A stretch of 64,000 nucleotides of DNA from Salminus brasiliensis (taxonomy: Eukaryota > Chordata > Actinopteri > Characiformes > Bryconidae), in contig NC_132880.1 in the NCBI RefSeq assembly GCF_030463535.1, positions 41,297,842 through 41,361,841 of the forward strand. Direction: 5' to 3'. The notes beneath the pieces are model-generated. The model was not told the origin of the DNA. It saw nothing but the letters and a program-made list of their open reading frames with translations, and ran no database searches. The position numbers and the translations under genes are program-made. Position 1 is the first letter of the stretch, and every line of letters begins with the position of its first letter. Positions 1 to 64,000 of the stretch are shown piece by piece.

Positions 1-149
1 ACGTCACTGCGCTGCCTCGTTTAAGGAGTCTTCATGGGACAGTCCCACTGAGGACTCGTCTTTACCTGGGCTGCAACCAGCTAGTGGGGCTAAATACAAC
101 AAAAATGCCTTCAGTATGTTCATGAGCCCATGGCTGTCCATATATGAGT

Positions 150-345
150 GTTTTAGGGTCCCCCTGTGGATGCTACATTATCCAAGAGGGTTGCTAGGGT
201 GTTGCTTAGACGTCTCTAAATGGGGTGGGTACTATGGTGGTGCTTGGTGATTGCAAGGGTATCTCAAATGATTGCTGTGATATTTCAGGTGGTTGTTATG
301 GTTTCACTGGTGGTTGCTGTGCTACCCCATGTGGTTGGTTGGTTG
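150..345. repeat. GGTTGCTAGGGTGTTGCT-type degenerate minisatellite
   Basis: Imperfect tandem words GGTTGCTAGGGTGTTGCT, GGTGGTGCTTGGTGATTGC, GGTGGTTGTTATGGTTTCA and GGTGGTTGCTGTGCTA. A fish low-complexity repeat; no gene in this stretch. Confidence 0.6.
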
Positions 346-579
346 TTACTACAATGGCATTTACTGCATTTGGCATAATCTGAAGGACTCCACGGCTGCC
401 ACTTGGCTGTTGGATACTGCTTTCCTTCACATTATCCAACAGCCCTGTGTCAGAGTCCTTCAGGTTTCTGGAAACAACCATTTTCCAGGATTGTAAAGTG
501 GGAGACCAACATCAACTCTTTCCTAAAAAAAAGGCCCCAAAGAAGATGCTGTTTCTCCAGATATTTATTACACCCTGCT

Positions 580-875
580 TCACTTTGTAGAACCACTTTT
601 GCTAGGTACTATCCACTGCATACTGGGAACACCTCACAAGACCTGCCTGATGTTTTGGAGATGCTCTGACCCAGCCGTCTAGCCATCACAATTCGGCCCT
701 TGTCAAAGTAGCTCAGATCCTTATGCTTGCCCATATTTCCTGCTATAAACACGTCACCTTCAATAACTGACTGTCCACCTGACAAATGTCACTGTAGATA
801 ATTAGATAATAAGATAATCAACATTTTTCACTTCACCTGTCAGTGGTGTTAATGTTCTGGTTAATCAGTGTATAC
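580..875 (+). repeat. dispersed fish repeat (family C), 3'-type end
   Basis: Contains GATGCTCTGACCCAGC, CTAGCCATCACAATTCGG, TCAAAGTAGCTCAGATCC and CACTTCACCTGTCAGTGG ending GTTAATCAGTGTA. I recognise this wording as a widespread fish interspersed repeat. A related end lies in reverse at ~25070. It shows no useful ORF; upstream of kiaa0319l. Confidence 0.6.
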
Positions 876-1233
876 TATATATTGTTTGTAAATAATATGT
901 ATATTGTTAACATACTAGAAAGACACCAGAAGCAAGAACCAAACCTCTTGTATCTTTCTCATACTTGGCCAATACATCTGATTCTGATTAGCTGAAGTGT
1001 TGTACCATAGGTTGCCACTGAAACCCATTTACCCAATGGATCCTTCATCTCCAGCAGAAATTAGTATATTATAGTATATTATTAATTAGTATATTACTAT
1101 ACCTAGATTAGTCAGTACCATACAGACACGATACACTCATACACCTGAAGAGACAGACAGCATAACGTTAACATCATATTCTGCACCAGATTTAACAAGT
1201 AAAGCCTGCTGGGACGCGTTCTTCCCTGGTTAG

Positions 1234-1247
1234 TCAGCAGGGGGCGC
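1234..1247 (+). promoter_or_regulatory. CTCF-like motif
   Basis: TCAGCAGGGGGCGC matches the CTCF core CCASYAGRKGGCRS except for the first base. Located about 0.5 kb upstream of the candidate kiaa0319l first exon. Binding is inferred. Confidence 0.45.
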
Positions 1248-1739
1248 CACACACCGCGCAAACGCTTTAACCTACCTCCGTTTTAGCGCTTTAAGTATTA
1301 AATAGAAAATATTACGTGTGTATAAACAACGGCTGTGAAATATAGCTAGTTACACAAACAACAAGCTAAAGTTTGGTTAAAAATTCGAATTATTTAATTT
1401 ATAAAATCGCAAGTATTCACAGACATCCGTGATTAATAGTAGGTTGTTGACCGAGCCGCCATTTTTATTAGGGGCAAAGCCCTCAAACGGCTCTGGCGAT
1501 CTTTTAATAAATATTTCTACGTGTTTTTTTGTTTGTTTGTTTTTTTGGGGGGGGCGAGGAGAGAAAATTTTACGTTAAATTTCACCACACCTCCATGATT
1601 ATCCGGACTGGTGGATCATTTTTGCTAAACTGGCTGAGATATTCAGACCAGCAGGTGGACATGTCGTGGAGGAAGTGGCGCTCACGGCTGTGTGTTTCCG
1701 TGTGAAGGTGCAGGTCGTGTGTGTGTGAGACAGACGGGG

Positions 1740-1864
1740 AGAGAGAGAGAGAGAGAGAGAGGGGGAGAGAGAGAGTGAAGCCTGACCTCGATAATATCCA
1801 GTAGCGCACACAGAACAAGCACGGCTGCTGTGGACATTGTACTGCACTGAGCGACCCTGAGGAG
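1740..1864 (+). other. kiaa0319l: candidate non-coding first exon of kiaa0319l
   Basis: A GC-richer stretch ends in GACCCTGAGGAG followed by a strong GTGAGT donor at 1865. It lies upstream of the first coding exon and no other + strand gene begins here. The 5' edge is not visible; the (GA)n tract just before it makes the start uncertain. Inference from the splice signal and position only. Confidence 0.45.
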
Positions 1865-2269
1865 GTGAGTGTCGGTAGCTGTATTGCCGGTAGTGACGGT
1901 GGCGGGTTCACCTGCTTAGTGCGTTGCTTCCCTGCGTTACAGTAAACAGCTGTTAGCAGGCTGAGCTGGCCCAGATATAACCTGCGGATTACTAGGGGAG
2001 ACACCGGGCACGAAATATACGGCCAATGCAGGCTGGAAATCTCTCGACTACAGGTTAAATGAGGTCTTATTTGAGATCTAGATAGATAGATAGACATTTC
2101 AGGTAAACCGAGGATATCTGCAGTAAGAAGCGGTCCACGGTCCAGTGAGTGGTCCTGTTTCATAATGCTGCTGTAATTTTCAGATATCCCGTTGCGGACA
2201 TTTTCACCACCGAGTACTCCGGGTTTTCACAGCTGACCTGTCAGTTAGTCTACTGCAGTCAGCAGAGAG

Positions 2270-2271
<2 letters not shown>

Positions 2272-2311
<40 letters not shown>
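2272..2311. repeat. (GT)n microsatellite
   Basis: About 19 tandem GT units in the first kiaa0319l intron. Confidence 0.97.
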
Positions 2312-2314
<3 letters not shown>

Positions 2315-2924
2315 AGATGCTTGCTGAAGCTGCCAACCCGGATGAACCCGGATCAGTGAGTGGTCTGTGTTCATAAGCCACCTCATGACTAGGAGTGCTC
2401 ATCTAGCTCATCTAGGATCTGTATTTGAGACCATGACTGTCATAAATACAGCAGGAATCTAATCTGAGAACAGTCTGCTTAGTCTGATGTGCTTTGTGAC
2501 AGCCATTCAGTGTTAGTCTTCTGGTGTGGGATTGAAACTGCTGTTCTCGCTCTTGCTACTCATCCATGTCACACACACACATACGCACACACTATTGCTT
2601 AAGGTCATATTCGTATGCAATGCATCTCTGATTGCTAAATAATTATGCGGAGTCTTCTAACTGTAGAAGTAGAAGTGATATCTGCGATTGTCAAACACTT
2701 GTCAGGTAATCTCTTTTTTTTTTTTTAGTAAATATGGTTCATGTTTTCCGGTTTCAGTTATGCTCTTGGTGAGGAGATCACTTTAGACGTACCGCTTGTA
2801 GATTTCCTTTACTTATGCAGTGGTTATTCTGTCCAGTCCTAAAGTGGAACCAGTGCCCAGTACACATTTGAACCAGCTCGTGAAATGCTTACTAAATAGC
2901 TGATGATCTGATTCAGGTGAGTTG

Positions 2925-3240
2925 AAGGCACCAGTTGGAACAGTGCAGGCTCTAGGGCACAGGTTCCCAAACCCTGGTCATGAAATAACCCCTGTCCTCC
3001 ACAGAGGGTTTGGTAATGAGCTGATTAGTTGGATCAGGTGTGTTTGGAGAAGGGGAAATATGAAACTGTGTACTCCAGGGCAAGAGTTGGGAAGTAGTGC
3101 TCTAGGGCAGTGGTTCTCAAACCAGTTCTCAATGACAGTCAAATGGTCCAATATGTTTCTTTAACCTAACCCGCAACACACAAAGGATAGAGAAACTCAG
3201 GACCCTTTGGTGATCTTTGTGGACCAGTTTTAGAATTGCT
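2925..3240. repeat. dispersed repeat fragments (family D)
   Basis: Two partial copies of a motif of the form GGGCACAGGTTCCCAAACC and GGGCAGTGGTTCTCAAACC, with GATCAGGTGTGTTTGGAG between. This is a common fish repeat wording. No ORF of substance. Intron of kiaa0319l. Confidence 0.45.
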
Positions 3241-4986
3241 GCTCTAGGAACCAATGAAATCACATCATGCTTTTTTGCTGCTCAGTTTCACTTATTTAGT
3301 GCCAATTATGTGAGTGTAGTATATGTTGGATCATTGACATCATGTGACATTATGATGTCCCTTTATTAAAGCCATTAAAACACGCCTTTGGTGATCCGAT
3401 CATAAGTGGACAGTGCTCAGAACGGCTGTGAACAAAGTCCAGTGCACCTGAAGACCTGTTGTGACCCAATCACTCAATCTACCTTAAGAGAGACACATTT
3501 GACTACATTATATTTGTAGTACAGACACTGAAGTGTCCTGATGCATCCTCAACAGCAATGAAGCACTACCTAATCAGCTGCATCATCACAGCAGAGACAA
3601 ACACCGTCTTTCTTGGCTTCGTTAACAGTCCTTGCAGTACGAATGTCCCCAAGCAAGGACAAGCTAAACATATATGGGTGGTTCTCATAACCATCACAAA
3701 CTAAAATAAATATTTGTGTGTCATGCAGATAAACAGTGTTCATGTAATTTAGTAGAGCACCGTGAGTTCTGTGTGGTAGAACAGAAGGACTACATTGTTT
3801 TATTTTTGTTTGCAATAATGAGGATTTGTTCAGTTTTTATGTGAGACCAAGCCACAAAAAGTGCAAGTATAAACACACCAAGGCTCATTTGCAAATCCGA
3901 TCACTTAAACCACTTCAGGTGGTTTGAGCCGCATTATAACAGTGTAAACACATTTGTCTCTCCAAGACGAATTTGACAACCAAAACCCCACCCAGTACAA
4001 CTGAAACCCCAGGAATACAAATTTACTGTCCCACACAGTGATCTAATTTCAGTCTGATTAACCGAAGACGCATTTGTCTACCAAGTGTCAATGCATGTGG
4101 CTAAAATCGTATAGAAAGTCAGTCCAGAAACATGTCACATAAAGTGAGCAGGTGTAAACAAGGGTTTTGATGTGGTTGCACTCTTTCTCCAGTCTCAAAA
4201 TGCTCTGAAGACACATTCAAGACACCTCTAGACATGTTGTGTTGATCCGACCACTCAAAACAGATTTTAAAAGTGGGAGCAGAACCATAGACCATAGGCT
4301 TGTAGATCCAGTGTAAACTAAAGGAGCAAACATGAGACACCTTACATGTCTTAAAGGATTGCCTACATTTGGAGTAAGGTGAAAATAGTGATTCTATCAC
4401 AAATGACTGCATTCGTGTTCTCTGGTTCCTAAATCAAAATCTGATGTTGAATCTAGGGCCTGCAGCATGAATTAATGCTCTTAGAAGAACGAGCAGCTTT
4501 TGAACAGATGTTCTGTTTTTCTATTGTTTGGTTGCCTTTTATCTCGACTCTTCATGCAGTTGCTGTGGTTCAGTCTTCATGTTTATTTCATGTCTTCTAG
4601 GCCAGGAAATTAAATTTCCACTAGACGTTTTCTGATGGGACCCTTAAAATGGTCTGTTTTTAACTCTTAAGTCATCTCTGTGCCACTGTGAAGCAAGGTG
4701 GTGGAGGAGTTGTAAGGGAAGGGTTGAACATTTGTACATAGCCTTAATCTCCAGTAGTGCCTTAGGGTATGTTCGCTAAACAATCTTTACTTGGGTATAA
4801 TTAAAATAACCAAGCACATTGAACAAACCATCTGTTTTTATTTGTCCACACCCAAGCGCTCATCGTTTCTCACAGTATGCAGAAGAGCTGCTGCCAGTAA
4901 ACAGTTTGTTGAATTATCTCCCAGATGGCATAATGTGACCTCATTATGTTTTTTTCTTTTTCTCATGTTTTTTGTTGTTTTTCCAG

Positions 4987-5115
4987 CAGATATCTCACAG
5001 TCTATGAGTGCAATGCTGCTGTGGTCTCAACAGCTGCTGATGTCTCTCTCGCCTAACATCTTTCTCCGTTCTCCACCTTCTGTCTGCTCAGCCTCCAAAC
5101 GGTGCTTGGAGAAAG
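4987..5115 (+). other. kiaa0319l: candidate 5'UTR exon of kiaa0319l carrying an upstream ORF
   Basis: A long pyrimidine tract ending TTTTTCCAG gives a strong acceptor before 4987, and AAAG/GTACGG is a donor at 5116. The exon holds an ATG at 5004 that stays open to the donor but would meet TAG in the next exon if joined to ~6121, before the MPYAIK start at 6142. It is therefore best read as a UTR exon with a uORF. Transcript evidence is lacking. Confidence 0.4.
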
Positions 5116-6141
5116 GTACGGTCAGCCAGTAAACATTTGTACAAAGGCAATAGTTGCAATAGTTCTTATTCATTAAAAAATCAGTTTTATACAGTTGAAC
5201 CCTTTGCACAAAATGTAGTAGATCAGTCAAAACATGAGTTTGCATCTTCAGTTTTGCACTGGAGCTGCGAGGCTAATGAGGCTAACAAGGTATTGCAAGT
5301 TATTGCCACCAAATAGTGTCATGCAAACCACATGCGTGACCTTCATGATTGCTCCGATTTGTATAGTGTTGCTTACGTATTTTTTGGCTCTGAATGACAC
5401 GCTAAAGAAAATGCTAATGAGATTTTCGCTGCCCAACATTTTATTTCCATCATGCCGACTTAAACGATGAAAACACATTATTTAATTGTCATTTTTGGCC
5501 TTTTGTTGCAAAGATTTTGGTTTATTGATTTGAAAAGACTTTTTTACATTTCTGCTATTACATATTCTGTAAAAAAAGTCCTGTTAGCGTTCCTGACATT
5601 CCCATAAAGTACTGATAGACATTTTGTACTTTTTATTCAGTTCTGTCTGTTTATAAAAGCCTTTTCTGGACATCTCTCTCTGTAAGAGCTGAAAAAAAAT
5701 CAGACACTAAGTGTATATGTATATGTATGTGTATATGTGCAACCTGATATGATGCAGGTTTTCTGGTATTCACAGATAGTTTATTTTTATTAGATAAACA
5801 GAAAAAAAGCTATTGTCAAAATGAAATATTATCAACAATTCCTATTTCTTTACCCAACACCTTTTTGAAGCATTCAAATGTTTTATTGTGAAACAAATCT
5901 TCATTTTATAACCTAGCTGCCATTGTCTGTAAAAAGTAATATTTTTCCATACCTTTGGGTATTTCTTTATGTATTTATTGATCTAGTTTAGATAACAGTA
6001 CGCCATTATGTATAAGAGATCTAGGCCCATCGTGACAGGGATGGACTGTTTACCTTAATCATACTTGTTGTTCCTATTACATGTCGTATCCTTATAAAAT
6101 CAACTTTCTCCCATGTCTAGACTCTTGCTCCTAGTGAGAAG

Positions 6142-6532
6142 ATGCCCTATGCTATAAAAAGTTCTCACAGTTGCAGTTTACCACGCTGGACCAGACTTCA
6201 TCAGCTCCTCCTCCTGTCCCTGGGCTGTTTGTTCTGCCTCTGCCCTCCTGCTGGTAAGCTAGATTCACACACAGGCTTTTTACTGTGCTAAAAGGCAGCC
6301 ATCATGTCTTTGTGGAGTGTTAATCAGCATTATGCAGTCTTACTTCATGTGTCTGATCTTTTTAAAGCTGATGACTAGTCGGTTATATCACACAGCCCAG
6401 ATTTCCTATAGATTTAAACCACCCTTCCAGACTACATTCATGCTGTGAAGCCTCATTAATTACTTTTTTGTGAAATATTTGCTGTATCAGCTTTGTTTGT
6501 TGTGGTTTGTCTCTGTATTATTTCTTAGCTCT

Positions 6533-6583
<51 letters not shown>

Positions 6584-7025
6584 AATGCTTGGTACAGTTA
6601 GGGTGACTGATGGTACCCGGGTTGAGGAGTACAATGCGGGAGGCACAATAGTTGCCTTGTGCGTGAGAGAGAAGCTTTCACACAGAGGGGGGGTTGTAAA
6701 ACAGACGTTCAGTGTGTCTGCTCACCAAATGAAATCCTCTGGGCCTGCTGCTGCCAACAGCGCCTCTGCAGCAGGGCTTTTACTCCCCCATCCTATAATA
6801 TGCTGCCTTTCAACTTCTGTAGCTATGGAGATTGTGTCACAAGCAGTGTGTTTTTGAAGAGAAGGAGGCTGACTGCTTACTGGGCTGTCACATCCTGCCT
6901 TTAGGGAAGGGGAACTGAAAGCTCAGTGTCTGCTGCGTGGTCGGGGTGATAAAGGAGCAGTGGAGAATGCATATCATCAGAAAGGGAAATCCTCATTTCC
7001 CATCCTGCCTTTCAGTTTTGAAGGG

Positions 7026-7111
<86 letters not shown>

Positions 7112-9514
7112 GGTTGTCTTAAATCTCTTTGTTGCCCAACTTGTTTCATCTTTCATCCTTTCCTTGTCCCGCAAGTCTAAACCAGTTGTATTGTTAACTT
7201 GAGCTCTAGTTGAAAATCTCTCTCTCTCTCTCTCTCTCTCTCGCTCTTTCTCACACACGCGCTCTCTCTCTCTTTCGTTTTCTTTCTCTCTTCCTCTTTC
7301 TTTCTTCCTCTTTTTTTCTTTCTTTCTTTCTTTCTTTCTTTCTCTTTCTCTCTCTCTCTCTCTCTATTGTAGTTTATTACTCCATACAACTTATATTTTA
7401 TAGTATTTTAAATATATAGAGAAAAATATTTAAACAATATTTAAGTATTTTAGGAACAACAAGAAATTATAAAATGATAAACAGTGTAATGTAATTATCC
7501 ATTGAAAATCGCTTTCTGGAAAGTTTTCTGCCTTGAGATTTATACACGTTTTTGACACAAAATATTCTGCATTTTAATATTATTAATATATTTTTTAAAA
7601 TTACGTTTTTTTTTAAATAATATATAGCTCTCTCTCACTTTCTCGCTCCCTTTACTATTTTCACATTTTCAATTTCTAAAGTAGTCATACATGTATTGAA
7701 TTCTACATTAAATTAACTGCCAGTAAAATTTACTGATTTACTTATTTTAAGATGCTTGTAAAATACTTTTTAAATTTTTATAAAATCTATTGAGTGAATA
7801 ATATATATTTCTGATACATTATTTTAAATGTTGTAAAGTATTGTTTATTTGTACTGTAGTTTATTGCATTATAATATCTTGTATACAATGCATATGTCAA
7901 ACTATTTCAAATATATGGCAGCAATGTTTAAAACAATGTTAATCATTTTTCTATATTCATTTAAGTATTTATTATCTATTTAAAATTATTTTTCTTAAAT
8001 ATTTTCTGATGGGATTTGGACACCGCTTCTGACACGCATTCTACATATTGGTGTTTCATTCTTAATGGCTTAGAAATGTCATTTATTTAAGAATCATCTA
8101 CCGCTCTAATAATGTATTTTTTTTATTGTGTATATGTACATTTTCACTTTTAATCAAGAAGCTATTTGTTCTTCTCCAAATAAATGTATGCAAATAGTTA
8201 TTTTTGTTAGTAAGTAAACTTGCAGTTTTCCTCTGATTAATTATGTTTATCTTTCTCTCTTTATCCTTCTGTCTCCCCTCTCTTTTTCAGGGGTGGAGGC
8301 AAGCCTGTGCAGGGTGTCAGGTGGAGTGTTGGGGATCTCCTGTGGCGGTGTCATTGGGCTGGGCTGGCGGCCGCTGGCTGTGGACCGTGGTGGAGCGAAG
8401 TGCTGGGAGTCATGTTGTCTAGAACCCTCTTGCAGTGCGGTGTGGAGCCTGGGGGGATACTGCGTGTTGCTGAGATGCTCCCTGCCTGGCGGGTGCTCAA
8501 TCACATCACTGCCGCAGCCTCACGTCCAGTCTCTGGGCCTCCTGCAACTGCTCAGCAAAAACACAGAAAAGAGGGCGAGAAACCCCCGCCAGGCACTAAC
8601 CGCTGGAGTTGACAGGATCACAGACCTTAATCCAAACAATAACGTATGTGGTGTTTTTTTGTGCTTTTTTTCGTGCATGGCATGCTTTGATTTTTGCAAC
8701 TTTCTGTTACACAAAATGTTGATCTTTTTATGTATGTTTAGTTTAAGGTCAAGGGCTTCTATCTTCTACTGCAGTACCTCCCATACCTCTCATAACTGCA
8801 TAACTGCTTACTACATTAGTTTCTGAGAATTTACAGTAGTTACTAAGTAATTATTTATTTTTAACACTACCTAATTTGTTTATTTATATTATTTAATTGT
8901 TTATTAATTAGCTATGTTTTATTACACATTCTTATTTAGTATTATATGCCATAATATATAAGCTTTTACTGAATAAATAGCTGCAGTTTAAGGGGTTAAA
9001 CATAGACAATCAATTGACACATCAGCTCCATAATTATAGTCCTCTTTACAGCAGGATAAAAAAGGAGGACAGACCTTCAATCAGACATCTTCAGTGGCTG
9101 CTGTCACTAGGGTGGCCATCCCTGTGACGGCTAATAAAACTCTGAACGAGCCCACCAATGGCAGCAGAGAAGAGGTGGTTCCTTCAGCTTCTTGGCAAAA
9201 TTCAACATCACCAGAAAACACTGTGGATCATTCAGCTTCCAACAGCACTGTTGAGTCACCAACAGTCACACCTCAGTCTTATTCTTCCACTCCAGCAGCC
9301 CCCGCCGGTAGGAAACACTGTTTGTTTGTTTTTTCTTAGACAGTTTGTAATTCTAGTATCTATAGTATTTATACTGTAAATGATATCATACTGCAAATAC
9401 TGGTAGGTTTTTTTTATCCTTAGACCCACAAATGCAAGCTTGTCATGACTTTTTTTTATGATGTATTGTCTCAGAAAATTTGCAATAAACAAAAAAAAAT
9501 AAAAAAAAATAAAA

Positions 9515-9584
<70 letters not shown>

Positions 9585-11184
9585 TGGGGAGAACAAGTAT
9601 TTGATACACTGCAGATTTTTCAGGTTTTCCCACTTGCAAAGCATGTAGAAGACTGTAATTTTTATCATAGGTACTCTTCAACTGTGAGTGATGGAATCTA
9701 AAACAAAAATCCAGAAAAATACATTGTATGATTTTTAAATAATTAATTTCCATTTTATTGTGGGAAATAAGTATTTGATCATCTATCAACCAGTAAGAAT
9801 TTTGGCTCTCACAGACATGTTACTTCTTCTTTAAGAAGCCCTCCTGTTCTCCACTCATTACCTGTATTAACTGCACCTGTTTGAACTCGTTACCTGTATA
9901 AAAGACACCTGTCCACACACTCAATCAGTCAGACTCCAGCATCTCCACAATGCCCAAGACCAGAGAGCTTTGTAAGGACATCAGGGATAAAATTGTAGAC
10001 CTGCACAAGGCTGGGATGGGCTACAGGACAATAGGCAAGCAGCTTGGTGAGAAGGCAACAACTGTTGGTGCAATTATTAGAAAATGGAAGAAATGCAAAA
10101 TAACGGATAATCTCCCTCGGTCTGGGGCGCCATGCAAGATCTCACCTCGTGGAGCATCAATGATCTTGAGGAAGGTGAGGAATGAGCCCAGAATTACACG
10201 GCAGGACCTGGTCAATGACCTGAATAGAGCTGGGACCACAGTCTCAAAGAAAACAATCAGTAACACTCTACGCCGTCAAGGATTAAAATCCTGCAGTGCA
10301 CGCAAGGTGCCCTTCCTCAAGCCAACGCATGTCAAAGCCCGTCTGAAGTTTGCAAATGACCATCTGAATGATCCAGAGGAGGAATGGGAGAAGGTCATGT
10401 GGTCTGATGAGACAAAAATAGAACTTTTTGGTTTAAACTCCACTCGTCATGTTTGGAGGAAGAAGAATGATGAGTGCAACCCCAAGAACACCATCCCAAC
10501 CGTGAAGCATGGCGGTGGAAACATCATTCTTTGGGGATGCTTTTCTGCAAAGGGGACAGGACGACTGCACCGTATTGTGGGAAGGATGGATGGGGCCATG
10601 TATCGTGAGATTTTGGCCAACAACCTCCTTCCCTCAGTAAGAGCACTGAAGATGGGTCGTGGCTGGGTCTTCCAGCATGATAACGACCCAAAACACACAG
10701 CCAGGGCAACTAAAGAGTGGCTCCGTAGGAAACATCTTAAGGTCCTGGAGTGGCCTAGCCAGTCTCCAGACCTGAATCCAATAGAAAATCTTTGGAGGGA
10801 GCTTAAAGTCCGTGTGGCCCAGCGACAGCCACGAAACCTGAAGGCTCTGGAGGAGATCTGTATGGAGGAGTGGGCCAAAATCCCTGCTGCAGTGTGTGCA
10901 AACCTTGTCAAGAACTACAGGAAACGTCTCATCTCTGTAATTGCAAACAAAGGTTTCTGTACCAAATATTAAGTTTCTTTTTCTGGTGTATCAAATACTT
11001 ATTTCCCACAATAAAATGGAAATTAATTATTTAAAAATCATACAATGTATTTTTCTGGATTTTTGTTTTAGATTCCATCACTCACAGTTGAAGAGTACCT
11101 ATGATAAAAATTACAGTCTTCTACATGCTTTGCAAGTGGGAAAACCTGAAAAATCAGCAGTGTATCAAATACTTGTTCTCCCCA

Positions 11185-11267
<83 letters not shown>

Positions 11268-14200
11268 TGTGAGAGTGTTACATGATCCTAAATAAATAAC
11301 CATTAAAATAAAGTTACTTAATGTTAAACAGACCTTTTAAATTAAAACAGACTTTAAAACCTAAAGGTGCTGTACATGATTCTGGAGAACGACTGTTGAT
11401 AGTTGAGCTCAACAGCAAAACAAACACACCCCTCCCTTCAGTACTTTTTTAGAAGCACCGCCCTCAGATTCATGCATGTTGCACGTTAGCAAACTGTTGC
11501 TACAATTGCTGCTGCCCACAAACCGGTTCAAATTTTAATCTTCCCCTAGTTTGACTACTTTTCAGCAGTCTGGTTTTGTGTCTAGGCTATTTATTATGCT
11601 ACAAGTCATTCATGTGTTCACCAAGACAGATTTCCTGTATGTGTAACATACTTGGCGAATAAAGTGATTATGATTCCCAGGTCTGTTTCAGCTGTCAAAT
11701 TAACATGATGCTTTACCAACACTTTGTTCAACCTGTTTCCATAATAGTGAGGGAGCTGGTTGTATCTGCTGGCAACAATGTAGAGGTCACTCTGCCACGC
11801 AACGAGGTGGAGCTAAATGCTTTTGTCGTGCCAGCGCCTCCTTCAGGTAGTGTCTTCAAACCTTTATTTTCAATCACGTGTATTTGCACTACTGTTTCTT
11901 GATGGAAGGATGAGTAGTGGTTGAGTATGTATGTATGTATGTATATATTTATATATTTATATATTTCTGCTTTTAGGAACTACTTATGTCTTTGACTGGC
12001 GTTTGAAAACCCACCCTAAAGACTACAGTGGAGAAATGGAAGGAAAACATAGCAAAACACTTAAACTAAGCAAGGTTTACATTTAGTCTCTGCTTCATTC
12101 ACCCTTATTTACTCAGCTGCTCAAGACTTTACAAAGACTTCAAAGCAATGGTTTCATTTGCAATCCTCTCTCCACAGCTGACTGTGGGTCTGTACGAGTT
12201 TGAGGTCATCGTGGATGGTGATGGTGCGCATGGAGAAGGCAATGTCAATGTTACAGTCAAACCAGGTGACTGGATTTAGCTCTTGTTTGACTGTCAGGTG
12301 TGATCTGTATTGTTATGTGTTACATCATTTTAAGCTTTGGTAAACACACGTTTATGTTTTGACCTATTTACTTAGTTTGTCTTAGGGGGACTTTTAACAA
12401 CGGATTTTATTTTTTTGCCACACCTTTCCTCAGAACCTAGAGTGAATAAGCCACCTGTTGCTGTAGTATCACCAAAGTACCAGGAGATCTCCTTGCCAAC
12501 CAGTTCCACTGTGATTGATGGCAGTCGTAAGTATTAGATGTTAAACCATGGTTATGTCTTTTGAATCCATTTGAATTTGAAAAAATATCCAGATGAATGT
12601 TAAAAGCCATCTGCTGCAGCACATTCCTGGCCAGGTGTTATGTGACGTGACATAATCGCTCACATCGTCTACTTAATACATGGTAACATATTCATAAGTA
12701 TGAGGTATAAAATGAATGGGAATATTTACAAACATCAAACAGCTTCTACGCAGGTTGAGCTTAATAAAATATTTTTGGTTTTGGCCAATTTCAGATTTTT
12801 CAGAAGTGCTCCAAATGTTCGGTAGCAGACAAAGCTAACAGTAACAAGGGCTACGCCGATCTGATACCCATAATGTGTGTACCAATGACGGCCAAGTGGA
12901 TCAGGTATCGGAAGAAGAAGAAAAAGAAAAAAAAAGCATAATCTGATCTATTACCCTAAACTGTCCTGTAAATGCATGGTTCAAGCCGACAAGCCTACTT
13001 CCTTTTTTCAAATAATTTAGAAAAAGCTACTGTAATGTGAGCACACCTTCCAATATGTTGTTGTAAACATCTAACCAGGTGTATTTAGATGCAAAAATAC
13101 AAAAAAGCTAAAAAAGATAAAATTGGCTGATTACCTGCACAGTTCACATACAGTATCTCTCCATACACCACTCAGATCCCACTGCTAGATGATAATTAGT
13201 GTAAAAATCTTGTCATTTAATGACCTCATATTGTACTTGTATGTACATGCATAATAATAATAACAATAGTACATGAAATGTCAGAACCCTAAAGATTTCT
13301 TTGTAGCAATTTACCAAAAATAAGAAGGAAACCTCACATCTTTCAGACATGTTCATGTTGACTATATGTGACAGGTTATGTACTTAAGCCTTGAATTTGT
13401 ACACACTTGATTTAAGAGTGTAAACAGGCTAAGATTTAGTATCCACGTTAAGTGCTGTTGGTGTGACATACTGGTTGGTATAACATAATGGGTAACAACA
13501 CTGCACTTACTATGACAGAATAAGGTTTGATTCCTTGGCCTAGCAAGCATGCCTCACTACTCTACTAACAGGCCTTGGGCAATCCTGGCCTGACCGTTCA
13601 TGGTTACTGTATAATTGACCATACAAAGAAGTACTCTACAAGCTTATGCTTAACAGCCTGTTGACATTCTGAGTGGTACATACTGTAGGATTGATCTCAA
13701 AATTGGTCTTGGTTTCAAAATTAAGTATCCCATAGCTTTGAAATAAAGGGGATTATAGTTTTATGGAAATATATTCATTTTTCAACGGGTATGTACACAT
13801 TATGTAAGATGGATTTTGTTCCTTAGAGAGCAGACAAGAAAGTGACATCTTTTAGATTATACCTAAATTAAACCTATACCTAATTTAAAAAATGAAGCTG
13901 AAAAAATGTTTCTTGTTCTACAAATGTAGTATACAAAATGAAATTTCCTAAAATAAAATCTTTATTTTCTTCAAAGCAATTGGAAATTATATATTAAGAA
14001 TACTTTAATTAATGTTCATGTATTGATTGTGTACCCCTCAGAGAGCACTGATGATGACAAAATAGTAGCGTGGCACTGGGAAGAGGTGAAGGGGCCTCTT
14101 AGAGAGGAAAAGGTCTCAGCAGATACAGCCATTCTCACCCTTACCAGCCTTGTCCCAGGCAACTACACCTTCAGGTAAGCCTGCATGGTAGAGTCAGTTT

Positions 14201-17200
14201 CAAAGGTTCGGAGAGGAACACAAAGCAGATATTTGTTTTAAAATCTAGCACTGTTTAGTATTTGTTCAGAATCCAGTCTTGTTAATTGTCTAATTAACTC
14301 TCTTGCACTCTTGTGTGATTGTAGCCTCACAGTGACCGACTCTGATGGGGCCCAAAGCTCAACTCAAGCCATGCTGTCAGTCAACAAGGCCATGGACTAC
14401 AGACCTGTAGCCAACGCTGGGCCCAATCAGGTCATCACACTGCCACGCAACTCTATTACTCTCTATGGCAATCAGAGCACGGATGACCATGAACCTCTGG
14501 CTTATGAATGGTCACTCAGCCCAGAGAGCAAAGGCAAGGTGGTGGAGATGCAGGTAAATAAAAATAAAACAATCTGTAATTCTTTTTTTCTGTATGGTGT
14601 GACATTTTAAATGAAATGCAACCAGTTAAGCCTCTGCTCTCTCATGTACAGTCTATGTACTACTAAAATCCTTGCGATTAATACAGTGCAGAAATATGGG
14701 TTTAAGCTATTCCTGAATCTGTAGAGCTTGCCCTTTCCATTGCATCTTGTCAGATCGTATGTGACTCACATCTGGAGTCATGAGGCTGTGAGGACGAGTT
14801 AACATGCTCGTCTCTGCCTCTCACTCTGTCTGACTGATGGATTTGGAAATTGATTGGTATCTGATGGAAAGTGATTGGTATCACCATTGTGCGATCCTGA
14901 GAACTTCAGAAAGAAGGTTATTAATGTATGAGTCTGGGCAGGAATTTATAAAGATCTCAGAACAATTAGAGTCTGCAGTTCCACTTTCCGCTAAATAATT
15001 TACAGGTAAAACAGTTGTTAAGATGTTCAGGTCAGGCCATCTTTGCAGTGTTGGCCCCAACAATTCTGAAATATCATCATAGGACATAAAGGTTGCTCAC
15101 GTCACAGTTGATGCCAAAGTACTGCATCTACTATCAGAAAGATACTACACAAGTTTTTAATGGGAGGTGTGCAAGGAGGAAAAGCTTGCTGTCAAAAAAA
15201 CTTTGGGGCACATGAGGAATTAATTCTAGTCTAAATATTCTGTGTAGCTGCTACAGTTACTTAGATAAATAACTTAAGTTCACTACATCCAAGCACTTTA
15301 TGCAAAATGAAAAAGAAAACAACAACAATCTTTCATTAGGGAGTCCGGACCCCCACTCTTCAGCTGTCTGCTATGCAGGAGGGTGATTACACCTTCCAGC
15401 TCACGGTCACAGATTCCTCTGGACAGCAGGACACAGCTCAGGTCACTGTAATTGTGCAGCCAGGTAAGTATCTCTCAGCATGGCATGTACCACTTTGGAG
15501 ATACGAAAATAACACCCAAGGCGCTGCTGTGTTCATGTCTGATCTTCTGTCATGTGGAATGTCTCCACAGAGAATAACAAGCCCCCTGTAGCAGATACTG
15601 GACCAGACAAGGAGCTGACTCTTCCGGTGGATCACACCACCCTTGATGGTAGCAAGAGCACTGATGATCAGAAAATTGTCACCTACCACTGGGAACAGAC
15701 AAAGTACGCAACATTTCAAATCCTTGTCAAATAAAAAAAAACTCAACCTGTATGTATCAGTAATTGTTATTAATTTATTGTGTTAGTTTAGATTTTTTTT
15801 AAAGCAGCTTGCACTAGAAATTGCTTAAAGGTGTTCTTTTTTTTCTTTGATGTGTAGATAGAAAGTGTGTGAATGTGGTTGGGATGAAAAATGATTACAT
15901 GTGATTTTAATAAGCCTATTTATCGCCCTGGTATGTTGCCTCTTTCTGCTTTTATTGGCTGGTTTACATCACAAAGATGGCCTACAGCTGTCTTGCATTG
16001 CCTAACCTAGCCTAGCATAGGATAGTGCTGCTGTCATCTCTGGGTCCTTTTTGGTGCGTTTAAGCTGAAGAGATTGTTGAGGCTTCTGCTCTGGCTTCGG
16101 TCAGCCCAGCTTTTAGCCTTTTCAGACTAGTTTCCTTTATAGTCCTGGCTTTGGTCTGGCATTGAAAGGCTTTTGCTAGTGAGCTGGGTGTAAATAAGAC
16201 AAGCCAGGCGGTTGCATTTTTGGGATTTTGGGATGAATTGGCCTGTTTTGCTTTTGAAAGAAGAACTACAGTGTTTTTGAGGTTCACAAGATGTCACTTT
16301 TATTTACTAAACTCTCAGAGTTGGGTATTCAGTTTTCCTTTTCTAGGGCACCTTAAAGGATGCCCACTCACTACCATAGTTCTATCATTTACTCTTAGTC
16401 TTTGGCAAAAGGTGTGTCCATGAATGTGGTACAGCATAGTGTAAGGCAGTACATGCAGTGTAATCCTGTGCAGACAATACAACAAGTGTAGTTCGTATTA
16501 TAGGCAAATATAAATACACTGTGGTACAGTTTTTGCTAAAAAAAATTCTCTTTCTGTTACTGGCACAGGGGCCCAGAGGGTGTGAAGATCGAGAATGCAG
16601 ACAGTGCTGTTGCCACGGTGACGGGGCTACAGGTGGGGACTTATACGTTTATGCTGACTGTGACTGATGAGAGGGATCTGCAGAGTTCTGACACAGTCAC
16701 TGTGACTGCTCGTGAGGGTGCGTAGTGCTCATGTTCATTACTGAAGAGAAACATGCTGCTACATCTGACTCTCCTCTTTCATATGTTTATTCATAGGCAA
16801 AGTATCAGACTGTTTGACCAGGTCATCCACTATATTAAACCTTTTACTTTTCTCTCACATCAGAGGTTGACCAGCCCCCTCTGGCCAGAGTGCAGTCCAG
16901 CCCCCCAGTCACTTTACCTGTCTGCACAGCGGTTCTAGACGGCTCCCGGTCCTCTGACGATAAGGGAGGCATCAGTTACCTCTGGACCCGGGATGGAAAC
17001 AGCCCAGCAGCTGGGGTGAGCAAAAGATCCTGACAAGAATTATTCCCCAAGCCATGCTAACGATGCTGATCGTGGAGGGGGAATGGCAGTCACTAATTAG
17101 TCTGAAAATGTGATCATGTTAGATGTGACAAACTGTTTATGTGGCAGTAAATGAAAACCAGTGGAACTAGATAGTTTGCTCCACTGAGACTGTCCTATCT

Positions 17201-20200
17201 CTATTCTTCATCACAGTGGTAAGAGGGAAGGTGAGAAATCGGCTTTGTAGTTCCACTCTTGCCAGATCTAGTTGGTCCACGCAAAAATGTTTGGTGTTCA
17301 AAGTTGCTTCCTTATTTTTAGCTAGACCTATGATATGGCTTACTATTAATAGAAGCTTTGAGATTAAGCATTGTGCAAACTGCCTCAGAAATCGATAGTG
17401 TACTCTGTGTTACTAAAGACATTTATCAGTTTTGGAGTTTTGTTTTGCAAATTTTATAGATTCATTCAGTTTTACAAACCATATGTGCAAGTCTATTTCA
17501 TATTAGTTAACAATGACATGCACATGCTGATTTTACTGTTACAAATCCGGTTCACTTGCATTCTGAGATTAGTTAAACCTTTAGCTTCAATAAACCTGTT
17601 TTAGTTGATTGATTATTGGAGGTAAAGGAAAACTTTTTTTTTTTTTTTAAGATTCCAAGGATAATGTAATTCCAAAATGGCATTCTTATCCAATCCATAT
17701 TATCTGGGTTCTAAATGAGTGTCCTTTATCATTTATCTTTGGTAGGATGTCTTGAACAACTCTGACCACCAGGCGGTGCTCTTCCTCGGCAACTTGGTGG
17801 AAGGGAAGTACACCTTTACTTTAACTGTGACTGACAGCAAGGGCCAGAGCAGCACTGACAGAGGCACTGTTGAGGTCCGCCCAGGTTAGTAATTGTGGTG
17901 TTGAGGGTGTAGGCCTTGTTTAAAGTTACCCATCTTGACAGCACTCTCTTTATAAGTGCTTGTAAAGTATTTATAAGTCACTATGAAAAAGCAAGTTGTT
18001 AAAGTCCTGCTTTCTCTGGCTGCTGGAAGACATGTGGGAACGGGACCTGGTGGAGCTGGTGCTGGAGGTGTCCGTGTCTCAGGTGTCCCACAGGCAAAGA
18101 GACATGCTGCTCAGACAGGTGGGCGTCCTCCTGGGTGTACTGGATAGTGACATCATTGTGCGGGAAATCGACGCATTTAACGAGCACAGGTCAGTGCAGC
18201 AACAGCATGATGCATGATAGGATGTCATACAATAGGAGTCATCAGTCTCATCCACAAAGATGAGATTTCATTTTAATCAAGCAGAAGCTCACATTATCTT
18301 ACTTGATCCACCCTGTTTAGCCATGGTATTAACATTTGATTACTGTGACTAGACCATGATGATTGGATCCTTGTTCAGTCAAGACATCACGTTCATTGTT
18401 TCCCTTTGCAAATGTAGCTTCTGCATGCAGATGTTGAGGGAATCTAATTTTCCCATGCAAGCTTGAACAGAGTAATGTGTAGACAATACAAGATATGCTG
18501 TGTTAAAAGTGTGAATAAATTCCTAGCATTTCTTTAAGAAGGTGATTTGTCACAGAAGCCATTTTATGCAGATAAATTAACTTCCAAACTTGGCTACTGC
18601 ACCCCCAAGTGTTTAGAAAACTCAGCTTTGCTGTGTGTGTAATGCCTCAAAATATGTTGAAATGGAGAGGATTTTCCCCTTTAGGAACATACTCAGCCAA
18701 AAAGCCCGGACTGGCTCATTTCTACCCTGCCCACTCCTCACTAAGCCCTGCCTCTGCACACTCAGAGGCCACTGCTGACTGAGGAGTTTAGTGGTACACA
18801 TGTGGCTTGTGTTTTCCATGTGTATTGTAGTTTATGTAAAAATGTCCTTTTTATTTTAGAACCTCACACATTTTTTCACCAGTGACCAGAAATGAGTGTT
18901 GCCTTGTTGTGCAGAATGCAAATTATAGTAAATAAGAAAATGTAATTAAATGTTGAAACACTCCAATATTTCACATAACAACATAAGATTCCTTGGCTAC
19001 ATTCTGACATTTGTTTGTGATTAACCTCCCTCAGCACTCGTTTAGTATTCCTGGTGTCTGGAGGACCCGGAAGACCTCCTCTTTCTGGTCACAGTGTTGC
19101 CGCAGGCCTGCGTAATAAGCTGCACAAGCAGAAAAATGACTTCCTCATCTTCAAAGCCCAGCGGGTGGACACAGTCAGTGAGTACTGATACCCTCTTACA
19201 TGCTACATTAATTATTTGCAGAGGCATTGTAGCAGTCTCTGTTACTGGTTTATGATGACTGTGCTCTGCTGTGTCTCCAGTCTGCCAGCTGAACTGCTCT
19301 GGCCATGGAGAGTGTGATTCTTTTACCCGTCGCTGTGTGTGTCACCCTTTCTGGATGGAAAACTTCATCCGAACACAGCTCCAAGATGCAGAGAGCAACT
19401 GTGGTGAGAAATGAACTTGTACTGAAATGATGGCATCTCTAGCACATGACGTACTGGCTGCAGAGTTGCTCACAAACACTTTAAAGACTATAATGTGTCT
19501 GTTTTAATAATGTGCTTATTTCTGGATTTCTCATTTATTTCAGAATGGAGTGTTTTGTATGTGACAATAGCATCGTTCATGATAGTGGTTGCTATAGCAA
19601 CTGTGGTCTGGGGGCTGGTCTGCTGTTGTAACAGGTAAAGAATTGGATAATATTGATGCTGCTTATAAAGAAAAAATATTACTTTCTGTTTTAGTGATGG
19701 CATGTCTCACTGCACTCCCCTGCAAAATTCAGGACAGCTGTTAGAATTGGCATTTTTTGTACATGCACCATTTTCGGAATATAAGCTATACAAGGAATTC
19801 CTCTTGGTACATTGTCTATTAAAAAAAAAAAATCAATATGCAGTGTGAATCTACAGACCGAAATCAATAACTGTCAAATAACATTATTAAAAGGATCATA
19901 GCATTTTTTTATATGTACCAAACTCTCATTATGTAACTTAGGGGGAGATTCAAATCAGGGAATAAAATTGGAGATTTCTTTTTTTGGATAAATTATGTAA
20001 AACAGCATTCTGAGTGTCAGCAGTCATCAACATGTTTTATTAAGTTCATGAGTAAATTAGATGCTGTGTCTGTATGTGCACATTATGTAGGCGCAAAGGA
20101 AAGGTTCGACGGAAAAGTCGTTATAAAATACTTGAGGGAGAGGACCAGGATATCATGGAATTGCACCCACCTAGAGCTGGTGAGCTCCTCATATACACTT

Positions 20201-20464
20201 CATTTAAAGACTGTATTGGAAGAACTTGATCAAAACTCAACCCGTTTTCTCTTTCATCTAGGCCGACTGAAGCCAGTACCTGCTCCCACTTCCTCTGCTC
20301 TAATGCACTCAGACTCAGACCTGGACAGTGACGATGGCCAGGCAGGTGTCCCCTGGACTGACCGAGAGCGGGGCCACCTCCTTCGGCCTCAAAACGGGTC
20401 CCTGCGCAATGGCCAGGGCCCACACAGAGCCAAAAAACAGAGGGAAGTGCAGGAGCTACTATAG
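6142..20464 (+). CDS. kiaa0319l: KIAA0319-like protein (PKD-repeat type I membrane protein; AAV receptor orthologue), 20 coding exons
   Basis: Coding exons: 6142-6253, 8291-8643, 9052-9307, 11748-11846, 11977-12074, 12178-12265, 12434-12526, 14042-14174, 14325-14553, 15340-15463, 15571-15703, 16569-16717, 16864-17015, 17746-17884, 18030-18189, 19035-19177, 19281-19403, 19544-19634, 20091-20179, 20262-20464. All have AG/GT borders and joining phases; the sum is 2967 nt (988 aa plus stop; human 1049 aa). Residues 1-38 form a hydrophobic signal peptide. A Cys-rich MANSC-like segment follows (CWESCC at ~75-80), then a Ser/Thr/Asn-rich stalk. Five PKD-type repeats run from ~241 to ~719, a C6-type Cys region ([11 protein letters not shown]) is at ~821-861, a transmembrane helix is encoded by 19544-19634, and the basic cytoplasmic tail carries [13 protein letters not shown]. 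Wording such as RELVVSAG and [19 protein letters not shown] matches KIAA0319L rather than KIAA0319. The family is known for a Golgi/endosomal trafficking receptor used by adeno-associated virus; its native role is poorly defined. The start is the only ATG giving a signal peptide in frame. Confidence 0.95.
6535..6580. repeat. (GT)n microsatellite
   Basis: About 22 tandem GT units in the intron after the kiaa0319l signal-peptide exon. Confidence 0.97.
7026..7109. repeat. long (GT)n microsatellite
   Basis: About 42 uninterrupted GT units. A strong alternating purine-pyrimidine tract 100 bases upstream of a large CT/CTTT block. Confidence 0.98.
7218..7368. repeat. (CT)n/(CTTT)n polypyrimidine block
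   Basis: CT repeats, a short CACACACGCG break, then TTTC/CTTT and CT repeats again. About 150 bp of nearly pure pyrimidine on the + strand. Confidence 0.95.
9515..9581. repeat. (TA)n microsatellite, left part of the Tc1 target
   Basis: Tandem TA up to the first base of the Tc1 element; the same tract resumes at 11188 after it. Confidence 0.97.
9582..11187 (+). mobile_element. complete Tc1/mariner-type DNA transposon, inserted in a (TA)n tract
   Basis: The element begins CAGTGGGGAGAACAAG and ends with the inverse CTTGTTCTCCCCACTG. The two terminal inverted repeats (about 9582-9780 and 10988-11187, ~200 bp each) are almost identical by eye; one clear difference is GCAGATTT versus GCTGATTT. 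TA dinucleotides flank both ends, as Tc1 target-site duplications do, and the host tract is itself (TA)n. The only long ORF is a full transposase. It lies in the intron between kiaa0319l exons 3 and 4, in the same orientation as the gene. Confidence 0.96.
9950..10972 (+). CDS. Tc1-family transposase, DD34E, apparently intact
   Basis: A single 340-codon ORF without frameshift or stop. The N-terminal third is a bipartite paired-like helix-turn-helix DNA-binding region (to ~110) with a GRPR-like linker, [12 protein letters not shown], at ~56-67. The catalytic domain has D153 in [10 protein letters not shown]244 in QHDNDPKHT and E279 in [11 protein letters not shown]. Exactly 34 residues separate the last two, the Tc1 signature. 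A glycine-rich box, [12 protein letters not shown], is at ~185-196. Length matches functional fish Tc1 transposases (~340 aa). The product cuts and pastes the element at TA sites in the nucleus. With matching inverted repeats on both sides, the copy looks young; present activity cannot be judged from sequence alone. Confidence 0.96.
11188..11262. repeat. (TA)n microsatellite, right part of the Tc1 target
   Basis: Tandem TA beginning directly at the Tc1 3' end; continuation of the tract at 9515-9581. Confidence 0.97.
13460..13670 (+). mobile_element. possible tRNA-derived SINE
   Basis: GGTATAACATAATGGGTAACA resembles a degraded A box, and GGTTTGATTCC about 40 bases later resembles a B box. 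The body then has GGCCTTGGGCAATCCTGG. Judged by eye; intron of kiaa0319l. Confidence 0.4.
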
Positions 20465-22084
20465 CAACATTGACCAATCACTTCATAGTATTTCACATGG
20501 ACCTCACACCCCCTCACACTGGCCTGTCACACAGAGACTTAGGAGACTTGGAGTTGTGTCTGTGGGGAGATCTTTTACGACTGAAGGCTGTCTTCTCCCG
20601 CTGCCAGCCCACACTGAATCTCAGCCCAACCTGAGCCAGAAGATGAGTTTGATCAAGTAACTAGGCTGCTGATTCTTTTCTGTCAAAAAAATACGTTGCA
20701 TAAAGCCATGCATCCCCAGAGTCAATGAGAATGTATTAGCTACTTCAGAAGGAGTAATAGAGTATGTGAAATGGGGGGATGGCTGCTTGTACAACGTAAA
20801 CTTGAGCATAACCAAGTACCTCTCTAGGAGAGATGCCCCACCATGAAGACATGTCACAAAAAAGGATAAGTGAGCCAGTCCCATTACCGCCATGTTTTTC
20901 ATAAACTGGTGATCTGTCCTTTCTAAACACTGCCTTGAACACCTCCAAAGTAAACAGCTTTCTTACACTTGTGGCAATAGTGCAGAGTGAGAGTACTGTA
21001 CTCAATGCTGCACCCATCTCCGCCAAGTTGGATGACTGCATGTATGATTGTGCTTTGCAAGATTTATTTTATTGAGAATAATGCATGTTTTACGTGTGTG
21101 TGTGTGTGTGTGTGTGTGGCCTCTTTGGCGATGTGTGTACCAAACCTAAGGTTATCAATTTATTTGCTACTCAAATCACCAGCAAACAGCAGTGAAGTCT
21201 GCAGCTGCTTGGCTTTGTTTGTGAAGGTTAGGAGAAGCAGTTGAAGGCTTAAGGGATAATGATGTGTTCTTTGATGGCTTGTCTCACACTGGAAAACAAA
21301 CTGAGTGGACGTAACACTGGACCTCGCCTCTCCTTGGCCCTCAGCTTTGTGTCCTGTAAAGCTCCTGCAGAGTAGACGCAACAGAAGATTAAAAAAAGCT
21401 GAGCTTGGCACTCACCTTAAGACACGGACTGCTTGAACCTTGATGACCACTTTATGTCCTGTCTGATTTTAAATTTCCTTTAGCTGGTCACTTCAATTCT
21501 CTTGCACTTTACATTACACATGACATTACGCATTACACAAGTCGTCTGCTCTCACTGGTTGATAAATGCTGATGCTCATTAGTCAGTTAAAGAATGCCTT
21601 TGATAAAGGCTTTTGTGATAATCTGTGTTTGATAGACACCCCTTTTCCATTGTTCCTCATATTAGAGATAAATGGGCATATAATAAATGGACTACTCGAA
21701 TTGAATGTCCACACGTCAGGGTGTTGTAGGACAAGCATTGATTTATTGAATGAGCCCACATTTTTTCTTTCTTTCTTTCTTTCTTTATTTTTATTTTTAT
21801 TTTTTTTTATCCAAGTACATTTAATATGAATGCCTTCCTCACAAATGCATGAATAGGCAATGTAGACCCTCCTGGAAACAAAGGGGAAAAAATCTGGAGT
21901 TCCTCATTTTAATTTTAATGTTTTTAAGTGAAGGATTCCCTGTGTTATGTGACTCAATCAGATACAACTGGATTATCTTAAAATGAAGAAACTTTAAAAC
22001 TATTATTTGTGTTATGTTATTTTTTCCACTTGTACCTGGCTTTTTACACCTTTAGAAACATCCTACCTAGTATATAATGCCCCC

Positions 22085-22290
22085 ATATTAGGAACACCAA
22101 ACCAGTATATGGTCATTTTATTAAGTAGCTAAAAGTAGCTGGCCACTTTCTTAGAAACACCTACGTAGTATATGGCCGCTTTATTAGAAAAATCTACCAA
22201 GTGTGTGGACACTGTTTAAAAAAAAAAAATCTATGTTGAAGCCGGCCACTTAAATAGAAACACCTATGTGTATATAGCCGCTTTATTATA
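22085..22290. repeat. GGCCACTTTATTAGAAACACC degenerate tandem repeat, block 1
   Basis: Five or so imperfect units of ~45-60 bp, with variants such as GTCATTTTATTAAG, GGCCACTTTCTTAGAAACAC and GGCCGCTTTATTAG. The same wording returns at 23160-23262 after the MITE family B copy. Confidence 0.7.
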
Positions 22291-22418
22291 ACACACCTTT
22301 TAACAATACTGAAAACCATTTAAAATAGCAAATGTGAAAAGTACTTTAGTTTAGAAATGAAAGATGCAACCAAAACACTATGTTTACAAACATAACCTCC
22401 TTATATTGATTACATATC

Positions 22419-22687
22419 GTTGTTGTCTAATGAAAAACATGTATCTCCAAAATGGTGACTTTACAAAAAAGTAAAAACATTTTGCCTTTAAGGCAAAAAT
22501 GCTCTTAAGTTTGAATGGAAGTCAAAGTAAAATAAAAGGTTAGATCAAGTAATTTAGAGCATTTCTATTGGTCTGTTTATCCAGAATTATTTACACTGTG
22601 TACAGAGCAGCTACAGGGTTCATATCATGGAGAAGACTAAAAACCTCCAAAAATGGAGATACATGGTTTTCATTGGACAGCAGTGAT
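22419..22687. mobile_element. MITE family B, near-complete copy
   Basis: Inverted ends: TGTCTAATGAAAAACATG and TATCTCCAAAATGG at the left, matched by TGGAGATACATGG and TTTTCATTGGACAGCA at the right. The interior includes GAGCATTTCTATTGGTC. Related interiors recur at ~29186, ~36630 and, inverted, ~45950. About 270 bp, no ORF. Confidence 0.65.
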
Positions 22688-23159
22688 ATGGTCTGAATTG
22701 GACATCGCATGCTGATTGGCATCTGATCTCTCTGTTACTCATGTCTCCTTATACCCACTTATTAAAGTCCATAACATTTTGAGCATGGGGTGTATTTGTC
22801 CCTACTGAATGGAAACATCTGCAATTCAGTGGGGAACTACGCCTAGAAGCAGAGCAAGTCTTAACACGCAGGTTACACACGTCTGTGTATAGAGTGAGAC
22901 AGTAGCTGTGGTATGGAATAAATTACTGCAATTTCCTTATTTTAATTTCTTCTATCAAACCATTTTGATTATTTATTTTTTTAGGAAAGAAGTACTGCTA
23001 TTGACATTTCACTGATTTCAGGGATGTCACTGGCCCTAAAGTTCTAAAAGATCTCTAAAAAAGTTGGTGTAAGTGTAGGACAGTTCATCCATAGCAGATG
23101 TAAAGACCAGTAAAATAGATTTATTATCACTAAATAAATGCATTATTAAGAGCACTTAC

Positions 23160-23262
23160 TTCATAGCTGGCCACTTTATTAGAAACACTTACCTTGAAGC
23201 TGGCCATTGTGTCAGAAACACCTACCCTGCAGCTGGCCACTTTATTGGAAACAAAGAACACC
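23160..23262. repeat. GGCCACTTTATTAGAAACAC tandem repeat, block 2
   Basis: Three units with period about 40 bp: GCTGGCCACTTTATTAG, GCTGGCCATTGTGTCAG and GCTGGCCACTTTATTGG, each followed by AAACAC/AAACAAA. Directly followed by a SINE. Confidence 0.75.
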
Positions 23263-23273
23263 CTGTACTTATT

Positions 23274-23540
23274 AGTGGTGGCTCAGCGGTTAGAGCTCCT
23301 GGGCTATTAATGACAGGGTTGTGGGTTCAATACCCGGGCACGGAAGCTGCCACTGTTGGGCCCTTGAGCAAGGCCCTTCACCGTCTCTGCGCCACAGCAA
23401 TGGTTGCCCACCGCTCCAAGCATGTGCTCACTGTCCACTGTGTGTGTTTCACTAGTGTGTATGTGTGTGTTCACTGCACGGATGGGTTAAAAGCAGAAGT
23501 CAAATTCCATCTGTGTCACAAATGGTGAATATGGTTGTCT
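23274..23540 (+). mobile_element. tRNA-derived SINE
   Basis: The head TGGCTCAGCGGTTAGAGC is a Pol III A box, and GGGTTCAATACCC about 40 bases later is a B box. The body has GCCCTTGAGCAAGGCCCTTC and the tail GGGTTAAAAGCAGAAG, CAAATTCCATC. This is the usual layout of fish tRNA-head SINEs. Not a tRNA gene: the acceptor stem does not close and the body continues past it. Confidence 0.75.
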
Positions 23541-23855
23541 TACAAATTACACCTTTGCTAATTTTCATAGTAACTTTAACCAATTGTGTGCAAACACATT
23601 TTCTGCACACTTTAGAGCAAATATTAGCAAAAAAAATGTAAATATTGGGGAAATAAAACGTATTTAATGTGCCATTATTTTTGCACTTTTTTGCAATATG
23701 TAAAATTAAGCAAATAAACAGTAAGTATGCTTTGGGCTTTGCAGGAGTGTGTCTCTATGGAAAATTTTAACTTATTTAGAAAATTAACAACACGTAATTG
23801 GACCAGGGGTATCCAAACTTTTGCATAACACGGTATGCTCAGGTCCACGCCCTTG

Positions 23856-23856
<1 letters not shown>

Positions 23857-23925
<69 letters not shown>
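23857..23925. repeat. (CT)n microsatellite upstream of the cap1 TATA-like box
   Basis: About 34 CT units with a CCC break, ending five bases before TATAAGG at 23931. Confidence 0.95.
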
Positions 23926-23930
23926 GCCCT

Positions 23931-24080
23931 TATAAGGAAGTGGAGCGCTGAGCAGAGACAGGGCGGAAACGGTCACAGACACAGGAAGACTAGAGACACG
24001 GAACCAAGACACCATAACACACCCACTGGAAAGAAGAAAAGCCCCTCTCGGACAGAATTAACGTTGGTCAGAAAGCGAAG
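23931..24080 (+). promoter_or_regulatory. cap1: cap1 TATA-like box and candidate non-coding first exon
   Basis: TATAAGG at 23931 follows a long (CT)n tract. About 25-30 bases further on begins an A/G-rich exon ending GAAAGCGAAG/GTAAGG with the donor at 24081. The next + strand exon is the cap1 start exon at 28397, which carries only two UTR bases before ATG, so a separate 5' exon is required. Assignment to cap1 is by position. Confidence 0.55.
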
Positions 24081-24975
24081 GTAAGGAATGCACTTTGAAG
24101 GCCTTAAATCCTAATTCCTCTCTCATGAGGCTGAACACGAATCGCGGTAATGTTCAGATGTGTCGGTGCGGCGGTGCAGTCGCTCCGGGCGGATGACAGG
24201 AAAAGGAAAAGCGGCTGGCTTCAGTATGAAACACCGACTTTTACTCCACTTTATTACGTTCATAGCGCTCTGTGCGTTTTCAAACCAGGTGTGGGTTTAG
24301 ACCGATTTTTTCCTTGCTGCAATAAGCAGTCAGAAATGGAGGGATCTATCCGGTAGCGTGACGGGCTGGAAGTTGGGTGTTGTGCCTGCAGACAGGACAG
24401 GAGGGGCCGAGTCACAAGGAACCGACTCCTTGTTCACTCCGCTGCGTTTCATGTATGCACAGATTTCTTTGTTTTCATTCACGTAAATGTACCTTCTCCA
24501 CCTACCGTCCTTCTGTTGTGTCCATGACCCTAAATGATATTATCCTAGCTCAAAAAAACAGCATAGCTCACCGGTTTATAGCATCTTTCTTTAGAAATCT
24601 TCCCTCAGTGTCGCTCTGCTCATTCAGCCTGTGCCGAGAGAGCGAGAGGATATGGGATCTGGCCTACTTCTCTCTCCCAGTGCTAACGCAGATATGACCT
24701 GTTTTCGTCCAGATTGCAGTAGGCTGCGCCTTCATCCTTCATACATCTGATACAGATCAGTTTTTACCCCGAGGCTGATCACGGATGAGCTCTCAGATAC
24801 CCGGCCTGTGTCTCATGTATGTATGTATGTGTATCAAATACTGCCTCTGTCCTTTAAACCCCCTCACTATAAACTGAGATGAGGCACATGATTGCTGCAG
24901 ATGTATAATTGCTGATTTACCAACACTGTGCAGCTCTCCAGTGTTGACCTGATACGTACTGCTAAATAAGGGGAA

Positions 24976-25007
<32 letters not shown>

Positions 25008-25069
25008 TTTGCAGTCATTCCTAAGAAAAGCATCAGGACCATTCTGGACCAACACTGATGTCCTAAATC

Positions 25070-25260
25070 TATTTCAGCCATAACATTAGCACCACTGACT
25101 AGTGGAGTGAAAAAAATCTAAAAAAAAAAGCTCGTTGATGTGATCCATGGAGGTTCCACCTCACTACTTGCAGGACTTACCAAATCTGCTGCTTAAGCCT
25201 TGGTGCCAGATATCCCAGGACACCTTCAAAGAAGGTGGTGCTACTGTTATGGACTGTTAT
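25070..25260 (-). repeat. dispersed fish repeat (family C), other end, inverted
   Basis: CAGCCATAACATTAGCACC, ACTGACTAGTGGAGTG, then CATGGAGGTTCCACCTC and GGTGCCAGATATCCC. The first part is the inverse of the end seen at 580-875. In cap1 intron 1. Confidence 0.55.
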
Positions 25261-27876
25261 GGTTTGATGTACCCATACATTTATAATTCATAACTTTATT
25301 GATCTTGGAGGGAATTGCAGTGTTGTAGCAATACGTGTAATTGCACATAATCATAGAGATATAAGGTGAAAGAAAAGTAAGAATACTGCCTATTTGTTTG
25401 TGTATACATAGATGTGTATATTTCTCACATAAAGCAATATTCCTTTTTTTTTTTTTGTATTTCACTGGATCATTAGTATATTTCTGTGATTTATTATTTA
25501 TTAACCTTAAACCTGGGACTTAATCTGTATGAAGGCAAAATACAGGAAAATATAAAGTTATTATATTTAAATGAATAATGTAAATTAACTAAATTGAGAC
25601 CTTATAGGGTGCTATTAATGTATTTTTTTTAATTTGTCAAATCTAATATGTTAAGTGCTGATCATTTCAAGTTATAATGTGCACATCAGTATATTATCAA
25701 ATGTGTAAAATATGAAGTGCCTAAAGATTATGTAACATTATGTAAATTATTATGCTATGCTAAGCTATGTTGGCCCAAAACTAACACAATATCCACAATC
25801 TAACATGGTCAAGATACAACACCACTGTAGATCTCAAAGGTCATGTACCATTCTGTATCATGGCTCATGGCCATATAAGGTGCTCTGGGTCTAAGCTGGT
25901 TTAATTTGTCTATGATAAAAATTAATGGGTGCATCCCAACTAATTACTAATGTACTAATTACTAATACTAACTAGATTTTGACTATGAAGTTTGTAGTAT
26001 ATATGATGTGTCAAAGTTCAGTGTATTTAAATATACAATATGCATGCTCAGGACTGGTTGGTTTTTGTAGGTGTTTACAATGAACACGATTATCCAATAA
26101 TGCAATGCATAATGCAAAAGGAAACGCTACCAAAATGGGGATGCGTTTTATATTGGACTGCAGTGTTTGTGTTAAATACGCAATTGGGATGCAGTCAATG
26201 ACCTTACAATACCTTTTAAATTTCCCCATGAATGTTAGAGTCGTGTGAATTACGAAGCTAACGTGCTGTCAGCAAGCTTATGGTCCTGCACGTTACTGTA
26301 CAAAAGTAGTAGCCATGTTCTTTTGCTGCTAAAGTAACTTGGGACATTTGACAACCCTTGCTTATGTATTTGTTTGGTATTTTCTGTCTTTCCTCTTAAG
26401 TCACCATTATTTTATTTTCTCAGAGAAATACTTACATTACAACTTGAATTCCTTACATTACAATGTTGTCCATACCACAAACCAGAAGCTGATGTATTGT
26501 TAGATCCATATCAGTAATGCTACTCAAGGATAGTCCTGCTCTAGTACTTTGTCTCCAATGATAAGCCAAGCCTATTCACCTGGTCTTATTTGAATAAGCA
26601 TTCAAGTAGTTTGTTTACTCAACTTTCTCTTGGTGAAGTGAAAGCCTGTAAAATCTAAATGGACAGAGTGCTGGACAGAAGCTGTTTCTGCGTAGTCGTC
26701 TAACTTAGTATTTTGACAAGCTGAAGGACTACAAGTGCTGCAGGGGTAGGTGTGGGTGGATACACAGCACAAGCACAGGGCAAACTTTGACAGTCAGGTT
26801 CTTTGTGTCTACCTGCATTGGCCTGCTGCTGTGTGATCTGTCAGATAATCTGCATGTTCTAATGTGGCTATATAATGCAAATCTTCTCTTCATAGAAGTC
26901 CAACCACGTTCAGTGGAGTCAAATTGGTTAATATGATCTCTGCTAACAGTGGCATTAATATGATTGAGGATGAGTTTCCCTCATGGAATTGAAGGAGTTC
27001 TAATTAGAAGCAGGTGATTTAGTGGCACAGCTGGGTACCTGTGTTTGTCTATGGAGAGTCATTCAGGTGGAGGTTATGAGTCAGCTGCTTGGATTGGTGG
27101 ATCAGGTTACTGTTGCATAATCTCGGTCTGTAGGCTGTGTGTACATGGGGAAGGAAGAGCCTTGGGGAAATAAAGGCCTTGCTGTTTAAAAGCTTCTTAC
27201 ACAATTAGCCATGCAAAGCCACTTTTAGTGTCTCTGTTGCAAATAAAAGATGTTCAGAAGTTGCTGCATATCTAAACGCTGGATTGTGATATTTTTTTTT
27301 TAGGTATATTTGAGGTGGTTTGAGTATGAGGCTACATATGTTTCCAAGAGGCAGGTTCTAACAAATAAGCTTGCAATTACAACACATTTACAGTAGGGAA
27401 GTCTTCTTAGGTAGGATTACATTGCGTGTCTGTTTTGCTATTGTTTATGAGCCTCTTCTGATGCAGAACTAACATAAGTCATTCTGTAACATTTAATTAA
27501 CTTGGGGGGACACTGATATGGGAACTGTGGGCTGATGCCAGTATTTAATAAAATCCAAAAACATTTACTGTAGACGTTGTGTGGAATGTAGAAAGTCTAT
27601 CTGGATTAATATCATGCGGAAATTACACATTTTATAGTTTAAAAAGCAGTATAATTAAAGGTAAGGTAAATTGTAGATATTTTAAGCACCATAGTCCAGC
27701 ATTGTTTTTGTTTTCTACAGGACTACAGTAAATGCATCCTTAAATATTGGTTTAAAATATCAACAAAATCTGATCAGCTGTCCAGTGCCTAATACTTTTT
27801 TTTTTTTTATTGCCGTTTGACCTTTGCCAAAGGCTGCAGATCTCTTTTCAAGTTGATTAGATGTGGTCTAAAGTCA

Positions 27877-28291
27877 TACACTATCTTGATAAAAGTATTG
27901 GGACACCTTCTTATTGTTTCTCCCCAAATTAGGGGTATTAAGAAAAGGCATTTGTCCTGCTTTTGTTGGAGTAACTGTCTCTACTGTCCAGGAAAGCCTT
28001 TTTACTAGATTGTGGAGCATTGGTGTAAGGATTTTATTGTTTCCCAAACGTATTGAATGGAGCACCATAATTTCAAAGAACACTATTCCACTGCTCCACA
28101 GCTCAATGCTTGGGGTCTTCATACCCCTCTACCCCATTAGACATGAGGTGACAATAAGTTCATGTTTATCTGCTCCAGAGAGTCCTATTCTATTGGCTAT
28201 TTGCACATCTGTGTCAGAAGTGGGTGCAACTTAAAATAGCTGCACGCATTCATTAGAAGGGGGTGTCCACAAATATTTAGACATACTGTAT
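27877..28291 (+). mobile_element. cap1: MITE family A, copy 1, in cap1 intron 1
   Basis: Left end TACACTATCTTGATAAAAG, then TATTGGGACACC. The right end GGTGTCCACAAATATT runs to ACATACTGTA, the imperfect inverse. The body includes GCATTTGTCCTGCTTTTG and CTCCACAGCTCAATGCT. Non-coding; three related copies lie in this window. Confidence 0.8.
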
Positions 28292-28398
28292 GTGAACTTG
28301 TCTGTTTAACTGTTCGATCTGACTGTTTAATAGTGATGCTGGTAAACTAATTTATTAACCTGCTTTAATCTGTATTTTTCACTTTCTGTGGTGCAGGC

Positions 28399-31300
28399 AT
28401 GGCAGAGCTGGCAAGTCTGGTGCAGCGGTTGGAGGTGGCTGTGGGCCGTCTGGAGGCCGTATCCGGCGCCGGGGGTGCAGGCGGCTCTGCTGCTGGCACT
28501 GGAGGTATTTCAAACCCAAATACAGTCTTATTCCTTATCATTCCTGAACAACTGTAAGCTGTTTATTGTTGTTGGAGAGCACAGGTCACTTTGCTGCCAA
28601 ACCCAGGCTGTTTTAGGTAGTGGGTCCAGGGGAAAGGCAGGAGTGCATTGGTCTCTTTTTCATAGCTTCACCTTCTACTCTTTCACTGCAGCTGTGTCTG
28701 CATACGTCGAGGCCTTTGATGCCCTGATTTCTGGACCTGTGGCTGAATACATCACTCTAAGTCAGAAGATAGGCGGTGATGTCCAGAAGCATGTATGTGT
28801 CATTGTGCGAATTCTTCAACATGACTGTGCATGCCTTACCATTCGTCAGAAATACAACAGTGTTACTTCTGTCTTTTCGCAGGCTGAGATGATGAAGCAA
28901 GGCTTTTCTGGTCAACGGCAGCTTCTGGTGACTGCTTCCTGCTCCCAGAAGCCCTCTGATGTAAGTTATAGTTCATGTAGTGAAAGTCTTATTCCCTTTT
29001 TTATTTGGACGCTCCTCTTTCTAAGCAACAAAGGTTCTGACAAAGTACTGACAAAGATTTTTCCAGTAATGGAAAAATCCGAGGGGTTCTTTAAGTGGCC
29101 ATGGTCCTATATAGAACTATTGCCCTTTCTAAAGAACTCCTAAAGAGCTTACTGTTTAGTTAAACATTTGCAGCTACTCCAGGTTATTTTGGAGCATTTG
29201 TCCTGTTCCATTCATCATAACATTTTGACACAATGTAAAGAACAACTGCCAGATTAACATTTGTCAAAAGAGTTCTTGCGTGAGTGACAATTTGCAACAG
29301 TCCATCTCTTTTATAATTTATGTGTGTAGGCCACACTTACATCCCTGCTCGCTCCGGTGTCTAAAGTAATCGCGCAGGTGCAGGCATTCCGGGAGCAGAA
29401 TCGCTCGTCTCCGCTCTTCAACCACCTCTCTGCTGTCAGTGAGAGCATTCCTGCCCTAGGCTGGGTCGCTATGGTAAGTGCTCCATGCTTGGCACTGTCA
29501 ACATAGTGTGTCTTTTGTATGTGTGTGTATATGTGGGTGTTTATGGGTTGTCATTTATTTAACCCAGAGTGTAGCTGATTGAAACAGACTATTCATTCAT
29601 TCTGGGAATGTCCTATACAGTGAAACAGTGTGCTTTGGCATTTTTTTTACCTCCTCTTCTGGTTTGGTAACAATGGGCCAGTGTTTCAGCCTAGCAGCCT
29701 GAAGCTTTTGTTGGAAAATTGGAATAGAATAAATTTGAATAGAGTTATGAAGCGCTGATTGAGTGAGTCTCTCTTTGAATTATTTATTCAATTGTCATAG
29801 AGTCATAGAACATGGATGGAGGTTCTTTCACCATTTCCCGTGTGGAATGCAGCATTGAATGCATTGTAAAATCAAAAACCAGTTAAAAAAAAAAAAAAAA
29901 AAAAAAAGATCTGCTGTCTGTCTTTGTTAGTCCCCTAAGCCAGGTCCTTATGTCAAGGAGATGCAGGATGCTGCAATGTTCTACACCAATCGTGTGCTTA
30001 AGGATTACAAGGAAAAGTAAGTTCAAAAATGGCCTTCATCTCTTCACATGAAACTGTATATAGTTTGTGTGTTTTTTTTTGTTTGTTTTTTTTTTCTCTT
30101 TTCTTTTCAAGATGTTTTTGCCTGTAGCTCTTTTATGAACTGTCTTTCATGCCTGCAGGGATAAAACACATGTGGACTGGGTCAAGGCCTACTTGTCCAT
30201 TTGGAGTGATCTGCAGACCTACATCAAGCAGCATCACACCACTGGACTGGTGTGGAGCAAGAGTGTGAGTCAAGAGTCTTGATGCTGGCTTTGTAGGTTT
30301 CGCTGCCTTTAATCTTGCCTGAATAGAGTGTAATAACTACATGTGTAACTGCATGTGCATTGCAGGGTCCCGTCGCCTCAGCCTCAGGAGCTCCAAAAGC
30401 CCCAAGCGGTGGAGCTGCTCCTCCTCCCCCTCCCGGCCCCCCACCTCCCCCCATGGACCTGAACCAATCTGCAGGCGGAGACTCAGGAGCAACCACCCGC
30501 AGTGCTCTCTTTGCCTCCCTTAATAAGGGATCTGACATTACTAAAGGTATTATTGTAGTGGAGGACAAGTGTCTGTGTTGATTCATTTTCAAGCTAATTG
30601 CCTTTATTTCTATAAGCAGTGAGCAGAATGGTTATTGTCTCTAATGTAACTGGCATGTATAATGATGAACTATAACCAATGAAATTAACATGCTATTGGG
30701 TTTTGAAAGTGGCACGTATTTGTGTATATTTATATGTTGTGCCTTTCATAACCCTGTTTTTCTCTTTAACACACATGAAGGGCTGAAGCATGTGTCTGAT
30801 GACCAGAAGACCCACAAGAACCCAGCATTGAGGACTACAGTTCCTGTGCACGCAAGTCCCAAACCCTTCTCCGCTCCCAGACCAACTGCGTCCGCCGCCC
30901 CTGCCCGCACACTGCCCCCAGTGCTAGAGCTGGATGGCAAAAAATGGAAAGTGGTTAGTACAAAAGCAATATTGTCAGTTAACCTCGGTGTTACACTTTC
31001 CTATAATTGGATGTATGTACTTTCCTACTGTTTGTCTTTCCACTCTAATTTCCTAGCTTTCCCCTTTTTGTAATCAACAGGAAAACCAGGAGGGAGCTCA
31101 GGGCCTTGTGATCAATGAAACGGAGCTCAAACAGGTTGTGTATGCCTTCAAGTGCAACAACAGCACTCTGCAAGTAAAGGGAAAAATCAACTCCATTACT
31201 TTAGGTATGAACACTTTACCACTTTCACTTCATGTGGATGTTTTGTGAAGTGTTGATTGAATGCGTTGGAATGTGTTTTTGAGTTGTTTGTTCTGACTTG

Positions 31301-32131
31301 TCACCTTCTCTGTAGACAACTGCAAGAAAATGGGCCTTGTGTTTGATGACGTTGTGGGGATTGTTGAGGTGATCAACTGCAAGGATGTTAAAGTCCAGGT
31401 GTGTATGCTTATGCCCACAGAATGCACGTCACACTTGTTTTGTCTGTGTAATGTTTTTATTTATTTATTATACTTTATATAATTAAGTATAATAAATCAA
31501 TAAAAACATTTTACAAACACCTACTAAAAGACAAATGGTCAACAATCTAGGTCTTTCAGAACAAGCGTGACATGTCTGTGTAAAAAATAATCTAGGTCTG
31601 TGTTATTTAACTCATTTGTACAGTGCCTTTGGGTACGCTGAAAGGTGCAGATACATCTTATTATTATATTTAATTTTATATTTCTTTTATTGCTGTTTTC
31701 AAACAGATGCTGCCTGTTTATCTGAACATTAAATTAGTTTATTTATGCAAATAAGTTAAATTATTTAATATACTTTTGTGTGTGCAGGTTTTGGGCAAAG
31801 TACCAACCATCTCCATCAATAAGACTGATGGCTGCCATGTGTACCTGAGTAAGGATTCTCTATCATGTGAGATCGTCAGTGCTAAGAGCTCAGAGATGAA
31901 TGTGCTGGTGCCTGGCAAGGATGGAGAGTTTGTAAGTGATTTAGAGAAATGTTTAAAAAAAATGCATTCATAAGTATGTGGTGATGTTTCTTGTGGTCTT
32001 ATTCACTTTACTTTTTTTTTTTTTTTTTTTTTCAAACCCTCTTCCAGACTGAGATCCCAGTCCCTGAACAATTCAAAACTGTATGGGATGGCAAGAAGTT
32101 GGTCACCACAGCAACTGAGATTGCTGGATAG
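28399..32131 (+). CDS. cap1: adenylyl cyclase-associated protein 1, 12 coding exons
   Basis: Coding exons: 28399-28504, 28692-28792, 28883-28960, 29330-29473, 29931-30016, 30159-30264, 30366-30546, 30781-30953, 31081-31204, 31316-31398, 31788-31931, 32048-32131; total 1410 nt, 469 aa (human CAP1 475). The N-terminal coiled segment [19 protein letters not shown] is the oligomerisation helix. The helical folded domain follows ([30 protein letters not shown]). Then come a proline-rich run near residues 221-235, a WH2-like actin-binding segment ([14 protein letters not shown]) and the C-terminal CARP beta-helix ([11 protein letters not shown] to TEIAG). The protein recycles cofilin-bound ADP-actin and promotes nucleotide exchange in the cytosol. 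I choose CAP1 over CAP2 from sequence resemblance and from the tail-to-tail PPT1 neighbour, which is also its neighbour in human. Confidence 0.95.
29186..29275. repeat. MITE family B, internal fragment
   Basis: GGAGCATTTGTCCTGTTCC, then ATTTTGACACAATG and AACTGCCAGATTAACA, related to the element at 22419 and the fragment at 36630. Lies in a cap1 intron. Confidence 0.5.
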
Positions 32132-33775
32132 GAGCTCCATGCCCTTTGTAAGACCGCCCCCTTAACCAATGCCTACCTGACTGACTGACCGACCAACCAA
32201 CCAACCAGCCAATCATAAACAAGACTGAAATGCCAACCATGTCCACACTTCCTGTCAGCCAATCACAGCTGTGGCTGTACCTTCCTTCAGCCAACGAGAT
32301 GACTGCTTGCTTTTTGTGGCACAGTCCTTCAGCCAGGGGCAGAGATCAACTCTTCATTCCATTTGATATTGTTAGATAGCACTTCCAAACTAACTAATTG
32401 CCAACAATCCACTTGTTTTGCTACTTTTATTTTTAAGCATTCCACCCAAGCTGGGAAAAAAAATAAAATGTGAACAGCCAAAATGATGCAAAAATTTGTT
32501 TGACGCTCCTTAGTTGTACTGTCTAATTCCTTCAGACATATTAATGGATATGTTGTGTTTGTTTGTTTTTTTTTTTGCTGTATGTGGTCAGGGGCAGATG
32601 TTGGGGTGAGGGTGAGGGGGAGGGAGTCCTTGTGCGTTTTTGTTCTTATATATGCAATTCAGTCCTGAAGCACACATACACCCCTTTCCTCAGACAACTA
32701 TGATTCTACCACTTCAGACATTGACGACGACTTTCTAGAGATAATGATTAAGGTTTGTGTCATCACCCACCTTTGATGACTGATTAAAGAAAAAGACGTT
32801 ATGTGCAGGACCACAGTCTTTTCTATCATAACACAGAAGCAAAATTGATCGTAATGATTGTGGCAGTATGAACAAAACTTGTTTCTTTCCATTTTGCAGT
32901 ATATTCCAGAACACACAGCACTGTAAAGATAAATGCCATTGCATATAATATAAAATAAAAGGTACCATTAAAAATGGGAGTGTTTTTATTTTAAAAAAAT
33001 TGTCCTTGCAACTTATTTTATTCCAAAAAACTGGATGTTTAACATTTATACGGTTACAGAATTAACTGTTGATTTAAGCTGTCCATGATGGTGTAGCTGA
33101 ACAGAACTGCCTCATGTGATAGCTGCTGAGTTATTCCCTGTGATGGTCAGTATACCACACTGTATAGACAGAAGTTTTTTGTTTTCCAAGTAGATTTGTA
33201 TAAACGTTCACCACAGGCTTTTACCTATCCATCATTTTGAAGCCTTTTCCTCTTCTAGCACTCAGGCCATGTGGAAATTCTTTTTTTTTTTATCATTTGT
33301 CTTTTTAGTTGTTTTTTTCTTATTTGGTCAAGAATGAAAATTCTGCTCATTAATACTGGAGGAAGATATCATTAAAGTCGTAAATTTAATGTCACTTCTG
33401 TGTGTCTTTTACTTTTTGTGGTGTAAGGATCTTGTGTCTGTGGCCATTTTTAAATATTTAAATTTTGTGTTTAACATTGCTATTTAATGAGAATGTGTTG
33501 TGGATAATAGCACAGTGTTGGGAAACAGAGCTGTGAAACTACGTTAAAAGTCATTATGGACCAGTAGAAGAAGCTGCCGTTGCATGTGTAGTAGCTGCTG
33601 ATACAACACTCTTGGACTTTAGCACTACAAGACAGAGCAGCGCTGAGTGAAGGTTGTCTTGAAAGACCTGTTTGTGTGAACTGCACCCAGCCTGCTTACA
33701 GCCCTTTTACAATACAGTACATACAGGTCAGCTTGCTTCTGTAACATAATAAAGAATGAGATCAATTCTGTTGTA
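32132..33775 (+). other. cap1: cap1 3'UTR region with candidate polyadenylation signals
   Basis: No coding sequence. AATAAA occurs at 32462-32467, 32954-32959 and 33748-33753, each a possible cleavage signal for cap1. The stretch just after the stop contains CCAACCAACC-type short repeats. The ppt1 polyadenylation signal on the other strand is at about 34267-34272, so the two 3' ends are separated by at most about 1.8 kb. Confidence 0.5.
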
Positions 33776-34266
33776 ACACTAAAATAATTATGGGATTTTT
33801 AGAGCGCTAAGAAACAAGTTGTCAATTTTATGATCAACTGGTACCAAACCAATAGAAATCCTAAATACAATATTGCAACACGCTGAGCTTTGGTCTTACT
33901 TACATAGAAGTATAAAAACATTTAGCCCACAAAAATAAATGTTCCTCTAAAGAATGCAGTTTACAAATGTGTGTTCTGGTCCACATTTTGTACCATTTAA
34001 TAACCTCAAAGTACAAGTATGCGACTGCTATGTTTTGGTTTAAAATTCCAGAAGACACATTAAACTGCTTAAAAAGAGTGAAACTGACTTCTAAAAATCT
34101 GCGAAGCTTTCATAGAGGTAAACATCTGGCTAATGAGCCTTATTCGGGCTTACCCCTAAACCACTCAAGCATATCACTTGCCCACTGCTGAACCCCCTCA
34201 CCTCACACATCCAAGAACAGGAACATACATGAAAACCAGACACAGTCAGGTTCTTAAACTTTACAT

Positions 34267-34272
34267 TTTATT
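34267..34272 (-). terminator. ppt1: ppt1 polyadenylation signal
   Basis: TTTATT on the + strand reads AATAAA on the - strand, about 235 bases after the ppt1 stop codon. It is the first canonical signal downstream of the gene. Confidence 0.6.
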
Positions 34273-34505
34273 TGTTGAAATTAGAAAAGAAGACCATAAT
34301 CAGTGACTCCCGCAAGATTGATAAATCCAGATCAGCATAATAAAACAAAACTAGATCAGTGCAATAAAATGAAAGTGAACTGGCTTATAATCAGTCTGCA
34401 AAATGTCATTAGATTCGGAGGCATAAGTAAGTGCAAGAGTGCAACAGTAGAGCATGGCTGTATATTGCTTCTGCGTCTGTTCTCTTCATTATACCTGCCC
34501 TGGCA

Positions 34506-35756
34506 TTAGCGTATGTAGGGAAGTAACTTGGCATTGAACCACTCGCGAGTGAACTGTAAATGATCTCCCTCAGTAGCAAGGAACACCAGCTTCCCCGCTT
34601 TATCCATTTCTGCCAATCCTAGACGATCCTGCAAAACAACAGGACACGCTGCTAACTTCTAGGCTTAAATTTCACCCACTTAAGCGAAACAGGTTGAACA
34701 GAAGCTCTCTAGTCTCCACTTCTTAAGGCAGAAGCACATTCTCGAGTTCTCTCTCCATCTTGAACGTATTTCATCACGGGTGAATATGTAGGATATTTTT
34801 AGAACGACCGTGAACAGCTCTCACCTCTTTATATAGAGCGCTTTCCTGTAGAGTTTCAGTCTCCTCAGCCTGACCAGTCTTGAAGAACCCAAACCACTGA
34901 GAATGTAAAACATTTTGTTAGCAAAGATCTTCATCACTGAAGACGAGTTTAAATGAACAGATAAGAACAGGAGAATTTGTTACCTCAGAGACCACAGGGT
35001 CCACTATACTGTCCTGTAGGAACTTAACCATCACAAACTTCTCCAAAGACATGAGGTTCTTCTTGTACGTCTGATTCACCACCTTTAAGAAAGGGTAACA
35101 GATGTTGTTTTATCCTGGACAAGCATTCCAACCTAATATACTAATAATTACGTAAATAAAATTCCACCTCCTTATTTCTATACTCATAGACCATTATGTC
35201 AGCTCCACTTACAAAATAGGAGCACTTTGTAGTTCTATAATTCCAGGCTGTAGTCCATTTTTTTTTCTCCATACTCTTTTTCGTTCTTCAATGGTCAGGA
35301 CCCCACAGGACCACCGCAGAGCAGCTATTATTTGGGTGGTGGGTTCTCAGCACTGCAGTGACACAGACATGGCGGTGGTGTGTTAGGAGTGTGTGCTACG
35401 CTGGTACGAGTGGATTAGACACAGCAATGCTGCTGGAGTTTTTAAACACCTTAGCATTACTGCTGGACTGAGAACAGTCCACCAACCAGAAATATCCAGC
35501 CAACAGCGTCCTGTGGGCAGTGTCCTGTGACCACTGATGAAGCACTCGAAGGTGACCAACATGAACTGTGCAGCAACAGATGAGCTTCTCTCTCTGACAA
35601 GGTGAACCAACTAGGTAGGAGTGTCTAATAGAGCGGGCTTTGAGTGCACACAGTGTTAAAAATCTCCAGCAGCACTGCTGCGTCTGACTCACTCGTACCA
35701 CCAGCACAACACCACCATGTCATTGTCACTGCAGTGCTGAAAATGATCCACCATCC

Positions 35757-35792
<36 letters not shown>

Positions 35793-38643
35793 GGCTCTGT
35801 GGTGGTCCTGTGGCTTCCACCACAAGGTTTACTTTGGGTGGCACTGTGCTATAACTATCTAAATCTGTTGATGCAGTATTTTAGCCAGGCTAGCTCTCAC
35901 TATGCTTAAATGGTGCTGTATTTAATGTTACAGTGGGACAACTCGGTTTTAAACACGTTTCTTTAATGGTACAAAATCTTTATGTAGCTGGAGAAATATC
36001 TGTCTGATTACTGTCACAATATGCAGCAAATGTTGCTGTGGGAAATAAGTAAAACTGACCAAATAGCCTCTCATCAAAAAGTCTAAAACAGAGTCTGATA
36101 AAAATCTGTTTAAAGAAATAAAAGCCTCACCCGTTCCTGATTTATATCAGCCAGGAAGAGGCTGTGCTGTTTGTACAAATCATCATTGAGAGGATCGTGC
36201 CAGTACTGCGCCTGCACCAAGCTACAGCAAAAGAGCATTCACTGTTAAGTACAATACACAAAATAATCACAACTAATGTGTTCTGTGGTCAGAAACGGAC
36301 CATCGTCTCTTTCCAAAACTACATAATTTCTAAACAAGGCCACAAATTACTGCTTTTGTATGGCATCTGTGTAGGCCCCAGAATTGAGTTTCTTCCGGAT
36401 CCAGTCACAAATATGAGAACTCTCCCCAGGGCATCGAGGCAGACCATACACTCCTACAAAGGAATGACAGCAGACCGAGATAAGAAATAAAAAGTGACTT
36501 GGTTACAAAAGACATTCTGGTGTAATTAAGTCTGATCCTATCATGTTGGAAGACATGCACAATACCAGTGCCAGAAAGGACACTTAAAGTATTCAATGGA
36601 AGCTGATGTAAAAAGATTTTACATCAACCAAGTCATTTTGGAGCATTGCTATTGGTCCATCTAGCATGATATGTTAAGAATTACTGCCAGATTCAAATTA
36701 TGTCAAAAAGTGAAAAATTGGAAAAAATAAGATATTAAGGGTTTGCAGGACCATGATGATATGCCTCCACCTATCTTTCAATGACAGATACACTATATGG
36801 ACAAAAGTATTGGGATGCCTGCTCATTCATTGTTTCCTTAATAAAATCAAGGATATTAAAAAAAGAGTTTATCCTGCTTTTGTTGGAATAACTATCTCTA
36901 CTGTCCAGGGAAGAACGCTTTCTACTAGACTTTGGAGCATTGCTGTGAAGATTTTATTGCATTCAGCAATAAGAGTGTTAGTGAGGTCAGGATGTTTTGT
37001 CCTAAAAGTACTAGATGGAGACATGATCATTTTAGAGAACACAGTTCGTCCACTGCTCCACATCTCAATGCTGGGGGGGCATTTTACTCCTCTAGCCCAC
37101 ACCTGGCATTAGGCATGATGTTAATAGGGTTCATGGTTATTTGCTCCTATTTGAGTCCTATTCTTTTGCCAATACTTCCCTACAGGCACTAGACAAGCTG
37201 TGTGTGTGCATTTGCACATCAGTGTCAGCAATGGTAGCTGAATGCATTCATTAAAATGGGTTTCTACAAACACTTGGGCATATAGTGCAAATAATACTGT
37301 GGTGAAGTTTTAGGCAGTCATGATAACCTTTTATTAAACATATAAATAGACAAATGTGAGATAAACTTGTAAATGTGAGATGTAGTTTCAGTACCTTGAT
37401 GCTGTCCACCAACTGAGATCAGAGTCTTCATTGGAGGATTTGGACATCTCTGAGCCACAGCACGTCTGATTAGAGGAAGAAAATTGGAGGCTAAGTGTTT
37501 TCATTCTACTTCTTCCAGGTGACTGTAAATCAGTACTACAGACCAGCAAAGTAGGAGCAAATATTATCAACTGTTTAAAGACTGAGAACAACTGATTAAA
37601 CAGCTGGTTTTAGGTGAAGCAGAAGCTTGATTACAATGAGAACCCTGCAGCCACACCAGCCCTAAAAACGGATGCGCACACTGCAGAGAATCAGTACTTA
37701 CAGAAACTGTCCCCCTTGAGAGAAGCCCATTGCGTTGTAACCCGCTTTCAACTTTGGGTCCTTTGCTAGTTTATCACACACAAAAGCCACTTGCTCATTA
37801 ACATCCATGAAAAACCCACTTTCGGTATCCTGAAATACAGATTAATAAACGAGGGGTTTGTTACCATAGTGCGTTGGCTAATTTTAAGTAAAACTTGTAT
37901 AAAGTTTGTATCAAAGACACTGGACTTGAGTACCTGAGCTACAGTCTTGCCGATCATTAGAGACAGTACATATATACCAGGCACTTCCTCTTCCACCATT
38001 TTCTTAATTGAGCCCATGCTCAGAGGGTTGCAGCAGTTGTCCCCTATTCAGACAGACACATACTGATACTGAAAAAGAGTCTATACAAGATCTATTTTCT
38101 TAATATAATATATTAATGCATGTAAATATATCTTAAATAGGATTTAAAAATAAAGAAATATTCTTCTGAGGGTCTCTCAGTCATTGACATCCTCATCTAG
38201 GTGCATCCCATCAGAGTACAGTGGGAGGGTGGGGTGTCATGCTATTCACACACCCATGCACAAATTACTGGCCTTTCTTTTTCTGATGTCACTTATCCAT
38301 TTTGGGAGTTGAATAGTTTGGAGCTGATTTTGTTAGATGATTGATTTGACAGGTTATTAAAAAGGTTCTACTGGTGAACATTAATTCAAGGCAAATCTAT
38401 CCGCACCTCAGAATTAAGCCCTTTCTAACAACAGAAAATCACAGAAAATCTTTACAGTTTTATACTTATACTTCATATCATAATTATACATATTAATTTA
38501 GCCCTGTTATAGAGCATTATGAACATGTGCGTCATCATACCCATTCCATGCCAGAGGACCAGAGGTGTGGTATCGTTGGACCCTCGAGCTGGACCCGAGA
38601 GCAACAGCAATGCACCAATCCCAATGAACAGGCCTGGGTCCAT
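34506..38643 (-). CDS. ppt1: palmitoyl-protein thioesterase 1, 9 exons
   Basis: Exons, high to low: 38643-38541, 38043-37934, 37829-37702, 37465-37395, 36453-36351, 36221-36131, 35082-34984, 34896-34825, 34628-34506; total 900 nt, 299 aa (human 306). A signal peptide ([17 protein letters not shown]) precedes the alpha/beta hydrolase fold starting [19 protein letters not shown]. The catalytic triad of the family is all present: Ser108 in GFSQGGQ, Asp226 in LQDSIVDP and His282 in ATEGDHLQ. The enzyme removes thioester-linked palmitate from proteins in the lysosome; loss in human causes CLN1 disease. An in-frame ATG 12 codons upstream (38679) is possible, but the inner ATG gives the better signal peptide. 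The gene lies tail to tail with cap1 and head to head with the sialin gene. Confidence 0.96.
35210..35820. mobile_element. MITE-like element with long inverted arms in a ppt1 intron
   Basis: The left arm has CCACAGGACCACCGCAGAGC and the right arm its inverse GCTCTGTGGTGGTCCTGTGG (~35795-35814). Inside these, CAGCACTGCAGTGACAC is matched inversely by GTCACTGCAGTGCTG, and CAGCAATGCTGCTGGAG by CTCCAGCAGCACTGCTG. The body has no transposase ORF, so it is non-autonomous. The right arm has expanded into (AAT)n. The sequence is familiar to me as an abundant fish repeat; I give no family name. Confidence 0.8.
35757..35792. repeat. (AAT)n microsatellite within the MITE right arm
   Basis: About eleven tandem AAT/TAA units, sitting where the left arm has only CTATTATTTGGG. 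The expansion therefore postdates insertion of the element. Confidence 0.95.
36630..36735. repeat. MITE family B, internal fragment
   Basis: GGAGCATTGCTATTGGTCC followed by ACTGCCAGATTCAAAT and GTCAAAAAGTGAAAAATTGG, the same family as 22419 and 29186. Lies just before the family A copy in the ppt1 intron. Confidence 0.5.
36789..37289 (+). mobile_element. ppt1: MITE family A, copy 2, in a ppt1 intron
   Basis: Left end TACACTATATGGACAAAAG, then TATTGGGATGCC. The right end TTCTACAAACACTTGG runs to GCATATAGTGCA. The most complete of the three copies, with TACTGTCCAGGGAAG and CTAGATGGAGACATG in the body. It is a Tc1-like non-autonomous element by its TA-rich ends and lack of ORF. Confidence 0.8.
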
Positions 38644-38882
38644 GTTCGGTCCAGCCGTAGACTGCTGTGGATACAACACAGTGATCTTACACCACTACCA
38701 CCGCTCACACCAGGAAGACAACAGAAAAAGCATGTGATCGTTTATGAGGAAGTGACTAGAAATGAACCCGCTGTGGCACAAGAAATAAGCAGAACTGAGC
38801 AAAGACGTGAGGAGAGATGCTGGGAATAATTCCCAAAGCTACAAATCGGTCATCAGAACTGCGGTGACGCGATTTGTTTCTA

Positions 38883-38937
38883 TCTGTCTGTCTGTCTGTC
38901 TGTCTGTCTTTCTATCTGTCTGTCTGTCTGTCTGTCC
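38883..38937. repeat. (CTGT)n tetranucleotide repeat upstream of ppt1
   Basis: Tandem CTGT/TCTG units, interrupted by CTTTCTAT, about 240 bases upstream of the ppt1 start codon. Confidence 0.9.
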
Positions 38938-39984
38938 ATCTCCAAGACGCTCACCACCTCTACGAGCCTGTCAAAGCAGTTCCTTAGCATGCGTGAGAAA
39001 CTGAAGCTCACTTTACTAGCTAAAGACTTTAAGTGTCAGATAAATTTCCATTTCCAATTTCCAACTTCAAAACTTACTGTATTAGCTGGCACTATCTTGC
39101 TGTTGCTACAACGAGTCACATGAAATTACCGAAACAAATGCGAGGAAGCTCATGACTGCAAAAAAAACATATTACAAACCATACGTGTTAATGAAAGTAT
39201 TCTACAAACAATAGGAGGAGATAATCCTTGTGAGTTATAGATTAGCGAAACCTGACGCCATAAGTCATGTGACCAACTCGTTTGAATAAAGATAGTATGG
39301 ACGCTGTGGATGCGTTCAAGTTACGCATTTCTTGCTCAGAACATGTGATCTACAAATCATTATCATTCAGGTTTACGAGTAACGAACATTTGTAAATCAG
39401 CGATCCTGGGCAGACACATAATCCCGGTCAACATTGGAACATACACGTCCTGTACGTGTTCGGGATGTAAAATGTAAAATACTAGCTATTTTGATTGTTT
39501 TGATGAGGACACGATGAAATCCACATCAGCTGTTTTCGACTAACACCTTACATTCCTGGGTGAGAAAGATGTCAGTCTGTTTGCTACTGATTCAGATGAC
39601 AGTTTTGTTAAACAATACCGATGTTTTGTTTATTATAGCATCTAAAAGCCTCATTTCTAACCCAGATTCTGTGCTTTAAGATCATGTATCGATTATATGT
39701 GTGAGATGATTTGTTTAACTGACAGTGTTTCTCTATTTCTCTGTCATTGGTAGCAAAGGAAAAAATGTGCTGACTTCACTTACAGGACTTTTAGTTTTAC
39801 AGTGTCTACTGTGAGAGAAATTACTGCTGTATTACTGTACTGAAGTTGTACAGTAAAAAAATACTGTCTGCTTTTAGAAAATCAGGATAGTACACAATGT
39901 GTTTTGGGAAGATCACTTGTCAGTCATCCCCTGTGAGTCTTGTCAGCTGATTGCTCAAGCGCCTCTTTTGCAGGTAGCTGGTTT

Positions 39985-40315
39985 CAGATGCTGGTCTTTT
40001 TAATGGTCAAGACGTGTGAAAAGCTGGTCATCCAGGAGAAAACATACATTGTATTAATAACCCAGTTGATTAAACTGGATAACCAGCTTGAATCTTGCCC
40101 AGCATAGTGTAGTAGACTATTTGGTTTATCATCATGGCCAATTACAAGCTGGTCATCCAGCTTGGTCAAGTGGTACTGGTTTATTAGCTTGCCAAGATTG
40201 GTCATGCTGGTGGCTCAGCTAAACCATCAAACTCAAATGAATAACTATCCCATGCTATTCAGGAGCTAGGCTTGTTGACCGGCTTAACCAGTTTGACCAG
40301 CTGGTGTGGGCCGGG
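39985..40315. repeat. AGCTGGTCATCCAGCTTGG-type dispersed repeat
   Basis: Repeated words AGCTGGTCATCC, CCAGCTTG, GACCAGCTGG and TGGTTTATTAGCTTGCC occur in both orientations. This is a degenerate palindromic fish repeat between ppt1 and the sialin gene. Confidence 0.5.
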
Positions 40316-40945
40316 CTTTTTTCTTAGTTGAAGCTTATATTGATTATATTGTTTCTTGGGATATGTGATGTTTTCAGTGTTCCTATCAGCTGTGGCCTTT
40401 ATCAGAGACATGACTCTTGTGACACATGAGTCAACAAAATACATTGATCTACTTTCCTTTGCACTCTAATAAATCCTGTTTTTGCATCTGAGCCACGTAA
40501 AGCAGACCAAGCAGAGCTGGTCAGTCATCACAGGTTTCACTGCTTTGGCAATGTTTATGAAGGAGTGAAACTGACCCCTGCATGGATTAGTTTTGGATTA
40601 CTTATGTCATAAGATCAACCACAAGTTCTCCTTCCCCAAACACAAGAGGAAGTGTGACAATGTTTGCTTTGCAGTGTAACCACCGAAAAGGGCTCAGAAG
40701 AATTTCTGGATCACCACTAGCCACCACCTCAACCTGGAGGCCTTCTGCTGAAGTAAGTTAGCCTGCCGTGTAGGCAAAACACATGCAGCATTACAGCAGA
40801 GTTACTGAAGTATGGATAACATGTAGTAACATCTGAATTTAAATTAATCTAAATGAAGTGTTATCTGGAATGTTCTTGAGGCAGGTTTTGTGGACATGGT
40901 GTTGTGATGATGAACCAAGTTTAGTTAACTGCTGGACTGACTGCC

Positions 40946-43900
40946 ATGGCCCTGAAATATGGCTGTTCCATTAACACTACTGTGGAGGATGAGAACAACG
41001 AGGAGGACTCCCCACTGCTGCAGAAAGAGGCAGAGCAGCTGCCAGGTAGGTTTTCTATTCTGACCTTGGTGGTCTGTTTATGGTTTTGTTTTGTTTGGAC
41101 ACATTTCTTGTAGCTCAACTGACCATATTTAAATGAGACAGCACTGGATGTATACTTCTGAATAGTAAAATGACAAAGAAATACACACTGGATATATTGA
41201 TTATAAGTAATTAAGACAAGGCAATTAATGTGAGCAGTTCTAATAACTTTCTTCATTAAATTGTACATGATGTTAATCTTGACAAGGTTTTTCTTCTTTC
41301 ATTAAAGTGCAGTGATTCATTTGAAAGAACCCATTTGTAAGCAGCTGCGTGACAAAGTATCGGTTTTGGCCATTATCCCACTTCCCTATCTGAAGGCCCT
41401 GCCACGCAGTCCAATAATGACTTTATTGTAATTGTGATTATATGGTTATATACAGTATTAACAAATACTGAACTACATTTATAACTATGGTATTACTAAA
41501 GTCTGAGGTTGTGAACTAAAATCGTATTTTAGTCTTCTGCTATCAACCCTGTAGAGACATGATTTATTCTGAAAGTTTAGATCTTATTTGTGGCTCTGTT
41601 TTAGTGTGGTTGGCAGTCGCAGGTGTGAACCAGATTGTTCCTGGATTTGGTCACCTTATCTTTGCAAATCCAGTGAATTCAGTACCTGTTTGTTCAGAGC
41701 CATTGAATGATAAATCATATAATTTTGCATAGGCAATCAGTGAGATTAGGTTATAGAGTGTAGAGCGTGTATAGAGTGGCATATAGTGTACTGTATCCAA
41801 TTGTGGTTGTAGAAACCATACACTCTACCAACATTAAAAGTATTAAATAAAAAAAATGTTAATTTTGAAATTTGTACAACATGCCCACTTTAGGAATACC
41901 ACACCTACACCAAGAAACCTGCTTATGTGGGGTTTGTAGGGTTTTCTAATATATTCCAAACCACTGTCTTGCTAATCACATATTAGTATCATGTTTCCCT
42001 CTATTGTGAGGTAACAGTTTGGTTATTTGCCTTAAAGGTTAGGAAAGATTAAAGCAGATTAAAACAACAAGATTAGTTAGATTTGTGGATTGCATTAAAC
42101 CAGGTTTATGCAACAAGTATAATCCCATATTTAAAGTCTGATTTTGTCAAATACCCAAGTGTTTTTGGACACCAACCCCTCTAGTTAATGCCAGAAATGT
42201 TTGTCGTTTTTTTTTTCCACAGAAATGGCTGATTAGCCAGAAGCGTTCAGGCAATAAGTTTTAAAACACTGATTATATCTACACTGTAATGAATTAGTCT
42301 CGTCTGCTGTAAACGTTCCATTTTATACCAGTATATCAGCGTCATGCAAATTGTGAAAGTGATGGTGAGGTTGTATGTGTAACAGTGCCTCCTAAATGCT
42401 GCTCTGTGCGATGCAATCTGGCCATAATGATGTTCTTCGGCTTCGCTGTGGTGTATGGTCTCCGGGTCAATCTCAGTGTTGCCATGGTCGCCATGGTCAA
42501 TGGAACTAGCGCCCAGCCAAGCTTAAATGGCAGTGACACAAAGGAGTGCCCAGCATCCCCTGGTACCCTCAACAGCAGCAGCCAAAGTCCAGATCAGCCA
42601 GATGGGGTGAGGGTTTTCATTGCACTCTCACAGCACACATGGCCAATTTTGTTGCAGTTTCTTTTTTTCTGATGTTCACACAGTTGTATGCATAGGTTCG
42701 GACACCCTTGGTCAAATTACATATGGGGAGTTTTGAAGTGAAAAAGGGTAAAAACACGTATCCCGGGTCATGCAGCCTGTCATCAGCACCCGGAAACCGA
42801 GAGAGCACAATTGGGTAGATGGCTCCCTCTCACCCCACATCACTTTAGTCTGATGTGTCTGCTAGCTGATGCATCAGAGCTGGGTACCCAGCTATCTCGG
42901 CTACTTAAAAAATTGGGGAGAATAAAATTAGCATAAAAAAAAGTATTGCAGCCAATTAAAAAATGTTGACACCCATCTAGGTTCTTGGACCATCTTGCTG
43001 TACTGCATGTTTACAATCTACCCAAATATTCTTTTGTTTTGTTCAAGTCAGGGGACTGTGAAGGGCTTTCCTAAAGCTTTAGCTTGAAGTAGTACTTAGG
43101 GGATTTTGTGGGATGCTTTGGCTCACTGTTGCAGAAGCCATCCTCTTTCAACTTCAGTTTTCTGGCTCATTCTGTCACATGAGCTTCCAGAATATACTGA
43201 TGTTTAGTAGATTACCCCAGTATTTCCCTGTGAAGTTAACATTTTGTGCGATTCCTAACTATAAGAAGTGAAAGCGTCCAGTTCGAAGGGAACTTCAAAC
43301 TGCATAGGCAGTAGTGAGTAACGTTTAATCACTACACAGGAAGTTGACAGTAAAGTTTACCCATCAGTCATTGTGTATCTTGCTTAAAACAGCTGACTCA
43401 CTATTTGGTAGTATCACGAGCAATACAACACAATGTAAACATGACACAAACCTGTTGTATATGCATAAAATCACATTTATTACCATATTACACACATAAT
43501 ATGATACATGGCTGCAGTTCATTAGTTTACTAGTTACTTTAGAAAGCAAAGGAGCGGTCAGAGATCACTGTGATGTCGTTGTGGGGCGTTCCGAATAACT
43601 CGATTTAACCAACCGAAGTCCCCTTAGCTGATATCACATGATTAGTGTGAAAGGAATACAAGAGCACTGCTCACGGACCCTCTGTAAGGAATGCCAGCCT
43701 TCCATCTACTCAAGCTCGTTTGTGCAAGCAAAACTGCAAAGTAGAACAGTGCACTACCCCTCCAGTCACATCCTTTACAGTCATATGGAGGTTGGTTGGA
43801 CCTTTCTGTCCATCATTTGAGAAGCTTTATCAGAGCATTTCCTTGGTCTTCCAGATCTTAACTGAGATTTTCAGATAGTAAATTGCAAACTGGATGTTCT

Positions 43901-46900
43901 TTGACCCTTTTTATAGTCTTCTTCCACTTTATTGGCATTAGTTAGGTTTATATTTAGCCAGATGCTTAAAGGAGCCCATAGTTTTTGACAGAATTTGAGT
44001 CAGAGTGTGTATTATTCTCTGATTAATTATTCTGCTGATAATTTCTAAAGACTATTCCTGACTTGTCAGACCAGTACTTTAAAGTTAACACTAATATAAT
44101 TAAGTTCTGAGCCTTTACAACTGGAACTTCAGTTTAGGTTACTGCAGAGGCAGTGTTTACTTCTCATTACTGTAATTCAGCTGTGGGTGGCCAAACTTTT
44201 GCATGCAACAATATATTGTATTTGGCGTTGTCTACCCAAAACAGACATAATTCAACCTCTTTTTAAATCAAATTTATACTATTTATTATTATTTCTCAGA
44301 TACATGTCATACACTATACATGTGACAGTGAAATACTGTAATGACAAGAGCCCCAAAAAGGACTGATCAGTATTTAGAGTTTATTGGTAAGAATTTGAAG
44401 TGGTTCCCTGAAATTTTCCACTTTCTATTCCCAATCTCCCAAAACTCCAGGTACCACAATACCAATGGGATTCAGAGACGCAGGGAATGCTGCTTGGAGC
44501 ATTCTTCTTTGGTTACCTTTTCACCCAAATCCCTGGGGGCTACCTGTCCGGGCACTTCGGGGGGAGCATTTTCCTGGGAGGGGGAGTTCTGAGCACAGCA
44601 GTCCTAACTCTCCTCACCCCTTTGGCAGCGCAGCTTGGGGCCAGATGGCTGTTTGCTCTCCGGGCCTTGGAGGGATTTGGGGAGGTGAAAACACATTTAG
44701 AAATAAAGCTGCCCTGATGGAGCTCATTTTCATTTGCTTCCTCAATTCAGTTTGATGTAGTAAGAGTGACTAAAGATTGATTCTGTCTGTGTCTCTGTCT
44801 GTGGTTAGGGTGTGACATTCCCTGCAATGATGGCGATGTGGGCTTGCTGGGCTCCACCTTTGGAAAGAGCTCGTCTGATGACTCTCTCTGGAGCTGGTGC
44901 TAACTTTGGTGCCTTTGTTTCTCTACCTCTTACCGGCTTCATCTGTCACAGCCTGGGCTGGCCTGCAGTTTTCTACTGCTGTGGTGAATAGCTAACAGTT
45001 TAATTTCTTTTTTTGCTATTTATTGTCATTTTTGGCAGCACTGACCTGGGAATTGATTTGTGTTCCCATGTTTCACCACTAGGGGGTGCAGGATGCCTTT
45101 GGGCGGTACTGTGGTTCATCATGGTGTCAGATGATCCTCGCAAACATCCACGAATAAGTGACCAGGAAAAAGAGTACATAGTCTACTCTATAGGTTCAGA
45201 GGTATAATATGATTCACATTAAAATCCATGGCAAGCATGTTCAAAATTACACATCTTTGAATTACATTCCTGTGCTGTTTAAAGCTCAGACTCCTCAGGT
45301 TCTAAGGCAAAAAATGTCAACCTATTATTTTTATTAGCAAATGTGTTGTACAGTGCTTGTGCTTGTACAGTACTGAGGTTTCATGCAAGAATAAAAAAAA
45401 GTGTTACCTTTAAATTGTGTGTACACTCATCATCATTATGTGATGGTGCCTTCAGGTACTGTACTGTGAGAGTAACTAGGATATCACTGTTCTGCAGGGT
45501 GGTTCTCATGGTTGGTCGGTGCCGTTGCTGCCCATGCTGCTCTCTATCCCTCTCTGGGCCATCATCATCACACAGATGTGTTCTAACTGGTCTTATTACA
45601 CTCTGCTTACCTCACTGCCTACCTACATGGACACTGTGCTGCACTTTGATTTACGCCAGGTTAGACACTGAACATTTTGTCCCATGGTTTGGGCAGGAGT
45701 GTCTGTGGCAGTTTATTACAGTATATACAGTAGCACATTTCATACAGTATATGCATTATGAGAACACTGAAGATCTAAAATAGTAAACAAAAATAGTACA
45801 TGTGTAAATACTGTAGGTACATGTTACAAATATGTGTAGTCAGCTGCAGTATTGATGGATTTACACTTTCCTGAGAATAATAAAATCATGTGTTGTTTTT
45901 ACTTCTCATATTATATACATGTCAGCAATTTTGTCACTGTTATGCAAAAACACTGTTGAGGTTTGACATAATGCAAATCTGGCAGTTGTTGTTTTTACAT
46001 TGTTTCAAAATTTCATAATAAATGAAATGCTAGACATGCCACAAAATGCTTTGGATAAAAAAAATTAATTTCCTTACATTAAAAGGTTAGAAATTATGAA
46101 ATTTCTGAGATGAGCGTTTTTGCATAACTGTGACAATTTAGTTACTCATTTGCTTTGTTATGTTGGTTATTGCATTTGGACTGCTTTGTGATTGGTCTTC
46201 TAAGATTTTTCCATTTTATGTTAGGCCAAAAGTATTCAAAGAGGGGAGGAATCAAGTCTAATGTAAAAATGCTAGATGTGAATGCTGGATGTATGGCTGC
46301 AGTTCTACAAATTAGTGCTTCAGCAAAAAGCCAGATAGACTTTGTAATTATACAGTAAAAGTAACAAAGTGCAGTTTAGCTTCTACTTGTGGTACACAAG
46401 GCAAATAAAGTGAACAGCACAGGGGATATATGTAAATATATTATTAGTGTTATTAGTGGTGAGTATTTACAGTAACTTAGTGGGTATATTAATTTTGCCA
46501 AAACAAACATGCAAGAATGACTGTCATCTGATGTGTGTGATGTGTAGAACTCCTTCCTGTCAGCTCTGCCCTACCTGGGGGGCTGGTTGTTCTCCGTGCT
46601 CTCAGGTGTGATCGCGGACAACCTCCTGGAAAGGGAGCTACTAAGCATAACAGCCGTTCGCAAAATCTTCACAGCTGTAGGTCAGTAATCCTTCATGACT
46701 GGGATGAGATCTAGATATGTCTTAAATGTGAACAGTTAGTAAAGCTGTGGCTGGCCTTGTGTTTCTGTAGGACTGTTGCTGCCAGCAGGGTTCCTGGTTG
46801 CTGTGGCGTTCTCGGGCTGCAGTGGTGTCCTGGCTGTAACTTTCCTCACTTTGTCCTCTACTATTGGAGGTGCCAGTTCTGCTGGAGTTTACATGAACCA

Positions 46901-48182
46901 GATTGACATTGCTCCTCGGTACGGTCACTGGAATTTTCTTACACTGCTCTCTTCTGTGTCTTCTAGCCTAGCCTTCTGTTTCTGCTTTTCTTTGTTGATA
47001 TTAGGGTTGGGTGGATTGATACTGAAGAATTGATATTTTCATGAGAGGATCAATTGTCAGAAGTTGGAGGAAATTGAAATAGATCCTTCTGTATCATATT
47101 TTCCTTTAATCAGTTATCTGAAAATGTATCATTTTATTAATATTTATTTTTCTGAAATAAATTGTGTACTTGATGCTCACAAATTGGAAAAGAATTTTGT
47201 GAGAAATAACAAATTTTCTTCCACCCTCTCACTTTTCTACTCATACAGTCACGATCAGTCACACAGTAAGGTGAGGTAAATACTCTGCTACAATGGTAGC
47301 TGATGTAAAGGCCACACTTACTGTATTTATAAAGATATATTCCTTTATCAGTTAATCAGTCTTTAGATTCAAGCAGCATTATGTAGCAATTTTACCATAA
47401 CATAACAGCTTCAAAACCACTGAGTGGCGTTGTTACTTCTGTACTGCTGTAAATCTCCTGCACTATGTAAATCTGTGTAAAATCCTGTAATATTACTCTA
47501 CCGTGCACATGCTTCTTTCACTTTCAGAAGCCGGTTTTAAATCTCTCATCTTTTCGAAAAATGCACTTACAGAGCTGCCCATGAGGGGGAGCTCAAAGCA
47601 CAATTAAGATTTACGGCAGTAGTGTCAAAGTGAATTACACTGCCCAACTGCAGGGGAAGCCCAGGAGCACAAATTCTCATATAATGCTGCTTTAACTTAA
47701 ACTTAACCAAATAAATATTATCACCCATCCTTGCAGATGATCTGTGCAATTAAACCGACTTAGCTCACGTTTTTCTTCTTTTCTCTTTCCTTCAATCATG
47801 TACTCAGGTACGCAGGTGTGCTGCTTGGGATCACTAACACTTTTGGGACCATCCCAGGAGTGCTTGCGCCAATTGCTGTGGGTCAACTTACTAAAGACGT
47901 AAGCTACTGTATAATTTTTTATGATACTACCAAATTCCAGTGACACTTTACAGCACTTATTTATCATCAGTGTCTCATACTGTGAATGCTGATCTGGGAC
48001 CAATATATTATTTTCCTGTCTCTCTTTCCTAACAGCACTCTCTCATGGGGTGGAGAAAGGTGTTCTATGTCTCAGCTGGGGTGAGTGCTGTCGGAGCCAT
48101 CATCTTCACGCTGTTTGGCACCGGAAAGATCCAACACTGGGCAGTAAGCGAAGATGAGACAGAGACAGACAGGGATAGCTAG
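40946..48182 (+). CDS. slc17a5: sialin-type lysosomal sialic acid/anion transporter (SLC17 family), 10 coding exons
   Basis: Exons: 40946-41045, 42386-42606, 44451-44684, 44809-44983, 45083-45201, 45498-45659, 46548-46680, 46771-46918, 47808-47898, 48036-48182; total 1530 nt, 509 aa (human sialin 495). The order matches sialin. An N-terminal acidic dileucine EEDSPLL (residues 19-25) is the class of lysosomal sorting signal that human sialin has as DRTPLL. TM1 is [19 protein letters not shown], followed by a glycosylatable loop (NGTS, NGSD, NSSS). Then come YQWDSETQG, the [15 protein letters not shown] motif and [13 protein letters not shown] near the end. These are 12-helix major-facilitator proteins that export sialic acid from lysosomes with protons. 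A fish sialin-like paralogue cannot be excluded, but linkage to eef1a supports slc17a5. The first exon is joined by phase only, since it is poorly conserved. Confidence 0.85.
42770..42950. repeat. SINE body fragment
   Basis: CCGAGAGAGCACAATTGGG, TAGATGGCTCCCTCTCAC and GTCTGCTAGCTGATGCATCA are wording I associate with fish SINE bodies. The tRNA-like head is absent. Intron 2 of the sialin gene. Confidence 0.4.
45950..46075 (-). repeat. MITE family B, internal fragment, inverted
   Basis: The reverse strand reads GTCTAGCATTTCATTTATTA, then ACTGCCAGATTTGCATT and GTCAAACC, like the fragment at 36630. Lies in the intron between sialin exons 6 and 7. Confidence 0.45.
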
Positions 48183-50470
48183 ACATGTGACGATGAGCTC
48201 TATTCAGCAGTGTACAGCTGGTGAGCTGAAGCTACTCAGGATGCTATGTGGGCCTTTGTTCCTGTTGCCTATTTAGAGCTGGGAAAAGCTAAAGGCTTTG
48301 TTATACAGAGGAGTGTATTGCTTTTATGCTGCTCTGTGTGTCTCTTTTAAAATAGTTTAAAAAAGGACACCTCATGTCTTCATATGCATTTTCTAACCTT
48401 CTGAACAACAGTGGCATTAATACTGGAGTTTTAATATGTAAAACCTGGAACAGGTTTTGTCTTTTAACACAGCATGTTTTATACATTTGTAATAGTTTTT
48501 CCTTTAATCATTTGTTCTTTTTTCTTCTAATTTGGTACTGCCAGTTAACCCACCCATCTGTACCTCCCTTAGCAATAGCAATGCTTCCGACACTAGAAGG
48601 GTAAGGACTTAACACGTCTCCTCCGATATGTGCAAATCCAGCCACTGCCTCTTTTTACAATTTTGCCGATGTGGCATTGCTGGCATTACGGGCAACTGAC
48701 ACGCTTGAAGGAAAGTGTCGGGTCACCAACTCCGCCGCACCAGCTAACAGACATCTGTGCCGACCAACAGTGCTAAAGAGTGATGAGGGGAGCGAGCACC
48801 ATCTACCCACCTGGAGCCAGTTGTTCTCTTAGACTCCAACCGCTGATGGCAAAGCTGCATAGTTGGGATTCAAACTCATGACCCCTGGGGCCGTAGTGGT
48901 AATGAGCCACTCAGACCTCTGTCATAATTTCTTTATAAAATTGTTTTTTGTTGATAATTTCATTTTTTTATACTTGAAATTGAAATCAATATGTGCATTT
49001 TGTCAAAGATGACCGAAAGAGGTAATGCATGGGTTTTGTTTGTTGCACTTACTTTTACTGGGTAAATAAATATTTAGAGTACATTCATTTTTTGTGGATG
49101 CTGCTATTGCTCAGACCAAAAACTAAAATATGCAACATAGCCAATAAATGACATTGTTTGTCATGACATTTTAATTCTTTTATTGTTATAATATAAATCA
49201 CTCATAATGTAACTGTGTTTTTAATATGATTTACATATAAATAATATTGTCAGAAAAGTTGCTTTTTAACTAGGTAGTATTCGTTGAATTTTGATGTTTA
49301 CTAAATGTGAAGTAAATGCATTGATAATATACCTGTGCCATATTTATACTGGCAGTTTACTTCATGTACCCACTTTTCTACCTGACCTGGTATAGACCTG
49401 TTCTTACTGTGATTTAAGATGTCATTCCTAGACGTTTACAAATACAGCTTCCACTTTGCATAAGCATTTCTGTAATGTTTGTTGCCCTACATTTTTTCTT
49501 TCTTCTTCTAAGAAGTTGTCTTACCCCATTAAGGGACATAATATAAGCATTTTCCTGCTTCTTTCTACAGCAATTACAGCAATCATAAAATTATCACCTG
49601 TAAACAAGAAATAAGGAATAAGAAAATGTGACTCTTTTGTAGGTGTTTTATTTTAATCTGCCAGAGATTTGGAATGATTTTGAAAATTGCTGCAAATACG
49701 CTGTATTTTGTGTTTTGCCTCCAAAGGTCTCAGTGGCTGAATATAACATTGGTAAATGTTATGTCCGTAGATATTATTCATTTATCTCTGGGAAAAGAAC
49801 AGTAACACACATATACAGGTATACAGAGTATGCTGTAATGGTTAAAGACACTGCAGATTTACTAGTCTGGGTTACATTGAGTTTGATTGGCTTGTGCCCA
49901 CTGTTACTCCAATGACTCAATTTTATCTGATAAACATTTGCTTTTAATTTAAAAATATTTCATTGTAAATACAAAAAAAAATAAAATCAAAGCACCTTCT
50001 TTGTTTTGTTACAGGCTGTTTTTCTAATCACACTTTATGTAAACAAAACCCTAAATATAAAATCATGGTGAGGTTTAAAGGAGTTATTTTAACATTATGT
50101 TATGATTTGTGGTAATGAAATGTAAAAAATAAAAATATTATAATAAATCCCAAGAATCACTAATTATTCCATTATGTTCATAGTCTTTTTTAGCTTTTAG
50201 CTTAATACAATCATTGTAATTAGGAAAGGATGTTTATAAAAATACACTTAAAATTACAATGTTTTGTTCCATGTAAATGCTATCTAGATATCTACCCACC
50301 CCCTGTCAAACATACATTAAATATACATTATCAAAAACTTTATTTTTAGGGATATTTTATATTCTATATTATTATATTATATCATTAAATTATATTTATA
50401 GAAATGTAAAGTATTTAAAACCTTCTCCTGTCTAAACACGTAGCTAACTCCTCCTTTTCCGTTTCGCACT
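48183..50470. other. sialin 3' flank and intergenic DNA
   Basis: No coding exon. It holds the inverted SINE and candidate polyadenylation signals AATAAA at 49065 and 49143. AT-rich beyond that; no left Tol2-type terminus (CAGAGGTG) was found here. Confidence 0.5.
48545..48920 (-). mobile_element. tRNA-derived SINE, inverted
   Basis: On the - strand the right edge reads AGTGGCTCATTACCAC (A-box-like) and ATGAGTTTGAATCCC (B-box-like), followed by a body containing GCACAGATGTCTGTTAGC and GTGTCAGTTGCCCGTAAT. It lies in the sialin 3' flank. Confidence 0.6.
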
Positions 50471-50488
50471 GCATTGTGGGATTATAGT
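50471..50488 (+). promoter_or_regulatory. ZNF143-like promoter motif upstream of the hAT gene
   Basis: GCATTGTGGGATTATAGT closely resembles the ZNF143/SBS core GCATTNTGGGAATTGTAGT with one base shorter spacing and one substitution. It lies about 190 bases before the first ATG of the Tol2-like ORF. Match by eye only. Confidence 0.35.
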
Positions 50489-50676
50489 GTCCATCGTAAA
50501 CACGCTCAAAACCCGACCTGTTCTACGTGTGAGTCGTAGCTAGACATTTAAGTATACGTAACTTTGACACTATATATATTTATCTATATTAAATACTAGC
50601 TATACAACATCCTCAAAATCTAGTTAGCATTATTAGCTAGCTAGCTAATTAGCTAGTTCGAAATTGGGACGCACCC

Positions 50677-53600
50677 ATGGAGACGGACAAGCCATACATC
50701 AGTGGTGCAGACCCAGCTGACAGCGAAACCCCGTCGATTTCTGCTGAAGTTGAACTCGAATCAAATGATGTTGAGCTCGTAGTAAATGAAGTTGAACTGC
50801 AAGAGAATGAAGAGAACCCCTGGCCGTATTTAAGGGACTATTTCGGCTTCATGTGCCGGAATGGCAACAGCTTTATCATGCAGTGTAAGCTGTGTTTACC
50901 TAGACAGACCGAACTAGCAGCGTATAAAAACTCAACATCCAACCTGCGCAAGCACGTAGAAGTAAGTTAAATAATGCTTGTACTGTTGCATTGGTAGTTT
51001 TAACAGTTTCCTCAAAAAGACATTGCTAAACTAGTTGATAGTTATGGGTAATTAGAGCTTACCTGTGATCAAAAGTAGAGACTGCATTAAATACCCAACC
51101 CCACATCCATCCCATAAGTGGACTGTACCTGGTCTGTTTTACATCCAGCAGACTATGCAGTAATGATAAACAGCTAGACAATTTACTGAGACAATAAAGC
51201 TCATTTAAATGAATAACTGCAGTTGATCAGCTAGATTCACTCATAAAGAGATTATTCGCTCCATGGCAGGTGCTTAGCTCTGTAGTCTATAATGGGCCTA
51301 TTCAAATTCTGTTGTAATTTTGGAGGGACATTTTTTCCCCACCAGTTTGAATGTAAATAGAGATATGACACCATATACAGTCACATCAAATGTAACAACT
51401 GTGTGAATCTTAAAGTGAGTTGACAGCACTCTTCCAGTTTGCAGGAGCAGAGTGAGGTGCACGGACAGAACCAGTAAAATACACTGCTGAGCACAGGAAC
51501 AACACAGTAACATGTGATTATTGTTTTAGGAGGATAAAATATGTTTTACTAAATAAAATGTGTTGCTATGTTGCTTTCCCCATGCCCAGTGGTTTATCTC
51601 TCTGCTCCAATAATCAGGGACAGTGCTAAGCTCTGTCTACTGCAGGTGATACACTGACCAGGCATAAGTACCTAATTCAACCCCACTTAAAAAAAAATCC
51701 TGACATATCCCTTTAATAAAAAATTGACATTGACTATAGTATAGGCACAAGTTCATATCTTTAGGCATCTGTGTGCAAGAATTGTGCATTATGTGATATG
51801 TGGTTTCTATGACTGTTAATATTTGTGTGTTTAATGAACACTGCATACTGATGAAAACATTTTGTCCACAGAGGAAACATCCATTAATGCTGAAGGCTTA
51901 CAGTGACTTTGTGGCAACACGAAAGCGAACCCTGGAACCACTAGGCGCCCCAAGCAAGCAAGCAAAAATAACTCACGTGATGGCAGTGGGTGCAAACAGA
52001 CGTGTGCCACAGGCGAAAGTCAACAAGCTCATGATTAACTTCATTTGTGAGGGTCTTCATCCATTTTCTGTGGTTGAACAACCTGCTTTTAAAGAACTGT
52101 TACTGACACTGAATCCTCAGTGCAAGGTCATGTCCATACCCGCTGTACGGGCCAGAATAGAGGCCGCTGCCATTGAGATGAAGAAGACTTTGATGTCGCA
52201 CCTCAGTAAAGTCAGCTATGTTGCCACCACTACAGACTCTTGGACAGCGCACCAGCAAAGTTACATAGTGGTCACAGCTCATTGGATAGATGAGGACACC
52301 TTGAAGAGGAAATCTGCTGCACTTGCATGCCAGAGGTTAAAAGGCTCCTACACCTTTGACGTCCTAGCAGGTGCCCTTGACGACATTCATTGTCAATACG
52401 GAATAAGAGGCAAAGTGGTAAGAATCACAACAGACAGCGGCTCAAACTTCATTAAAGCTTTCAGTGTGTTTGGTGAGCAAAGCCAGCCAGAGGACGCAGA
52501 GTCAGAGTCAGACCAGGACTCTCCTGAAGAGCCCAAATCTGACTACCTGGACACATTCAGCATACTGGAACAAGATAGTGGTCTTGAGTACCACCTTCCC
52601 CTACATCAAAGGTGTGCGTGCCACCTGTTAAACTTAGTCGCCACAACAGATGCTGCCATGGCAGAAAAGAAGAATGACACATACAAACGACTATCACATG
52701 CAGCCTTTGGGAAATGCCAAGCAATCTGGAACAAGACAGGTCGGTCATACATGGAGGCAGAAATTGTGGACGATAAATGCAAGCTCCAGCTCATCCGGCC
52801 GAATCAAACCCGGTGGAACTCGACATACATGGCTGTGGAGAGAATCACACATATCATACAAGAGAAGGGGGAGGAAGCTATCAGGAATGTCTGTGAAGAA
52901 TTCAAAGTTAAAATGTGAGTTGTAATATGAAATATATAGAATGTAAATGTAAATGCTGAAGATTTTTCATTTGCTTTTTTGCTTATTTCTTTGTTTCTCC
53001 CATACTTGCATAAAATTGTCCAAACATATTTTCATACTTGGCTACACATCTTACACCTATTTCTTAATGAAATTTGCTAAAAGTTATATACATTTGCTTT
53101 GTCATACAGGCTGAGTCCAGCTGTAATTGCATTTCTGAACGAGTACTGCACTGTTATGAAGCCTGTGGTGAAGGCTTTTGACATCCTTCAGTCTGAGACC
53201 AACACGCACATGGGGTGGCTCCTGCCGGTGATCTTCCAGCTACAAGCAAAACTCAGCAGACTGGAGACATCCTCCAAGATGTGTCTGCCACTCATCAGAG
53301 CCATTCAGGACGGTGTCCAAAAGCGCTTTGGTGGGATGATGGAAGACCCTGAACTGATTGCTGCAGCAATCCTTCTGCCAAAGTACAAGAACACCTGGAC
53401 TGAGAGGGCTGATATCCTAGAAACAGGTATGGTTTAATTATTTATATTTAGATTATAATAATATGTTATACTGCAATTAACAGTTAAATATTAATCCCAG
53501 ATCTGTCCACTTGTCCAAAGTCATTACTGCAATAATTCAAGATGTAGGGACGAAGACTTTGCATGTAGCGCAAATTACCAGAAATATTCAGTACGCATGG

Positions 53601-53981
53601 TTGTGTGTTTGTTACTCAACAGGTCTGGTCTATGTGAGACAACACCTTGAACAAATGGTAGAGGCTGAGGTGGAGCAAGTCAGGCAACATTCATCAGATG
53701 AAGAGGTTTTCTTCTCCCTAATAAAGTCCATAAGGGCCCAAGGTACAGAGGAGCTGGATGGGTACCTTGCCTGCGTTTCAAACAAGATGGATCTGCTAAA
53801 CTCATTTCCACACATCAAAAAACTTTCTCTGAGGCTCAACACTGGCCTGCCTGCTTCAGCTGCCTGTGAGCGTCTCTTCAGCTGTGATGGACTGCTGTTC
53901 ACTGCAAAGAAAGCAAGGATGAACTCCACTGACTTTGAAAACCAGCTGCTGCTCAAACTTAACAGGAAGTTTAGAGAGTAA
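50677..53981 (+). CDS. Tol2-like hAT transposase, four exons, intact (667 aa)
   Basis: Exons: 50677-50961, 51872-52914, 53110-53426, 53623-53981. All have GT/AG borders and matching phases, 2004 nt in total. A BED zinc finger spans residues ~49-98 (WPYLRDYFG, C70-x2-C73, H93-x4-H98). The hAT catalytic residues are present: D217 in TTTDSWTA, D283 in TTDSGSNF and E631 in SAACERLF. CACHLLNL and the C-terminal dimerisation block (FENQLLLKLN) are also there. Wording and the four-exon layout closely follow the medaka Tol2 transposase (649 aa). An acidic insert (SESDQDSPEEP) lies after the second Asp. It could be an autonomous transposon copy or a domesticated hAT gene: a Tol2-like right terminus is at ~55006, but I found no matching left terminus. 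The chosen start is the first ATG of exon 1. Confidence 0.9.
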
Positions 53982-54193
53982 TGCTCTAAAGATGGACACA
54001 TGGACATATAAAGCAGCTGTAATCTAGATATATGTATGGCAGGCAGTTTTAGGAAGGTTTTTATAGCAGCTGATCATGCGCTTCATTTCACATGTTCTGT
54101 AATTTCACAGGTCCACAGAAACGACAGTTTATGCCACCTTCAATAGTTGTATTGGATACAATAGTTGTATGGTCTGCATTATAATGACACATT

Positions 54194-54724
54194 ATACACA
54201 ATATGTACAAATGTTTGTGGACACCTCTTCTAATTAAAGCAATAGGAGCAACTTAAAAGTAGCTGAATGCAGAGACAGATGTGCAAATGCGTACACACAC
54301 AGCTTGTCTAGTTCCTGTAGACTGCCAATAGAATAGGACTTTCTGAAGCAGATAAACATTAACCTTCTGGCACCATGCTGCCTAATCCCAGGCGTGGGCT
54401 AGAGGGATATAAAGCTCTCAGCTTTGCACTGTGGAGCAGTGGAACTGTGTTCTCTGGAATGATGGTTGTTGCTCCATCCAGTACTTTTGGATTGAGTTGG
54501 GGAGTTGAGGATGAAGTGGAGGTGTGGTGATCATCCGACATCCTGACCTCCCTAATGCTCTTGTCGCTGAATGCAATCAAATCCTCACAGCAATGCTCCA
54601 GGGTCTTGTAAAAAGCCTTTCCTGGACAGTAGAGACAGCCGGATAACCTAGTTTCTGAAACCCTTGATTTCAGGTGACCTCATGAATGAGCAGATGTGCC
54701 AGTACTTATATGTCCATATTGTAC
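54194..54724 (-). mobile_element. MITE family A, copy 3 (inverted orientation)
   Basis: Begins TACACAATATGTACAAATG then TTTGTGGACACC, and ends with TATGTCCATATTGTA, giving imperfect inverted ends next to TA. The body (for example CTCCATCCAGTACTTTTGG and GAGCAGTGGAACTGTGTTC) is the reverse of the copies at 27877 and 36789. It lies between the hAT stop codon and the candidate right terminus. No ORF. Confidence 0.8.
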
Positions 54725-54837
54725 ATCTCTAAATGTCTTAATAGTTTTATTTTGTTATTGCACTTTGATTTGTAAATGTGTTCCTTTAATTAAAAATGAC
54801 TTCTTTGAGACGTATATCCCCTTATTCTTTTTGCACC

Positions 54838-55006
54838 GCTGTAGCTTAGTAACTTTTACTCTGAGTACATTTTAAGTTAGCTAATTTTTACTTTTACTAT
54901 GCCTGACATATTAGTAGATTTATTTAAGACTGGTAATGTTACATGTGCTTAAGTAACATTTTATTAAAGTAGAGTACTTTTACTTTTTTTTAGGACTCCA
55001 CCTCTG
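54838..55006. mobile_element. Tol2-like terminal region (possible right end)
   Basis: Several AGTAC/TACTTTTACTTT-type motifs lead to a sharp end, ACTCCACCTCTG, whose inverse CAGAGGTGGAGT begins like the Tol2 terminus CAGAGGTGTAAAG. Tol2 subterminal DNA has the same run of AAGTACTT-type motifs. The next eight bases, CCCAGTGA, would be the target duplication, but no partner was seen. It could be the right end of the hAT unit at 50677 or an unrelated solo end. Confidence 0.5.
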
Positions 55007-55590
55007 CCCAGTGATATTCCTGCTGATTTCCAAAAGAATGTAGTTTTTCAACTAGGATGGTCATTCTGGTGGTTTGGCTGAAGACATGGGTCGTTATGAG
55101 AATGGCCTATAATTATATACAACAGCTGGTGATAGCCCCTAAACTAGAATTAAATGTGTTAAATACAGTTAAAAGGAACATGTTGTGTATTTTAAATTTA
55201 TTTTGACGTTTATTGGACTAAGATATTTGTTCTGGCCTGACTCTTGACCACAACAAGAGTTTCATGGCTTCTTTTGTGTAGATTTGTTTAAATGTAATGT
55301 AAAACACAATAATTTAAATACAAAACAACCTGAATACTGTTTTCTTAAATTGTCTTTTACTGGGTATACAAAATTTGAGTGCATTTAAAATGTTGAATAA
55401 GTTATTGTATATTTAATGTTACCAGGACTCCACCTTGTTCTTCCAGCCAGCTGCGGTGGCCAAAACACCCACAGTCTACCATTACTACTCCATAACTTTA
55501 CCAGGCTGATTTGGGTTTTAGGACATAAATGAACACTGACAAGCTAATACCAACCAATCACCCCAAACAAAGAGCGGCTATAACAAATGG

Positions 55591-55604
55591 CCAGCAGGGG
55601 GCGC
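55591..55604 (+). promoter_or_regulatory. CTCF-like motif
   Basis: CCAGCAGGGGGCGC is a full match to the CTCF core consensus on the + strand. It sits in otherwise gene-free DNA between the hAT unit and eef1a. Confidence 0.5.
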
Positions 55605-56473
55605 ACACATGATAAACCGCGATCAAACCAGCCCGTTTTAATCAGAGACAGCTGCGTTGACACTGAATTAGGTTGTTATTTTTATTGTTAACAAAAATAA
55701 ATAAATATGAGTTACGTTTTATAAATAACATTATCGACCGATAATGATATTGGACCACCGAGCTAACGTCATACCATGACGCCAGGTTGTGAGCGACCCG
55801 GATGTGAATGGAGCAGGAGAAACACGTGTTTTACAGTAGTTATTATTTGAATATACAGTTGAGAATTAAAGTCACCGACAGTAAAGACAAATATACCAAA
55901 TGTGTATCCAATCCAATAACGCATCAAATTCCCCATGACTGAGCTTTTGTTTTCTATGGTTTACAATCTAAAAAGAAAATAAATAAAAATAAATAATTCT
56001 TTAAGCTAATAATCCTCCCATCACAAAAAGAGTTTACAGAGAGTTGTATTTTTTGTGTCCTGCTTTCTAAGGTTCTTGCAGTAAATAAATAATAAAAGCT
56101 CACTGGTTTGATAAACTACTGACATTTTTCCAGTAATATTAATGCCTCAGGATTACAAACAGCATCCTGCAAACAATAACGCCATATGGTTAATGCTCCC
56201 ATGTAGGTGTAGTCAGTAAGGCCTTACCAAAAAATATGTTTTTATGTCCACTTCAATGGTTATAAAAGCAAAACTGTAGTGAGATAACTCATTAAAGGCA
56301 TTACAGAAATGCTGATGTTTTCTTTAAATGTTAAAATGTTCATTAACTTTAGCTTCTTTTTTGTACAGTAAGTCCATTATTTAAAAAAATAAATAAAACA
56401 AATCAGTATAATGTAATATTTTACCTACATTGGAAATGATACCTTATCGAATAGTGATTTTAACTTGTTTTTA

Positions 56474-56474
56474 A

Positions 56475-56539
<65 letters not shown>
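56474..56539. repeat. (GT)n(TA)n compound microsatellite
   Basis: GTGTGTGTG followed by about 24 TA units. Confidence 0.96.
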
Positions 56540-56541
<2 letters not shown>

Positions 56542-58524
56542 TGCAATACATGTATGCAATACAAATGTTTTCCTCTTTTTTATATACATTAATTAACGTA
56601 TATAGTAACAGTAATAGAAAGAGCCCTGTTAGATTCATATATGCTGATATTGCTGGTTTTGCTTTGTTTAGGGGTGAGAATCTACGACTCCACCTTTCAA
56701 CAGTTGTGAAACAAATGGAAGAGAGCCGTTTTTACACATGAAAAGGAGGCTATTTGCATTTTCAGGTTCTCAGGCAGATCCATGGGGAGCTCACACATGC
56801 AATTGAGTGTCACTGCCCTCAAACATCACACCTCTGTGGTTGGTTTTGTGGTTTATTAGCAAATGTAAGAACTTGGTTTCTTTGTGTTGGGGGTGGGTGG
56901 GGAGTTCAGCTGTTAGCTTGGACAAGTCTTTGGAATTGCAGGATTTTATTCTGCAGGAATTCCTATTTTAATAAATGCATTTGTTGGCTCAGGAAAATAT
57001 GTGATTTTTTTATTAATTAATAATATAATGTAATAATGTAATCAATATTATTTCTTTTCATCATATTGCTGATGCAGATACAACTGGCATGCCATGCTAA
57101 AAAATACTTGAAAGAAAACACTGTGATTAGAAATCTCATGAGCTTTATGCTAATTTCTATCACAGACTGAAAAATAGATGAGATAACTACTCCTAAATAT
57201 ATTCATGAAAATGTGTTAAGGATTTAAAGTACCTCACTGGTCTGCCTGTTATATGAGACCTGGAGTGAAAGCAAGGACTGGGGCCTTTCTCTCCAGCTGC
57301 ATGACTCAACATTGAAACCTTGCCAGCCCTTAGCATGCATCCAGTGCCCTGCCACCTCCCTCAGCCCTGCCAAATATCTGTATTCAACCACCAATGTACT
57401 CTGATAGAATGAACAGAAAGAAAATGTTGCTAACCTGCGTTAGGTAGCAGTATATACTAACATTGCGGCAGTGCAAGGGTTACATGTGAGCTTTGACGTC
57501 TTGCAGCACTGGGGGAAGGTGGGGCATGCTGAGTAATGTCTAAGCATGAGAATGTGAACAGGGCAAAACCCTGCAAACATCTGCAATCTACTGGTCTGAT
57601 CTTTATAGTAACAGATCTTTATAAAAAAGTAAATCCAGTTCGAGTCCTTTCACTGCTCTTTGAAAGAATGAGAGCAATGGAGGGAGAGAGTTGGTCACGG
57701 CACATAGGTGGAGCTTGAGCTAGCTTAGGCCTTCCAGTGCTGTGGCAAATTCTTATCAGTGTAAACCATATGACTGTCTGCTTTTTTTTACTCTCACCTT
57801 ATCCTGACTCACTGCCCTACATATTACGTGCCACCAATGCAATGCCCTTTGCTAATCATTTACAGGAGGTTGAGATATAAAGAGAAATATTCTGCCTACA
57901 ATTCATCTATCAGTGAATCTGTGAATCAGGGTGACCCCTGGACTTCATTAACATATAGATTAGATTACTGCTTACCAAACACTACACCTAACCTAAACCC
58001 AGGCTTAATTATGTAAAGTACTTAAGTAAACCTCCCTCCCTAGCTGCATGTCTGAACACTGGAGTTCCAGTAGAAGCACATGTATGTCTTTAAACTTTGC
58101 TTATATGGTCACTGGTCAAAGAGTTTATTATGTGAATGACTTGTGAATGTTAAGTAGATTTCATTTAAAAAAGGAATTCCATCAATGTATATAAATTTCT
58201 ACATAATTAACATGTAAGAAATTTTAAAATGTAATTCAGAGTGGTTTAATGTAAATTGTTCTGTTCCCTAAACTCAGTCAGAACTGGACATCTTAAGCAT
58301 TTAATGCTCCTAAAAGCTACATCTCAGAAAAGTAATACCCAAAACAGTTACAAATGACCTACTGGATGCCAGGAGCGCTGCCAGGGATTTTGGGCCCCAT
58401 GAAAAGATATTATACTGGGGCCCACAACTTTTAACTCTGCCAAAATACTCAATTACTACATTTTTAGGGGGCCTGTCAGTCACAGGCCCTTACAATCATT
58501 CTAACACCATCCCCCACCTCATAC

Positions 58525-58547
58525 GCCCCCCCCCCCCGCCCCCCCCT
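58525..58547. repeat. poly-C tract
   Basis: A run of C interrupted by a single G (about 22 of 23 bases). Confidence 0.95.
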
Positions 58548-60559
58548 GCTTGATGCATTAGATTAGATTTTATTAGGATAGTTTCACAATAAGGTTTTGG
58601 CCTGAAGTGTATTTTTTAAGTCCATCCATGCCAGAGAAATACTTACAGAGTGTTGTACAGTGGTTTTGGGGCTTTTTCACCATTAGATACAGTACTGTAC
58701 AAAAGTTTTAGCCACCTAAGCACATTAACTAAGACCATTTACCTGTGCAATAATAGGGACTTTGCTTGTAAAAACATTGTAAAAGCTCAAGATTAAATTA
58801 GAACAGATTAAAGTGAACATAAAGTGAACATACAGTAACAAAAATATCTAATTTAAAAGAACATAGTTCTTGTGAGCTAGTTTAAAGAACAATGCTTGGT
58901 TCTAGATTTCTCCTGGATGCTCCCAGCCAGCACATTGATATGTTTAATTCAGTAAAGCTCACAGGGTTTACCATCATTAAGCACTGATTTACACTGATTT
59001 GCAGTTACTATTTGAAGATGTTCTAATGAACACAGTGCTGTAAAACCACTACTTTCTGTATGAATGTTAGTAGTATCTATTCTAATGTCAGTGTCTTACT
59101 GAGTAAAAAAAACTCTTAGTGCCCAGATAAAGAGCTTTTTCATTCTAATTTTCACAGGTGCTTAAAACATTTGCACAGTAATGTATAAAACCCAGAAAGG
59201 CACATAAAGTTTCACTGGTGGGATTTATAAATACAACGGCTACAATACAGATGCATTGTAAACCTTACAGCCCCTGGTTCCAGTTTCCACCACTGTAAAG
59301 AAATCTGAGCTGTTAAGGTTCTCCATTTTGAAAGACGTTTACATTTTGACCATTGAACAATTTATGTTATGAATTTTATGAGTTATGTGTGCAGTCTATG
59401 AGAATATGGTTTGGTTTGCTGCTCCAGGAAACACACACAACCACACAACCACAGGTTATGTTTTGAGTTTGTGTTGCTGTCTCGCTCCTGACTGCTTCAG
59501 CCTTTTTCTACAGGAATTACATTCCTGTAATTTGCATATAAGCATATGAGTAATGTAGTGCGATATTTATGATTTCTATTTCTAAGCAGTATCCTTTCTA
59601 TCCTTTTTACCCACGGAGGAATGTGTACTGCTTTCACTGTGCATTGTGTCAGTGCCTGGGCCTACAGTGTGCATGTGTATGTGTGGCGCCTCATGCTACG
59701 GCGCCTGACTGAAAGTAGCAGGTGCTGGCCAAGCATTTGTTACCTGACTTGGGAGCAGAAAACAGAGTTGGGCGAAGGCCCAGAGGGATACCAGCTGCTT
59801 GAAATAGGCCCTCATAATAGTGATGGAGTCCCCACGAGTTTAGGCCTAGCCTGGGACTACTATTAAGATTGTTAGCAACTACCAAAAATATAAAATGTGA
59901 AGTGTTGAATGTACCATAAGTATACAAGTGTTTAAGCACTGATTGAATTAACTTCCCTGATTGAGTTCAACCTGCCCCCGACGCCCTGTCACTAGATTAC
60001 ATCTGAATGTGAATACAGGGACCATTGGGTGGGGATCTAGTGGAGACAATGGTGTGGCATCGCCTGCTATCAGCTAAGCGTTATAATGTAAATTTGTCTT
60101 TTTAAATACAAAGTGTGAGGGCAAGCAGTTTCGACACAAAGAATTTCTCAGGCCTTTAAATAATTGTCCTTCTTTGTTCTTAAGCCCAACCTCTAAACTG
60201 GTTTGGTGGGGCTTTACAGATGAATTAAATAAATGTTTTAAGCACAGTTTCTGCAAGAGTTTGATATCACTATGTACAAAATATACACTTTAAATTGTGT
60301 AAGTCTTTCCACGAGTCCATTTTTGTACTGGGATGACAGTTATAGTTACAGTGCTGTTTGTATCATGGTCATTTTTGCTTTTTTGACATAGAAAAACCTT
60401 TAAATAATATAGGCTACACATATTATATAAGCTACTTACCTGTGTGACATTACAGTAAGGCATATAGATATCACAAAAGAGATCCCACCAAATCTATAGA
60501 TTTACTTACACAGTTATACATTTACAGAAAGATATAAAGTGTTTTATTATGTTGTTATT

Positions 60560-62130
60560 TTCTATGTTTTTAACGTAAAACTAGAGTAGTTTAATGTTGC
60601 TGTAGACGAAGAATTGTCCAGGAATACAGTCCTGACTAATGAAGATAACATATAAAACAAGCTCAGTTTGATGTTGCTTTAGATGAAGCTAGAAGAGGTT
60701 CAGAACTAGAGTTGTTTAAACCCTGTTTAAAACTGGAGTTGTTGAATGTTGTTTCAGATGAAGAAAAGGTCCAGGAATACAGTCCTGGCTGAAGGTGATA
60801 ACATAAAACAACAGTAGTTGGATGTTGCTTAATATGAAGCTAGAGGAAGTATAAAATATAAAACTTGAGTAGTTTAATGTTGTTTTAGATGAAACTAGAA
60901 GAGGTCCAGAGATACAGTCCTGACTAAAGTTGATAATAAAAAACACAGTAGTTTAATGTTGAGAACAGTTAAAACTTGAGTAGTTTAATGTTGCTGTAGA
61001 TAAAGCTAGAAGAGGTCTAGAAGTCCAGTAGTTTACTGTTTACAACAGATGAAACTTGAGTAGTTGAATGTTGCTTAGATGAGGCTAGATGAGGTCCAGA
61101 ACTACAGTCCTGACTAAAGTTGATAACTAAAAAACACAGTAGTTTAATGTTGCTGTAGATGAAGCTAGAAGGGGTCTAGAGCTAGAGGTGTTTAACACCA
61201 ATAGATAATTTAAAAAGTGACTGAATGTTAATAACATGTAAAACTAGAGTAGTTGAATGTTGCTTCAGATAAAGAAAAGGTCCAGTAATACAGTCCTGAC
61301 TAAATGTCATCATAAAAAACATAGTAGTTGAATGTAGCTGTAGATGAAGTCCAGTAGTTTACTGTTGAAAACAGATAAAACTAGAGTAGTTTAATGTTGC
61401 TGTAGATGAAGCTAGAAGGGGTCTAGAAGTACAGTAGTTTAATAATGTCAACAGATAAAACTAAACTGTTGCTGTAGATGAAGCTAGAAAGGGTCTAGAA
61501 CTACAGTCCTGACTAAAGTTAATCATAAAACCACAGTAGTTTAATGTAGCTGTAGATGAAGCTAGAAGGGGTCTAGAAGTACAGTAGTTTAATAATGACA
61601 ACAGATAAAACTAAACTGTTGCTGTAGATGAAGCTAGAAAGGGTCTAGAACTACAGTCCTGACTAAAGTTAATCATAAAACCACAGTAGTTTAATGTAGC
61701 TGTAGATGAAGCTAGAAAGGGTCTAGAACTACAGTCCTGACTAAAGTTAATCATAAAACCACAGTAGTTTAATGTAGCTGTAGATGAAGCTAGAAGGGGT
61801 CTAGAACTACAGTCCTGACTAAAGTTGATAATAAAAACACAGTAGTTTAATGTAGCTGTAGATGAAGCTAGAAGGGGTCTAGAAGTACAGTCCTGACTAA
61901 AGTTAATCATAAAACCACAGTAGTTTAATGTAGCTGTAGATGAAGCTAGACGGGGTCTAGAACTACAGTCCTGACTAAAGTTAATCATAAAACCACAGTA
62001 GTTTAATGTAGCTGTAGATGAAGCTAGACGGGGTCTAGAAGTACAGTAGTTTAATAATGACAACAGATCAAACTAAACTGTTGCTGTAGATGAAGCTAGA
62101 AGGGGTCCAGAACTGTAGTCCTGTGTAAAG
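60560..62130. repeat. 72/78-bp minisatellite upstream of eef1a
   Basis: A unit containing GCTGTAGATGAAGCTAGA, GGGTCTAGAACTACAGTCC and AGTAGTTTAATGT repeats many times. GCTGTAGATG starts at 61399, 61471, 61549, 61621, 61699, 61777, 61855, 61933, 62011 (62083 with GCTGTAGATG again), so steps are exactly 78 or 72 bases. Copies left of 61150 are more diverged and irregular. Both periods are multiples of 3, so an antisense frame stays open for 150 codons (61611-62063); I do not read it as a gene. Confidence 0.95.
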
Positions 62131-62410
62131 CTGGTCTACACTACAGTAGATTAATGCTGCTTCAGGAACAGTGGTGCTGTTCACTGCTCGCTGAAGGATG
62201 CTCCAGCAATCTCAGTCAGTCTCAACGTTAAGTCTGAAGTTCATTCACTCGACTCTCCTCCACACAGTCCGTGAAACACAGTCATGACGTGGTGGTGACG
62301 AGGCGGGGATTTTGTTGTGAATTGATCATGATTTGCGGCTGGCTGAGGAAAGAGGGAGGGGGAGAGGAAGCGGGGGGATGAAGCCCAGTTTGGCCGCCTC
62401 CCTCCCCGAG

Positions 62411-62417
62411 TATAAAT
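62411..62417 (+). promoter_or_regulatory. eef1a1: eef1a TATA box
   Basis: TATAAAT in a GC-rich context (CTCCCTCCCCGAG before it), about 30 bases upstream of a pyrimidine-rich CTTCCTCTTTCTG. That is the expected 5'TOP-type start of translation-factor mRNAs. Confidence 0.8.
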
Positions 62418-62439
62418 TCCGCAACCGAGGCATTTTTCT

Positions 62440-62498
62440 TCCTCTTTCTGTTACCTGGCAAAGGGGAGCAGCTGCTGCGGAGTAATCGCTAAACACTG
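62440..62498 (+). other. eef1a1: eef1a non-coding exon 1
   Basis: Begins around the pyrimidine tract after the TATA box and ends AAACACTG at a GTGAGT donor (62499). The next exon starts at 63150 with 14 UTR bases before ATG. This layout, a short UTR exon then a ~650-base intron, is typical of vertebrate EEF1A1. Confidence 0.75.
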
Positions 62499-63157
62499 GT
62501 GAGTGGCCTTACTTCTTTAATGGGTTTTCCATTTGAACGGCTTGTAAGCAGCTAATTAAATGTATTTATAAGGTCGTGTTTTTTTAATTCTCGCTATGTT
62601 GAGATTTTCGTCTTTTTTCGGATCCAAATTTGCTTGGTTGAATAATGATCGGCTTCTGAATGTACCTAATTTTTTAATTGGCTGCGGTTTAAAGCGATGC
62701 TCCTCTATCTTGGATGGATATATATATTTATATTTTTAAGGCATGGTTTTCTTATTTATTATTATTATTTTTTTATATAAAAATAAGAGCTACTCTCTGA
62801 ACGAGGCATGAGGAACCGGGAAAAGAACAAAGGCGGTCAGTCAGCAGTAATGTTGGCCATGGGCCTGTTTTTAAGCTCGCATAAAGATTAGCCTCCTAAC
62901 AAATGTTAGATATCCCTTTACAGAGCAGATGTTTAAATTACCATTGGATTCATTTCAGACACTTTGGCATTTTGCTGTAACTTAATCCGACGTGGCCCTA
63001 AAACACGTGTCGCTTCTGGGCTCCAGGCCGGCCTGTGGTCTAGGCCCGGCCGGTGATGAGTTCGATGCCTTTTTGCTCAAGCGTTATTATAAAGAATCTA
63101 CGACCAATACCTGGTATCTAAGCTATGGTAAATTTTATGTCTGTAACAGAAACTTAA

Positions 63158-63986
<829 letters not shown>

Positions 63987-64000
63987 TAGATGCAATAGAC

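Follow-up and report, generated by a model that had tools for sequence, protein, structure and literature searches.

Is a transposase gene that retains its frame, its splice sites and its catalytic residues, with no recognisable left transposon end before it, a mobile element, the remnant of one, or a gene of the host? Tol2 of medaka and Tgf2 of goldfish are autonomous hAT transposons, and Tol2 is a standard transposon for transgenesis in fish work. The gene considered here lies in a window, the whole 64,000-nucleotide stretch of Salminus brasiliensis DNA that was analysed (contig C3, 41297842-41361841), and the genome searched with it comprises 1.07 Gb in 103 contigs. Except where a contig is named, the features below and positions throughout are those of the window.

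50400..50676, forward strand: dispersed repeat unrelated to Tol2, the present 5′ flank, with its end no more than about two bases from the ATG
50677..50961, forward strand: exon 1, with the start, an acidic N terminus and most of the BED finger
50962..51871, forward strand: intron 1, GT-AG, alignable in part with the C6 copy and 14 further places
51872..52914, forward strand: exon 2, with the end of the BED finger, D217, D283, CxxH and R409-W410
52915..53109, forward strand: intron 2, GT-AG
53110..53426, forward strand: exon 3, spliced in phase
53427..53622, forward strand: intron 3, GT-AG
53623..53981, forward strand: exon 4, with E631, the hAT C-terminal (dimerisation) block and the stop
54195..54735, forward strand: foreign repeat that interrupts the 3′ untranslated region and has no counterpart in the C6 copy
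54740..54837, forward strand: remaining 3′ untranslated region, common to C6 and to relics on C5, C8 and C2
54848..55006, forward strand: decayed Tol2-like right subterminal region and right end, ending ...CCACCTCTG
C6:13785114-13779208, minus strand: complete C6 copy, with exons and decayed ends

The four exons between 50677 and 53981 join in phase to give 2004 nt and 667 amino acids with no internal stop, and all three introns are GT-AG, so that the original prediction of four phased exons without stop or frameshift was borne out. The same is true of its BED finger, where the zinc ligands (CxxC-H-H) are C70, C73, H93 and H98, and of its two catalytic aspartates and its glutamate, the acidic triad being D217, D283 and E631; an RW motif is present at R409-W410. 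The hAT dimerisation block that it also named fared less evenly, as it is visible only through alignment to Tol2 and Hermes and a Pfam scan of the protein gave no match to PF05699. Nor is the locus in the window among the 45 matches of a genome-wide Dimer_Tnp_hAT search. The zf-BED match in Pfam is itself sub-threshold, at 18.9 bits against a cut-off of 20.6, and the BED finger of human ZBED1 is a weak match to the protein (E 0.085).

What then is the gene related to? Aligned with a Tol2 sequence, the protein has the same residue at 328 of 638 positions (51.4%), with D217, D283, E631 and R409-W410 in register, and that Tol2 sequence agrees in its length of 649 and in D192, D258 and E611 with PMC8151067, which gives these three as the catalytic positions and describes four Tol2 exons, coding for 117, 352, 102 and 118 amino acids. 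A sequence search of the PDB returned a weak match to Hermes (whole-sequence E 0.0051, single stretches not being significant alone), and that alignment contains the blocks with the three acidic residues, again in register. Viral and prokaryote collections gave no relative of the gene, and neither Rfam nor a tRNA scan found anything in the window. By these alignments the origin of the coding sequence is in the hAT superfamily, Tol2 clade. As to its surroundings, exons just upstream (42313-48181) resemble an SLC17 transporter, two pieces from them giving no Pfam match; farther off are an exon with a K319L-like PKD domain (14242-14607) and, on the minus strand, an open frame of a tandemly repeated unit (61611-62072), probably a minisatellite.

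Where are the ends of the transposon from which such a gene would derive? On the right they can be recognised, decayed in both complete copies: CCACCTCTG at 55006 of the window, CCACCTCCG at C6 and TACTCTTTACATCTCTG in the relics. Free alignment of C3 and C6 does not line up the final bases of the two, and their correspondence is a reading from the shared ending and a shared stretch at 54858-54896; matches to the C3 right end in the genome are few and partial. On the left, the terminus reported missing at C3 is still missing. Across 47501-50676, 41 of 200 shuffles did as well as, or better than, the best candidate for a terminus with an 8-bp duplication, and the one usable left-end template, from a relic on C19, scored 24 there, the shuffle mean. 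The left end of that relic is CAGAGGTGTACGTAACTAATTACATT, 224 bases ahead of the start of exon 1; pieces matching it occur in at least three places besides C19, and two of three other genomic matches start exactly at its CAGAGG. At C6 a decayed left end, its first bases mutated, lies some 725 bases upstream of the ATG (score 66 against a shuffle maximum of 30). Scans for a terminus with an 8-bp duplication upstream of the two genes found nothing above shuffles, and for the 8-bp target duplication itself there was none at C6 and none above shuffles at C3. A CAGAGG at 48306 was rejected as a left end, the matching duplication being absent with seven of eight bases different, and among the inverted repeats found across 46-58 kb of the window the best 25 of 183 by length are mostly AT-rich or internal. 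The C3 locus thus lacks paired terminal inverted repeats, the left being absent and the right decayed.

How many copies has the family left? Searching the whole genome with the protein turned up 35 matches, namely the four window exons, four at C6 and 27 fragments or distant hAT genes, copy counts from the genome search being lower bounds. The single other complete copy found is the gene at C6:13784389-13779586 on the minus strand, with the exon arrangement of the C3 gene, GT-AG introns throughout and an open frame of 654 amino acids; the two proteins have 79.6% identical residues over 651 codons. The search for further copies and their ends that had been proposed with the original prediction therefore yielded one complete copy, with decayed ends, and otherwise fragments and distant relatives. 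Many identical copies with defined ends had been named as the pattern contrary to domestication, and no near-identical copy was found. The C3 protein retains all catalytic and zinc positions examined. At C6 two conserved residues are substituted, R409L (the Arg of the RW motif, in C3 numbering) and R647W, and as that Arg is lost the C6 protein is unlikely to act as a full transposase; its frame has no stop and, compared with C3, a one-base shift in the last codons. When differences between the two proteins are polarised with Tol2, 31 are derived in C3 and 34 in C6, with 63 undecided, and so the rates are alike. The two loci are homologous between the ATG and the right end, and when 30 kb of C6 were compared at nucleotide level no homology upstream of the ATG was found; with that span and a dS of 0.317, an origin of the pair in whole-genome duplication is not favoured.

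The scattered relatives are of several kinds. Exon pieces on C14, C19 and C27 carry stops, and short ones on C2 and C7 (e.g., C2:50800249 and C2:40288663) have none. Pieces of intron 1 occur in at least 14 places apart from C6 and 3′ pieces in at least six. At C7:12404296, C2:41656350, C16:7393378 and C16:15949998 one part of intron 1 precedes a later part that is inverted, which might mean that a stretch flanked by inverted repeats can flip, or that these places represent a separate non-autonomous family. Further long open hAT frames (C14:18074242-18075864, 605 amino acids; C2:56793561-56795111, 1279 amino acids; C14:4214603-4216393, 633 amino acids) are only about 25% identical to the C3 gene and are likely to be hAT genes in their own right, young or domesticated.

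What now stands in front of the gene is of foreign origin. The repeat at 50400-50676 has at least 41 matches, its own included (40 of 300 candidates were scored), and of 11 copies aligned, five reach the ACC-ended boundary seen in the window and six stop or diverge earlier; since the next two bases are common to some copies, the boundary between repeat and ATG has an uncertainty of some two bases. The three 250-base bins that make up 50251-51000, with a G+C of only 0.28-0.42, have a CpG observed/expected of 0.83-1.03, and the other bins within 50001-54000 one of 0-0.57. The repeat may act as the promoter of the C3 gene. A possible ZNF143/THAP11-like motif, noticed in it by eye, is left aside as evidence. 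A second stretch with CpG observed/expected near 1.0, at 55501-56000, may be the promoter of an adjacent gene. The C6 gene, for its part, has immediately ahead of its ATG (about 13784400-13784490) a repeat-like flank of another kind, GGTGGCGGTAATGCACC... ending AAGAAGAAGAAGAA, and both genes may thus have gained new 5′ flanks. The repeat in the 3′ untranslated region of C3 (54195-54735), which judging from its ends we take to be a Tc1-like MITE, has 12,874 candidates, of which 40 were scored, and shows 74-82% identity to 39 others.

Such insertions serve as clocks. The 5′ repeat of C3 is 0.116 from a 12-copy consensus, the 54195-54735 repeat 0.085 from a 9-copy consensus, and a foreign element in intron 2 of C6, whose arms are 0.251 apart, 0.155 from a 19-copy consensus; the arms of the nested element at C3 were dropped as a clock as their score of 20 was below the shuffle maximum of 26. 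Between C3 and C6 dS is 0.317 and dN 0.110, and omega, measured between two paralogues of one genome, is 0.35 (bootstrap 0.27-0.44; 651 codons), with 0.25-0.58 across six regions. The ages of the nested insertions (0.085-0.155 substitutions per site) rest on repeat consensuses and presuppose that the transposon was in place before each repeat came in. They are comparable in size with the dS of 0.158 per lineage, so that the bulk of the divergence apparently postdates immobilisation. By them 67-85% of dS falls after that event, and neutral decay after insertion would then predict an omega of at least 0.67. Would neutral frames have remained open for so long? In simulation they acquired on average 5.1-9.0 stops and 13.6-24.4 frameshifts each, and none of 20,000 was intact in any of four settings. 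With stops counted alone, 126, 21, 1 and 2 frames were spared in the four, and in a fifth, milder setting (0.04) three were intact. The indel rate assumed was lower than that of the family nested in C6, with 188 indel events per 1354 substitutions, 138 of them frame-shifting. What is observed is zero stops and zero frameshifts in C3, and in C6 zero stops and the one-base shift in the last codons. The comparison argues for purifying selection on the pair after immobilisation, though an omega of 0.35 is milder than in strongly constrained genes.

Could these nevertheless be two ordinary dead transposon copies, whose frames are open by luck or whose divergence accumulated mostly in a mobile phase under selection for transposition? 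Both right ends and the left end of C6 do show that they arrived as transposons, an omega of 0.35 could blend early constraint with late decay, and C6 has its conserved residues changed and its C terminus shifted by a base. However, the share of dS assigned to the time after immobilisation and the death of the simulated neutral frames make this explanation unlikely, and several of the longer relatives do carry stops, if not the short pieces on C2.

The pair is, we consider, quite probably one of Tol2-clade transposase genes retained by host selection after immobilisation. A Tol2-like family left two complete copies, C3 and C6, together with many fragments; ends were lost or decayed and foreign repeats entered the non-coding parts, yet frames and splice sites outlasted neutral expectation. 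At C3, with its left end undetected, the unrelated repeat that now ends at the ATG would supply the promoter. The protein, with a BED finger and a C-terminal oligomerisation block, could then regulate by binding DNA, much as ZBED proteins do, its targets being leftover Tol2-like ends or host sites. Given retention by the host, such a regulatory role has about an even chance, and as the whole catalytic set is kept the C3 protein may still cleave DNA. Several points weigh against retention: the catalytic residues of C3 are all kept, as in an active element; selection on two separately inserted copies is less simple than selection on one; and the one-base shift means that C6 is not strictly intact. 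A fuller version, which would be rather doubtful in its entirety, has one transposon burst giving rise to a Tol2-lineage family of host genes, with two separate insertions kept in parallel (or a tamed gene copying itself once by its own transposition), and the window copy, with an unrelated repeat as promoter and a complete catalytic site, as a possible host DNA-cutting enzyme like Kat1.

Of the two readings that were offered at the outset, the domesticated gene thus agrees with the low copy number, the lost or decayed ends, the open frames and the dN/dS, and the potentially active element does not. That the gene should be a Tol2-family element still able to move, or a working source of transposase, with a left end diverged beyond recognition, is highly improbable: the BED ligands, D217, D283, E631 and R409-W410 are all retained in C3 and its right end is recognisable, but no left end, target duplication or near-identical copy was found, right-end matches are few and partial, and even the left end of C6 has lost its first bases. 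A young element in the same window looks quite different. The Tc1/Sleeping Beauty-type element at 9501-11268 has an open transposase frame (9902-10972, 356 amino acids) with HTH_Tnp_Tc3_2, HTH_SB and DDE_3 domains, is flanked by inverted repeats of 279 nt that are 98% complementary, and gives 40 of 40 scored matches (its own included, from 4,890 candidates) at a displayed 100% over 1,581 bases; its burst would be very recent and is perhaps continuing. A shade less probable again is a retained repressor whose proteins would bind Tol2-like ends and block transposition with no regulation of host genes, since, although both proteins have the BED finger and C-terminal block, C6 catalysis is apparently damaged and a short Tol2 isoform is described as inhibiting excision (PMC4818426), the relatives found in the genome are fragments and leave little for a repressor to act on.

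How does retention by the host compare with known systems? With Tol2 the C3 gene shares a BED finger, DDE residues at matching positions, the RW motif and four exons, and Tol2-type ends are seen on relics of its family. It differs from Tol2 and Tgf2 in that its locus is without a left end or duplication and has a decayed right end, that there are only two complete copies, that a foreign repeat forms its 5′ flank, and in the apparent selection after immobilisation. ZBED genes likewise have a BED finger and hAT body retained as host genes, and in the account of PMC3606216 they derive from Ac- and Buster-family elements and their proteins also retain the DDE triad; as ZBEDs are domesticated with that triad kept, its retention in C3 is no proof of activity. 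In contrast to them the C3 gene has Tol2 as its closest relative, keeps remnants of a right end along with three coding introns, and is of far more recent date, dS being 0.32 between copies. Zebrafish ZBEDX (zgc:161969) similarly comes from a fish and has both a BED and a hAT dimerisation region, but as described in PMC9859435, the comparison being with that description, it has one intron and 630 amino acids. In Kluyveromyces lactis, Kat1 is a hAT transposase that remains catalytic after domestication (PMC4763223) and a precedent for the catalytic set surviving that change, as it would have in C3; the difference is that Kat1 breaks DNA for mating-type switching (PMC4763223). Among the papers listed by literature searches for domesticated or Tol2-like genes, none named a Tol2-clade gene retained by a host. 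If the reading of host retention is true, a pair with introns and end traces would display early steps of transposase domestication, in which ends decay, a foreign repeat becomes the 5′ flank, and catalytic residues are lost in one copy and kept in the other. Salminus brasiliensis would then also possess an endogenous Tol2-like protein, one that might act on Tol2 vectors.
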